From assembly GCF_019649055.1 (NCBI RefSeq), contig NW_026570244.1, forward strand, positions 1,116,001 through 1,180,000: a DNA stretch of 64,000 nt. Reading direction: 5' to 3'. How positions within the stretch are numbered: position 1 is the first letter of the stretch; every line of letters begins with the position of its first letter. A model generated the notes under the pieces. The model saw only the letters and a program-made list of their open reading frames with translations. It was not told where the DNA came from and did no database searches. The translations under genes and the position numbers were made by a program. The stretch comes from Paramacrobiotus metropolitanus (taxonomy: Eukaryota; Tardigrada; Eutardigrada; Parachela; Macrobiotidae). This document shows, one piece after another, positions 1 through 64,000 of this stretch.

Positions 1-395
1 TGTTTTTGCGTTAATCTCCATATGCCGTCGGCAATGGACGAAGAAGCAGTGTGGTCAAGCGAAATAAGAACGGATCATCTTCCGCAATTATTTTGTAAAG
101 TATACGTTTAAATCGTTAATTTACAAACAGTTAATTAGGAAAATCGTTAGTTATTTTGTTATACGTTTAAATCGTTAACTTACAAAACAGTTAATTAGGA
201 AAAAAGACGTGATGTTTTTATTAGCACACTTGAAATTATACTTAAAATAAGCAACGCGTAGAGGTTAGACTCAAGGCGTGGAGGGAAGGAAACAGATGCT
301 TGCTAGTACGAACACCGCCGTATGCGCGCCGACCCACCCCGGGCGTTGATCAGCCACGCGGTCCTCTCCCGCCGAATCAGCCGGAGTCCTGGACA
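1..395. repeat. 59-bp direct repeat in AT-rich DNA; no gene seen
   Basis: Two near-identical copies of a unit starting TATACGTTTAAATCG begin at about 101 and 160, a period of about 59 bp. The rest of the stretch has no convincing coding signal on either strand. Confidence 0.5.
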
Positions 396-1264
396 TCAGC
401 CGTCCGATTTAATAATATCGTCGCAGCGGTACGGTTGTAGCTGTTCATACACGGTTGTACACTGGTAAATTACTGGCGGATAATCTCCCATGCACTCCCG
501 ATCCGGGGGACAGAGAAGCGTCCGCACCCACGGGTGACAGTCGCAACCCGTCACAACCAGCAGCGGTATGCGGAGACCGCGGATGGTGAGGAAACTGATG
601 AAGAAGTCGGCACGGCGCCGGCAGAGGTTGGTGCCGGTGATAGTTAGGCTGTTGGTGGCGGACGTGATGTGCCGGTGGAGTAGAAAGGTCGGAAGTAGTG
701 CTGCTCATTGCATGATCGACAGTGCCGGGACAGGCTTCGTCCGGCGCAGTGCAACTGTAGGTGGTAGTGTACATTTCAAAGGTCACGGCCGTGATTACTC
801 GTATGGCTTCAACTGGCTTGCGCTGGCCGTCAGCAGCAGCTGCCATACTGCGCACACGCTGTATGCACAAAGCACGAGCCACCACTACAAGCAATCTTTT
901 GAATCGAAGAAACCTTCCTTTACCATCGCACGTTGGTTAGCGTGTGCAGCGCGCGCTGCGTGTATACCTCCGACATAATGCAATGGGGCAGGTGCCGCAT
1001 GCTCACGTCTCCCGCGCCGGGCCCCGGAAACAAACCCAAAATGTACTTGATGTAGCACGTATTAACTATGCGGACCAAATTAAGGGCCTTAATTAAAAGA
1101 ATCTGTTGATGATTTCTGCATGTGCATATATGTGCATCTCGCGCGGCGACAGGGACGAGGACACCTGGGCAGAAATCCACCGCTTCCACGTGCTCCACCG
1201 GCGCTCCCGTGCTGTCCACGGCGTCCACAACGACGTGGTGCACTTTGCACGCGGCAATGCACAA
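396..1264 (-). CDS. possible cysteine-rich extracellular protein gene, exons incompletely resolved
   Basis: I do not recognise this gene. The clearest part is a minus-strand terminal exon running from about 650 down to a TGA at 396-398. It encodes a basic and hydrophobic stretch and then a short cysteine-dense tail (G-C-D-C-H-P-W, L-C-P-P, E-C-M-G-D-Y, Y-Q-C-T, Y-R-C-D-D). Further upstream on the same strand, about 1100-1260 is open and protein-like (C-I-A-A-C-K-V-H-H-V-V-V-D), and about 660-860 is open in another frame (Y-S-C-T-A-P-D-E-A-C-P-G). The pieces lie in different frames and I could not find splice sites that join them cleanly. It may be a spliced secreted protein with paired cysteines, or a decayed gene. 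No family assignment is made. Confidence 0.3.
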
Positions 1265-1343
1265 CTGTTAGCACGATGCTACGCGGTGGATGTTTCACCG
1301 CGCAGTCATCAAACAGACGGTAATAACTTTTACCGACTAGCAA

Positions 1344-1865
1344 TGATGCACCAGACTTGGCCCATTTTCGCTTTTCCCACTTTCATCCCACCCCACCTTC
1401 ACAGTTTAATTCCCAGCCCAGCCCACCTCCGGCTACTCAAATTTTCAGCCCATCTCACCTTTTCGATCTCATCTTCATCCCCATTTTTTACAGGCTCAAC
1501 GCCGCTACTTGTGCAAGTTTTCTGCACACGACAGAATTGCCGGGCAACAAAAAATTTCGGTTTTTAAAAGAATATGCTCACTTATTGATAAAATCCGCGC
1601 GGAGCGCGAAAAATTTTTTGTTTTTGGAGCTCGAATGGTGCATTTTTACATGCTTCAAGCGTGGAAAACAGATCAAAATATCAAAAATTTTTATTTTTAT
1701 TTGTTTTCTTGGTCCCATCCCATCTTTCAACAATCCCAGCCCATCTCACCTCATCTGCGCCTCTTTCCCACCTCATCCCCATTTTCACCTAAAAGATGAG
1801 ATGGGCTGGGAAAAATGGGGAAAATTTTCACCTCACCCAAAAGATGGGCCAAGTCTGTGATGCAC
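1344..1865. mobile_element. non-autonomous hAT-type MITE with 8-bp target duplication
   Basis: The element is 1352-1857. It starts CAGACTTGGCCCAT and ends with the exact reverse complement, giving a perfect 14-bp terminal inverted repeat. It is flanked by the 8-bp duplication TGATGCAC at 1344-1351 and 1858-1865. A CAG terminus plus 8-bp duplication is the hAT signature. The interior is rich in degenerate inverted CCCATCTCACC and TTTTCCC blocks. Long frames across it are shadows of this low-complexity sequence. Confidence 0.85.
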
Positions 1866-2910
1866 TTGTTATCGGTTATTTAGTATTCGCTTCCCAAAAA
1901 ACATGAACATTGCGAACGAAAGCTTCCAACCGGCTAATAACCTTTCTATCGGAAGTGACGCGGCAAATGGTATCAAATTCGTTTATATGCATATGAATAT
2001 GCACCAAATCTTTCGTTTTCTCACTTTCGTGCACTTCCAATAACTTTTTGCATTGTTTTATGCCATTCTGAGGTCAGATTACTTATATACAGTACAAGCC
2101 GAGCACGGATGAATATATAGGCTCACGATTAGTGGTGCTTCAATTCGTGTAAACTTTCACATGCACTGTAATGCAACTTATTAGTCAGAATGGAAACATT
2201 GTACGAGTATTAAATTCAGCGAGAGCACAGGGAACATTACAGTAATCATTTATGAAATTTGGCCTGTTAACAGGACTTTCGGTGTTACGTTTACGATTTA
2301 CTTGTGATAGGTTTCTGTGCTTGCATCTATTTTAGAGATACCAATAGGGACTCGGGTTGATGTATTCAATATTGGGAGAAACAGGTCGATGAAATTCTTA
2401 GTGCAGCTTGTAACTTTAGGTTAGGGACGTGTTCTCGGAACAATAACCGAAGCACAGTGGTGGTAACTACTGTATACTGTTGTCACTATCATTTTGCAGC
2501 GCATTTTGCAGTGCATCACTATGCGCGTGGTTACAAAGCAGCCCATGTTAGGCCTATGGCATCCATGGTAACAAGTGTTTGAGTGACCACTGGGCGTACA
2601 GTAATAAAATAAAGTTGACAACGCGCCAACAGCCCAGAAACACTTCCTGCAGTCTAAAGATTCTGTTGCACTTTAAATCAGCAAAATCGAGTGATTAGAA
2701 GCTGAGATCACTGGCCGGGAAGAAGAGGGGCCGAAATCCAGGCACAAATAATTAGTATTCATATAACTAAGAGTATTTGTACATACTGGCCGATTGACGT
2801 GAAAACCGCTTATGCGTGTAACATCCGAATTAGGCAGTTATGGCTATACGAAAATTCCAAAAGCGTTAAACCCAAGCACGTTTACATACACCCAAGCAAG
2901 CTCAGTAGAA
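1866..2910. other. intergenic AT-rich DNA with remnants of a foldback family
   Basis: No coding signal is seen. Stretches near 1925-2060 and 2800-2890 resemble pieces of the arms of the foldback at 4020-4679: shared blocks include a CACTTCCAATAACTTTTT-like motif and AGTTATGGCT followed by AAAATTCCAAAA. They are probably old, broken copies. Confidence 0.45.
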
Positions 2911-3980
2911 GTCTCAAACTCATAATTCTCCTAATACCGATAAGATTCATAATCATACTCATTCCTGTTACTAAATTCATAGTCATACAGTTTTAACCTG
3001 CAGAGATTTCTTCCGACAGTTATTTTGTGCTTTTCACTATCGTCCAGAACACAAACTACTAAAAACAGAAACACATTAATTACACAATAATTAGAGCATT
3101 AGATAATTACAGCATAATTAGAGCAGACAACTCGGTGGGCATTTTATGCGAATTTGCTGCGGAAGTGACCTTTCACGCAATGGCTAAAACAACTCACAAT
3201 CGTCGATGCCGCTTTGTATTTTTCATGGTGAAACAACTTGCTGCCAAGGTCCAGTATCAGCGTACCGATGGTTCTACGCAGATAACCATGAAGACGTAGA
3301 ATTAAATTTTTCAAAATGGCGCCACAACAGCTTTGATCGTAAAATACCGGGTACCGGTATATCCAAAAGGTACCGGCGTCATTCATTTCATTGCAGATCT
3401 AGAACAACCGTTTATTTTAGAGCCTAGACTGCCGGCAAAACGAGTAGCTACTCGATGCTTGCAACGCTGGATAGGAAAGTCGCGAGATCGATCGAAACCA
3501 ATGACACCAAAATTCTTTTGCCGTGTGAGTAACAAAAAAGGGACCGCCGCAATTCCGGCTTTCTCCCGATTGCATTCGCGCTGAAATGCTGTGCAGAAAG
3601 CTGAATATGCAAAATTTAGCGTTCATAGTATCATACCACTCTCGGGAAGCCAACACGAGCTTCGATTAGCAACCTTCCCTGCCGGAAGTGGCACCCTTTT
3701 AATTATTTTTTTTTGACGAAAGCTAGTGGACGATGGTGATTGGGCGGTTAACAATCGAAATAAATCTTGTGTTAAATAAAACTGCATGTTTTTGAACGTA
3801 GCAAAAAATATACGTATATGACTATTGAATATGATTATATAATAAAATGTAAGCGGAAGTATGATTATGATAATGACGACTTGGAGCGCTGGTATGGTTA
3901 TGGCTATGATTATAAGGATCAGTATGAGTATAACAATATTATGAATTTTATCGGTATGAGGAGAATTATGGGTATGAGAC
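2911..3980. mobile_element. about 1.07-kb element with terminal inverted repeats
   Basis: The left end reads GTCTCAAACTCATAATTCTC and the reverse complement of the right end reads GTCTCATACCCATAATTCTC. The similarity continues inward for tens of bases (ATACCGATAA, ATTCATAAT). No clear flanking duplication was found. Small frames inside (such as 3144-3386 and 3417-3656, minus) have no recognisable product. The middle carries a palindromic GGTACCGG block near 3345-3380. Confidence 0.55.
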
Positions 3981-4015
3981 GCCTACCTAGCCAGTCTGGT
4001 TATGTTCCGATCTTC

Positions 4016-4683
4016 TTAAGGGATTTGGTCCGGTACATAGCACCAAATTCGTGTGCATACACGGGAATACTCGCTTTCGCGCACTTCCAATCACTTTTTT
4101 GGGTTGCTTTTTGACAATGTGTAGCCAAAAGATTTGTATACATAGGCGTGGAATCCGTTTTTGCGCGCAGCATCCGGTTCGGGAGTTATGGCTGTTAGAA
4201 AATTCCAAAAAGTTTAAATGCATTCAGGTGTACCAAAAGTCTCATTATGGACCGATCCCTTTCAAATTTTGCACGTAAATGCACATAATTATGAAGATCG
4301 TTCTTACACGGATCCAGACTTCCACGATTTTTTTCGAATTTTAAAATGAATTTTGAAATTTTCGAAATTCATTTTAAAATTTGAAAATCATGCTAGAACA
4401 GTGGATCGGTGTAAGAACGATCTTCATGGTTATGCGCATTTACCTCCAAAATTTGAAAGGGATCGGTCCATAATGAGACTTTTGGTACACCTGAATGCAT
4501 TTAAACTTTTGGAATTTAACAGCCAACTCCCGGATGCTGCGCAAAAAACGGATTCCACGCCTATGTATACAAATCTTTGGCATACCATAAAGCAATGCAA
4601 AAACGTGTTTGGGAGTGCGCGACAGCGAAATTTCCCGTGTATGTACACGAATTTGGTGCTATGTACCGGGCCAAATCCCTTAA
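4016..4683. mobile_element. 660-bp foldback element flanked by TTAA
   Basis: The element is 4020-4679. Its two arms, about 330 bp each and centred near 4349, are inverted copies of each other at roughly 90% identity by eye, so the whole element can fold into one hairpin. It starts GGGATTTGG and ends CCAAATCCC, with TTAA immediately outside on both sides (4016-4019 and 4680-4683). TTAA duplication is typical of piggyBac-type insertion. The terminal GGG is not the usual piggyBac CCC, so the superfamily call is tentative. Frames within are arm artefacts. Confidence 0.85.
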
Positions 4684-4740
4684 TTTTTGTACATACATGT
4701 ACAATAATATAGAGTGCATGTTATTCTCGTAAGTATGAAC

Positions 4741-4995
4741 TATCAAGATCGTTTTCACACCAAACCCCGGTTGTACAGTTGTTTCCAACTTAGAATGAAT
4801 TTACAGATTTCGAATTTCATTTTAAATCGGCAAAAAATGCTAAACCCGTGGTTCGGTGCAAAAACGATCTTCGTACACTACTTAATTGTCCATGCATGTA
4901 CAAATCTTAAAGAGGATCTGCAGAATGAACGTCTGGTGCACCTGTTTGCGTTTAACTATTCTGGAATTTTGATTACGTCCATATTCAATAACTCC
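4741..4995. repeat. second, decayed member of the foldback family
   Basis: GATCGTTTTCACACCAAACC near 4748 is answered in inverse by GGTTCGGTGCAAAAACGATC near 4850, around a centre near 4810. Flanking sequence (GTACAAATCTTAAAG, GGTGCACCTGTTTGCGTTTA) matches the arms of the 4020-4679 element. It looks like an older, partly deleted copy. Confidence 0.5.
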
Positions 4996-5059
4996 CACGT
5001 ACCGGGTCACTTCCCTTATAAAGCGTAGCTCAGTTCTGTATGTACTGCAATAGTTGCAG

Positions 5060-5700
5060 AACGAGCAAACGTACTTGACGGATACAGGAAGTATTAGGAT
5101 TCGTTAAGATACACTGGGATTTGGGATACTGCAGTGACTGATAACCCGCAATCCTTTATCTTGTATTCAGCAAGATAAAGGAAAATACGTGGAGGATACT
5201 GTGCCGGTTGTGGATATGGTGGGATACTGCGATTTTTGAAGAGGATACGCATGCAGACATCACTTAATACTCTGCACGTACTGCGAAAATTTGTTGCTGT
5301 GGTCCTTGTTTTTAGTTGGCGTAGCCCACACTATCCTCCATACGTGTATCCTCCATGTATCCCGTTAAATTTCTTATGTTTTCCTATGTTTCCCCATGTT
5401 TTCTTATGTTCTTATGTCTCAAGATTTTTAGTGGGATATTGTACATATGTAATATGATATGGTGATATAGAATACATAGAGGATACTGTATTGCAGAGAT
5501 GAGTTTTGGGATACGGGAACCAACCGTGCAATAGAAGTCAGAAAACTGTGAGGATGTAATATCTCAACTCGTACGTATGCGAGATATTTAGAGGATACCG
5601 TGGGATATCGCGGGATACAAGTAAAGATACGGGATTTCGAAACATGCCTCGACAAATCTAACGCGTACAGATACAAAGCCGTCCATATATAAATTTTGAA
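5060..5700. repeat. GGATAC-rich degenerate repeat with an internal hairpin
   Basis: The hexamer GGATAC (or GGGATAC) and its complement GTATCC recur many times. An 11-bp stem lies at 5153-5181: CCTTTATCTTG, then a 7-base loop, then CAAGATAAAGG. There is no protein-like frame. Confidence 0.5.
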
Positions 5701-6065
5701 TATAGATATATATCATTATATCATTATATTCATACAAGCTTACCGACCAATGCGTATTTATGCGCCGTTTTTAACTCCTCGATAACTCGTGGTCAGTTTA
5801 AGTCCAGCCTGGTCTTAAAAAATTCCATATTTTCCATAGGTGTGCCAATAGATTTTTGTTTGTTTTTAATAACCAGTGGTCAGAAGATGGTTTCACCAGG
5901 TCTTAAGTATAGGAAACGTAAAGAGCACTCGAAGAAGTAAGTATTCACTGCACAGCAATAAAAAGTGCTTTAAAACATAATGACTGTAACCACGAAGACT
6001 ATAGCGGATGCATAAATACTTGCTCTTTAGGTAAAATATTTATATTATTACGTCATGCAAAAGTC
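5701..6065. other. intergenic, nothing recognised
   Basis: AT-rich DNA without coding signal or clear repeat structure. Confidence 0.4.
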
Positions 6066-6870
6066 TATACGTATTTCAGAGCGTCAAAACGTCAGAAATT
6101 CAAAACGTAAGAACGTCAGAACGTAACACCGTCAGAACGTCAGAACGTCAGAACGTCATAAAGTAAAGAACATCAGAACGTTAGAACGTCAGAACGTAAC
6201 ACCGTCAGAAGGTCATAAAGTAAAGAACATCAGAACGTTAAAACGTCAGAACGTCAAAAAGTCGGAACGTCAAAACGTCAAGAAGTACGAACATCAGAAA
6301 GTCAGAACGTCAGAACGTCATAAAGTAAGAACATCAGAACTTTAGAACGATAGAACGTCAGAACGTTAGAACGCCAGAACCTGAACGTCAGAACGTTAGA
6401 ACGTCAGAACCAGAACGTCAGAACGTCAGAACATTAGAACGTAAGAAGTAAGAACGTCATAAAGTAAAGAACATCAGAATTTTAGAACGTTAGAACGTCA
6501 TAAAGTATGAACATCAGAAAGTCAGAACGTCAGAACGTCAGAACCAGAACGTCAGAACGTCAGAACATTAGAACGTAAGAAGTAAGAACGTCATAAAGTA
6601 AAGAACATCAGAATCTTAGAACGTTAGAACGTCATAAAGTATGAACATCAGAAAGTCAGAACGTCAGAACGTCAGAACCAGAACGTCAGAACGATAGAAC
6701 GTCAAAAAGTTAGAACGTCAAAAAGTTAGAACGTCAGAACGTCAAAAAGTCAGAACGTTAGAACGTCAGAACCTGAACGTCAGAACGTTAGAACGTAAGT
6801 AGTGAGAACGTCAAAACGTTAGGAAGTTAATACGTTAGAGCGTCAGAACGTTAGAAATTCCGAACGTCAG
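6066..6870. repeat. GAACGTCA minisatellite array
   Basis: About 0.8 kb consists almost entirely of an 8-base unit close to AGAACGTC (read as GTCAGAAC), with many one-base variants (GTTAGAAC, ATCAGAAC, GTCATAAAGT). Higher-order copies of a longer block recur, for example the stretch starting TAAAGAACATCAGAAT. It has no direct repeats separated by unique spacers, so it is not a CRISPR array. Confidence 0.9.
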
Positions 6871-8146
6871 CCTTTATATATTTATAATGACCTTTCCAAA
6901 ACAAAGCCAATACTATCCAGTACTTAAGTGCCGAGCGCGGATGCGCGAGGCTACCTTGTATACAGTAATGACATACGAGTATATCATATTATAATATCTC
7001 AACTTTTATGGAGTTCCGTTTGCTGCTAAGTGTTGAGTATACAGAAGGTAATTCAGTATGGACAGGAAGTACTCTTTATTGGTCAAATCAAACAGAAAGC
7101 GCAATTCAGTATTGTATTTGTGTTTATATCTATCTAGATCTTTATTACCACGAACAAAAAATATGCATACACCAATGCTAGAATCCCAGACAGAATTAAC
7201 AAAAACCACTGCTATCATCGGAAAGCTCATGTTCTAAAACGCGGCCAGACAGTGTTTGTTTTTTTTCGAAAATGCATTAAAGCGACCAAACAAATCACCT
7301 CCACAAGCCGGGTCTGCCATGTTAAGTTTAAGTGCATCCATACTTAAATGTCTATACTTAAAAATGTATGTCTATACTTAAAAATGTATGTCTATACTTA
7401 AAAAATTACTGTTGTTACGTTAAAAATCTTAGGTTTGAAAATAAAATATGACCTTAAAGAAGACAGATATTCGGTTAATCCCATAAGTTATTAACTGGGT
7501 CTTAGGGGAATATGGGATCAATTGCGCCCTTTCTAATTGTCGAACATAAGAAAATGCGTGAAACGTAAAACATTTTCATCTTAAACATTTCGGGGAAACG
7601 TCGAACATATTAAGCTGATCAGAAATCTTTCAATCAGAAAATCGCTGACAAAAATTCTGCATTATATACCCAGACAGGCTTTCAAATCCTAAAATGCAGT
7701 TGTGCAAAATATAGTACAAATCACTACGAGGTACAGAGTACTAATTACATTGACCAAAACACACGAGATAATTACACTGAATGAGCGACCAAACTACCAC
7801 TGCTATCTAGTGCACACTGCCCATTAGATGAGTGAGTAACCAAACTACCAGTGCACACAGTCCGCCAGGTTAGTAAGGGTCACCGCCAGGTTCACCTGCA
7901 AAGCCAGTAGGCACGCGTAATGAGTACCCGGAAGTCCGCAACCGATTCTTGTTTAAAAATTGCTGTGTTGGAGAAAAGAATTAAATGAAGTTAAAATTTT
8001 CGCACTACTGAAGTTCATTAGCTATGCTACACCAAAATCTAAGATGTTAATACGTAAATCCAGACCCACGTACTGAGGACCACAAGAAATGCGGAGGCGA
8101 AGCCGACGTCATTTCTTGTATATATTATTATGGTACAGATACAGTA
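6871..8146. other. intergenic DNA with a short tandem repeat and a small inverted repeat
   Basis: A 22-bp unit (TGTCTATACTTAAAAATGTA) is repeated about three times at 7346-7405. A hairpin at about 8090-8118 pairs ACAAGAAATG with CATTTCTTGT. No gene is supported. Confidence 0.5.
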
Positions 8147-8655
8147 CAGTGGGCTAGGTCAATTGCTCTGTGTAAGTTTTACGCGACGCGCAAGCGGCAG
8201 TCGGGTAAAAAATCATGACGTCACGGCGCGTAAGCAGGTAAACGATTTGATTGGTAAACCAGAATTCTGGGATGGGTTTTCAGCTTACCCGTGCGTGTAA
8301 CCGTTGCGCTTCGAAATCGAAGCGCAACCGTTACCCAAACTACGAGTAACTCGTACTCTCCTGCACAGATGAACAAAATTTTGTTTGTTTGAACCAAAAG
8401 CGTATCCAGCGATCCAGATTCACACTTGCAAACTCATAATTAACTTTTTTGACGTATTACCACATTAAAGCATAAAAAATAAAATTTTCGGTTCCACTTC
8501 AGTTTTTCAGTTGTTCAATTTCTTTCTTGCCACGGAAGCGTACTCGACTTACGATTGGACGATAAATTTTTCGCTGAGTCATGGACAGATTTTTACGCGT
8601 TTCTCCGTTACCCGACGCGCAATGGTTACCCAGATGCAATTGACCTGGCCCAGTA
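8147..8655. mobile_element. MITE with about 45-bp terminal inverted repeats and an inner perfect hairpin
   Basis: The left end (GGGCTAGGTCAATTGC, then GTTTTACGCGACGCG) is answered at the right end, read in reverse complement, by GGGCCAGGTCAATTGC and then CATTGCGCGTCGGG. Inside, 8297-8313 and 8318-8334 form a perfect 17-bp stem (GTAACCGTTGCGCTTCG) with a 4-base loop. The flanking duplication is not clear. Confidence 0.65.
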
Positions 8656-9545
8656 CTTGCTGCGTATTTACCGGACTAGACAGTAAGTATTAACGGTGTT
8701 GAGCGGAAGCGACAGTATTAACAGATGACCGAGCGGAAGCGGAGCAAGTACTTGCTGTATTTACCAAAAGATGCTGTCATTTAAATTGGTTTGTATTTGT
8801 ACTTTGCCCATTCAGCGAAATAAGAACAAAATTCATATGAAAACAACTACAAAGCAACGAATTATTTATGGTTAAGGTAGCCCACTGTCCGCTTCCATAC
8901 TAAACGCCTTGAAGTTGCCACTCTTCGGCGGTTGATCTCCGACTCGCACTTCCGCTTCCATGGCTTCCGGTTAGGATTGAGCAGTACACTGATCAAACAT
9001 CTCCTCACAATCCCGGTCTATCCCTCATTCTCATTTTTTGGTGGGCCGTTCTCTTTGCAAAATATTTTCAGGGACAATTCTTCACTGATTGTCTGGTCAC
9101 AGAGCGATACCGCCGAGCAGCTGGCCAGCAGAAGAATGTTTAGCAGACAGGGGCGGCGGCCATGGTGACGCGTCTCTACTACTGTCCATTGAATGAGCGT
9201 CGTGCATACGGTGTTTTCAAACAGTGTTTTGGCATTCGGTGTGTCAGCCGTGTTTACGACTGCTCTGGCACGGTGCCATCATTCAAATCATCCACACTCG
9301 CACAGTCGCTGCTGCAGGCTGGCCGCGTTCAGTTCAGGGAGAGTTTGTTCCGTCTGATCCTATTGGAGCGTCTGCACTGTTACGAAGGAAGTTTATCGAT
9401 CCACTGCGGGCATTATTCACTTTATTCTGCACGTCTCTCTCCTGTAAATCCCTTCCTATCATTTTTCCCACATTTTCTTGCGCGTGATGTAGCCTTTACG
9501 AAGATCAGAAGATTTGTCGTGTGTTTTCGTCGCACTCGCAGCAGG
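8656..9545 (+). other. upstream region and probable 5' untranslated exon of CHIP
   Basis: Long frames here (such as 9162-9548) look random. A strong donor (CAG followed by GTAAGAATA) at 9546 and an acceptor-like GTGCAG ending at 9881 suggest a 5' untranslated exon ending at 9545 and a 336-bp intron before the CHIP coding exon. GAGCGGAAGCG repeats occur near 8700-8740. The transcription start is not identifiable. Confidence 0.4.
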
Positions 9546-9982
9546 TAAGAATAAAACTCGGGATTGCTGTGTTTTCCTTTTTTATGTATCGTTTTTGTTG
9601 CTACCTATGAAAATAAACATAGTCTGTGTTTGTTGGGTGTGTTGGTAAGGGAAGCAGGTGTTGTCTGATGCAAGTAGAGTTCGCAGAAAGCCAGCATATG
9701 GTTGGCGTGTTCTCGACGAAAACCGCGCGCGTGACTGGTGAAACAGCTGATTTGTTGCAGACACTGGTTTGTTTTTGCCAGTCCTTCTGTGATCTGTATT
9801 AAATCGTCCAGGTGGCGGAATGGTAAGCGTGCAGTTCCCTTGCAGTTTCGCCGTGTCACGTGTTAAGTGTGCTGCGTGCAGGGCAACGCCAGCGTGACGT
9901 CGGCGGCGCACGAGAAGGTGGAGATCATGTCGCAGACGCACACGGGCAGCGGGGGCCCTCAGGGGGCGGGGGGCTGCACAGT

Positions 9983-11525
9983 ATGGCGGCGGGGGCGCTG
10001 GGCTCGCTGCCCCTCGGCCTAGGCGGGGGCCACCACCACGGCCACCCGCAGCACGCCCCCGGGGGCGGCGGCGGGGGGAAGGGCGCCCCCGGGGGCGGGG
10101 AGAAGCTGACGGCGGAGCAGCTGCGCAAGCGCGGCAACGAGCTGTACGATATGCGCCGCTACCCGGAGGCCATCGACTGCTACACCAAGGCCATCGTGAG
10201 TATGACGACGTCCTGTGTTTGGTCGTTGGACTGACAGAGGACGTGTGTCTGCAGATGAAGGACCCCTCGGTGCCGACGTACTACACCAACCGCGCCCTGT
10301 GCTACCTGCGCGTGCAGCGCTGGGAGCTGGTGTGCAAGGACTGCCACATGGCCGTCGAGCGCGACGCCACCTGCCTCAAGGCCTACTACTTCATGGGCGT
10401 GGCGCTCATGGAGAAGAACAGCTTCGACGAGGCGCTCAACTTCCTCTGCAAAGGTAGCACTTCCGGGTCCTACTGGGCGTGTTATATGACGCTGTTCCCT
10501 TGCAGCGAATGATCTGGCCATGAAGCAGCGGCAGTGCTTCGGCGACGAGATCACCTGCATGATCCGCGCCTGCCGCAAGCGGCGCTGGTCGCGGCAGGAG
10601 GAGAAGCGCATCCAGCAGGAGCTGGAGCTGCAGACGTACCTGCACCGGCTGCTGGATGAGGAGAAGCAGCGCCAGATCGACGAGATCATCCAGCGCAGTC
10701 TGCCGGTGGCGGTGGCCGTCAGCAGCGGCAGCGGCCGCGTCTCGTCGTCGCAGTCGCAGTCGGCCGGCCGCAGTCTGCCGTCCTCCATGACGCGGCTGAC
10801 CAGCGCCGACAGTCTCCTGGAGGCCCATCCCGCCGCCGTCCAGGCAGCGGAGGAGCCGGCGGCCGGTCCGTCGACGGCGGTCTTTCATTCCAGCGGCGAC
10901 GTCATCGCGCAGGCGCCGGCGGCGCGAGCGACGCTGTCGGAGGCGGCCATCGGTGAGGCGCCGACGGTGTTGCGCAGTCACTCGGAGAAGGTGGGTCCCG
11001 GCTTTCGATTGATTGCAGCTGTGGGAAGGTGAAGTGTCGTGTGTTGTGCAGAATCTGAGCAGCATCGTGGACGGGCGCATCAGCGAGGTGGAGCGCTTCC
11101 ATCAAGAGAAGAAGGCGGAGCTGGACCGGCTGCTGGCCGAGATGGACGACCGGCGCAAGAAGCGCGACGTGCCGGACTATCTGTGCGGCAAGATCAGCTT
11201 CGAGCTGATGCGCGACCCGGTCATCACGCCCAGCGGCATCACCTACGACCGCCGCGACATCGACGAGCATCTGCGCCGTGAGTAGCCGTCCCTTTCGTCT
11301 GCTTAATTCCCCTAACGAACGAGACTCTAGCCTGCTAAATAGCCAACTAATCCGCCGCATCGGTTGCTCTGTTAATACATCCCCTGTGCTTCCCTTGCAG
11401 GCGTCGGCCACTTTGACCCGGTGACGCGCAGCGACCTGACGCAGGAGATGCTGGTGCCCAATCTGGCCATGAAGGAGGTGGTCGACCACTTCCTCTCCCT
11501 CAACGAGTGGGCCGTCGACTACTGA
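9983..11525 (+). CDS. STUB1: CHIP (STUB1) E3 ubiquitin ligase and Hsp70/Hsp90 co-chaperone
   Basis: Exons 9983-10195, 10255-10453, 10506-10990, 11052-11277 and 11401-11525 join in phase through GT-AG introns of 59, 52, 61 and 123 bp, giving about 415 residues. In the family, CHIP binds the EEVD tails of Hsp70/Hsp90 through three TPRs and ubiquitinates their clients through a U-box. Here a Gly/His-rich N-terminus is followed by the TPR block (from [16 protein letters not shown] through [14 protein letters not shown]), a charged helical linker ([20 protein letters not shown]) and a C-terminal U-box ([33 protein letters not shown]) ending in D-Y as in animal CHIP. An insertion of about 95 residues rich in Ser and Ala (exon 3) separates linker and U-box; human CHIP is about 303 residues. 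I chose ATG 9983 because it is in frame with the TPRs. An ATG at 9927 in another frame overlaps it. Confidence 0.95.
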
Positions 11526-12978
11526 CACTTGTATCGGTGACAGGAAACACCGTTAACCAACGCCCGTTACTATGCCCGTACACGTGGCGGCCTCCCGCCC
11601 GCGGGAGCCGCGCCACGCCGACCCGTATCCCGCTAATCTGTCTATGGATTCAGTCCGTTCTGCTTGTAACCCGCTTAACCGTCTTGTGATACGATACACG
11701 ATACGATTTTAACGCGGCTCGCTTCCGTGCTTTTTCCTCACAAAATTAATTATAGCTTTATCCAGGTTTGCCCGGCTTCCGGTTGCACTTGCACCCGTCG
11801 TTGTTTCTTGGTTTTTGTTCGGTATGTTACTGATGTTTGTTGCTTCGTTGTTCCGTTGTGCATGTTATACGGATCATTTCGCTGCGTTCATCGTTGTACA
11901 ATTCGTTGATTACATAGTATTTTGACATTAATATTGGTTGAGCGCTGCACGTGCTCGCATCCGTACATTGGTTATCATAAATCATTGAATCTACGTCGTA
12001 CCTATCTGCTGATTGTGCTGAAGCAGTCGGATAATGTTACCTATTCGCATTTTGTCAGATTTTCTGCGGAAGATGAGTGTGTCTCTACATGTAAGTTCCA
12101 GTAATAAGTAATTATCATTAATTGGTTATGTTGCTATATTAGTTTGTGTACAAGCTTTGAGTACGCGTAATATCTGAATAATTTCCGCCGTAATTATTGC
12201 GCCACGGTAAATCGCGTGTACGCTGACAAAAGAGTTACAAAATCACGCATAAGATCTCGTGCAGATGAAGGCCATCAAAAACCTGCCAAAATACTGTATA
12301 TCACCGACAACAGCCGCCATAACGCCCATAAGCGCCATTAAACAATGAGCATTACCTGTTTTTACGCGAAAAGATCAACGAACATGCATATAAATTTTGA
12401 ACGATTGGGCTTCGTTAATAGAAGAAGCACTGTTTTGTGCCATACACGCCACCGTTACAGCTTCCGCTGCCGGTTGCCGTTGGATAGAATATTATGCTGA
12501 AATCTCGGTGCTGGCGATGCTGCCTTTGATGTAAGATGAGTGTAATAAATTAACAAGTCGGTTGTACTTGATAATTATGTTGGTGGTTACGTGTGGCGTT
12601 AGCGATGTAAGTGCCGTTTCATGTGGCCGGAAGCGAGAGCGACGCATAGTGGAGTTGCGTTGCGAATCCTCGGTGTTACCGGAAGCTGCAGTAGTTGTAG
12701 TTTTAAGGTGCGATATCGGTAGCACTGGCGCGTTGAGCTGAATTCGGTACAACTACAGGCGGATCCGGTATCGGTGTACGCACATCCGACCCAAGAACGT
12801 CGCTTCATTATACCGTCCATCGACTACTTGTGTTGTTGTTGTCGATCGTGGTGAATTCTGCCAACGAATAAGACATCGGGATTTGTCGAACCGATCGGTG
12901 TGCGTTTAGCGGCTAACAAGAAGTGGACCGTGGACGCTGAATACATTAATTTTATTTGATATTATTGACTAAGCGACG
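11526..12978. other. intergenic between CHIP and the serine protease
   Basis: It holds the 3' region of CHIP and the upstream region of the protease. Short frames (such as 12492-12752, minus) have no recognisable content. Homology with the region upstream of the truncated protease copy begins only near 12930. Confidence 0.5.
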
Positions 12979-14516
12979 ATGCGGTGGAGCGCAGCGCGGT
13001 TGCTGAGCGCCCTTCCGGTCGGCTTACTGCTGCAGCTGCTGCCCACCTGGCTGCTGCTCCTCTCCAACGCCGTCACCGCCCAGTCGCAGCAGCTGCAGTG
13101 CGGCTCGCCCAAATCCTTCGACGTCATCGCGCTTTGGCAGCAGTTTAATCGCTCGTACGTAATACCTCCGTCGCGCCGTCCGACTAATCCACTATAAATT
13201 ATTCAGCTGCATACTCCTACATGTAATTTTATATACAGACTGTAAGCGCCATATATAGATATATGCGTCTATATACATGTCTACATATATACATATTTTA
13301 TGTATATCTATATGTATGTATTTTATATATACAGATATGCATATCTTCGCCGGTGTGATTATAATTAATTGTTGTTTAGGCGGAAGAAGCGCATGTTGCC
13401 GGGTCAGCGTCCGGATCTGAGCGAGAAGGTGATCCGTCGCCAGCAGGACATCATCCAGCCGTGGAGCGTCGACCTGACCAAGAGTCACAACGTCGAGGAG
13501 GTGCACAACAAGATCGTAGGCGGCTGGGACATCCACGACAAGACCGGCGGCCAGATCTGCTGGCAGGTATGCACCCATATATAACATCGGGCAGAGTGAC
13601 CTTTATGCAACACCCTATAGACATGCGTTTAAAATACCGGATGTATCTCTAGGTGGGCATCATCATCGGGACGGCGGACGGGTACTTTAACTGCGGCGGC
13701 AGCATCATCGGCTCGCACACCATCCTGACCGCCGCCCACTGCGTCTTCAGCCGGCGCGGCGCCGTCCGCCCGCCCACCGACTTCACCGTCGTCGTCGGCG
13801 CCCTCGACGGCGGATTCGACGGCAGCAACGCCAAGGAGGGCGCTGCCAACTGCGGGAGGTCCTTTAACGTCTCAAAGGTACGTCCCGTTCCTGCGACTGA
13901 CGCCCGCAGTGGTAGTGAAGCGCCTTCTTAATCCGGTACCGGGTACAGGTTCAACCGCATCCCAACTACACGCCCATGAGCAGCGGCAACAACGACCTGG
14001 CCCTCTTAACGCTCATCGGCGACATCGACCTATCCGGGACGTGCGCCTGCGCCATCTGTCTGACGGACAAGAGCCCGGCGGTGGGCGAGTGGACGGCCGT
14101 CAGCGGCTATGGCGACGTGTCCGAGGGCGGCGCCGGTTAGTACTGCATTCGTCCCGTTGTCGGCACGCTAACCAAGTGTGACCTTTCCACTTTCAGACGA
14201 CCCCAACCCCATCCCGCTGCGCTTCGTCTACCTGCAGATCCTGGACAACAACCGGCGCCTGTGCAGCTTCAACACCGGCACGGACGCCGACCTATTCCTG
14301 TGCGCCGGGGATGTGGTCGGCCAGGATTCGTGTCAGGGTGATAGCGGTGGGCCGCTGTTCGCATGGGACACGGGGAACAAGGTGTACTACTTAGCCGGCA
14401 TCGTCTCCTTCGGGGAGGGATGCGCGCGCGGCACCGGCGGTCAGTACACCAAGGTGCAAAAGTACCTGCCCTGGATCCGGCAGAACGGTCAGTCCACCGG
14501 ACTCAGTATCGTCTGA
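12979..14516 (+). CDS. secreted trypsin-like serine protease (S1 family zymogen)
   Basis: Exons 12979-13154, 13380-13566, 13653-13877, 13949-14135 and 14197-14516 join in phase, giving about 364 residues. A Leu-rich signal peptide (start [15 protein letters not shown]) is followed by a pro-region with a basic R-K-K-R stretch. The activation site is K before IVGGWD, as in S1 zymogens. The catalytic triad is complete: His in LTAAHC (exon 3), Asp in NNDLALL (exon 4), Ser in GDSGGP (exon 5). Asp six residues before the catalytic Ser (D-S-C-Q-G-D-S) predicts trypsin-like cleavage after Lys or Arg. There is no extra N-terminal clip or CUB domain. A truncated copy of this gene lies at 46927-47493. 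Confidence 0.93.
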
Positions 14517-14830
14517 AAAGGGAAACATATGCAGCCCAGTCCACTAATCGATCGGATGGTTTATTCAGTCAACTCGTATACCCGCCGGGCATTTGTTTTC
14601 ACACACGTTCCCTACGTGCTATGTATGCCATCCAAGGTGATAATAATTATGTATGCCAGCTATGTATGCCAGCCGGCTGGTTTTTATTTTATACGAATTT
14701 TTTACTGCAACGTTTTGTATGCTCACACGGGGAATGCAATTTTTCTTAACTGGATGATCAATTGCTGTGATAAAACAAAATGCTGGCCGAATTATTGGTT
14801 AGGTACAAGTACTAGTATTTTAACTTTAAA
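14517..14830 (+). other. 3' flank of the protease gene, shared with the truncated copy
   Basis: This stretch aligns with 47494-47790 through blocks such as GAAACATATGCAG, CATCCAAGGTGA, GGATGATCAAT and TATTTTAACTT. Similarity stops at 14830, where the LINE-derived repeat begins. The other copy therefore shows the site before insertion. Confidence 0.7.
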
Positions 14831-15041
14831 ATAATAATATTATTATCATTACGGCACAAGAGCAGACAACCCCGAGGGGACGTCAAGTCTGGTCGAACAA
14901 AAACATTTAAGCGCTAATGTAAATACTTAAGACAGATCTGAGTAGAAATTTAAAGGCAGGTACAGAACTTGCATCAAGAATTTTGCGGTTAACAGCAATA
15001 ATTTATCAAGCAGACGCATTAATCGAAATTCTATAGTCGTC
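14831..15041 (-). repeat. 211-bp LINE 3'-end copy, left flank of the Maverick
   Basis: Identical base for base, as far as I can read, to 29425-29635 and in the same orientation. The minus-strand reading ends in an AT-rich tail (TAATGATAATAATATTATTAT), like a LINE 3' end. It directly abuts the left Maverick terminus. Confidence 0.85.
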
Positions 15042-15042
15042 A

Positions 15043-15185
15043 GAAGAAACAGTATACTGTATAAACATAAGATGGCGTTGGTTACGTCATAAACTGGAGT
15101 TGGGAGCTGGACTTTCTAGTTACAGTTCCCGGTTGTACTTTGTACTTGCAGCTCCCAACTGCAGCATATGATTCAGCACAACTGC
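15043..15185 (+). repeat. left terminal inverted repeat of the Maverick
   Basis: It matches the reverse complement of about 29280-29420 with scattered differences, roughly 80% identity by eye. It contains an inner inverted pair (GTTGGGAGCT and AGCTCCCAAC) and then a short tandem ACTGCAGCATATGATT repeated twice. Confidence 0.85.
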
Positions 15186-15700
15186 AGCATATGATTACTG
15201 CATATGTACACTGTATAGAAGTACACTAACTAATTTACTCACTTACTGATAATCACACACACACACGCTGGTGCATCTGCTGTGCATACCTCAAGGATGC
15301 TCGCAGCCCAGATGCAGCTACCTGTGCAGCCGTGTTGCACGCGTGCAAGTGGTTGTTTACATTCTTTACCGCATGGAGCGGCATTGGCACATTAGCGCAA
15401 CTGGCTCGTCAGCGATGGTGCTGCATACCATGCGCGTCTCTTATTGATTGAAAACACTTATAGTAATGCTGCGCACTTATAATATACAAATTATTTGTCA
15501 ACTTATCGAGTAGTTTAATTGCTTAACTGGATTGTGCACGGCTTATATATAATTGTGAAACTTGACATGCGCCCAATGGTTGGAGTACTGTACGGATGGA
15601 TGGATGGTACTGTACTATATGGATACTACTGTACACTGTACAGTTATATTGGTTTACTTTCACTGCTTGATTCAACAAGTTGTTTACATTCTTTTACACT
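15186..15700 (+). other. Maverick subterminal region with a decayed repeat of the next gene's first exon
   Basis: A block at about 15350-15415 (TTTACATTCTTTACCGCATG, then ACTGGCTCGTCA) resembles 15679-15737, which holds the first exon of the small spliced gene. The two are about 330 bp apart. The upstream copy gives only a short frame from 15374. Confidence 0.5.
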
Positions 15701-16229
15701 ATGGAGGAGCACTTTAACGCATCTGGCTCGTCAAAGCCTTTCAACGCATAGTAAGTGAAATATAATTACTTTTCAGTGGATATTACTAGCTGCTCTATTC
15801 TCAATTTATTTATACATATATAATCATGGAAACTAACAGGTACGATGGAATATTATCTTCTTTATTACTGTACATTATGCCTGTAGTGTGTAATCAATTT
15901 TGACAATTATTTGCAGTCTACTGCGTGCATGCTTATGCGTGCGTGCAGATCAACTGGAAAAAGTCCGCCAGGGTCGCTGCAAAATTTTTTCCACTGGAGC
16001 CAAAGCCACATTTCTGTTAACGATTACTCCGCTAATTGCAGAATTTATGAATTTCTTGTACACGAAGTAAGTGAAGCAAGTGTTTTTAGTTTATATTACG
16101 TTGTAACCCATGCTGTATTTGTCATGTTTACATAGTTTCGGGGCTGCTATAAACAACGAGGGTTTGAGTGGAAAAAGTTGGCCTGAACTTCTCAAAGAAT
16201 TTTTCCACCTTGTCAACGGTATGGCGTAA
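15701..16229 (+). CDS. small spliced Maverick gene of unknown function
   Basis: I do not recognise this product. Three exons, 15701-15750, 15917-16066 and 16136-16229, are separated by introns with perfect GTAAGTG donors and CAG or TAG acceptors. They join in phase to about 97 residues. The first exon is short and polar (MEEHFNASGSSKPFNA). The second includes a basic stretch and hydrophobic ATFLLTITPLIAEFMNFLY. The third ends KEFFHLVNGMA. There is no signal peptide or cysteine pattern. It lies next to the left terminus and reads away from it. The agreement of phases and splice sites is the main evidence for a real gene. Confidence 0.5.
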
Positions 16230-16514
16230 TTTGCTGATTCCGCAGTTTCCTGATTACAAAAATTATTATTATATGCTTGTATGTTTGCTCAATGCTTTTA
16301 TAACAAAAAAATACATTTCGTAATAAAATCTAATTATCATAATTAATGAGTAATGTATTGTACAGTATTGCACTGTATATGTAGTATGTACCAGATACTT
16401 TTAAGGGTAAACGTTCTTTACATTTCTTAATAAATTTAGCACTAATGCTTTGTAATGCCAGGTAACAGAAATATGCAACGATAGCTTTTTTTGTAATTTT
16501 ATTTACTGCTGCAT
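16230..16514. other. AT-rich spacer between convergent Maverick genes
   Basis: It lies between the small plus-strand gene and the minus-strand TBP gene, so both 3' ends fall here. No frame is supported. Confidence 0.5.
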
Positions 16515-17042
16515 TTAGGTTCCTAATAACAGGCGCAATTCGTTTTCAGCAGTATGAAGAGTATCAGCATCTTTTGCACCTAATAAATTAATTTTTCCAG
16601 AATGGAAAATCATCGCCGTACAACTTTGAAGCCGGACTCGCATGGCCGGAAATATTTCAGGTTCAAACATGGCATCAGCTTTTGCTCTTATTGAGTTGTA
16701 TAATTTCTCTAAACTAAGAAATTTCCCAAAATTGAAAGTGGCGACAATGTTAACAATTCTTGGATTCTTTAACGATGCTTTTTGATAGCCGTATTTTTGC
16801 AGTTTCCGGTAATAGTGATCCAATAACGCGAGAGCATCACTGATGGACTTTGCACCATTAACTGTGATCTTGCCGTTGCGGTACACTTGGCAGTGCGATT
16901 TGTAAGGACGAATGGAACGGAGAAGAAGCCCGGAAAATTTATGTGGTGCATAATGAGAAAGCGGAGCGCGTTCGGATAAGCTGGGTAAGTCAATTGCGCA
17001 GCCAAGGTCAGCAGTTGCAACAACGTTAGTTATTTTCGCCAT
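16515..17042 (-). CDS. TATA-binding protein homologue encoded by the Maverick
   Basis: A single uninterrupted 175-residue frame. It is the TBP core and nothing else: two tandem repeats of the saddle fold. Repeat 1 has NVVATADLGCAIDLPSL, HKFSGLLLR and VYRNGKITVNGAKS. Repeat 2 has VNIVATFNFGKFLSLEKL, EPEIFPAMRVRL and IFHSGKINLLGAK. These align with the canonical N-I-V-A-T, Y-P-K-R-F, S-G-K-x-x-x-T-G-A-K and E-P-E-L-F-P motifs. In eukaryotic TBP four phenylalanines kink the DNA. Here three positions are Phe and one (in VYRNGK) is Tyr. In the family, TBP nucleates pre-initiation complexes at TATA boxes. TBP-like proteins are known in some giant DNA viruses, but I do not know it as a standard Maverick gene. 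Its reading frame is intact, unlike several neighbours. The start is the first Met before the repeat. The next minus-strand gene upstream overlaps it by 17 bp. Confidence 0.88.
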   Translation of the reverse strand: MAKITNVVATADLGCAIDLPSLSERAPLSHYAPHKFSGLLLRSIRPYKSHCQVYRNGKITVNGAKSISDALALLDHYYRKLQKYGYQKASLKNPRIVNIVATFNFGKFLSLEKLYNSIRAKADAMFEPEIFPAMRVRLQSCTAMIFHSGKINLLGAKDADTLHTAENELRLLLGT

Positions 17043-17484
17043 TCAGCCAATTTGCAAATGTCTCCGCTTTTGAAAGCGTTGTTTGTGGTAATGAAGTAAG
17101 CTCCTTAAACTTCGGGCACCCAATGTCTTCAAGATTAAACACTTCAGGCAAATAATTTTCCAAAATCTTTTGCTTTTCCAATCCTTTGGCAAAAAACGTC
17201 AAACGCGCAGGTCGTTCACCAATAAGCTCCAGCATATCCTGAATCGCCCTGGCGATGTCCAAGTATAAATAATCTCCACGATTATGCCAGACAAGTCCGT
17301 GTGAGTGACGCGATTGGCTCCTAAATTCAACGCGGTAACGATTAAAGTGGGATGGAATGGTGAATGTGTAGCACCTGCTAACACTAGTTGGGCAATCACA
17401 AAATGCCAGCTGTTTTATAAGCCGTTGGGAGCCAGCGATAAACCAATCAATATCTAAGACAACCCTCCGCTTTGAAGTCTCCAT
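17026..17484 (-). CDS. unrecognised Maverick protein, paralogue of the gene at 23800
   Basis: A 152-residue intact frame. It shares a pattern with the product of 23800-24339: an N-terminal acidic V-V-L-D-I-D-W, a central F-A-K-G-L-E-K-Q-K-I-L motif, a G-C-P-K-F-K-E-L motif and a C-terminal K-A-E-T-F-A-N-W-L. Early acidic residues and a later F-x-K-G-x-E-K motif would be compatible with an RNase H-like or DEDD exonuclease fold, but I see no full catalytic signature and the function is inference only. It is divergent from the ATPase gene, with about 40 bp between the two start codons, and precedes the TBP gene on the same strand. Confidence 0.75.
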   Translation of the reverse strand: METSKRRVVLDIDWFIAGSQRLIKQLAFCDCPTSVSRCYTFTIPSHFNRYRVEFRSQSRHSHGLVWHNRGDYLYLDIARAIQDMLELIGERPARLTFFAKGLEKQKILENYLPEVFNLEDIGCPKFKELTSLPQTTLSKAETFANWLNGENN

Positions 17485-17524
17485 TCTGTTATCGGTACGC
17501 TAGCAATAGCTCCGCCCTTTGGAA
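17485..17524. promoter_or_regulatory. probable bidirectional promoter region of the Maverick
   Basis: Only 40 bp separate the divergent start codons of the minus-strand block (unrecognised protein, TBP) and the plus-strand structural block. Both transcripts must be driven from here or from within the genes. No TATA box is evident in the gap. Confidence 0.35.
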
Positions 17525-18220
17525 ATGGATTCCTTAAATAGGTATCCGCGCACGACAGCTGATTTGAGATTCCGACTACCCGCTTCAGTCCTTGTTGTGG
17601 GGCCAACGACTTCGGGGAAAACGACATATGTGTCAAAATTAATTATGGAGCGCGATAAATTATTTGACCAACCATTTGGACGAATTATTTTGGTGTACGG
17701 AGAAATGCAGCCAGCCTACGAAGTACTTCAGCGCAAAGTCCCTTGGATTGAACTGACAAAAAATATTCAACAAATTGTGGAGGATGAAAATTATTTTGAT
17801 GGTAAACAAAATATTTTGTTGATACTGGATGACGTGGCAAGTGGTTTGGTGAAAAATGAGCATTTGGCTAAACTCTTCACTCAAAAAGTACACCATAAAC
17901 GGCTTTGTGTATTTCTATTATTCAATAACCTATATAAACAAGGGTCTGCTATGCGAGACGTGCATCTTAATGCACAATATCTTATACTGTTCAAAAATAA
18001 TCGTGATGTGAACCAAATCAAGATTCTAGAAAGGCAGACTGGTTTAAAACATCTCAGCGGAGCTTACGAGGAAGTCGGCCAGGAACCATTTCAACCTCTC
18101 ATTTTGGATATGAAACCGGACACACCTGCCTATTTAAGGATTCGTTCAGCAATATTACCGGGAGAGTTGACTAAAATTTACATTAATCCACATACGACAA
18201 ACTTGCCCAAGAATGTGTGA
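17525..18220 (+). CDS. A32/FtsK-HerA type genome-packaging ATPase
   Basis: About 231 residues, intact. Walker A is GPTTSGKTT near residue 25, Walker B is ILLILDDVAS near residue 100, and a sensor-like FLLFNNLYKQG follows. This is the packaging ATPase shared by Mavericks, adenovirus-like and giant DNA viruses, which drives DNA into capsids. The ATG at 17525 is the first in frame; a TTG two codons upstream is not needed. The stop overlaps the start of the next gene. Confidence 0.93.
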   Translation: MDSLNRYPRTTADLRFRLPASVLVVGPTTSGKTTYVSKLIMERDKLFDQPFGRIILVYGEMQPAYEVLQRKVPWIELTKNIQQIVEDENYFDGKQNILLILDDVASGLVKNEHLAKLFTQKVHHKRLCVFLLFNNLYKQGSAMRDVHLNAQYLILFKNNRDVNQIKILERQTGLKHLSGAYEEVGQEPFQPLILDMKPDTPAYLRIRSAILPGELTKIYINPHTTNLPKNV

Positions 18221-18542
18221 TCAGATTTTAAAAGACTTTGCACCGTTTCTCCTTACCCTGCGATCGCTGAAACCCAAGCAGCGTCGTTTTCTTTTGGAAA
18301 ATATTTCGAAACGACAACTTCGCTGTTTTGAAGAAATTTGTTTGAATTTGGTAAAGAATTCAGTGCCTCTTACCACCGATCAGCTAAAGGTGTGTCAGCG
18401 TTGGCGTCGACCATTAAAGCTGATTGCTCTCAAAAAATATCCTTTACGAAGCAAGAGGGAAATTTTATTACAGCGGGGAGGATTCTTACCTGCGGTTCTA
18501 CCTGTATTGGCAGCTGTTTTGGGAACTGCCTTACTGAAATGA
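18213..18542 (+). CDS. short conserved Maverick protein with basic body and hydrophobic C-terminus
   Basis: 109 residues. Basic motifs such as LKPKQRRFLLENISKRQLRC and CQRWRRPLK are followed by a glycine start and hydrophobic tail (GGFLPAVLPVLAAVLGTALL) that looks membrane-active. I recognise the pattern as recurrent in Mavericks but do not know its function. A small virion-associated or membrane-interacting protein is possible. It overlaps the ATPase end by 8 bp and the next start by 4 bp (ATGA). Confidence 0.7.
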   Translation: MCDQILKDFAPFLLTLRSLKPKQRRFLLENISKRQLRCFEEICLNLVKNSVPLTTDQLKVCQRWRRPLKLIALKKYPLRSKREILLQRGGFLPAVLPVLAAVLGTALLK

Positions 18543-18952
18543 AACCGGAAGTGCATTATATTGTTCCCGCGAGCGAAATGAAAAGACTTGCAAGTGACAC
18601 GGTTGGTCGTATTGTAACGGATGTCCAATTACAACAGCAGCCTACTGAAGTTGTGGATATTGTAAAACTGGACGATTTGATGAGAGATATAATTTCACGG
18701 AATACGCTAAGCGAATGGGAGAAAGCGGAACTGTTATCAAGAAACTTGGCTCGCTTTTTGGCGCTGAAAGAGTCGGCGTTCGGCCCTGACCAAATGGTTA
18801 TTCCGCCTCCAGCATCTGTGCCCCCCATTCCAGTACAACTATTAAAGAAGCCGTGGGTACCCCCTAATATGCCTGATCGTATGTTAGATGCTTTCCTCCT
18901 ATTCCACCTGCACCCCGGCAAAACGCAAGCGTGCAAAGCGAGAAGTATTTGA
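18539..18952 (+). CDS. conserved Maverick protein, 3' end probably frame-disrupted
   Basis: About 137 residues from the ATG overlapping the previous stop. The body is helical and charged (VHYIVPASEMKRLASD, VDIVKLDDLMRDII, LSEWEKAELLSRNL) with a Pro-rich stretch. After about 18885 the frame becomes unlike protein. Another frame running to a TGA at 19032-19034 carries a very basic, nuclear-signal-like KRKRAKRE and a plausible C-terminus, so one or more small indels near 18885-18925 are likely. No function is assigned. Confidence 0.6.
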   Translation: MKPEVHYIVPASEMKRLASDTVGRIVTDVQLQQQPTEVVDIVKLDDLMRDIISRNTLSEWEKAELLSRNLARFLALKESAFGPDQMVIPPPASVPPIPVQLLKKPWVPPNMPDRMLDAFLLFHLHPGKTQACKARSI

Positions 18953-19109
18953 TGAAAACACTTTACAAATCGAAGGTCCCATCGGTTCAAGAACCAAATA
19001 CCAGTTCAACTGGATGACTATTAATAACAAATGAGTGGTGGTGGATGCGTTCCCTTTTCTTTGTCTTTGGGTGAAGGTATGACATGGAACTGCACATCTA
19101 GCTGTTGCG

Positions 19110-20078
19110 ATGGATCAAGCAGTAGCGACGACGAATACGATGGCCAATCTACTGCTACGACAAGCGTATCTGAACCCTCAGCACCCGGGCAGCTTAACAG
19201 GGATTCAAAAGTTTCGCAGCCACTTTCCACAAGCACCAAACTATCAACAAACGCGGGAACAGCTGGAGCATCTGGATCCATATACAGTCCACAAATCTCG
19301 ACGCAAAAGGTTCAAAAGAAACCCCGTAGTTGTCTCAAACCTAGCGGAGCAATATCAAGCCGATCTGGCAGACATGTCAAAATATGCGAAGCAGAACAAA
19401 GGATACCGTTGGATATTGTTTGTGATCGACGTCTTCAGCAAGAAAGTGAGCTGTCAACTACTAAAGAATAAAAGCGGTCTAGAAGTAAAACTTGGGTTGG
19501 AAAAGGTGTTTGCAGAACTCGGAGCTCCCATTAAATTGCAAACGGACAAAGGTCTTGAATTTTACAATAAGGATGTTAAGAGTTTTTGACAGCCCAAAAG
19601 GTTTTTTTGTTCTCTTCTGAAAATAAAGCAATCAAAGCATCCTTAGCTGAAAATGGCATACGCAATCTCAAGAAACGAATATGGAAATTATTTCGACACC
19701 GACAGTCTAAAGTGTACTGGGACGTTCTGGGAGATTTGGTAAACAGTTACAACAACGCAATTCATTCTTCGCATAAAGTCACGCCTAATGAGGTTAGCCA
19801 GTCCAATTCTCTGCAAATATTCAATCGACTATATGCAGAATTATTATTGGGAAAGCAGAAAAGCCAAAGTACAGCGTAGGTGACACAGTACGAGTAGCCA
19901 TCGACAAAACACTTTTGAAAAAGGATATGAGTCAACATTTAAGGAGGAAATTTACAAGATACACCAAGTATTACCACAACAGCCCGAGCCCCTCTACGTA
20001 TTACTGGATGAAGACGGGGACTTAATTCGCGGGAAATATTACGAAGCCGAACTCAGTCGTGTCAGAAATGGCTCATAA
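19110..20078 (+). pseudogene. retroviral-type integrase (rve), frame broken three times
   Basis: The DDE integrase that inserts Maverick DNA. The first piece (19110-19589) has an HTH-like basic region and the first two acidic residues (in QADLADMSKY and LQTDKGLEFY). The second piece (from 19586) supplies the catalytic Glu (in IKASLAENGIRNLKKRIWK), with spacing near 35 residues. The C-terminal SH3/chromo-like part continues from about 19861 and then 19923, to a TAA at 20076-20078. The breaks fall at a T run near 19577-19581, an A run near 19858-19862 and an A run near 19917-19922. Each fits loss of one base. All catalytic residues are present, so this is either a young decay or sequence error. 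Confidence 0.85.
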
Positions 20079-20998
20079 TAGCTTTTATGTCACGCTTCCA
20101 TCTGATGCCTGTATGCAACAGTTCCCAAAGAATAATGCAGCTGAATGGACCACAAAGTTAAAGAGCATGATATCGCTACCGGGACAATGGGAAATGGCAT
20201 TGGTGGAAATACAGTATCCTAATTCAATGTACAATTTACCCAGTCCCCAAACGTTGCACGTTGACCAAATTACTTCTATGGATATCAACGGTGTTTTCGC
20301 TATGGAGAGGGACACAATTACGGTACCTGCAGGGATCTATGAGAAAAGTGACATCATTAATTTTATCAACAGTAAAGTACCACGGTTAAAGCCATTTCGC
20401 GATTCTACAGCGAAAGAACAGGCGGCTTTCCAACTAGAATTATTTGCAACCGAGCCCAAGCTCAAAGTGAAATTTCCCAGCGTACGTGTTTTTCTGGATT
20501 TTCCTCCCTCATCTTTGCATCTATCCCGTATGCTTGGATTTAAAGAACGACGATTTTCTGCTGCACAGTCTGAACAATATGAAAATTTTTAATGGAAAAA
20601 CGAATTTTGCTTCCGCAGCTACAACACTGTCCGACCAGCAGAAAGCCCTGGCAGAGTTGCAACTGTTGGAGACGTCTATAACAATGACAGCAGATAAGCC
20701 CGTAAATATGCACATTGGGAACCAGTCAATTTTTGTCTACTGCAACAAGTGCGACTACAATATTGTGGGCGATGAAACTATGCAGCTTTTGCGCGCTTTC
20801 CCCATTAAAGCAAGTGTTCCTCGCTTCGAAATTGTTTCCGAAAGGTTTGAGGATCCACATTATTTACCTGTTTTATACGATCGACTGGACACTATTGATA
20901 TCAACATTGCAACTGATCTCGGAGAAGCGGCAATTTTTCAGACTGGAAAGTCAATGGTAAAGCTGCATTTCCGCCCCATTCAGTATTACTATCGCTAA
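20068..20998 (+). pseudogene. penton-like minor capsid protein, one frameshift
   Basis: It begins MAHNSFYVTLPSDAC and continues with NNAAEWTTKLKSMISLPG and WEMALVEIQYP, the typical start of the single jelly-roll penton protein of Mavericks and adintoviruses. About 310 residues in two frames: 20068-20592 and then a second frame to 20998 (end VKLHFRPIQYYYR). The switch falls in AAAATTTTTAATGG at about 20580-20592 and corresponds to one extra or two missing bases. It overlaps the integrase stop by 11 bp and precedes the next gene by 3 bp. Confidence 0.8.
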
Positions 20999-21001
20999 AA
21001 A

Positions 21002-21469
21002 ATGCCCGTAATCCTCTTTGAGCCGTCACCATCGTTCTATCTGGATTTATTTGCGGGGGCCGCCACGGGCGCTAGTAGCCAGCACGGCTATGGAGCCGTC
21101 ATGACACGCTATCGCGGGAGTTTAATGCAAAATGGCAGCGGATTTATGCTACCTAATTTCCTGCGCGCAATGTTTAGTAAATTAGCGCATTTTGCTGCCC
21201 CGGTTATTAAAGCAGCGGCACCACATGCCAGAGCAGCAATGGAAGCAGCAAAGCCCCACTTACGCGACGCAGCGACAACAGCTTTAAGTGAAACATCCAA
21301 GAAGGTAGGAGAGAAAATTTCGGAAGCGTTAACTGCGCAACCTCAACAGCAAGGAGGCATCAAACGGCTCAAGCAGCAGCACAAGAGGACAAAAAAGATA
21401 AAGAAACCTTCCTTCCGACTTAAACGGCTTAAACGGATTCCCCCAAGAGAATTTGAGGACGCATTTTAA
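21002..21469 (+). CDS. basic virion-type protein (adenovirus pVI/pX-like position)
   Basis: 155 residues, intact. A Gly-rich N-terminal part (QHGYGAVMTRYRGSLMQNGS) is followed by an amphipathic Ala-rich helix region (APVIKAAAPHARAAMEAAKP) and a very basic C-terminus (RLKQQHKRTKKIKK). Position between penton and major capsid genes and composition suggest an internal virion protein that lyses membranes or binds DNA. That role is inference. The stop lies just before the major capsid start. Confidence 0.65.
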   Translation: MPVILFEPSPSFYLDLFAGAATGASSQHGYGAVMTRYRGSLMQNGSGFMLPNFLRAMFSKLAHFAAPVIKAAAPHARAAMEAAKPHLRDAATTALSETSKKVGEKISEALTAQPQQQGGIKRLKQQHKRTKKIKKPSFRLKRLKRIPPREFEDAF

Positions 21470-21470
21470 A

Positions 21471-22804
21471 ATGGCTTTTATTTTGGAAGGAAGCGTGCCA
21501 GCTATGCAGGTCGAGTCGGATTTATTCTCCGTTCCGGCCACTCTAGCGGATTTTGTGCGGACAGAAGAAGAACGCATTCTACCAACATCAGGGCAAACAG
21601 AAGAAATTAGTTCTGGAGAAATTTCCTTTTACATTCCCCCTTCAACGTCGGCGCTGCTAGTGCTACCGGAAATTACGCTAGAAATGGATATTGCAATCAA
21701 AAAGCAAATTGCAGGACTTGGTGCGGCTACGCATATTGAAAACACGGATCTGGTAGCACCAGTGAACTTGATTGCGCATTCTATATTCAGCTCGGTAGAG
21801 GTAACAATGGCCAACCGCCTGATAACTAATTCCACCCCATTATATGCCTACCGAGCGTACTTGGAAAATTTGTTGGGGTACACACCGGCTGCCCTAAAAA
21901 GCCAGGCAACAAGTGCTGGATTTTATATAGACACTCCCGGGTACCTAGAAGATCATGCCAATAACGCTGGAGAAGTAACGCGAAAAGCTATGTTTGTGAC
22001 CAACGAGTACGTCCCGTTCAGCGCCAAATTATGTACGGACATTTTTCAGCAGGGAAAAATTTGATCACCGGTGTACCGCTACATGTGCGCCTCATTTTGA
22101 ATAAGCCGGAATTCTACCTGCGTTCATATGCCAATCTTCCAGTGGATACCTTTAAAGCATACATTCGCAATCCGCGGTTGTACGTCAAACGCTTTGTGCC
22201 TAATCCGGCATATTTGTCTGCGCTTACTGCCCAATTATCGACAAAGACTGTGAAATACCCTATTGAGCGAGTGTGTATGCGTGTTAATGATATTGGTATG
22301 ATTCAGAGCACAGTGCTGGCTAATTTACATATTGGAGCAGTACCCAAATGTGTTTTTGTGGGATTTGTAAAAAGCTCGAGTTTTCACGGGCTGCGCCGAG
22401 GTAATCCGTTTAACTTTGAACATTTCAATCTCAACTATATAAGTGTCGAAGTCGACGGACAGTCGTATCCCGCACAAGCCTACCGACCAAATTTCGCCAC
22501 GGGTGATTATTTGCAATCATATGACGGTCTGTTGGAGACGCTTTGCCGCTTGCACGCACCGGACGGGGCGCTGCCTTTCGACCGTAAAGCATTTGCGGAA
22601 GGATTTGCTATTTGGGGATTCGATCTGACACCTTCACGGACAGGCCGGGGACCGATGAGCACCGTGCGCCAAGGAAATCTATCAATCCGCCTGCAGTTCG
22701 CCGCCCAATTAACTGAACCAATTATGGCCATTACGATGATGGTGTGGGATAATATTATTGAAGTCAATTCACATCGCCAGCTAATTGCGGATTTTACAGC
22801 GTAA
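21471..22804 (+). pseudogene. double jelly-roll major capsid protein, one frameshift
   Basis: About 444 residues in two frames: 21471-22064 and 22056-22804. Typical features are an N-terminal PPSTSALLVLPEITLEMDI, the STPLYAYRAYLENLLGY segment shared by Maverick capsids, and a C-terminal AITMMVWDNIIEVNSHRQL. The break is in GGGAAAAATTTGATC at about 22055-22063 and fits the loss of one A. Otherwise the protein looks complete. I chose ATG 21471 because the upstream in-frame ATG overlaps the preceding gene. Confidence 0.85.
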
Positions 22805-22934
22805 AAACCTAACGTAAGTGTTGTAAGACTTAAAAATGCCGTGTTGTTGCCTGCGCGGTAAGCTTCAGGGTCGCCAGCGGGGGTGGGCGCGCCGTCGGCC
22901 CCTTTTGACGCTGAAGAGAATCGTGACGGATGTG

Positions 22935-22986
22935 GTAAACAATGGGCGACCGGAGCGCTTCGCGCTCTCGGTCGCCCGTTGTTTAC
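22935..22986. other. 52-base near-perfect hairpin in the Maverick late block
   Basis: GTAAACAATGGGCGACCGG pairs with CGGTCGCCCGTTGTTTAC, continued by AGCGC and GCGCT around a short loop, giving a stem of about 23-24 bp. It lies between the capsid stop (22804) and the protease start. A poly-A-rich stretch follows at 22988-23016. Possible roles are a 3'-end or processing signal, an RNA structure or a replication or packaging element. Confidence 0.75.
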
Positions 22987-23051
22987 AGGACAAAAAGGAA
23001 AAAAAGAAAAAAAAAATTCAGATTTTATTTTGAATGCAGATCGGCACTAAA

Positions 23052-23573
23052 ATGGACACTGCTGAAATCGACCACGTGCTACGTTCAAGTACCGTGACGA
23101 AAGACGCTTTTATTGGTGTATTTGCTGCGGACATGTTACCACCGTCCCTGCCAATGAAGCTGCCATGGGCATGCGTTGTCAATACTGACGAAGCTGCAAA
23201 GCCAGGCTCGCATTGGTTGGCGTTCTACCAGGACGTCCCGGGAAAATTGGAATATTTTGACTCTTATGGTCACGAACCGAGATTTTACGGCATCCATATT
23301 GAAAGTTTTTGCAAGAACGCCGAGTTAGTTATTTCGCAAGCGCATCGTTTACAAATGGAATGGAGTACCGTGTGCGGACAGTACTGCTGCTTTTTTATTC
23401 TAAAACGATGCTCCGGCGAGTCATTTACCTCTCTTATTCATTTGTTCACCAATAGCAAATCGTCGAATGATCGAATGGTTTGTGCTTATATTAATCATTA
23501 TTTTGATTTGAACACTGTAATTCGTGATCGCTCTATGATAATTCAGTCTGTTTTCCGTCAAATAATGCAATAA
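23052..23573 (+). CDS. adenain-like cysteine protease
   Basis: About 173 residues from ATG 23052 (an in-frame start at 23034 is also possible). It has the adenovirus-type order His (GSHWLAFYQD), acidic residue (YFDSYGHEP), then Gln and Cys (VCGQYCCFF). In Mavericks this enzyme matures capsid precursors. The frame is intact. It follows the hairpin and precedes the second copy of the unrecognised family. Confidence 0.9.
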   Translation: MDTAEIDHVLRSSTVTKDAFIGVFAADMLPPSLPMKLPWACVVNTDEAAKPGSHWLAFYQDVPGKLEYFDSYGHEPRFYGIHIESFCKNAELVISQAHRLQMEWSTVCGQYCCFFILKRCSGESFTSLIHLFTNSKSSNDRMVCAYINHYFDLNTVIRDRSMIIQSVFRQIMQ

Positions 23574-23799
23574 AATCTGGCCATCCAAACCCTTACGTAT
23601 GAGTGTAGGTGTAGTTACTTTGTACCGCAACAAATTGCAGTGCAACAAAATATTACACTACAGCAACATTGCGCTGCCATGTGGATGTTTTGTTTCGAAA
23701 TATAACAGGACATCGCATTTTGTACTCGTGGTCTTGCCAAAAACATGTGCTTCATAGCAGTTTTTCCTTACTGCATCTATTTCTATTTGGCGAAGCAGA
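23574..23799 (+). other. spacer upstream of the 23800 gene
   Basis: No supported frame. It probably holds the promoter of the downstream gene. Confidence 0.4.
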
Positions 23800-24539
23800 A
23801 TGGTTTTTCGAATTGTTGTGGACATCAAATGGTATAATCGTAATGAGAAGTCAATTATAACGGAACTGGCAATTAGTTCTGTTGATTTCCATTGTCTATA
23901 TTACACCCGATTTTTGCTTCCTCCGGATAATTACATTGTTAGCAAGTACGGCATCAGTTCCACGAATGTCGATGAAATATTTGTTAAAGCTTTCTCGGAC
24001 CTGGAGATTCAGATAAATCGAGCGTTCAGAAACTATCTGCAAAACGTTAAAGACCCCCTAAGCGTTGTTTTCTATGCGAAAGGTTCAGAAAAGTGCGGTA
24101 TTATCCAGGATTTATTAAAATCTGATTGCATCAACTTGGACTCGTTAGGCTGCCCGCGCTTTTCCGATTTATGCAATGACAGATGCTACAGTCCCAACAA
24201 AGCACAGGCTTACTCAAACTGGATGCTGACTCAGTATCTAAAAGTTCCAAAAAATGCTTGCTTTGCCGCATGCCGATCCCCGACACTGGCGTTCGTCATC
24301 ATCGACGATGGCGCAGTCGAATTTCAAGACCAGATCTAAATTACTATTCGGGTACGTGCTCAAATTTTGATGTTCTTTTTTAAAACATTTCTGACAAGGT
24401 TTACGAAATTGCAGATGAACAGGGTAACAGGTGCTGCATCCGTTGTGGAGCTGTATTCATTTCCGGTGAGGACCGCACTGAACAAAAAAGGATCGCGGAT
24501 ATTAACATGCCTGACATTTTTAGCGCATGAATCATTGAG
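23800..24539 (+). CDS. unrecognised Maverick protein, paralogue of 17026-17484, with possible spliced zinc-binding end
   Basis: The 179-residue frame 23800-24339 shares motifs with the minus-strand protein at 17026: an acidic start (VVDIKW), FYAKGSEKCGIIQDLL, LGCPRFSDL and NKAQAYSNWML. After an A run at 24249-24254 a different frame gives C-L-L-C-R-M-P. Beyond a good intron (GTACGTGC donor at about 24351, CGAAATTGCAG acceptor near 24413) comes R-C-C-I-R-C-G-A-V-F, ending at a TGA near 24532. Two C-x-x-C pairs suggest a zinc ribbon. Whether this belongs to the same protein (needing a one-base shift) or to a separate small gene is unclear. No function is assigned. Confidence 0.6.
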
Positions 24540-24642
24540 CGATCTGTTTGGAAATTCAGATGACAACAAAAATGCTGTAGCGGAATTTATTCATATATAA
24601 TCTGAGTATCTTGGGTGCATCTTTGAGACTAGTAAAATCACG

Positions 24643-27600
24643 TTGCCGGAGCTCGTCTTTACGATGACGCAAGTACCTGATCGTGTACAGGGCAACTCTA
24701 ACGCCTGTACTAGTAACCCACAGTTTGCTGATACCGCACTTTTCAATCATGATTATGCTCTTCTTGATCATAATTATACTGTACCACGAGCTGATCTGCC
24801 AGCTTTGAATATAGCTGACGAAGTCGATCCAGACTTGAATGACATTAAAGATTATTATGTGCTCGAAAATATCGGAGCAAAATATTCCCAGAAATTTTCA
24901 GTTTCGTTCGAAACTTACAAATGTACAGTGACGGGGCTGGATAATCTATCGTTCAAGTATGCTGTTAAAACGATAACACTCGTTTTGAAAGATATTCTGG
25001 AGAGTGTGATTGCTGCGATTCCAGCGCATAACCTGGTGCGAATCCGCATGTATCAAAATGCTCTGCAGTATCCAATTTGGATGCCACCTATTCGGCGGGA
25101 CCAAATAACAATTGAACGGTGGATGACGACAATAAGGCGGATTCTAAACTCTAATCAGGCTTTTCTGCTAGACGAATCATTTGAACTGTCAGTCCAGCAC
25201 ACTGATTTGCCATCCGGATCATGCAGAAAAAATGTATCAAAATTGTTGCAGCGGATTTTAGACAACAAAAGATGTATTACCCAGATTCGAAATACGGACT
25301 GTTTGTGTATGGCCAGGGCTATAGTTGTGGCACAAGCGCATGCAGATGGCGACAAAGAGCTGTACACAAAGCTTTACCGAACCAAAAAGTTGCAAGACCA
25401 GAAGACAAAAGAATTATTGTTGACTGCCAACCTGCCAAACAGAGAATTCAACGTGCAAGATATTCCCCGCTTTGAAGAAGTTTTACCGAATTATCAGTTT
25501 ATTGTGGTATCTGTGGATCATGGAAATTCTATCGTCTACTGCGGCGCCTACTGCGAAAAGCGAATTATGCTGCTGCATCACGATCAACATTTTGATGTTT
25601 TAACATCTTTACCGGCCTATTTTGAGCACCACTATTACTGTTACCGTTGCATGAAAGGCTACGATCAAAGACAGTATCACCGCTGCGAGTTCAAGTGCCA
25701 CCAGTGTTTGTCTGCAACTTGCAAAATGAATAAGCAAGAAACCATACACTGTCTGGACTGTAACCGCGATTTCTATGGGCAAGATTGTTTTGACAGACAC
25801 CAAGCTGGGAGCAGCACCATCTGCGCAAATTTTTTCATTTGCCGTGAGTGTAAAACCTTTGTCTCTATGGTAAATCGCCGTATGAAGACCAATTACGATA
25901 CAATTCATGGTGAGGACAATGACCAGGACCACGATATTGCTGAGGAAATCGAACTAGATGTTGACGATCAGCAACATCGATGTGGTGAGGTTTTTTGTGC
26001 GACTTGCTCGTTATTCTATATGCCGGAGAAAAACCATGTGTGTTATATGAAACCCGTGGAATTTACGGATAAAGAAAAGGCCAAGCACCATAACGACAAG
26101 CTGGCATACTTTGACCTGGAAACATATCAAGACGAGAGTGGAGAATTTAAAGTCAACCTAGCGGTGATCGCGACAAAAAATGAAAAATTTATTCTTCCAG
26201 AAAACGGTAATATTAACGGCGACATTTCACAAGAACTTGGCGATTTCATTTTCAGTGAGCGTTTCCGTGGCTACACATTTATGGCGCACAATTTGAAGGT
26301 AGCGAAAGTCAACACGTTAAGTAACTTCTTTATTAAATAAATTGATAATTTATTTTTCAGGGATTTGATGGATACTTCATTTTGAATTATCTCGTGAAAA
26401 ACGGCGTTATTCCACGTCCGCTTATTTTCAACGGGAGCAAGGTTATGCAGATGGACGTGCCCAAACTCAAAATAAAATTTCGTGACTCTATGAACTATGT
26501 ACCATCATCGTTAAAAAATTTTGCGAAAGCATTTGGTTTGCAAGAAACCAAAGGAGATTTCCCACACAAACTTAATAAGCCTGAAAACTGGAATAAAATA
26601 ATTGCTTGGCCCGATCGTCATGACTATGGCTATCAGTCTATGAAAAAGAAAGAACGAAAGCGCTTCATGAAATGGTACCGCAAAGAGCGACGCCGTCACA
26701 GGAACAAATTCGACTTTAATGCACACTTTATCAAGTAAGCTAAACCCTTATGCTATTTACAGAATCGAACTTATCCGATTCGTTTTAGGTATTGCTCACA
26801 AGATGTCCTCATTTTGCAACAAGCGTGCGAAAAATTTCGAGCGCTTTTCCAACAGGTAACCGATGGATTATGCCCATTTGCGTCTGGACTAACCACACCC
26901 GGCATGTGCAATTACTTTTGGAGAGCGCGAATGCTGAAGGAAAACCAAATTGCGTTGATCGGCCCTCCTGGTCAGGGCAAAAAAGTCATCTGTCAAAGGA
27001 GAGCGTTGGCTACGCTGGATTGAAATGGAAAATGATGTAAAATTGCAAAAAAGAGCATCGAATCGGTCACTGGACTGTGGATGGTTTTGATCGGGATACA
27101 AAAACCGCTTACGAGTTTTTAGGTTAGTCAGCTCGATATAAATGTTATCGATCACATTCAAAACGCAATTCACCTTCAATGTTTTTGTGCAGGATGTATG
27201 TGGCACGGCTGCAGCGAATGCACAACAAAAAGCACGCTGCATCCCTTTCTGAAACGGCCAATGGAGGAAGTCAACAAAGCAACTGCCTTACGCCTTGAAG
27301 CTATCAAAACTATGGGCTATTCCGTAGTTTCGATCTGGGAACACGACTATGATAGCCGGCTCACTACTGACCTGGAATTTCAGAAAATAATTCAGTTGAC
27401 CGGTATTGAAGAACCTATGCACCCCCGAGACGCATTTACTGGTGGCAGGACAAACGCTATCAAGTTGTACCACAAGTGCGATCCTGGAGAAAAAATCTAT
27501 TCGCTCGACGTTATCAGCGAATACCCTTATATTAACAAAATCTACCTTATCCGGTGGGACCGCCTGTTATCATTACTAAAGATTTTCCGCCTGTGGAGAG

Positions 27601-28950
27601 TATTTTTGGAATAATTAAATGTCGCGTCATTCCTCCACCGTCGTTGTTTTTACCGGTGCTACCTTACAAAACTGATAAACTGACTTTTCCTTTATGCGCT
27701 AAATGCGTGACGGAACGCGTAAACGAACCATGTTCTCACGATGATGAGGACAGGGCTCTGGAAGGAACTTGGTGCACTCCAGAAATTCATCGAGCATTAG
27801 AAGTTGGCTATCGTATCGATAAAATATACTCGGCTTGGCACTATCCAGAACAAATGCAGTATTTATTCAGAGAATACATTGACCTGTTTTTGAAGCTGAA
27901 AACGGAAGCTTCTGGATATCCACCACAGTGTCAAACGGAAGATGAAAAAGACAGATATATTCAAGAATTCCTTGCTAAAGAAAATATTCTACTGGATAAA
28001 AAGAATATTGCGAAAAACGACGCATTGAGAGCTCTTTGCAAGCTTATGCTAAATAGTTTTTGGTACACATGTGAACTTATTTAATTTGTGCACGTTCATT
28101 ATTTTTACGCTCATTGCAGGGGAAAATTTGGTCAACAGGAAGACCGATCCAACACGGATATGGTGGAAAAGAAAGAGGTATTCCATGATTACTTGTTTTC
28201 TAACAAGTACGAAGTCGCCGGGTTCGATTTGGTCACCGATGAAGTTATGGCAGTTCAATACCGCTCCAAGAAGGACTACATTGCGACGAGCAAAAAGACC
28301 AATGTTGTTATCGCAGCTTTTACGACTGCGTACGCACGGCTACACTTATTAAAATTCATGGAAATGGTTGGAGACCGTTTGTTATACCACGATACAGGTG
28401 AACGCGCGAAACAGTATTATCGGCAAATTGCTCATCCACTTCTTTATTTTGCAGACAGCATTTTCTACATCCATAGAGACGATTTGCCCGATCCACCAAC
28501 GGGAACGTGCTTGGGTGATTTGTCCTCGTCTTTACAGCCTGACGAGTACATTGACGAATTTGTAGCGCTTGGTAAAAGAATAATTATCTAGATAATAATA
28601 TGCGAGCAACTTAAAATGTTAATTCTTTGTTGTCCCAGGACCAAAAGCTATGCTTACCGGACAAATACTGGATGTGAAACGATAAAAGTCAAGGGATTTA
28701 CGTTGACACGGCAAGCGAAAAACAGCTAAACCTGGAAAGCCTGAAAGAGATGCTACTGGAAAGCCTGGCACCACCGGACCAGCCAAGCGGAATTACCGTG
28801 AATTATCCGTTCAACATAACACGCAATAAGCGCAAGCTGGAAGTTTCGTCGGCGGAAATTAACAAACGATTTAAACTTACTTACTCAAAACGTAGAATTG
28901 TTGACTCTGATTTTAACACTCGCCCATGGGGTGATGTTTCGATTGAGTAA
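24643..28950 (+). pseudogene. protein-primed family B DNA polymerase, seven exons, several frameshifts
   Basis: This is the Maverick replicative polymerase. Exons: 24643-26298, 26361-26734, 26789-27122, 27193-28062, 28120-28397, 28455-28571 and 28639-28950. All six introns are GT-AG and phase-compatible. An N-terminal domain is followed by a Cys/His-rich zinc region (CYRCMKGY through HVCYM). Exo I is YFDLETY. Exo II (H-N-L-K, then G-F-D) is split by intron 1. Exo III begins exon 3 (YCSQD). Motif A is DVISEYP; the usual form is D-x-x-S-L-Y-P. Motif B (N-S-F-W before, G-K-F-G after) is split by intron 4, and motif C (D-T before, D-S after) by intron 5. Frame breaks lie near 26980-26995, 27045-27050, 27540, 28643-28646 and 28720, mostly in A runs. 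A start at 24664 is also possible. Confidence 0.9.
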
Positions 28951-29230
28951 ATCATCAACTTCCAGTGCGGTGCAATTGTTAATAAAGGTCCTGACACTGT
29001 GGCTTGCTCCGAAAAATGCTTCCAGCAGTATTATAAGAATTAACATAACAATAATGCAAGTCCCCACCACGGCTTCGCAAAAGTTTTTTTTACACACAAT
29101 GCGCGCCATTGTAACAAAAGTCACTTGTTTTTTTTTCTAGATTTTATGCGTTCCGTGGTGCCTTTAATACTTACTTCCTCCCGAAAGACTGTAATTAGTT
29201 AACTATTGTATAAAATTTTAACTACATATA
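28951..29230. other. Maverick right subterminal region
   Basis: No convincing gene. A (TA)n run at about 29226-29247 precedes the right terminal repeat. Confidence 0.5.
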
Positions 29231-29279
29231 TATATATATATATATAGTATTATAGTATGCACTATGGACATACACTATA

Positions 29280-29420
29280 CAATTGTGATGACTCATATTC
29301 TGGAGTTGGGAGCTGTAGTCATAAAGTCCAACCGGGAATTGCAGTTGGAAAGTGCAGCTCCCAACTCCAGTTTATGACGTAACCGACGCCATTTTATGTT
29401 TATACAATATACTGTTTCTT
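29280..29420 (-). repeat. right terminal inverted repeat of the Maverick
   Basis: The reverse complement starts AAGAAACAGTATATTGTATA and matches the left terminus at 15043-15185 with scattered substitutions. It includes the same inner GTTGGGAGCT and AGCTCCCAAC pair. Confidence 0.85.
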
Positions 29421-29424
29421 AATG

Positions 29425-30330
29425 ATAATAATATTATTATCATTACGGCACAAGAGCAGACAACCCCGAGGGGACGTCAAGTCTGGTCGAACAAAAACAT
29501 TTAAGCGCTAATGTAAATACTTAAGACAGATCTGAGTAGAAATTTAAAGGCAGGTACAGAACTTGCATCAAGAATTTTGCGGTTAACAGCAATAATTTAT
29601 CAAGCAGACGCATTAATCGAAATTCTATAGTCGTCTCTTTAATAACTCTCCCCGCCCGTGCAGCGTCGACTTTTGCCGGTTTTCGTAAGTTGTAGTGCAC
29701 GGTGTTGTCTTTCACTTTGACCATGTCCAGGAGGTAGTCGGGAAGCGAAAACTGACTCTTGTTTCAGATCTTGTACAGCCACACCGCATTGCTCGGTGGA
29801 ATATGTGAGGAATATATGTACCCAACTTCCGATACAGTTCCGGAGTAACCGGCATCTTGTAATCAATGATGGTTTTCAGAGCTTTGCGTTGTGGTCCGGC
29901 TAGCTTGTCGCGCTCAGTCGAAGACGCTGCAGACCATAGCGGCGACTAAGGTGCGATATGGCAACCGAAGCAGGCGTGTGCTGGCGCGATAAAGACATTG
30001 GCGCTGTGACATGCAGAGCCCTTGTTGTGCTCGTTTAATCATGGCAATGCCGAAATTCCCTTTCCGCTGTACCTTTCTGAACTGATCATTCCACTTCAGG
30101 TGGATATCGATTTCAACGCCGAGGTACCGTACAAGTTTTGATATGCCAACAAGTTGACAACGGACCAATTGATGACGACTTCTGGATCCGGTTGGATATT
30201 GCGGTCCTGAACATACATATGTATACCGCTTGGCATTTCTTTTCGTTTACGAGTATGTGCAGCATATTTTCTTCCATAACCTGGCCGACACGTACCAGTC
30301 CATCGTTCACTTTAGCGGCAGCTATGCTTT
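29425..30330 (-). mobile_element. 5'-truncated non-LTR retrotransposon (LINE) fragment
   Basis: Read on the minus strand, about 30170-29915 encodes the end of a reverse transcriptase palm/thumb: LVRYLGVEIDIHLKWNDQF, then downstream basic residues. This resembles the L-G-V-x-I-D-x-x-L-x-W motif of LINE enzymes. Frames shift repeatedly, so it is dead. The 3' 211 bp (29425-29635) is the direct repeat also found at 14831-15041. The 3' tail is AT-rich (TAATGATAATAATATTATTAT). The 5' limit is uncertain. Confidence 0.75.
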
Positions 30331-30870
30331 TTGTCTATACTTCTATAATATATATCAATATATATATATATATATCTTGGAAATTTATATTTATTGGAAA
30401 AGCGTGACGTACGCTCTTCGTGGCGTCAGAAAAATTTTATACTCTTTAGTCTCGAGACTGAACAGACACTGATCTGTCGCCCTGTCTGTTCAGCTATTCA
30501 GTCTGCAGCGAAGTTCGACAACGAAGCTAATCAACCCAGCATACGCTTCAACAAGTGAATTCTTGTGGCATTTAATCATAAAAATATGCCTGGCTTAAAT
30601 AACGTTAAAAATAACACAACTATAACGTTAAAAGAAAAGTATACGTAACTGACTAACAGATTTTACACTTCAGTTCTGAATGTAAGGGATATGCTTAGAA
30701 AAACGTCATTCCAGTCATGGGTTATAAACTACAAGTACACTATAAAGATGAAATGTAAATTGCCTTCATTCGTGATCAACGAATCCTAAATACCGGAATC
30801 ATCGATCGGTTCGGATTATCGTTATTCGGTTGCTGTATTCGGCTCCCCTGTCTTGCAGCTGGATGCGAGC
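30331..30870. other. intergenic with (TA)n and an imperfect hairpin
   Basis: A TA-rich microsatellite lies at about 30341-30375. Near 30455-30510, ACTGAACAGACA and TGTCTGTTCAG form an imperfect hairpin. A CTTGCAG acceptor-like site ends at 30859, just before the coding exon, so an upstream non-coding exon is possible. Confidence 0.4.
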
Positions 30871-31207
30871 ATGGAAGTGGCATTGCCGCGGTTTCGTCGC
30901 CTCTTGGCTTCGGTGGATGACAAGGCCATCAGTTACCAGAACACCGTCACGGTGCTAACGGACGAAGGAGCTTGGTGGCTGGGCTACATTCAGGACATGG
31001 ACGGCAGCAGCATCTTCGTGCATTTCGATTCCACCCTGGTCCCGCCCTGCTGGATCCCCGAGCACCGCGTGTGGCCGCAGTTCTTCCTGGATTCCGAGCA
31101 CTTTTATCGCACAAGACAGCCTGGAGGGCGGGTGTGGGTGGCGCTGCGCGATGAAGACAACGGATCCTTTCGCTTCCGCCCCGCCACCTGGCTTGATTCG
31201 GTCTCAG
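30871..31207 (+). CDS. N-terminal exon of the local F-box family (orphan exon)
   Basis: It encodes MEVALPRFRRLLASVDD, then YQNTVTVL, WWLGYIQDMDGSSIFVHFD, CWIPEHRVWP and VWVALRDEDNGSFRFRPATW. This aligns closely with the first exon of the gene at 60440-63876 (YQNTVVVW, FWLGFIQDIHGAFVYIHFD, ALRDEDDGPFRFRPA). The region resembles a Tudor/Agenet-like small barrel; that is inference from the W-x-G-x-I-x-D and H-F-D pattern. The exon ends at a GTGCGT donor (31208). I found no matching F-box or C-terminal exons downstream before the foldback at 32.2 kb, so the gene is probably truncated. Confidence 0.6.
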
Positions 31208-32199
31208 GTGCGTATTCACCAACAAAGAATCCGTTTTTGAAAAATATGCATTAACCTGATCAGACGAAGCACTTTCATAATTCGAGCACGCCATATGAAC
31301 CAAAAAATATGTCTATACTTAATTCAGAATAGTATGGACTTGTAGAAATTAAGTACCGTTGTACAGATCAAGTACTTATAAAAACCAAGTACTATTAAGA
31401 ACCATATGGACTTATAAAAAATGTCAGTACTCAGCTTCTGAAGCAGAGAGTCAGTGTGCTTTAATGCGAAGGGACGCTGCTTGTGTTCAGGAAACGTTTT
31501 GTATTGGTAAGACACCGGATGAAGTGTATTATGTGCTGACATAATGAGAACTGTGTAATTTTGAGTTTTGCTAATGTTAATGTGAATAACCCAATAAATA
31601 CTATCGTGCCTATCAAAAAAAAGTAGTGTTGCCCCGACAAAAAATGCAAAATTATTTTCAGAATATAACGACCTTTTCAAAAAACTTGAGTTAAACATCA
31701 AAAACAAGCCGTACGATTTGAACCGGCAAATTAAAATCGTTGTCAGAGCATAACCACCTTTACTCTAGATGCTACAATAAGCTTCGTTAAGTCTCTCAGA
31801 GCACAGAATTTCCCTGATGCCGTTTCTGGGTGTGATACTTTGAATAATTTCCGAATCCTCAAATCCAATACCGCGCGCGTTTGGTGCCGATGATGTAGTT
31901 AATAAACCATTTCTGTGCAAAAAACAGTTAATTAACGCTTCCAGTTGTAAGTTAATAAACGACAGCCGGTCAGCGAATTGATCAATACTCTGCACACCAT
32001 TTATACGCAAAATTTTTAATTCTAATGAACCCGTAATTAATTAATTTTTTAATTAGACATTTTAACACGTCGTGGCAACTTATAAGTTCTGTTAGAGACT
32101 TATGCGCCCTTCGCGCACTTTCTAGTTTACGCTACCAGAATGTGTTTGGGTGAGCAATAAACACCAATTATAATATTATTAATTAGTTATTAAGATTGT
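31208..32199. other. intergenic, nothing firm
   Basis: A minus-strand frame at 31765-32010 (start MRINGVQSIDQFADRLSF) is faintly protein-like but has no recognisable family. The rest is AT-rich. Confidence 0.35.
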
Positions 32200-33600
32200 A
32201 CACGTAGCAGTGTCGATGATACCGATTGTGCGACGTTTCACCGCCAGACATTTCCCAACCAGACATTTCATCGAGTAACAATTCACCGCAGTAACGATTC
32301 AGATCCCGGAAAATTCGCCGACACAACATTTCAAAACTGTAACATTTCATATCCGCAACGTTTCGAAGCCGCAACTTTTCATGATAGTAACATTTCTCAA
32401 CCTTCTCTCTGATGCGCACAATCCGGGTACGACAACCTGCCCTTTCCTGAATGGCGTACAGTAGCTCAATGTTTTAGATTTGCTTCGAATTCGGATTTAA
32501 GCTGGATGCAGGCCAAGTATTTCAAAACTGCTGCAGTCGGCATCGGCATACATTTTTCGATCTAGATGTGCAGGATTAATTATTTTTGACAATCTTTCAA
32601 AACAAATTAGCGGCAAGAGAGAAACCGGAGGCGCAGAGAATGTTGAGGCTTGGCTGAGCGTTTAATGCGCTTTGCTGTGGTTTACCATGAAATGGATTCT
32701 ATGGAATATCAATTTGGGAAACATCAGTAGAAACCTGTAGGTTTCCGAAACATATTGCCTGGACGTCGAGTAGCGGTATCGAAAATCATGATGCTGTTTC
32801 CTCGATTTAACGTTTTTATTAATATCTTAGAATGACGATTGTTAAGTGTCGGTGAAAGATTTTGGTGTAACTAAATAACTTTGATACAACTGATATATAA
32901 CTACTGTAACATAACTGATATAAGTCGTATAACTGATTTCGATATCTATATAACTAGATAACATTTTATATAACTGAACGACGTACTAATTCAACGCTGA
33001 GGCGAAGTACAATAACACTAAATAGATGTATCGCATAATTTTAAAACGATTGTTATGACTGTAAATTTGTAATAATTTACCCATGCCATTTATGCCAACG
33101 TAATGGTGTGCCTAAAACTGGTTACATTTGAGTAAAACAGTAACAATAAAAGGTACATCAGTTATGTTATTTTTATTGTGAAAGATGGGATTTGGTAATG
33201 GGTTTTAGGGCTTTTAGATATAATTTATAACAATTTTACAGAATATTATGCGTGGGTTGCCGCAGTTGCCAATAACAGGATATTTAGTAAATTTGTCGGT
33301 TTTTGAATTGTAGCAATCGAATCTCGTTAAGGAATAGCGGGATAGAGTTGTTCCAGTGTGCGCAATGTACTTCATGCATTGTTACGGGGCGGCAAATGTA
33401 CGAGTCATGAAATGTTACGGTTGCGATATGTTGCAGTTGCGAAACGTTGCAGTTGCGAAATGTTGTGGCTTTGAAACGTTGTAGTTGTCAAATTTTGCGG
33501 ATGAGAAATATCGTGGTCATGAAATGGATTCGGTGAAATGTTACGATGTGAAATGTCGCGTTGTGAAATGTCGTGATACCGATGAGACCCGATAGGCGTT
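32200..33600. mobile_element. large foldback element with GAAATGT-type subrepeats
   Basis: The left arm (about 32200-32410) consists of degenerate units ending ACATTTCA or ACGTTTC. The right arm (about 33370-33600) carries the inverse units GAAATGTTGCG and GAAACGTTGCAG. Outer ends contain GATACCGAT in inverse positions (32217 and 33575). The middle, about 0.95 kb, is AT-rich without a supported gene. The style matches the element at 44.06-44.72 kb. Confidence 0.65.
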
Positions 33601-34222
33601 AGCAGTAAGTACTTATTAAAGAATAATTATTGAAGTGTACAGTTACGGTATATCGTGGTGAAATGTAAGCATTGTGTGCACGAGTTTGTATGAGAAATAT
33701 CCAAATTGGCGACTTTGACGCTCGTTATGCTACTCTCGAGTAGCTTTTTCTAAAGCAACATTTATGAATATTTGGGCGTGGATACAAACGTGCAAAAGAC
33801 ACATCATCGTGATATGGACCAGTTATGAGCGCTTATCTTATCTCGTGCGTTACTCAACTTTTGCAGAATTCTCACAATTGACAGGATTTACTAAATTTGC
33901 GGTCTGTTCTGATCCGGACTATTGTATACTTTCGGTTTCTTGTTTATTTCCTTTCTGGTAACATCACAACAGTGTTCGGAGTTACTGTGCAGACTACTAG
34001 GTTTTCATTCAATAAAACTGTTAGCGTTACACGCATTTTCGTTTATCGGCTATTACAAAATGCACAAAAACGACCCAAAGGATATGCATACCGCATGCAT
34101 ACACACATGAATAAAAGCGCTATCATATTTCATAGAAACAAACTAAAAGAGGGACCATCACAGTGCGTTCAAAGCGGTGTACAGCAATCAGGTAAAGTAA
34201 AATATGAAAAACAGTGTATGAC
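33601..34222. other. intergenic, nothing recognised
   Basis: AT-rich. Frames such as 33897-34226 look random. Confidence 0.4.
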
Positions 34223-34680
34223 CTAGGTACAATGGGTCTTACAGTACATGACCAACCATGAGGTCATGGCCTTTTTTAGGAAGGTCAGTCCGTCCTCGAT
34301 CTGGAACTGAATCATTTTCTTGGCGATCGCATACGGCAGGTCACGGACATTCGTGTGAACAAAGAGTTTCTCAAAGTGCATTCGCAAAACAAGGTGAGCG
34401 CACAGAAATATCAATTTCCTCGCAAGCACCACCATGGAGTCCGCCGGATTCGGAGGTGCGGGTAGGCGGACTGCTTTGTATTCGCCGTATGAGGCTGTGG
34501 CAGATGATCGATGCACGCGGCACCTCCTGGAATAGTTTCCTCCGCGCGTCCACCCACGATAACGTGGGCAACGCTGACCTTTTGCGCCACACGCGGCACA
34601 TTGTCGATCTGTGTTCTTCATCTCGACAGGGGACTGCAATTGGAAACGTTCAGTTATGGAAACAGTAGCTGTACATCATT
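34223..34680 (-). other. GC-rich island, possible coding remnant
   Basis: GC content rises sharply and both strands are open. On the minus strand one frame gives KLFVHTNVRDLPYAIAKK and IEDGLTFLKKAMTSW, which is protein-like, and another gives CAACGAKGQRCPRYRGW. The frames do not join and no family is recognised. A fragment of a broken gene is likely. Confidence 0.3.
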
Positions 34681-34714
34681 CAGCAGCAAAAGTGGTAACC
34701 TGATAAATAAATGA

Positions 34715-35170
34715 CACTACTATTAGTAAAGGCTTTTTAATCGGATAAAATATCTTTAAAAACTAGGACTGAATACGGGGAGAAAATATCTTCAAAAACT
34801 ACGACTGAATACGAATGCAGATGTTCGCAGGAATTTTTAATCAGACAAAAAAATGTAATGGTCCTCTTTAGGTTTTGCAGTTCTTATATACCTATCCTGA
34901 TAGTGTCGGAACATTTTTATGCGATCGTAATCAACTCAATCAGTATACTCATACAGCTATCTACAAACTCAGTCTGGCAAGACAGTACAATAGCGTTCAT
35001 ACGTACAGTAAGAGCAGTATGAGAATGAGATGATACGACGCTGATTAATGAACAAAAATATAGCTGATCTGTATAAAGTTTTTACTCTAATTGTTTTCAT
35101 AGTCCAATTTCTTCTCTTCAGTTGTGACATAAATATTAAAAAAACTACTCTGTAGATTGCAACTAAATTA
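34715..35170. other. intergenic AT-rich
   Basis: Near-repeats of AAAATATCTT(T/C)AAAAACTA lie at 34747 and 34783. No gene is supported. Confidence 0.4.
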
Positions 35171-35699
35171 TACTGTAGTGACGTTCACAGGTTATCGATG
35201 TCGAGATGCTTTGGCCGGGCCTATGCTTTTGCTGTCTAGGAGGCGTGTTCCGTTTCAGCCGTCTAAAATGCGGGTCCTGGTTAGTCATTTATTAGAAAAA
35301 AATAAACAATAAAAAGGCCCTTTACTTTTTCCAAAACATGAATGTTGCCCACGGAACTCCAATTTTCTTCGCGTAGGATCTGGCGCTGATGTTAGGCGCA
35401 GCATAGCCCAACATAAAAGCTCGGATTTCTTCGTCCGTGTACTTCTGCTGTCCGCGAGCCATGTGACAATCAGAGCTCTGACATTATTTAAAATTTCCCC
35501 AGCCATAAAAAAACATATCTGATACGCAGTAAATTAGAATCAGACTTTGTTAACAAAATTTAATAATGGACAAATTCAAACTTGTTATTTATTTGATGGT
35601 GATTTATCGTGAATTTTTCCCATGCAGCGTTGATGCGGTCAGTGCACATTTTTCCGGTATACTTACTCTGTGGTCTAATTTGTGAACGTCACTACAGTA
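35171..35699. mobile_element. TA-flanked MITE carrying a tiny HTH ORF
   Basis: The element is 35173-35697. It begins CTGTAGTGACGTTCACA and ends TGTGAACGTCACTACAG, an exact 17-bp inverted repeat. TA lies on both sides (35171-35172 and 35698-35699), as expected for Tc1/mariner-like insertion. It holds one small intact ORF on the minus strand. Confidence 0.8.
35322..35462 (-). CDS. 46-residue helix-turn-helix protein inside the MITE
   Basis: It starts MARGQQKYTDEEIRAFML, continues NISARSYAKKIGVPWATF and ends FMFWKK before TAA. The pattern (acidic helix, turn, A-K-K-I-G-V-P recognition helix) resembles the first DNA-binding helix-turn-helix of Tc1/pogo transposases or Pipsqueak-like domains. It may be a remnant of a transposase N-terminus that still binds the inverted repeats. 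It is too short for catalysis. Confidence 0.55.
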   Translation of the reverse strand: MARGQQKYTDEEIRAFMLGYAAPNISARSYAKKIGVPWATFMFWKK

Positions 35700-35829
35700 C
35701 ACATCCTGAAATTATTTTAAAAAGCTGGTTGGAGAATGTAAATTCGCTGCCTAAATTCATCGTATACAATGATCGTCTGGGATTTAAAGCAGTTATTATT
35801 TTAAGTGCAGTTATGCTACGGACAGAAGA

Positions 35830-37640
35830 ATATTATTGCCGAATTAGAATTAGAGTTTAAGAACGTTCTTCCTGCTGACCTGCAAACTGAATCGCTCCCA
35901 TTTACGTATGAAGCAGAACTACCTCTGAATCCTGTTGCTAGGATATTAACTGCGTCTAAAGAATCATTCGACTGTACGACAGAATCCCCGATTGTCGCTG
36001 TTCAAACTGTTATAAGCACTGAACCGGAGTCAGGTGAGATTTCCATTTAATATAGTTTCCTTTATAACATTACCTGACCGGATTGCATTTAATTGATCCC
36101 TTCGTTATTTTGTGGATCATAGTATGTGTTATTATGTCGTTTCTTTGAACAGACAAAAAGAAGAACGTTTATCGCGTAACTTGCAATCTTCATGATGATA
36201 ACGGCAAATTCCGAGTTTCCCGTGTCGGCTCATACATACCGCAATATGCCCAATTATACTCGATCCGTTTTCTGTTAATGCAGACACGTGTGTCCGATAT
36301 TGCTGAGACCAAATGGGGTGAGACTTTCTCATGGTACATACCATTAATCTATCGGTCATTGCTGTGTACAAGTATGTTGTTGTTCATTGCTGAATATTAG
36401 TGCTTTTATTTCATTAAGTCGTATAATTGTCGGTCACAGGTCACTCGTACAAATTCTGTAGTATCGGCAACGCGGAGATAAACGAACCAGTATATATAGT
36501 GGGAACACTGTATAAAGAGATGCTGTTAAAGCCGAATATCATCCGCACATTGTGCCGCGACCCTGATGTATCGGCGCAACCCGTTGTACCGAGATATGCT
36601 AGCGATGACATTCTGATGCTGGAGGATGAATCCCAGAGAATCGCCGTGAGCGGGATTCTAAACAAGCAACAAGTTGTAAGCGGTATTGTAGTGGCGGTGG
36701 CCGGTCGGGTGAATGATCGTGGAGAGTTCATTGCAACGGATTATTGTTTCACTGGAATGCCTCCACAGCCTCATTTCACACTTCCAGATGCTAATCGGTA
36801 CAGTGTATCACCTTGTTATCTTTATAGAAATAAAATAAAAAGCATAATGCTTTTCTTGCAGTTACGTTGCATTCCTTACGCGCAATACGCAATTAACAAA
36901 TAATTTCAGTCTTTACCATTTCCTGTTATTTTAATGCCGTTGTTTTATTTTTCGCTACATGACTAATTTTTCAAACAAAATTAGACGCGAACACTGAGCC
37001 GCCTTAGTGTTAAGGGAAATGTGGGGAAAAAATGAAGAATGTGGATGAAACTCTGGAACAACTCTTAAGTTTAAGTGATGCTATTCTGGCAGTAAACTTT
37101 GGATGGCAAAATTTCGTGTATTTTTCTCTCTATAATTATTTCACATAGTAACGGGGCTCATAAACTGTTTTTTCACATTCACAGCGCAATGTAGACGTAT
37201 ATATTATGCCCGGAAGTAAAGATATAGCCAGCTTCATGATGTCACAACAACCCACTGCATCCCAGTATGCTACCGTTGTGTTATGCATCTTCTGGTCTTC
37301 ATCTGGTTACCAATCCATTTAAGTTCGATGTGGACAGGGTACGGTACATGAATTATGCTTTATTATTCGCGTTTTACGTAGCAGGATTTTGCACACTGCT
37401 AAAATATGTTGTTTTCTGACAGAATACTCGGACGTCTGGGCAAAATGTTAACGACATTTACAAGAACTGCCGTGTAAATGATTTGTTGGACATTCTGGAG
37501 CAGACCTTACATTGGGCCACATGGCGCCCACGGCACCAGACACTTTAGGTAAAAATTGTTTTTCCACCAATTCCTGTTCGTTGACTCCTAGGTATTTTCC
37601 GTCTGTAAAGGATGTTATGGATTTTCCGACTATCTAGGAT
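35830..37640 (+). pseudogene. POLD2: DNA polymerase delta small subunit (POLD2/p50), degenerate
   Basis: POLD2 is the essential B-subunit of replicative polymerase delta. Recognisable exons: about 35830-36033, 36153-36317 (SYIPQYAQLYSIRF, ending in K-W-G), 36440-36797 (OB-fold part: VYIVGTLYKEMLLKPNIIR, LEDESQRIAVSG, GIVVAVAGRV, FIATDYCFTGMPPQ), about 37030-37125 (VDETLEQLL), 37185-37338 (VDVYIMPGSKD), 37423-37548 and 37592 to a stop near 37636. Problems: much of the phosphoesterase-like middle is missing after 36862; an extra base near 37248-37252 breaks Q-Q-P-L-H; a break lies near 37513-37520; and an in-frame TAG ends the last exon. A POLD2-derived sequence is clear, but function is doubtful. 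Confidence 0.7.
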
Positions 37641-37960
37641 GGCAATGTGGCCATGTATGATCGTCACTTGTTACCATAATCTCACACAATGAATTATACA
37701 TCCGGCCCAGATCTATAAAAATATTTAGATCAATATTTAGATATTTAGATCAACGAGCCATACAAAGTAAAGCAACGTGTAACTAACATAAATGCAATTG
37801 ATTGTTGCCAACATAATTGTTGATTTTCTTATGAAAACATAATAAAATCAACACGCCTTACGCAATTGTCCGATGACGCCACTTGAAGGTGTCTTATCGC
37901 TAGCAGATGCCGTGGATAATTGTCCCGGCGCGTTGTCGGCTGTTTTACAGGTTTCAGTTG
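37641..37960. other. intergenic AT-rich
   Basis: Nothing recognised apart from a short ATATTTAGATCA direct repeat near 37720-37750. Confidence 0.4.
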
Positions 37961-37966
37961 AAGCTT

Positions 37967-39685
37967 TCATGGAAACAGGCTGCACTTCCTGCAAATCTGG
38001 AACATTAGGGCTTTAACAACTTCACCTGGAGCTATCTTATCGTTAGCAGAGGTGCGTGGCTGCTCCGACCCCTGTTCATCCACATTGCGGGCATTAGTTG
38101 CTGCTGTCGGCTCATTACTCTGCAGTTCCGTAGGTCCACCGCCTTCCGCAACAACTGGTTCACCGGCTTCCGCAACAATTGGTCCACCGGCTTTCGCCAC
38201 AACTGGTCCAGCAACCACTCCATCATTCGGTAATGTCCGCGTTGTCCGATCTTGTACAACCACCACTGGAACAAAGGACCGTTCAGAAGCCGTCGTATCA
38301 GGTTCGACTACTTGTGGTGCTTGCTTGTGTTCAATATTTTGGTCGCTGGCGTTGCTGACTGACGAGGCTGGCGCTTTTTATCAAATTAAAGCAATCAGTC
38401 ATGTTAAATACTGCGCTCATGGTCGTAATATTTTAGTACTAGATATGTAAAACAAATTACAACGCTATTCACCTTTCGTCCATCGGGAATCCCGTTAATG
38501 TTGCCGGCGACAATGGCCGCATGCCAGTTGATTGTTAAATCTTTCCACGTTTTTCCGCTCGGAATGGTGACTATACGTTTCAGAACTGTGTGCGTAAGCC
38601 GGTGGCCACTCTTGATACCCACTTCAACTGCATGAGATGCGATAGCTCTCAGAAGGTTCAGTAATTCCAACGATTCCGATATGAGACAGTATGCTGCTCG
38701 GATTATAAACCGCCAGTCATTTCCAAAAAGCGAAATATTCCCAGTAACGACTTTCATTCAGCTAAAGAGCTTCTTTTTCCGCTCCTGTGTCATTGGTGGA
38801 TCCAGTCTGACTCCGATTTCATTAACAAACGAATGTCCAAAGTCCTGATCGGGATGTGGTGCCACCGGATTCAGACCCTCCGCCATAATACGCAACGCTT
38901 GTTCCCTAGTATAACAGATTAAATAATCCCTGTCGTGTTGGATCTCTTGCTCTTTGATGTTCAAAAGCTTGGCCAAATGAAAGGTCATTTCCTGTTCCGT
39001 TAAATTCCGGAAACAATTCATCTGTTAAAATTATAATCACTGAAACATTTGCAGCGACACAAATACTAAAACTATACCGTATTTCCCGCAAATGTTTGCG
39101 AAAATTAGCAAATAAACATATCCACCCACTCACCTCAATTATTAACTGTAGAAAAAATTTTACTCCGTCCGGCGCCGTCCGTCAAACTGCCTCCACAACA
39201 TGCCGCCCTGTTCACTGGCTTTGTTACTAATCATACTTTCGTATTATTGATGATTTCCTTATTATACAGTTTACTAATGTCCTATAAGTGACAAACGCCG
39301 TGCCAACAAACAATTCAAGCTGAGAACTATCTTTATGGGTACGCAGCCATTCGTCCAGTTTATCCGCATTGTCAATGTGGTCGGTGCCCGGAATCAGTTG
39401 GGCAAAAAGTTTTTCTTTCATGTTGGTTTTGAATATGGACCATGTTGAAAGCGACTTTCGAGTCTTCTCAATAAACACCTGATTCAGCTCGCGTAAACAG
39501 GGAGAGTCGGTCTTAATGGTGATCTGGCTTCGTAAATCAACATTTACGGCTTCATCGATAAGTTTGGCCGCTAAACGATCTTCCATTATCTTGAAATAAA
39601 CGTTATCCGGATCAGTTTCTTTTAGCAGTTTCTTCAGCTGATCGCTACTAATACCGGGTGCCAGGACGCCTTGTGCACGGGACAT
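37967..39685 (-). CDS. unrecognised spliced gene with an in-frame TGA
   Basis: I do not recognise the product. Exon A is 39685-39275 (start MSRAQGVLAPGISSDQLKKL, 137 codons, GTAAAC donor). It joins in phase 0 to exon B from 39021 (TTTTAACAG acceptor; MNCFRNLTEQEMTFHLAKLL) down to a TGA at 38760-38758. The same frame continues without a gap from ATG 38757 (MKVVTGNISLFGNDWRF) to a GTGAAT donor after 38473. Further down, about 38360-37967 encodes a repetitive acidic and Ala/Pro-rich tail (VVAKAGGPIVAEAGEPVVAE). Its phase does not match simply, so another exon or an indel is involved. The gene is divergent from the next one, 0.78 kb away. Confidence 0.45.
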
Positions 39686-40462
39686 GATCTGTAAACAAAA
39701 CGTAAAAAAATCTTAAAGACCAAAACCTTAAAATCAGCACACAAAAAGACGACAAAAAATCCACTAACAAGTGGGTAAGTAAGTGCCGTAGAAAATATGC
39801 ATGCGTAACAAATTTCATTTGGTGGAAAGTTGCACACAGAATACTCTACTTATTTAATGATTAGCAGTCCTTTGAGTCACTCACCTTCAATTAATTAGAC
39901 AGGAATCATTTTTATCCGTCGAAACATAGTCGGTGAAACTACAAACCAACACAAACAAGAAAATTTATGACGTTATTCTTAACTGAGACGCAGGAACACT
40001 CGAGCAAACCGCATATTCTCAACCCATATGCAGGAAGACTGGAATAAACTTCACAATGACAATGCCGTTTGGCGAAAAGTGCAGCCTAAATCCAAAAACA
40101 TGTTTTAACGCTACCATCATATATGAGAGTCGAAGATTACAACTAAATTCAAGAGATTTATTAATATTAACATCACGGAAGGATACGAAAACAATACGCA
40201 TTGGAAGGCAATTGCCCCAGGTAGCCAGCTGTGTTATTATGGTCCAGCTGCTTTTAACCACCAGTTAACCTCACAGCGTAGCCGTTACGTTTGCACAAGG
40301 TCCGCCATACTGACCATGGACCAAGAATGGCCAAATTTTTCTCTTGATTGATAATCACGGTGTTCAACAATGTTGGATTTGTTTTTTGGTATCCCGTTAC
40401 CTATTATTTTTTTCCGCTGATTTAGTAGGTGGCAGTTATCATGTTGTAAAGATAACTGGTAA
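39686..40462. other. divergent intergenic region
   Basis: It lies between the starts of two unrecognised divergent genes and probably contains both promoters. No gene is supported inside. Confidence 0.4.
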
Positions 40463-43400
40463 TAATGACACCAAAGAAGAAACCCCGTACTGACAGTCCA
40501 TCCAGTACCGACAGAAATGCAGCGGCTGGAAGAAAATCGGTGATAACGGTCCACCTCCTGAAGACGACCTCAAGACAGTGAAATTGCTACGAGACTTCAG
40601 CCCCCATCCCGCCGATGATTTCGTAACTGTTGAGTCCGTACAGGATAGCGTAACTAGCAGTAAAGGAGCAGATACAAAAGACAACGCGGAAAAAAGGCTG
40701 CGGCAAATGCCGCTGAACCATCCATCACGAAGACCACAGGTCACACCGCTGGTCTTGCAGCATCCGTTGCAGGCGCTGCCGATGACGGCAGTCCATTTCT
40801 TCCCAACCATACATACCTGAAATATCAACAGCGCGGCTTTATGAAGGCAGTCTTCAACCTCCGCCATGCAACAAACGCCCGCCATCGTGAAGACTGCAAA
40901 TACCCTACGACAGAGCAGTTTCGTGTCATGATTGAAGAGTTTTAGACGCTGTCAAAACACAAGAGTTGGATGCGAAAAGTAAGAGCCATCAATTCTTTCA
41001 CAGATGATTTGAAGACACAAGCCGCGGAATTTGAACGATACTGCAAGTATCCAATGGATGAGAACGGGCAGACATTGAAGGACTTTTTGTCGCGACATCC
41101 CACCGTCCATTATAAGCTGTTTAAATATTACGTACTCAACGAGACCCGTTTCAAGTTTGTGGTACGACATATTTTACCAGGTATGTATCAAGATAATAGA
41201 AATTAAAAGGTTACCGAGCAAATTACTTATCATCTTCTACGTACAACAGCGTTCATTCGATATGCCGCGATCCTTTTCATACGTCTCACCATAATCATAA
41301 TTACATTATTTATTATCCTTAACATTTTAGAAGTGCTGATACAGTTACAATATATCTGCAAACATCATTTTGTTACCCGCAACATAATTTTTATAGCCTT
41401 ACGAACTAACAAGTATCTGTTGGATCTGTCGATGCCTGCTCGCGTTACAAATGAAGGAATGTACACGTTTCTATAACCACCAAAACCGAACCGGGGAAAT
41501 CGTTCCGTATGTCTGTGCGCCCATTAACTTATCCTTGACAACCAAACGGTTGGTCGAACATGCAATACGTGAGTAGTCGTTCGTCATGCAAAACGTTATT
41601 TATACCTTGTTGTGCCTATAGACGACATGTGATAGTAATTATAAAGACAATATCGTACCCCTATTTTCAGATTAAAGACGCATGGCCTGAGCATTTTGTC
41701 CGCATGTATTCGACTCTGACCTGGAAGCAACTGAAGTATGCAGTCCACTCTCGTTTTGTTACGTGGATCGTACTAAGCAAGATACTAAAGTGAAAAAAGA
41801 AGAACAGGCGGAAGAAGGACATACACGCGATTTTTACCAGTGCAAGTTGCCTCCCGATATGGATATCAGTCAACTGAGTCCGGAAGAACTGAAGAAACTG
41901 GAATGGAAGCATCTCGTGACGGGCGTGCAGTATGCATTAATGCATCATCAGTCGGGGCAAGTTATCATAAATGTAGGTACACATGCATACTACAATAGAA
42001 AGTAAAGGTCAACAAATTTATAAATTTATTGTGCACAAATAAATAAAATAAAACTATTTATAAATTTATTTATCTACAAGCTTATTTTCTATGAGATTAC
42101 CATAAAAATATGCTTATGCATTGTTAACCGTCTGCGCAGTTTTTATGCATAAACATCCGGTATATTATATTATATACAGAACATCCGGTATATTATACTA
42201 AAAACGCTACTCTGGCTTCTGTTACCCGACGACACTGACGAAGAAGAGCAAGTCAGAATACGTGAGCTGTTTACGAAGGACGACGAATTGCACAAGGTTG
42301 TAAACGTCCAATTCACAGGATCCAGGACAAAATACGGCGGTGGCTTTTGCGAAACCACAGGCGGATGGATAGACACTTTTCTGCAAAAGACCTCGGGTCT
42401 GCAGAAAAAGGACACTTTTGCCGAACGGTCGAATTTACGCATCGATCATTTGTGCTACTAGTATATCCGCACACACGCGAACGATAGGAAGAAAAATTTG
42501 CTACTCAAACAGATTATATAAATTATATTATTATATTATATCTGCTGTTGTACCGTGTGCAAGCGGCTTCGGCCCCTTACCATGCCCCAATCATCAGTGA
42601 CCGCACAGATAAGATTCCGTTACAAGGAAGAAATCCCGTTCAGGCCAAGGAGATGGCGCAAGCATATTACGGTCGTGATGCTGCTAGGAAGCTGTTGCAA
42701 ATGTTTCGCTTACAAATACGTTCCAAATTTCGGCCTTTTTCGGCAATTGAACACTCGTTCGGGTTTGGAGTAGCCCTGGAAGCCGCATTTCTGACAGCTC
42801 ACAAATACCACGCTCTTCAGACAGATGGAGCACCCTTCGAGTCCATATATGATTACATGACGAAAATTGCGCTACCCATCTACAAAGTATGGTAGAAGCC
42901 TGTGAGCGGGCAATATATTAAATATATAACTCGTGGGTATTTTTTTACGAAGTTATCCAATTGGTGACCTTTTTATGTTCAACTCGCAACGCATCATGTA
43001 TGACATGTTAAAGTGTACGAATTTTTGTATACAAATAATGACACAATATGTGCAACTTATTTGTGACGTGTTCACACAGAACATTGCGAAATGGAATTCG
43101 AGATTGCTCATCATTATGTCAGAGGGACTGCGTTTTTCAAGAAAGTCGACTATGCGACAGAATTTCTATGGCACACAAATCAGGCAAGTGTACGAATTTT
43201 TGTACACAAATAATGACACAATATGTGCAACTTATTTGTGACGTGTTCACACAGAACATTGCGAAATGGAATTCGAGACTGCTCATCATTATGTCAGAGG
43301 GACTGCGTTTTTCAAGAAAGTCGACTATGCGACAGAAGTCGACTATGCAAATTGTGGGACACAATGTGATCCGCAGCAGTTCGTCACGGCACCCATCCCC

Positions 43401-43520
43401 CCGGCAGCAGTAGCAATGGCACCTAAGAAACCACAAGTGATCATTTCAGTGCTGGCAGCGGCTGTTATCAACCAGCAAATAATCCTCACCGCACGCAGCC
43501 ACCGACTTCGCAGAGTTGGA
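40463..43520 (+). CDS. unrecognised multi-exon gene with frame breaks and a duplicated exon
   Basis: I do not recognise it. It starts MTPKKKPRTDSPSSTDRN (a basic nuclear-signal-like start). Open pieces change frame near 40535, near 40690 and at an in-frame TAG near 40945. They continue to about 41180 (KLFKYYVLNETRFKFVVRHI, then a GTATGT donor). Later coding pieces lie at about 41440-41570 (GEIVPYVCAPINLSLTTKRL), 41671-41973 (WPEHFVRMYSTLTWKQLKY, LEWKHLVTGVQYALMHHQ), 42200-42460 (TKYGGGFCETTGGWIDTFLQ) and 42548-42887 (AQAYYGRDAARKLLQMFRLQ). Pieces at 43092 and 43267 are two near-identical copies starting MEFE[I/T]AHHYVRGTAFF. Frame shifts without clear introns suggest decay or sequence error. 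Viral, transposon and host origin are all possible. Confidence 0.4.
43011..43360 (+). repeat. 175-bp tandem duplication inside the unrecognised gene
   Basis: The unit beginning AAGTGTACGAATTTTTGTA at 43011 recurs at 43186 with very few changes. Each copy holds an acceptor-like TTCACACAG followed by the same coding stretch. The first copy ends CACAAATCAG followed by GCAAGTG, a possible GC-AG donor. Confidence 0.8.
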
Positions 43521-43529
43521 CGTTAAGTG

Positions 43530-44059
43530 TTGTCCGTTTATCGAGCGATTGTCTGGATTCCCAATGGCCTTACCAGATCGAGGTGAAAGCGTAGTAGGGT
43601 GTTGATTTCTTTCGCGAAGCATACCGGTTTTATTTGAACCTACAATGGTCACAGAAATTTGTTTTCTGTTTTAATATTTTGATGTCTCAAACGTATTTGT
43701 TTCTGAGGCAATTCGTGTCAAAAATGAAATATTACGTGATGACAGTCGTACTTGTAAGCTCTATTGTTTCTATTACAATATTTCTATTGATATTTTTCTA
43801 TTAGAAACACCAATAATTTATTTTTTTTAGTAATTCTACGCGATAATTTGCGATTAAAGCGTCATAATTCCTTTATCGGTACGAGACTGCGAGGATTGTA
43901 ACAAACCAATCGCCTGGTAAGGAAATTCATGAATAATTTACACGCCAGTTCTGACCGTAATTAATGGGCTTATATCCCATAGTTATACCACTGTGGATCG
44001 AAAATTTACAATAACAGTTTTAAACGACATTATGCCGAAACGTGCGTATGTATCGCACC
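43530..44059. other. intergenic, nothing recognised
   Basis: AT-rich, with a short TTTCTATTG-type repeat near 43765-43800. Confidence 0.4.
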
Positions 44060-44715
44060 CGGAAATCTGGGAGTGTGACATTTCGCCGCAATTAAATTCG
44101 ACGCACGACTTTTCGCCGCGAAGAAATTTCGCCGCGGGACATTTTGACGCTGGGACACTTCCGTTAGGGACAATTAGCATTGAGACATTTTGACTTTGCG
44201 ACATTTTGACGCATGACGTTTGGTCGCGGACACTTCGCCGCAGAAGCATTCGACACGCTTAATTTTCGCAGTTTTTCTGGGTTTCTTGGGGGATTTTCTT
44301 AAGTCTTATGGTCTTCTTAAGCTGTTCTAAGGCTATTCTTAGGTTAGCCTTAGGTTATTCTTAGGCTATTCTTAGGTTATTCTTAGGTTTCTTAGGCTAT
44401 TCTTAGGTTTCTTAGGTTATTCTTAGGTTTCTTTGGGTTTCTTAGGTTATTCTTAGGTTTCTTTGGGTTTTAGCTTTGGTATTTTAAAGGTTTTCCTGCT
44501 AAAATGGACTTTTCGTCAAAACAGCTCTGCGGCGAAATGTTTCGGCGCCGAAACGGCCGGACGACGAAAAGTCTCGCGGCGTAATGTCCTGCCGGTTAAA
44601 TGTCCGGCGACGAAGCGTCGCAAGGCGAGATGACCTTGCGGCGAAATGTCTGCGACCAAAAGTCCTGCAACGAGTTGTCGGTGGCGAAATGTCGCGGTGC
44701 CGTATGTATACTGAA
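44060..44715. mobile_element. foldback element with GACATTTCGCC subrepeats and a TTCTTAGG core
   Basis: The left arm carries units like GACATTTCGCCGC and TTTTCGCCGCG. The right arm carries the inverse (GGCGAAATGTC, GGCGAAATGTTTCGG). Between them, 44285-44475 is a tandem array of TTCTTAGGTTA/TTCTTAGGCTA units. Frames inside are artefacts of the repeats. Confidence 0.7.
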
Positions 44716-45273
44716 TTCGCCAGCTTATTTCTTCCTATTGGAACTCAACTGCACGATTTGACTTCTGCGTTATGCTTGTTCCTTGATTCGTGTTTCCGTA
44801 TAATTATGCTGTTTAACCTGTTCATATATCAGTAATGGCCTGTGGCACACATTCCTGAATTTCAAACGCCAATTAGTTTGCGAACTATTTGATCGTCCAG
44901 CAATGTGTTAAGGCCCGCTGTGTATATGCTGAAAATGGCAAGTACAGATACGTATTAGTCAGCGGATACATCCGAAAAACGTTCCAGTTTCCACATTTCC
45001 GCCAAGCAGCCTACTGGTATTTAAAATTTTGTGTCTTCAAACTTTTTGCGTCAATTTTTGCGTCAAGTTTTGCTTCAGGTTTTGCGTGTAGAGAACGGTC
45101 TAATGGTTTTGATGAGTATCGAGCTGACAAAAACGAAAAAACGGCGGAGTAAGGTTTGTCTCATCAACGGAACAGCACCAGTCTATTAAAGTCCTGGCTG
45201 ACATGGACTTTTCAGTTTTCAGTCGCACGAGAGTGGTGGGAAGGCCTTAAGTAAGACGCAAAGAGGGTTAGTT
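44716..45273. other. intergenic 3' flank of the CUB gene
   Basis: A short TTTTGCGTCAA-type repeat lies near 45045-45085. No gene is supported. Confidence 0.4.
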
Positions 45274-45985
45274 TCATCGGAAGCCGGTGAGGGCCGGTGG
45301 GAAGAAGCTGGGCACGTCGTAGTCCAGCGCGGCGTGGACGCTGGCGTTGTCGGCGTTGCGGGCGTCCTCCCACAGGAAGATGAGGCCCAGGCCCTTGGTC
45401 ACGCCCAAGGGGAAGGCGCTGGGGCACAGCTCCACCACCACGGACGCCCCCGGCGCCGTGAAGCTGACCTCGGCGTCCGCCGGGCCGCTGCCGGCTTCCG
45501 CGCCGCGGTACAGCAGCACTGCTAGAAGATTAGAACACAGCATTATGCATTGGAAAACCGGACGGTGAGGCGTCGCTACCGTTGCTGGTCGGTGGCGCCG
45601 TCGTCGGCGAGAGATCGGGAGTGGCCAGTGGGATGTCCGCCGCGTGCGTGGCGGTGGCGACGGCGCTGTCATGGGGAGTGGAGCAGACGCGGTTGGCGCC
45701 TATCACAGCGGGGTCGGCCACCAGCAGGTAGTCCATGGGCCGCAGCACCAGGTAGGGAAAGGTCACGCGCACCTACAACGTTTTTAATAAGCGTAAGAAC
45801 GGGACGCGGTACTGAATGACAGAATACTAATATTATACCTTGCCGGTGGGCGAGGGCAGCCGAATGGTCCAGCGGCATTTCAGGCCGAAGACGTAGGGCC
45901 GCTGCGGGAAGTCGGCCGGGTAGGTCAGGTTGCCCAGGACGCGCGCAGGGTACTGCCGCAGCGAGGACTCAGCAGAGCATGGCGC
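45274..45985 (-). CDS. CUB-domain extracellular protein, N-terminus unresolved
   Basis: Exons read on the minus strand: 45985-45839, 45772-45559 and 45521-45274 (stop TGA). They join in phase through a 66-bp and a very short 37-bp intron. The product has the CUB pattern: a first cysteine (APCSAES), YPARVLGNLTYPADFPQRPY, then C-R-W-T-I-R-L-P, VRVTFPYLVLRPMDYLLVAD and a later L-I-F-L-W-E-D strand. A Ser/Thr/Pro-rich loop (about 45565-45660) is inserted. CUB domains are extracellular interaction modules. A Leu/Val-rich stretch at about 46305-46370 (minus, ending at a GTAAGA donor) could be the signal-peptide exon, but no ATG is in frame. Confidence 0.6.
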
Positions 45986-46070
45986 CTGCGATCGGCAGGT
46001 TATTTGTAAACTACTCAAACTACCGGTCCGGATACTTTGAGTCATACTCATAAACGACTCCTATGCACCG

Positions 46071-46926
46071 GTACGGATATTATAGGTCACACTCATAAGC
46101 GACTCTGCTTACTCTAGTGCTCATGGCTAGCACAGCAGCTGCATGTACCCGTATATCTGTGCATATATGGGTGACCTTTGACGTACTTAACAGGCAGCTG
46201 CCGCTAATGAGTACTCACTTATCAATTAACGCAGTTAACGGTCATTAGCCAAAAAAATTCGTTTGAGAGGGAATGTTCAGTGCAGCTATCTTACTGCTTT
46301 GCAAGGACGCAACGGCGACGGCGCCGATGAGCAGCTGCAACCGCACCACCGGCACCGGCGAACTGGACACTGATAACCGCCACCTGCTTACGCAGATAAC
46401 GCTCACTCCTCGCAAGTCGACTGGCTAGTAGCTGGTATAGCGCGGCACAGCTTATATTTATTTTTGACTGAGAAAATAGACGGTGAAGTATGGAGAGTTT
46501 TCTGGCTGACTGTCGGCGCTGCTGGATCTTTCAATGTACACGAGCAACAGATTATAGTTCAGCCGAAAGCAGGCAGAACTTTGGAATGAGCTCCATCGCA
46601 GTGCTTGAGTTAGCTGAGTGAACAGTAAAGCGTGAAATTAATAACAATAAATTGAGTAAATTATACAAGTAAGCTGTTAGTAATGAGTGACTTTTTAACT
46701 TTTCTTTAGCTAATAAAAAATAAGCTAACAGGATGAAGTTGAATAGGGTTATGAATTGTTTGTTAGGTGAATGAAATTTCCCGTCTGTCATTTTATAAAT
46801 TGATTATTTTATTAATTAATATAATAGAATAAATTATAACTAATCGATAGTTAGTACTGACTGAATGAGTGAGGACGTTGAATACATTAACTGTATATCC
46901 ATATCAGTATTTTTGCCTAAGCGACG
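46071..46926. other. intergenic between the CUB gene and the truncated protease
   Basis: It may hold the 5' exon of the CUB gene (near 46305-46370). From about 46873 it aligns with the upstream flank of the full protease (GACGTTGAATACATTAA). Confidence 0.4.
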
Positions 46927-47493
46927 ATGCGGTGGAGCGCAGCGCCGTTGCTGAGCGCACTTCCGGTCGGCTTGCTGCTGCAGCTGCTGCCCACCTGGCT
47001 GCTGCTCCTCTCCGACGCCGTCACCGCCCAGTCGCAGCAGCTGCAGTGCGGCTCGCCCAAATCCTTCGACGTCATCGCGCTCTGGCAGCAGTTCAACCGC
47101 TCGTACGACACCTGCGCCACCCGACTAATCCATTATAAATTATTCATACACCTACATGTAATTTTCCTAATTAATGACCCCAACCCCATCCCGCTGCGCT
47201 TCGTCTACCTACAGATCCTGGACAACAACCGGCGCCTGTGCAGCTTCAACGCCGGCACGGACGCCGACCTCTTCCTGTGCGCGGGGGACGTGGTCGGCCA
47301 GGATTCCTGTCAGGGTGATAGCGGTGGGCCGCTTTTTGCCTGGGACACGGGGAACAAGGTGTACTACTTAGCCGGCATCGTTTCCTTCGGGGAGGGCTGC
47401 GCGCGCGGCACCGGCGGTCAGTACACCAAGGTGCAAAAGTACCTGCCCTGGATCCGGCAGAACGGCCAATCAACTGGGCTCGGTATCGTCTAA
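46927..47493 (+). pseudogene. truncated protease copy: signal exon fused to catalytic-Ser exon
   Basis: A duplicate of the gene at 12979-14516 lacking about 1 kb: exons 2-4, most of intron 1 and the start of exon 5 boundary. The first part matches exon 1 (start [15 protein letters not shown]). The donor GTACGTAAT has become GTACGACAC, destroying the GT. Retained intron sequence is then read through ([16 protein letters not shown]) directly into exon 5 (DDP in the parent; N-D-P-N-P here). The result is one open frame of 188 residues with signal peptide and GDSGGP but no activation site, no catalytic His and no Asp. It cannot be an active protease. Its 3' flank also matches the parent. Confidence 0.88.
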
Positions 47494-48036
47494 GAAGGAA
47501 ACATATGCAGTCCAGTCCAATAATCCACCGGATGTTTTATTCAGTCAGCTGGTATATGCGCCGGGGCATTGTTTTTACACATTTCCGGCGTGCTATATAT
47601 GCCATCCAAGGTGACCTTAGCCGGCGAGGTTTTATTTTTGCACGAATTTTTTATTGCAACATTTTGTACTGCTCAAACGTAGATTTCTTCGTATCTATAT
47701 TGGATGATCAATCGCTGTGATAAAACAGAGATGCTGACCGAATTATCTGTACTTGCCTATGTATCTGTATAAGTATTTTAACTTCAAAATCATTACAGTA
47801 AGCATTGTACATTACTCATACGACAAATGTACACAACTATCCCCAGTCTCCAGTAGTCAACATACAAACAAAGGTTTTAAAAAAAAACTTTCTATCACGA
47901 TCCATGCACAAAGTGAAAATAACCATTAAGTGTGACTGTGTGAGCATCGAAGTGACAATCATAATTTACTGCAGAACTCAGCACAAATAGACAGAGAGCC
48001 CTATGATATCGATAGTTAATACGATTGGCGTATAGG
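47494..48036. other. 3' flank of the truncated protease; pre-insertion version of the Maverick site
   Basis: It aligns with 14517-14830 up to about 47789 (TATTTTAACTTCAAA). There, sequence continues ATCATTACAGTAAGC where the other locus has the LINE/Maverick insertion. Confidence 0.6.
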
Positions 48037-50284
48037 TCAGCTCCTGCTGCGCGGCTCCTGCTTCTCCCGCGTCCACTCGCCTGCCGTCCCGTGGACCGTC
48101 TGCGTAGCGGAATCTTTATGGTCCAACGCGACGCTCTGGTCGCTGGCTTTCCGCGGGAACTCGGCGCTGAACTGGCTCTCCACATCCTGCTCCGCCGGCG
48201 TCGGAGCGGACCCCGGTCCCGGCTGCAGCAGCCGCGTCTGGGTCAGCGTGATGCCCAGCGCCCCGAGTGGCGCCGTCAGGACGATGCACAGCACCGCCGT
48301 CGTCAAGATCTGCATTAATGCGTGTGAAGCCGTATTCCTTTGGGAGTAGGCGCTTACTGCTAACTTGTACGGGCTTCCTCACCTGAATGCCGATTCTCTG
48401 CACGGACAGCATGTATTCCTTGTCGAGGGGAATTGAGTGTGTCCCGGCTAGCGCCAGGACGGTGTAGTCGTAGACGCTGGAGCCCAGCGCCGCCTGCACC
48501 GTGGCCTTGGGCACCCAGGCGATACCGGCGAACACCCGCTCCTTCCAGCTCAACGCCCCGCCCATCGACATCACCAGCAGCGTCAGCAGGAAGCGCACGC
48601 TGGCGCCGATGCATATTACCGCGATGCTCAGGCCTGCAACATCACCACGCTACACTCACTGCAAAGGTCATGGGTTATTCTTAGCGTACCGATGGTGTCG
48701 GCTTGGATTTTTGACAGCGACACCGCCGCGCCGATAAGTCCGAAGAGGACGGGTTGAAAATACCTCCATAAAATGCCGAATTTACCCGATACCTCCTGTA
48801 CAAGTAATTTATTTGTAAAAATAAATAATACCGTAACTGTTTTAATAAAATATATTCAGTACTGAAAAGTTATATAGAAAATTAAAGGTGGAATTACCTT
48901 GAGCGACGCCGGATCATCATGGGCCCAGCGAATTCCGGCCACAAAGGCCATCAGCAGGCACGCCAACGGTCCGGCGCCGGCGTAACCGAAGGCATTCCCG
49001 CCGAACACCGCCACGATGCCGGCGGTCAGCAGGATGACGAAGCGGTAATCCGCTTTGCGGGGCTGTAACATTTCGTCGATCGAATCAACAATGCTGCATG
49101 AGAAGAGCGTGAAGAGACACCTACATGGCAATCGTGCGGGAAGTACCAGACCAGCAACCCAACCAGGGTCCCATAGGTCACTCCGATGGCGATCTGGATG
49201 GGCGCCAGGGCAACCTGCATGCCGATACCTTCTATACAACCAAGCATCTCTTACACAAATTGTACGTGTCGGGGTAGCAGTGAATCAGCTATGTCGGTCT
49301 CAAAAATTAAGCCATGCATATCTCAGTACTTGCTATAACAAAACGAAACCGCGAACACCGCTTTGGTCTTACCGGACGAGAAGCCGGCACTGACCAGCAC
49401 ACTCATGACGACGATAACGTAGACGTTCTCGATAGAAGCGGCGGCCATCAGCAGGATGGGCAGGCCCCGCTCCACGCCCAGCCCTTTCTCCTGCAGCACC
49501 AGCATCTCCGGCACCAGCACGGCCGGCGAGACGCCGCACAGCAGGAAGCCCAGGACGAAGGCCCACAACCACGGCAGGCCCAGCAGGCAGTGGACGGCCA
49601 CGGCGCCGAGGAGGGACTCGAGGGTGGCCGGGAGGAAGGCCAGCAGCAGGATGCTGCGTCGCAGCCGGCGCAGCACCACGACATCCATGCCCAGGCCGGC
49701 ACGGATCAGGATCATTACCAGGGCGATGCTGCGCAGGGCCGCCGACCACCCGGCATCAATGTGCGACGCCACGCTGATGTGAGGGACGTTCTGCAGCATA
49801 AAGCGATCAGCATTCCTATAAAAAAATACTAGATTGATATATGTAAAAAATGCATAAAAAAGATACTCAATCGCGTACCTAATAATTCCGGCAAGCGCAG
49901 TTTTAGCCCGATCTCCCCGCCCAGCATGGCGGCCATGCTGACCAGGCACAGTCCCCAGAAGTTGCTGCCGGGCAGCGCCTGCTGCTTGAGCAGCGTGAGG
50001 ACGCTCAGCCAGGTGAAGGCCACGCCGGCCAGCTTGGTGGCGTTGTAGGCCAGACGGCCGTGCGGCGGGCACTGCAGCGCGCGCAGCAACCGCTGCCGGC
50101 AGCTGGGCCGCTCCACTTCCGGTCCGTACTTAAGCAGCACTTTGTCGCGCAGACCGCTGACCAGCGGGTAGCGCATCCAGCGCGCCTTAGGCTGATCCGG
50201 TCCCGGGGCCGGCTTCATCGGATTCAGCTCCAGGCAGGGGCCGTCTGTGTCCTGGACACTCGCAACAAGCGTCGCCGGTTTCAT
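48037..50284 (-). CDS. SLC9B-type (NHA) sodium/proton antiporter
   Basis: Seven exons on the minus strand: 50284-49879, 49815-49373, 49231-49125, 49093-48898, 48795-48690, 48633-48383 and 48309-48037. The protein has a cytosolic N-terminus, then about a dozen hydrophobic segments (WLSVLTLLKQQALPGSNFWG, LVMILIRAGLGMDVVVLRRL, LPWLWAFVLGFLLCGVSPAV, VLLTAGIVAVFGGN-type, FQPVLFGLIGAAVSL, WVPKATVQAALGSS). V-S-P-A-V-L-V-P-E-M and W-V-P-K-A-T-V-Q-A-A are signatures of the NhaA/NHA superfamily. The ion-site motif, normally two adjacent acidic residues after A-A-G-S-F, reads A-A-A-S-I-E-N. Exons 1 and 2 join only if one T is added near 49807, and the exon 3/4 phase also disagrees. An upstream start at 50356 is possible. 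Confidence 0.85.
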
Positions 50285-50356
50285 CGCTCTACATGTACAA
50301 GATCGATTGGCAATATCACACTGCACAGATTGTGTCGTATTCATGTACCGAATCAT

Positions 50357-52910
50357 ACACGTCTGCTTGCCCGCGCCAATCAGACTGCCATATAAATGAT
50401 TATGCGATCGATTAGTGGAAAGGAAATGAAAATTAATGACTAAGTAAATGTGGTCCTAAATTCATAATAACAGCGGCCCTAATGCTAATGAAGAACGACT
50501 CGGGCATGCTACCATTACGTAAATTTACGTTGCACCAGCATGGACTCCATTCATGACGTCAAGGATAACACCTACGCCGCGGCCGCGGCCGCGGCAATGC
50601 GGAGAATACTCAGAATAGTCAACTGGAAGCCAACAACAATCATGACACAGCGGTTCGCACGTCTGTCTCTCATAAAACAATCCTATTCTAGTTAATCTAT
50701 GTAAGTCAATAGTGATACTGCATGTGTTAACGTTGTGCCGGCGCATTATTGGTCGAAGACTCAAAACAGCCGGAAGCTGCGGCTAACGTTGTATTACAGT
50801 GCACGCTGTTCCTGTATTTATTATCATGGGAGGCACACTGAGATATGGCTTGCAGTCGGCAGATCATCCCGCATAAAGAATTGAATCTTCACGATGAAAA
50901 CTGCCTACAGCGCCGATCAAGAACAGGATTGGCGAAAGAATTCGGCAGTAAATGTCAAATGATACATCCTACCTACTGTACCTGCACTCGACAACACTCA
51001 TAGACATACGGTGCATAGGTACTCGTATTGATCTGCCTGTCGAGTACGGCAGTTTCCCGTGTGCCGTATGTGCAGCAGAAGGGGTGACAAGACAAAAGCA
51101 ATCAACACTGCTGATAAACAGCCTTCGGGAACCATGTAACGTAGGGTGTTGTGTACAGTACATGCTACAGAAGCATCGTAAACTGGCTACTTACCAGCGA
51201 CAGCGGATATCTGGCGGCCGCTGCACGTCCCGGTTAATTCCTTCCGTCGACCGCGATTACAGTGCAGCGGCGGGCCTTCACAATGGACAACTTCTCTACA
51301 GGCCTGCAGTAACAACACCAGCAACAGGTAGCTGGGGAAATATTGGTCAGTGCTTGGCCGACGTCAAACCTATCCCGCAGGAATGGAAAACGGCGGCAGA
51401 TGACAAGCGAAAAGGAAAGGCTAGCCAGAACAGGATATTCCAGAATATCCGTTTCTGGCAAATTATTCGTTTGGGCTTAGTAAAGTACGAGTACCGATAA
51501 GAACGGCAAATGGTCTGATCTTTCCGCAGACGCTTCTGCAGTATTACGGCACTAAAGCAGTTCTGTCGATCCAACACTTCTGAGCCGCAAAGCAAGCAGC
51601 ACGTGCATGAGTGATGAGAGAAGCAGGCTTCTTCAACAGCAGCATTAAATTCAATCCATTTTCAGTGGACACTGGTTACGCTGGCGATGATGTCATCGAC
51701 TGAATATACCACGGAGTGGCCGGTCGGATGGGGGCTGCCCCTGCGATACAGGGCGCCTGACACCACGGACAACGGGCAGTACAAGTTAATACTTCTATGC
51801 AAGCAGTCAAGATTCCAGTTTCGTGCAGCGCACGTCCAAATGCCAATCTTTGCTTTTCCTTTTCAGAACGCCTGCCATTTACGCTTAGTTGTTTGTTTTT
51901 CCACGTCAAAATATGAACTAGAGTAGTACCACTAGAGTATTTGTCACCAAAATTGTTAGCCACATTTAATCATCCAAGTTCAAAACTGCAGTCAGCATTT
52001 ATGCGCAGTGCAGCATTATGCGCTGATGTCGAGCACTCTGCTCAGGGATCGAATTCTTTCGCGTTTGCAGTAATAAATATTCATTGATCCGATTTCGGAT
52101 TTCTTCAACTACAGAGTACTTCCCACTCCACGGGATGGTTTCCAAAGGAAATGTACGTATGTGAAGGATTTAGTGGCCGGAAGCGTCACGCGTACCTATA
52201 TATCTGTATATATATAGTATAACGTACATGTATTGCCTGATATGGTGAACTCAAATGCAGACACTCGTAAGAGGACCATGGTGCTTTTTATTTTGGTCCG
52301 CTTTAGGTTTCTGCAGTCATTATGCAGCAGTGCATGTTTCCAGCAATAGTATTATTATGCTGCTCGATGCCTACTCCAGTGTAGAAAGTTTAAAATAAGT
52401 ACACGGTATTCAGTATAACTATATTGTTTCAATATAACTTGGATTCTACGTACAGTTTGTTATCATAAGCTACGAAACCATCCACGAACCAGAGCATAAA
52501 ATTAGTAAAAATATCTATATCTCTCCGAAGCTAATCAAATGCGTAGCGTTAAAGGCCGCATACGGTAACTAGCGCTGATACAGTACGACTCGGAGTATAA
52601 CTGTATAAGTATTTAAGTAAAGTTTTTAAAACAACTTTTTCCCGCTTACACTCAGTACGGTACCGTATGCTGTTACAATTTTGTGTACGGCTCGTCGGCT
52701 TTGTAGATGTACTTACTACTTACATCTTATGCCACGAGTTACCTCTCCGGTGCCGATCAATAAAATAATAGCGTAAAATTTAACTTTTCTTATTTAACTT
52801 TGTATTACGGCAAGGTCATTGTAAGGCCTTATAAGAAATCCTTCTTCGACCAATATATATTTATAATGCAACAGTAAGAATGTCGTGCTTATCTAAATTC
52901 CTTTATGTGT
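50357..52910. other. long intergenic region, no gene supported
   Basis: A 182-residue plus-strand frame (50952-51500) has biased composition and no family pattern. A short CGGCCG tandem lies at 50577-50595. A (TA)n-like stretch is at 52194-52222. The last few hundred bases should contain upstream exons or the promoter of the F-box gene; they are not identifiable. Confidence 0.4.
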
Positions 52911-54796
52911 TGTTCATAGAAAACCAAGAATTTGCCAGGGTCGAGAGCGTTAACCCTCCGAAGCAGTAGCGCGAACCAGCGCGGCACGGAACGCGCCCGC
53001 CCGGTGGCGGTGGTGGTGCGGCACCCTGAAAGCGAGAGCGCGACGGTGCAGTGGTGCCTGGGCTTCCTGCCGACGCAGCCGGCAGCAGCCTCCCTTTCTG
53101 GATCGGGAGCCGACGAGGTGGCCAGCGTGGACTTGCGCTGCGAGCGCCTAGCCCCGCGCTCCTTCCCCTTACACGCGGTCTTTCCGCTCACCAGCGCTGT
53201 CGTCAACGTCTGGACCTATCCGGCGGTCGGCCAGCGCGTGCTGGTGGTGCCGCGCGCGGGTCTGGGTCACCGGCGCGATCCGCTGATCCTGCAGCCGGCC
53301 ACCGTCATCTCCTTCACCGGGTTCGGCGCAACGGGAGCGCTGTGCTGGTGCAGACAGCGGCCGATGGCGCCCGGCATCTCGTCCATCCCCGCCAACTGGT
53401 CGCCCACTTCGGCGAGGCTCCGCGACATTCACTACTGGGTACGGTTAAAGCTGGTAGAAGTGTTTGGGAGAATGGCAAGGGTTCCGCTGATGCCGGTACC
53501 ACGGTTCCGCGGGAGGGCGGGGTCAGCAACGTCGTTCCCAACGAGTGCGACGGTCACGACACTCGTTTAAAAGGTGGGCAGCGACGCCTGCGAAATTGTT
53601 ACAAGGTCTGCTTATCACGTTGTCCTGATAGATGATGATGATGCAGAGCGGGATGCCGGTTCTGCAGCCCTGTCGCTGGACACCATCGAGGGCATCCTGG
53701 AGCATGTAGACATGCTCACGCGGGCCAGACTGCGAAGGTACAGTACGAATGCAATCCCGGGCTGCTAACATTTCGGCCCAGATGTGCAGTTTTTAGGGTC
53801 TGTTCAGCGTGGAACGCGCTGCTGACCACGCGACCGGCACTGCGTCAGCACGTGACCTTTGACTTCCGGCTGCGTCCAACCAGCGCCAACCTGTCCGACG
53901 ATATGTTCCTCCTGGGCCGCGCGCTCTTCCGCTGCTTGACCGGCGACGTGCAGACGCTGACGCTGCGCCACTGGACGCCGGGGTTGGCGCAGATCTACAA
54001 CGGCAACGCGGACCTCGTCGTGCTGGCCTATATCCTGCCCTTGGTGGTCAGCGGGCCGGTGCCGCGCCTCGTGCTGCAGCACTGCATCGTCCAGGAGGAG
54101 ATCAGCCTCAACTGGCGCGACCGGCGTGCCATGTACCCGCGGAGAACAAGTGCCGACAACCCCGTCGGCGTTGCGTTGAGGAGTCCGCTGCACTGGGTGA
54201 GCCCAATGGTGCTCATGTGTCGCCGGCTGATTGTCCGCGACTACGTCATGCAGGACGTCTTCCGCCGGTTCAAGGGATTTAGCCTGTTTGATCCGCCGTT
54301 CCAGCACACGTACACTTGGCTGAAGGGAGCGCGTGCCGTGGACATCCGGGTGGCCGACGCCCGTCTGGACGCTACCAGCGACACCGACACCATTCTGAGT
54401 GTGGTCATTCAGGCGATGGAGACGGCCGTGGCGCCGACAGTGTCCGCCGCCATGGACAGCGCCGTAAAGGTCATGCTGGAGTACTGGCGCTCGCTGCCGG
54501 CGGAGGAGGCCCACCGCTACTGGGCGGTGGTCAAGGCGGTACTGGCACTGTGAGTCAGGCTCAAAGCTGATGGCCACTATAACTATAACTAGCAGAGCGT
54601 TTTGTTGGACTACAGCACTGACCCGCGCAACCCCGCATGGCATCTGCCGCCGGAGTTGGACGGTGCGGAACTGGATCCGGTTGTGGAGTTGGCCGTGCCG
54701 GCGGCGGCGATGCGTCTCAGTCCGTTGACCATTCTGGCCATCCACAGCATCTGCGGGCCAGCCAGTGTCCGTGCCGACGCAGCCCCTGGACCATAG
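52911..54796 (+). CDS. local-family F-box protein, middle gene
   Basis: Coding from an acceptor (TTCATAG ending at 52920). The N-terminal part (PVAVVVRHPESESATVQWCL, SFPLHAVFPLTSAVVNVW) changes frame near 53330 into VLVQTAADGARHLVHPRQLV and ends at 53573. Exon 53632-53737 carries the first half of an F-box (LSLDTIEGILEHVDMLTRARL). Exon 53797-54549 completes it (VCSAWNALLTTRPALRQH) and adds a long C-terminal region. The last exon is 54598-54796. Introns are 58, 59 and 48 bp and in phase. F-box proteins recruit substrates to SCF ubiquitin ligases. The C-terminal region has no recognised repeats. The frame change near 53330 is a probable indel. Transcription start and first Met are not found. 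Confidence 0.65.
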
Positions 54797-55556
54797 TTCA
54801 CTTATCCCATAGTCCATACTGTAATTTAGTGAGCTTGCACCGGCCATCGGAGTTTATACACGTTTGCCGGCTCCGGCCGAACGTTGACATCAAAAAACGA
54901 ACGCCTATTTGAGTGGCTGCCTATTGCCGTGATCGGCTGAGGCTGTGTAATCATTACAAATATCTTTTACTTTTATAGCAAACTTGTCAGTGTATTATAT
55001 CGCCAATCTCAATAGAGCAGTAAAAATATTAGAAACGAATTTTGTGTACCTGCCGATCTGCGTATACAATTGCGAATCATGGGAACCTTAATATTCTTCG
55101 TAATGGTCAAACTGTCCCGAACTATTACTCGCACGTTTCATTGGACGGTCCAGCAACAGATTTTACGCTCAATAGCCACAACAGATCATAACTTTGGACA
55201 CCGATTAATTTCGAATAATAATGCTCTACTGGTTTTTCCTGTAGTGTACTTATGCTTGGGACAAACTTCGCTCAACCGTCTTATTTATTCGGAATCATTT
55301 CGGATAGCATGGCGTTCAGACCATCTAGTTCTGTTGCAAAGTGTCAAATGCGCACAAACAACCGAGAATTCAACAAAAACTTCAGATAGCGAAATCGACT
55401 AACGAACCGTTCCATCGGCTTACATCAGCTTGAGATCCATAACTATATCACAACGATGTGACCCACAATTTGTTACAACAGTGTAAATTTCCTTTAAGTC
55501 AGATACACACTGACAATCATCGAGCATCAACCACGTAGTCACAAGCTTTGCGAGAT
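54797..55556. other. intergenic between convergent genes
   Basis: 3' ends of the F-box gene (plus) and ZDHHC16 (minus) meet here. No gene is supported. Confidence 0.5.
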
Positions 55557-57421
55557 TCATATAGCTAAAGACTGCAAATCCTTGGTACCGCATTTCCGGT
55601 TCTGATACTGCGTCAACTGCTCCCGTAACGACGTCTTCCAGCGCAGCCCGTTGCCTTCCGGCGGAGCCGCCGAAAACCACAGCACTTGCCGGAAGAACGA
55701 CCTAGAGAAACAGTTGCACGCAATCACCTTGGTGTTTAAATACGCGGCTGTTTTCTTGTTTAAAGCTTGATCTGAAATGCTGTGTATTCTGGAGAATTTT
55801 TTATTGTTGTGCGTGTCTGCTGCCTCGAATTCCGAATGTGTGCGGACGTTAAACCATTCAACCTTAAGAACCTCCGAGCAAAAGCACAAGACTGTACATC
55901 CACCATACCTGTCCTCCGCAATTCCCATGGCCATTTTCCAGTTGTCCCACACGCCGAAGTCATAGGGATTAAAAAACGGTTTCCCTTCCGCGTGCAGACG
56001 CTTCTGTTCCGCTTTATTCAAATGCGCTTCAATACTCGTCTCTCCCGCGCCGATCAACCAGGCGTGCCACAGCAGCAACAGGAACACCGACACACACGCG
56101 GCCGCACTGACGAAATACATGTACACCACACTGAAGCGATGCAGACGGTGCTGCGGATTCGCCGGCACGTAGGGCGCCGCGGCCGTCGCGTTCCGCATGG
56201 CGGCGTAGATCGCCGGGTGATTGTGCGGGAGGAAGTACAGCTCCCAGAATTCCGGGAAGACAAAATAGCACAAGTATCCCGCGCCGAACGACATGAAGGC
56301 CATGAAGAGGAAGAAGTGCCGGTGGTTGTAGTGACCAACGCAGTTATTTAGCCACGCTGCCAACATTAGACGAAATTTAATTTTCCCTTCTTGTACCCGA
56401 ATTAACACAGAGACAAAGAACTTACGACAGTGGTGGTCCATACGCAGAATACATCGGTTGCACACCTGCGTTCATGAGCGCAAAAGCAAACAAATTATAT
56501 TAATTAGCGTCATTCACGGATACGTTAATTTTCATGTTTTTCCTTACCGAGCAGTGATGAGTGCGTGGCGGTTTGGGTTTGGCACATTTTCGGCAGATTC
56601 CTACCGCCTCGGGAATGGATTGGTCCTGGACAAAAATAATGAAAACACAGGAAATAAATACAAAAGCCTGATGAAAGACGATAAAAAAAGCCAATATACG
56701 ACAGTGAGTTCTATAAATCTGAGTCAAAACCGGGATCCTCATTTTACAATAAACTGTTACTGCTGCATCTCTCACATCTGGCGGACATCCCGGCCCGGTG
56801 ACGAGTCCAAGGAAATAGTGGAAAGCGATGCTGAACACCAGGTAGATGGCCACGGGTAAGTGCCACGCCAAGAGCAGCGGATGCCGATACTGCCAGCCAA
56901 ACAAATCGCTCTTGGAATTTCTATCTTTCTTCGGTTACAAAATTACAAGTTACGTAGCTGATGCGATTTACCTGATAGTACCACGGCATCATTACCACCA
57001 ACAAAATGATCACGACGGAGATGGTCAATCCAATAACCAGAACAACCATACCCTAAGAAAAATAGCCACCATCCCATTTGTTGCTTTGCACTCTAATTTT
57101 CCCAGAAGCGACGCAGAGACGGTGCAGTATCTTAAAACTCGTTCCGATTTATCTCCGAAACGCCTCCAGCCTCTAGCCTCCCAGTTCTATAATTTTCTTC
57201 CAAAAATGACTACAAATGCTTACCGGGCCCAGAAAACGCACCCATCCTTTATCGATCAGACGAAAGACTGGTTCCAATACCGTATCAACAGCATACGAAA
57301 ATGTCAGATGCTCGTTATAACACAGCACCAAGAAGAACAGTCGAACCCCGCAATACAAGCTGGAGAACGGAGAAATAAGGATTTTCAGGAGGCATTTAAC
57401 CAACTTCATGGATCCCAGCAT
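55557..57421 (-). CDS. ZDHHC16: ZDHHC16-type palmitoyltransferase
   Basis: Seven exons on the minus strand: 57421-57224, 57052-56972, 56910-56761, 56625-56548, 56465-56426, 56356-55909 and 55701-55557. They join in phase to about 379 residues, close to the human protein (377). The enzyme transfers palmitate to cysteines of membrane proteins in the secretory pathway. Two N-terminal membrane segments (GMVVLVIGLTISVVIILLVV and LLLAWHLPVAIYLVFSIAFH) precede the zinc-binding Cys-rich domain (ICRKCAKPKPPRTHHCS, VCNRCILRMDHHC). The DHHC motif is complete with active Cys, and P-W-L-N-N-C-V-G-H-Y-N-H follows across an intron. Two more membrane segments follow. The subfamily marks are G-E-T-S-I-E near W-H-A and NPYDFGVWDNWKM. 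No disruption is seen. Confidence 0.92.
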
Positions 57422-57880
57422 TCAAACCTCGATTCACAAAGGCCAACAGTAGTTTGGACTTTGGAGTACTGGAGAAGTATCCGTCAAAAAAGAGACTACT
57501 CGTAATAACCAGCTGGTGTACTGTACTGCGAAATCTGTATCTGTAGTGTGGACTTCGGAATGTGGAAGATTGAAATTAAAACTGCAACTCCAAGCACTTG
57601 TAACTTGCTTTATTAGAATACCTTGGTATTAGCGGTGTACAAAGTTCGGGAGTTTAATGATTAAACTGTTTAATCTGTTAATCAGTTCATCCAAATACCT
57701 TGTGCAATTACTTATGCACGACTTGCGCTGAACAACAAAATTAAAATGATTTTTGGTGTTGCAAGGAAAGTGTCAAGTTATCCAGCCCGTGGCGGTCGCC
57801 AACGCGACAGACGGGCTGCATCGCCATAAAATGAGCGTACGTTACGTACGCCGTACGGTGTGTATTGTGTTAATAAACAG
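57422..57880. other. upstream region of ZDHHC16
   Basis: It probably contains the promoter. A short inverted repeat (CAGCCCGT and ACGGGCTG) lies at 57782-57819 and a palindromic GTACGTTACGTAC at 57838-57850. Confidence 0.4.
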
Positions 57881-58117
57881 TTAGGGGGCATCCATAAATT
57901 ACGTACGCAGAAAACCACGGTTTTTTCACCCCTCCCTCCCCCTTCGTAGCGGTCCGTCACGTTTGCTTGACCCCTCCCCCCCCGGTTCGCTCAATCGTAA
58001 CACATGGAGCTGACCACCCCCTCCCCCTGGGTTCGCCGGGGCCGTCACAGCTTGTCACGTTTTTTGGACCCGTCCCTCCCTGGTTCGATGCGTACGTAAT
58101 TTATGGATCCCCCCTTA
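57881..58117. mobile_element. 231-bp MITE with TTA duplication (PIF/Harbinger-like)
   Basis: The element is 57884-58114. It starts GGGGGCATCCATAAATTACG and ends with the near-exact reverse complement (CGTAATTTATGGATCCCCCC). TTA lies on both sides (57881-57883 and 58115-58117), fitting the TWA duplication of PIF/Harbinger elements. The interior is C-rich (CCCCTCCC runs). Confidence 0.8.
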
Positions 58118-58202
58118 CTGTACTACCGCTGCAGTGATTTGCGGCATTTGCCTCATTTGCCTACGTAGTACGTACCGTACCTGACTATGCCGCATGCAGT
58201 GA

Positions 58203-58250
58203 GAGCGCTCTAAATCGGCACGCCATGAGCGCTCTACATCGGCACGCCAT
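58203..58250. repeat. 24-bp tandem duplication
   Basis: GAGCGCTCTA(A/C)ATCGGCACGC CAT occurs twice in direct succession. Confidence 0.8.
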
Positions 58251-58258
58251 CGTGGAAG

Positions 58259-59038
58259 TCAAAAATTAAGGAACGAATTTCCACGGGTTCGAGCCCGAGG
58301 AAAGGATTTGGAGAGGAAATTGCCATGGATTTCCATGGATTCCGTGGATTTACGGAAATCCAAATGGATTTCCGTAAATCCAAGGATTTCACAATTTTCG
58401 TTGGAAAACAGTTTTTTAGCTTTGTTTTCATACAGATAGTTACCCAATGTAACTCGGTTACCAATTAAGCATCATTTCAGTTAATGCATTTAACTGTTAG
58501 CTGCAGATTTATAGTGTCAAGCTTGATTCTAATTCCCACGTTTAAGGATGATATCCTGGCCAGACCACTAAGCCAGCTCTTGTTGTTGATAAAATGGAAG
58601 CTTATTAACGACTAATTACTGAATACGAATTTACTTTGCTGACTTGTTAAATCGCTTTACTAAAATACTTTTTACTATAAAAAACACAGCTGAAAAGTAA
58701 AAAGAAATTGACATTTTTGGTCGTGGCAATATAAACAGTGCATGTTTTGTTTCCATGCCGCCAAAAAAACTGAAAACTGCTGGAAAATGACATGCGTTCC
58801 ATGGCAAAAAAGTAAAAAAAGTGAGAAAATGCCGGGTCAATTTCGATAATTTCGAAAGTTTTTGTTCGTTTGGAAATCCAAATACAGAAATTTGGATTTC
58901 CATTCGAAAAGCGGAATTCCACGGATTTCCTAAATTCCGTTTTCCAAATCCAAGCACGTCGCCTGGAGCATGGATTTGGAAAGCGGAATTCCACCGTGGG
59001 ATTCCATTTTCCGTGGATCTTCGTTCCTTATCAAAAAT
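58259..59038. mobile_element. 764-bp MITE with 8-bp duplication TCAAAAAT
   Basis: The element is 58267-59030. It begins TAAGGAACGAA and ends TTCGTTCCTTA, and is flanked by TCAAAAAT on both sides (58259-58266, 59031-59038). Subterminal GGATTTCC and GGAAATCC blocks repeat many times in inverse orientation. The 8-bp duplication suggests a hAT-like or related superfamily. Confidence 0.8.
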
Positions 59039-59560
59039 ATAAAACTTGCTGCTGTAATTGAGGAACCTGAAACAGTGAAGAGTGTCGTTAATGTTTCTGA
59101 TTATTATACAGCAGTAACTATTGAGTACTTATATGCTCTTATTGATTATAAATTGTATAATAATATATAAAAAAATATATGGCTGGTGTTATGGATGGAT
59201 TCCTTATAGCCGTTATAGGCTCATGAACCTGTAAAGTGTAAGTACGAGTAAGTAAGTACGTACTTTATATGTTATGATCAGTATTCAGTATAGCGGAGCG
59301 GAATGTCGTTTTGCGAATAGAATTACTTCTACAGTTAACTATTACAGATTACTGTACTAAACGTACTTTTATTAACTACTGCTGCAGCTTTTTCTCGTCC
59401 CGACTTCCCAGAACTTGGTTATTAATCAGTGCCATTGAATTTAACATGGAGGCTGGACAAGACTTTTTCATAGATACGAATTCTTACGATATTTTTAAGC
59501 TTGTACGGCTACAGTTTTTAAGCATGCAGTGTAAGTATTATAAAGTGTAGATATTAGGGG
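59039..59560. other. intergenic AT-rich
   Basis: Nothing supported. Confidence 0.4.
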
Positions 59561-60140
59561 AAATGCTTAATGCACCCGATACAAGGTGCCAAATTCGGGT
59601 ACATGCACGAATACTTGACATTCTCGCACTTCGAAACACTGTTTGTATCGTTTTATTGCGTTCTGTAACCAAATGTTTTGTAAAATTATATTATGGTGGT
59701 GCGAAAACCGTTTGTACGCGCAACATCCGCTTGCGGAGTTATGGATAAAGCAGATTCCGAAAAAGTTAGACGCCATGAGGCGTACTTCGTAGTTCGTACT
59801 AAAAGTCTGATTATGAACCGATCTTGAAATTTTGCAAAGCTGCACTTAAGCATAATGCACACACTAGTCAGGTTTCCACCATGTGTTTCAAATTCTGAAA
59901 TCAATTTCAAAAATTTTAAAAATCATTAATTTTTTTAATTGAAAAAAGTTGCCAGAACTGCTGCGGGTCAACACAACGCGCTACTCTCTATTGTGAGTAG
60001 TACTAGTACAGTACAATAAAGCCCCTTGACCGTGAGTAGGGCGATGGTCTTTCTGCTTATGTGCAAAGTTTGAAAGAGATCGGTTGACACTGAGGTTTTT
60101 GGTACACCGTCTTGCATTTAAACATTCGGGAATCTTATTT
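59561..60140. repeat. diverged member of the 4.0-kb foldback family
   Basis: Blocks match the arms of 4020-4679: CACTTCGAAACACTG, CGCAACATCCGC, GGAGTTATGG, then ACCGATCTTGAAATTTTGC. The inverse appears at 60060-60110 (GCAAAGTTTGAAAGAGATCG, TTTTTGGTACACC). The centre lies near 59940. Confidence 0.55.
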
Positions 60141-60439
60141 CACCCATAACTTCCCAACCGGCCGGAACTGTAAGTACTGTACCATATAATAGTGTAGAGT
60201 ACTTCCCAACTGTACTGTACGATATAAAATCATATAATAATATTAGCTACTTCTATACGAGTAATGAGTATCGATTCATGTTACTTTGTAGATTCATGGT
60301 GATTAAAGGATGCACATGTGACCACTGACCTCTCTGCTTCAGCCGTTCAACGCATGAGCCAAAGTTGCTGTTGGCATCGGTACGGCGATCGTTTGCACGG
60401 AGATCAACGTACAATAAATATTCCTGCATGGTGTCACAG
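60141..60439 (+). other. upstream region of the third F-box-family gene
   Basis: GTCACAG directly before the ATG at 60440 looks like an acceptor, so a 5' exon may lie upstream. No coding exon is identified. Confidence 0.35.
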
Positions 60440-63400
60440 ATGAGCCTAAGAACGCCCTCCTTCCGGCGTCGGCTGGTTGGCGCCGATGGCATCAACTACC
60501 AGAACACGGTGGTGGTGTGGGTGGAGGGGAGGACGTTCTGGCTGGGATTCATTCAGGACATTCACGGAGCATTCGTCTACATCCACTTCGACTCGTCCCA
60601 GGCCGCGGCCGCGCCCTGCTGGCTGCATGCGTCGTGCGTGTGGCCGCTGCAGATGTGGCGCGACAGCCCCGACTACTTCCGGTCGTGCACGAGGCTCTCG
60701 GGAGTTGTGTTTGCCGCGCTGCGCGATGAAGACGACGGGCCATTCCGCTTCCGACCGGCGGTGTACTTGGGTGCCGGCGATTTAACGTTGCCCACATGCT
60801 ACATCAGGCTGACTGGCGAAACAGCGGGAAGTGCAGGCGCATCGCCAGTGGTGGATGAGCAGCGGCCAGTGCAGGTGGTGGACGACGGCCAGGTGATCCA
60901 CCAGCTGCCCTGCGTGCCCAGCGAGCCGCCGTTGCTGGAGCTGGACAAGACCCACGGACTGCTGTACACGAAGCACGTCATCCCGCTGACCCGAGCGCAG
61001 TTGACGCTCAACGCAGCCAGCGACGCCGCCGGCTTTATTGCAGAGCTGCGTGCCGCATACAAAGGTCATGCATTGGTGAAGAGACTGCAGAATCCCTGTC
61101 GCTTTCATCTGCACATCGGTGCGGCTGAATGCACCGTGATTATCATTAGCCAGCAGACGGATCCCGCCACCCTGGAGGGGACGCGGCAACTGCTACAGCG
61201 GATTCTGGACAAGTACCGATATACTGCGACAGCTGCGTCGTTGCCCGTGCAGCTGCAGCCGACTAATTGCTCTCCGAACGCCGGTCCTTATGATGGTCAA
61301 CGAGTGCTCTGCGAGTTACAGACGGGTTAGTGATTAGCGTTTGAATAGACATGCAAAATCACTTTAACCAGAGCCGGCCGACACCAAGTCTGCGCTATGC
61401 ATGTGTATGCCAAATGTAGTCCGAATACTGACTTTTCTTATCAATTGGCTGTGTTCACATTCCTACCGACATAACTACAGCCTTCAGTTGTAACATACAA
61501 GTACAGTAATCACTGGCCGAACTACACCAAGTTGATCTACATTATAATATTATTAGGACTAGTTAGCTTGTGCTTCGGACTTGTTAGCGCAGTACAGTGT
61601 CAGTGATTATCCAACAGATATGGAAGCTGGCACTAGCGGCTTCCCCACCTGGCCTGGCTTGGGCCGACTGCCAGCGGAAGTCCTGTTGACGATTCTGGCT
61701 AACCTAGATGTGCACAGCCAAGCGATCGCCACACGGTAAGCAAACTGTTTAATTAGCCGACAGATACAGCACTCCAGCCACAATATTTGTAATGCAGCAA
61801 GGACTTGGAATTCGAACGAACATACCGTACTGTAACAGTAGCCGATCTGGCTGCTGTTCTAGTTCTAGTGGGTTGGCGTGTTGACCGTACCACGATGTTG
61901 TGTGGGCTCAGTGGGCTGTTGGGATGAAAGGTTAAACAGGGAGCAAGGTTTAGGCAAGAGTTTAACAAGCGGAACAAGCTGATCCAAGCTGTAGCAAGCT
62001 GATGACAAGAATGAATTCTAGAAATTCATTGGAAGAAATCATTAGAGGAATTCTAGAATTCATTAGAGAAATTCATTCTAGAAATTCATCAGAATTCTAG
62101 AAATTCATTAGAAGGCGAAGTAGCCGGTAAAATGAGCAGAATTCATAACGTAATGATGAATCATAACAGGGTGGTCTTATGGTTGTACAACTTCTATCGC
62201 TACAGTACTGTACCTAGCTTGTGCACATCACTGCCCATGAGGGGTTACCGGCCCCGCTGACAAGCCGTCGTCACAACTCACAGTAAAGAATCAAATGAAA
62301 TTCAGTGTGTAATTATTGTGGAGATCCAGCTGGATACTATACCTATACAGTAAAATCCTCTACTACATACACCCTCCGTTCTCAGCTCTCCGTATGTTGT
62401 AAAGAGGTGTATGTTACACAGGGGCACTGCCCCTGGGGGCGCTCATTAACTTACCCCCAGGGGGCTGGCCATACATTGGTCAACAGCAACTACGCACGGT
62501 GCTGCTGATGTTTCGTTTATAAATTCATGCTATTCCTGAGAAAAGTGGCTCTGCAGCGCTTCTTTTACGCATTCCTTTTCGAAAAGCTACCGTATTACTG
62601 GCATTTTATGCTTCAGAATGAATCGGTAACCAATAATTTTTAATGCCTTTTTGCTGTTTTACTGTCAGACCTTGTACTTGACAGATCTGAAACACAAACC
62701 GGAACTTTCTTTGAAACTTTTTTTGCGCTTATTCGGCCAGCTGTATGTAACGCAGGGGTTGACTGTATGTTAAATACAGTCAGCGGTTCCACGAAAGGTG
62801 TATGTTATAGCTGTAAAGGGGTGAATGTTATATAGAGAACTGCCCCTATGTTATAATCCACCGAACAGTCCGGTTCTCAGCCGCACGTATGTAATAAAGG
62901 GGTGAATGTTGTATAAGGGTGTATGTTACGAGGGGTTTTACTGTAGCTGGCTATAGGCTATTATAGATACGACTCATACGAGTATATAATTATTACGGTC
63001 ACTACTCGTACTGGACTTACTGTAGAAGTATATTTATTACGGTCACCTGTCAAATGTACAGACAGATGCAATACGATGCACATTGGCACAACCATTGCTT
63101 TTCTGACCACAATGTGCGCCTTGTGGCAGCTGATTGTGGAGGATCCCCGCTGCACGGAGCATATGAGTGTCGTAGTGGAGCAGCTGACAACGGAGAGTCA
63201 GATGAGAAGTGGGAAAAGATACGCAGATGATAGCCGCTGCTATCAAGTGGCCCGCCAGCTGACCCGTGCGCTGAGCGCCGCCACGCGCAGTCTCAGCATT
63301 GTCGCGCGGCATCCGGCCCCGGCCAGTGACGGCGGCATCGACTGGCTGGCGGTGGGGCCGTCCTGGAACGTCCTGTTCCTGGTGTGCCACCTGGCCGAGA

Positions 63401-63876
63401 CCCTGCAGATCCGGCTGCCTTGGCTGGTGGTCCACTCCTTCCAGATGGAGTACGGCTATATCAGCCGGGAGCAGGGCAACCACTTGCGCTACGTATACCC
63501 GGCCGCGCAGCGCCTGCTCCTGCGCCACTGGAGACTGTCCGGGGGCCTGACGTCGTCGCTGCGCACGGTGTTCTACGATAATTACCTGCTCCGTCTGGTG
63601 GATCTGTCAGCCGCGGAACAGCGCTTCCTGGTCCCTATCAAGCGCTCCGGCCAACTGGCCCTTGACCGGATGGACATCTGGATGGGCACGCTGCTGGTCA
63701 ACGGCGCGGACGGCTGGGAGGCCGTGCTCAGTCGTTTCATGTGGGGCCTGGATGCGCACTGCGCCCCCCTCACCGAGGACGTCTACAGCAGAGTGGCGGC
63801 GGTGCACCAGCGCTGGCAGCGCAGTCTGCGCTATCCCGACGAGTGGCAGACCATCCGCCGATACCTGTCGCTGTAA
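60440..63876 (+). CDS. local-family F-box protein, 3' gene
   Basis: Exons 60440-61325, 61618-61735 and 63066-63876 join in phase, giving about 605 residues. Exon 1 has the small-barrel-like region (YQNTVVVW, FWLGFIQDIHGAFVYIHFD, ALRDEDDGPFRFRPAVYL), a linker and a second region (YTKHVIPLTRAQLTLN, CRFHLHIGAAECTVII) resembling a KH-like or DUF fold. Exon 2 carries the F-box start (LGRLPAEVLLTILANLDVHS) and exon 3 its end (MCALWQLIVEDPRCTEHM). The F-box is split by an intron at the same place as in the 52.9-kb gene. The C-terminal region (about 240 residues) is helical and unrecognised. The second intron is 1330 bp because it holds a minisatellite and a Tc1/mariner-like MITE. SCF substrate recruitment is inferred from the F-box only. 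Confidence 0.8.
61980..62135. repeat. GAATTCTAGAAATTCATT minisatellite in the F-box gene intron
   Basis: Degenerate, partly palindromic copies of AGAATTCTAGAAATTCAT recur about seven times. Confidence 0.7.
62346..62945. mobile_element. 596-bp Tc1/mariner (Tigger-like) MITE in an intron
   Basis: The element is 62348-62943. It starts CAGTAAAATCCTC and the reverse complement of its right end reads CAGTAAAACCCCTC. TA lies on both sides. CAGT-A3-CC termini with TA duplication are typical of Tc1/mariner and pogo/Tigger families. Inner GGGTGTATGTTA-like repeats and a GC-rich inverted pair (GCCCCTGGGGG and CCCCCAGGGGGC) are present. Confidence 0.8.
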
Positions 63877-64000
63877 GACGGACAGTTACTCTTTACTGTC
63901 GCGTACTTTTGCTCTACTTTACTCTTACTTTTTTCCTGCCCAAATCGTTCCTCTTTACTTACTCTTAACTAGTCGCCTGAAAAATTTACTTTACTAAGTA
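63877..64000. other. 3' flank of the last gene
   Basis: TACTTTAC-type short repeats. No gene. Confidence 0.4.

Follow-up and report, generated by a model that had tools for sequence, protein, structure and literature searches.

The window, by which the whole analysed stretch of 64,000 nucleotides is meant, contained a Maverick/Polinton at 15042–29420 that held a gene for a TATA-binding protein (TBP). The left end of the element, AGAAGAAACAG, was located at position 15042, and the right end lay near 29420 with its last bases altered. The left terminal inverted repeat (15044–15184) was 141 nt long and 86% complementary to the right terminal inverted repeat (29280–29420), its inverted arm. The TBP gene occupied 16515–17042 of the minus strand, exactly the frame named in the preliminary description, and encoded 175 amino acids from ATG to stop with two TBP repeats. 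Its start was overlapped by 17 nt by a partner frame, unkL (17026–17484, minus strand; 152 amino acids), which had no Pfam match. The other genes were located on the plus strand: a packaging-type ATPase (17525–18220; 231 amino acids; Pox_A32, E = 7e-4, below its cut-off), a short frame like adenovirus core protein X (pX; 18213–18542; Adeno_PX, E = 2.4e-4, below its cut-off), an integrase core (rve) that was incomplete in the window (19110–19589; E = 4e-7, just under the cut-off), a putative penton-like minor capsid gene (20068–20592), a putative major capsid gene split between two overlapping frames (21471–22804), an adenovirus-type protease (Peptidase_C5; 23034–23573; E = 4.2e-6, over its cut-off), unkR (23800–24339), a distant paralogue of unkL with approximately 27% identity, and a PolB region in several frames (24664–28591), where DNA_pol_B_2 was matched at E = 9.9e-9 in 26445–26738 and at 0.0024 in 27198–27614.

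The frames at 20068–20592 and 21471–22804 were presumptively labelled as penton and major capsid genes. The former had no Pfam match but shared 45% identity with an open frame at the same place in the gene order of a related element, L095; the putative major capsid protein of the window and that of L095 gave no match in PDB sequence and Pfam searches. In L095, TBP, ATPase, pX-like, rve, penton-like, putative capsid, protease, and PolB genes were all open and followed in one order, and Pfam confirmed TBP, rve (4.5e-14), and PolB (DNA_pol_B_2, 8.5e-22). The ATPase had 28 metagenomic relatives, three of them with PF04665. The TBP gene had been described as intact among several broken neighbours; its integrity was upheld, and the putative capsid gene (21471–22064 and 22031–22804) and PolB were indeed divided into frames, but the two nearest neighbours, unkL and the ATPase, were open as well.

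The left end sequence was common to eight copies whose flanks were unrelated. A genome search with the right arm returned 40 places, from which 15 inward-facing pairs could be formed; 13 of these, some of them broken copies, enclosed a TBP match, and the two others were a 4.3 kb derivative on contig C73 and C7:1635410–1649003. A 6-bp target duplication was observed in six of the seven sister copies whose flanks were read, one of these duplications lying inside a TA repeat, and one copy had none. The flanks of the window copy showed no 6-bp target duplication; in its place, a 211-bp perfect direct repeat (14831–15041 and 29425–29635) flanked the element, and its right junction bore a 26-nt palindrome. 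Based on the arms, the duplication, PolB, the integrase, and the protease, the carrier of the TBP gene is a genuine Maverick/Polinton, so that the location first proposed for the gene, which the packaging-type ATPase also bears out, was correct. Elsewhere in the 64-kb window, a DHHC transferase frame was found, together with two related frames (30871–31254 and 60428–61330) having a YQNTV...GxIQD stretch in common, of which the second had no Pfam match; these two may perhaps belong to a lineage-specific host family.

Pfam analysis of the element TBP revealed PF00352 as its sole match, in two stretches (E = 1.9e-37; 127.4 bits against a cut-off of 22.9). A PDB sequence search returned 35 distinct sequences, all TBPs or TBP fusions, with a best E value of 7.4e-21. 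The motifs expected from the preliminary description could be read in the translation, namely NVVAT (6–10), NIVAT (98–102), FSG (36–38), FPA (131–133), NGKITVNGAK (56–65), SGKINLLGAK (148–157), and EPEIFP (127–132), as could three of the four DNA-kinking phenylalanines (yeast F99, F190, and F207); the position of F116 was occupied by Tyr. The AlphaFold2 model built from a 51-row alignment reached a pLDDT of 97.3 and a pTM of 0.88, and Foldseek matched it to 44 PDB chains at E ≤ 0.001, every one a TBP. Query-normalised TM scores to the DNA-bound structures 1ytb, 1qna, and 1cdw were 0.89–0.91 (0.91 for 1qna and 1cdw). The window frame is thus a true two-repeat TBP with, in its predicted structure, the TBP saddle. 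A chance frame as the origin of the TBP reading was ruled out by the Pfam, PDB sequence, and Foldseek matches.

An unkL-family frame or its remnant was located directly upstream of TBP on the same strand at all 28 distinct element places among L001–L038, a set that consists of the best matches and is biased towards the type of the window. Genome-wide, unkL could be detected within 2 kb of 76 of 165 listed TBP places. The unkL model (pLDDT 86.9) had an oligoribonuclease as its best fold match (E = 2.5e-4, TM 0.66, rmsd 4.8), and an oligoribonuclease-like (DnaQ-type) fold is predicted; compared with DEDDh exonucleases, the five invariant columns of the unkL alignment A3 contained no acidic residue. 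The occurrence of two distant paralogues, unkL and unkR, within one element was also observed. A single unkL–TBP frame (C144, C60:922382) was considered as a class feature and proved to be a local change of frame.

The distribution of the gene was determined in the genome of 169,799,020 bases in 533 contigs; each query returned approximately its best 150 matches, and the counts are therefore lower bounds. After the host TBP (C4) and a divergent frame (C66) were set aside, at least 221 element-type TBP places were present, broken copies included, and 132 of 150 listed TBP matches had no internal stop. A genome-wide intersection of match coordinates for TBP, the ATPase, and the putative capsid gene put 163 of the 221 listed TBP places no more than 15 kb from a place with either of the other two genes, and conversely TBP lay within 15 kb of 131 of 147 listed ATPase places and 115 of 137 listed capsid places. 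Among the 98 listed places having both the ATPase and the putative capsid gene, 88 had TBP within 15 kb, compared with a mean of 2.7 and a maximum of 10 in a control shifted by 50–400 kb over 500 rounds. The other 10 of the 98 places lacked a TBP match over this distance, and TBP was also missing from one full-length copy bounded by arms; both observations count against the explanation preferred below. TBP co-occurs with the ATPase and the putative capsid gene in most elements, and it is best explained as a core gene that resides in a large lineage of Mavericks/Polintons. The suggestion that other Mavericks be searched for the gene thus had a positive outcome within this genome, and capture by one element only was ruled out by the co-occurrence and arm-pair counts. 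The TFIIB domain gave six matches at three loci only, indicating that TFIIB, unlike TBP, is not carried along by the elements.

The position of TBP relative to the ATPase differed among the element classes: divergent and approximately 1 kb away in the type of the window, directly divergent in class F, start to start in class G, in line before the ATPase in class H, and approximately 7–8 kb away in class E and others. Several unusual loci were also observed. TBP and ATPase lay in inverted duplications of 3.6 kb (99.8%) at L091/L092 (G000:C13) and 2.4 kb (99.4%) at L093/L094 (G000:C36), which may be head-to-head copies, long terminal repeats, or assembly artefacts. The class I TBPs (L050, L051, and L052) carried charged, Ser/Thr-rich tails of about 100–190 residues after the TBP domain, and the class B TBP L039 (~430–550) appears to contain a short intron immediately ahead of the domain.

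Pairwise dN/dS within classes ranged from 0.04 to 0.28 in 12 of 14 pairs and was undefined in the remaining two. In the comparison of class A with the window, 8 of 11 comparisons consisted of 0–1 synonymous and 1–3 nonsynonymous changes, too few to prove selection; among these eight near-identical comparisons, L007 gave 0.88 on four changes. Two older lineages gave 0.13–0.14, one gave 0.33, and L020 gave 0.95; the value over all class A variants was 0.37. The scarcity of changes among the very young class A copies and the L020 value count against the preferred explanation. The element TBPs are under purifying selection.

The yeast TBP positions that we take to contact DNA, TFIIB, TFIIA, NC2, and Mot1 were mapped onto the element TBPs, columns 203 and 205 being counted from the Phe anchor (yeast numbering is used throughout). 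The kinking residues F99 and F190 were present in 46/46 and F207 in 49/49 element TBPs, and the F116 position held Tyr in all 40 clade 1 proteins and Phe in eight of the nine of clade 2. Substitutions were found at the positions with which TBP reads the minor groove: T215L in 49/49, L114Q in 48/49, T124N in 47/49, and V203T in 40/49 with R or S in the remainder. In place of L205, the clade 1 proteins had V, M, or I (40/40), and those of clade 2 had N, K, or H (9/9); V122T and V213N were found in all 40 of clade 1. By comparison, six cellular-type TBPs kept T124, T215, L114, V203, and L205 throughout. The TATA preference of yeast TBP can be switched by substitutions at 194, 203, and 205, as in a laboratory variant with altered specificity. 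The replaced residues point to altered specificity and not to another protein family. In the TFIIB-binding stirrup, E188 was kept in 44/46 proteins; E186 was kept in 23/46 only, which counts against the preferred explanation. The basic positions of helix 2 varied among the element TBPs, and the TFIIA, NC2, and Mot1 residues were not kept. From these patterns we infer that bending and TFIIB contact may persist, with a shifted base preference and weakened control by TFIIA, NC2, and Mot1.

Promoter motifs were evaluated over 30 gene starts of three elements. TATTWAA was found three times (117 of 1000 random placements had as many) and TATAWAW twice (337 of 1000), and neither was enriched; the suggested search for shared TATA-like motifs upstream of the element genes established none. 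TATWTAA was found five times (9 of 1000 placements), a motif that was picked after looking. No general or private promoter motif was found in the upstream regions of the element genes, and this too counts against the preferred explanation. More local signals could be observed: TATATAAA or TATAAAA-type boxes occurred 44–84 nt upstream of the TBP domain in 8/8 clade 2 loci, several of which are near-copies, each box having a 4–10% chance by mononucleotide shuffling. A TATA-type box was present in only three of 11 unkL upstream regions, all of near-identical class E, and a TATTTAA was located 56 nt upstream of the class A unkL–TBP pair. The 11-mer CTATTTAAGGA occurred exactly twice in the window, before the unkL–TBP pair and before the pX-like gene, both times inside the ATPase frame; with up to two mismatches, 12 occurrences were found in the window against 18.3 expected, i.e. 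no excess.

The phylogenetic tree was constructed from 23 of our own element sequences (of at least 221 places) and 28 of 39 metagenomic matches (26 element-type and 2 archaeal-type), and a second tree was made without L055, which was left out for its long branch. In the second tree, all 49 element-type TBPs (23 own and 26 metagenomic) formed one clade (100/99) apart from the cellular TBPs, as a phylogeny including the host TBP had been expected to clarify. Host, human, and yeast TBP formed a separate clade (98/88), with the host joined to human at 100/93. The host gene (L010, G000:C4) matched human TBP at E = 1e-85 and is apparently interrupted by an intron; an apparent one-base frame break near its core start was observed in the assembly. 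The excluded L055 (G000:C66:348800–350000), a single extremely divergent TBP-like frame with a branch of 7.4, is possibly a host TBP-related factor. A recent processed copy of host TBP that landed in the element and has no role there could draw on the near-identity of the class A copies, which shows that the class A family spread recently. However, the element TBP was only 26% identical to the host open frame, relatives with 41–52% identity were present in other public sequences, and the gene occurred across divergent element classes. Forcing class A together with host TBP cost 123 log units (p-AU 2e-5), and forcing clade 2 cost 38 log units (p 7e-4), in tests whose groups were picked after the first tree. 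With the host–human match, the 26% identity, and the AU result, a recent retrocopy was ruled out, in agreement with the initial view, and we give it hardly any probability.

Beyond this genome, the metagenomic search with the element TBP provided 39 matches, the source of the 41–52% relatives. Our clade 1 TBPs interleaved with the metagenomic ones, and the gene therefore predates its spread in this genome. The TBP P0021, the unkL P0041, and the ATPase P0046 were each located on a single 1,728-base contig from the same source among the public sequences, so that the trio is probably a block elsewhere too. The sole named relative of the ATPase was a protein of the tardigrade Ramazzottius varieornatus. 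Scans of IMG/VR with the TBP and ATPase alignments gave 118 and 42 pattern matches, respectively, and GTDB prokaryote contigs gave 49, none of which was confirmed; the spread beyond this genome therefore rests on the metagenomic TBPs and the Ramazzottius ATPase. The public-sequence searches yielded no TBP belonging to a named animal Maverick. Within the genome, TBP and ATPase distances were correlated in a set of 20 elements (r 0.86, a value reached in 0 of 9999 permutations), whereas with one element per class (n = 9) the correlation fell to r 0.38 (461 of 9999), which counts against the preferred explanation. Common descent of the two genes is clear within element classes and weakly supported between them. 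The best explanation is that the element TBP was acquired long ago and diversified with the elements.

An own, selected TBP with an altered DNA-reading face means that the elements may direct host RNA polymerase to their own promoters. It appears probable that the TBP is an old resident core gene of these Mavericks, serving as a private initiation factor through which host TFIIB and Pol II are drawn to the promoters of the element. The more specific form of this proposal, in which an animal Maverick lineage with a virus-type TBP and a remade DNA face forms a private Pol II complex with host TFIIB on element-specific promoters, is tentative, and we place its chance a little below even. Under this mechanism, the element TBP would bind and bend DNA at element promoters, whose preferred sequence would not be the canonical TATA box. 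The TFIIB-binding stirrup would be sufficiently preserved for the recruitment of host TFIIB and Pol II, and the helix-2 surface used by host TFIIA, NC2, and Mot1 on TBP would be largely lost. The protein could then be a private factor for starting transcription of the genes of the element itself, perhaps those expressed late.

Two other roles can be weighed against private initiation. TBP often adjoins the packaging ATPase or lies close to a terminus, which would suit a replication or packaging factor whose fold bends DNA at the terminal repeats or an origin, with no transcription role; the loss of the TFIIA, NC2, and Mot1 residues also speaks for such a factor. Yet the near-universal E188 of the TFIIB stirrup speaks against this role, as does the changing position of TBP relative to the ATPase among classes, and we regard it as unlikely. 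Slightly less probable still is a host-directed effector that targets host promoters or ties up host factors and so disturbs host transcription, with no specific service to element promoters; by its residue pattern, a TBP with TFIIB contact but without the normal DNA preference could sequester TFIIB. Against this, the elements have become fixed in large numbers, and a factor that poisoned host transcription in general would come at a high cost. Moreover, the DNA-facing residues are conserved in altered form, which suggests a specific DNA target. Private initiation at element promoters remains the reading we prefer.

The selection of a plain TBP in elements of approximately 14 kb, at more than 200 places of one animal genome, would mean that small virus-like transposons bring their own promoter-recognition factor. 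Maverick transcription thereby becomes a directly testable question, and the element TBPs offer natural variants with altered minor-groove contacts through which TATA recognition can be studied. If the private complex exists, these would be, to our knowledge, the smallest known virus-like elements with a true TBP of their own, and the private TBP would be an old trait, since relatives in public sequences interleave in the tree. The present elements resemble animal Mavericks/Polintons in their inverted repeats, 6-bp duplication, rve, PolB, adenovirus-type protease, and packaging-type ATPase, but differ in the addition of TBP and the partner frame unkL. TBP is not known to belong to the Polinton core gene set, and searches of the open-access literature returned no report of TBP in Mavericks/Polintons.

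A virus-encoded protein of the TBP fold is a feature shared with giant viruses and mirusviruses, which are, unlike the present elements, far larger. The matches in BFVD, giant-virus proteins named TBP among them, were 7–23% identical to and mostly longer than the window TBP. TBP is reported in 59% of mirusvirus genomes and in 0% of Nucleocytoviricota (PMC10132985), the latter at odds with the BFVD protein names. Viral TFIIB, or TFIIB with RNA polymerase, has been described beside viral TBP, whereas the present genome shows no TFIIB amplification. A comparison for the proposed role is found in beta- and gamma-herpesviruses, whose TBP-like proteins BcRF1, UL87, and ORF24 bind the TATT boxes of late genes and are believed to position host Pol II at viral promoters carrying a variant TATA box (PMC4893493); these TATT-binding proteins are counted as a precedent for the preferred explanation. 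However, the herpesvirus proteins are remote mimics of approximately 10% identity that work with five further viral proteins (PMC4893493), whereas the element TBP is a plain TBP by sequence. Heliorhodopsin-containing mobile elements of Cymbomonas are likewise repeated, virus-derived, and eukaryotic, with sporadic TBP genes, but belong to a green alga, have a mirusvirus-like capsid, and look mirusvirus-derived (PMC10675990). Viral TBPs were thus already known, and what is new here is that a lineage of Polintons has conserved a TBP of its own.
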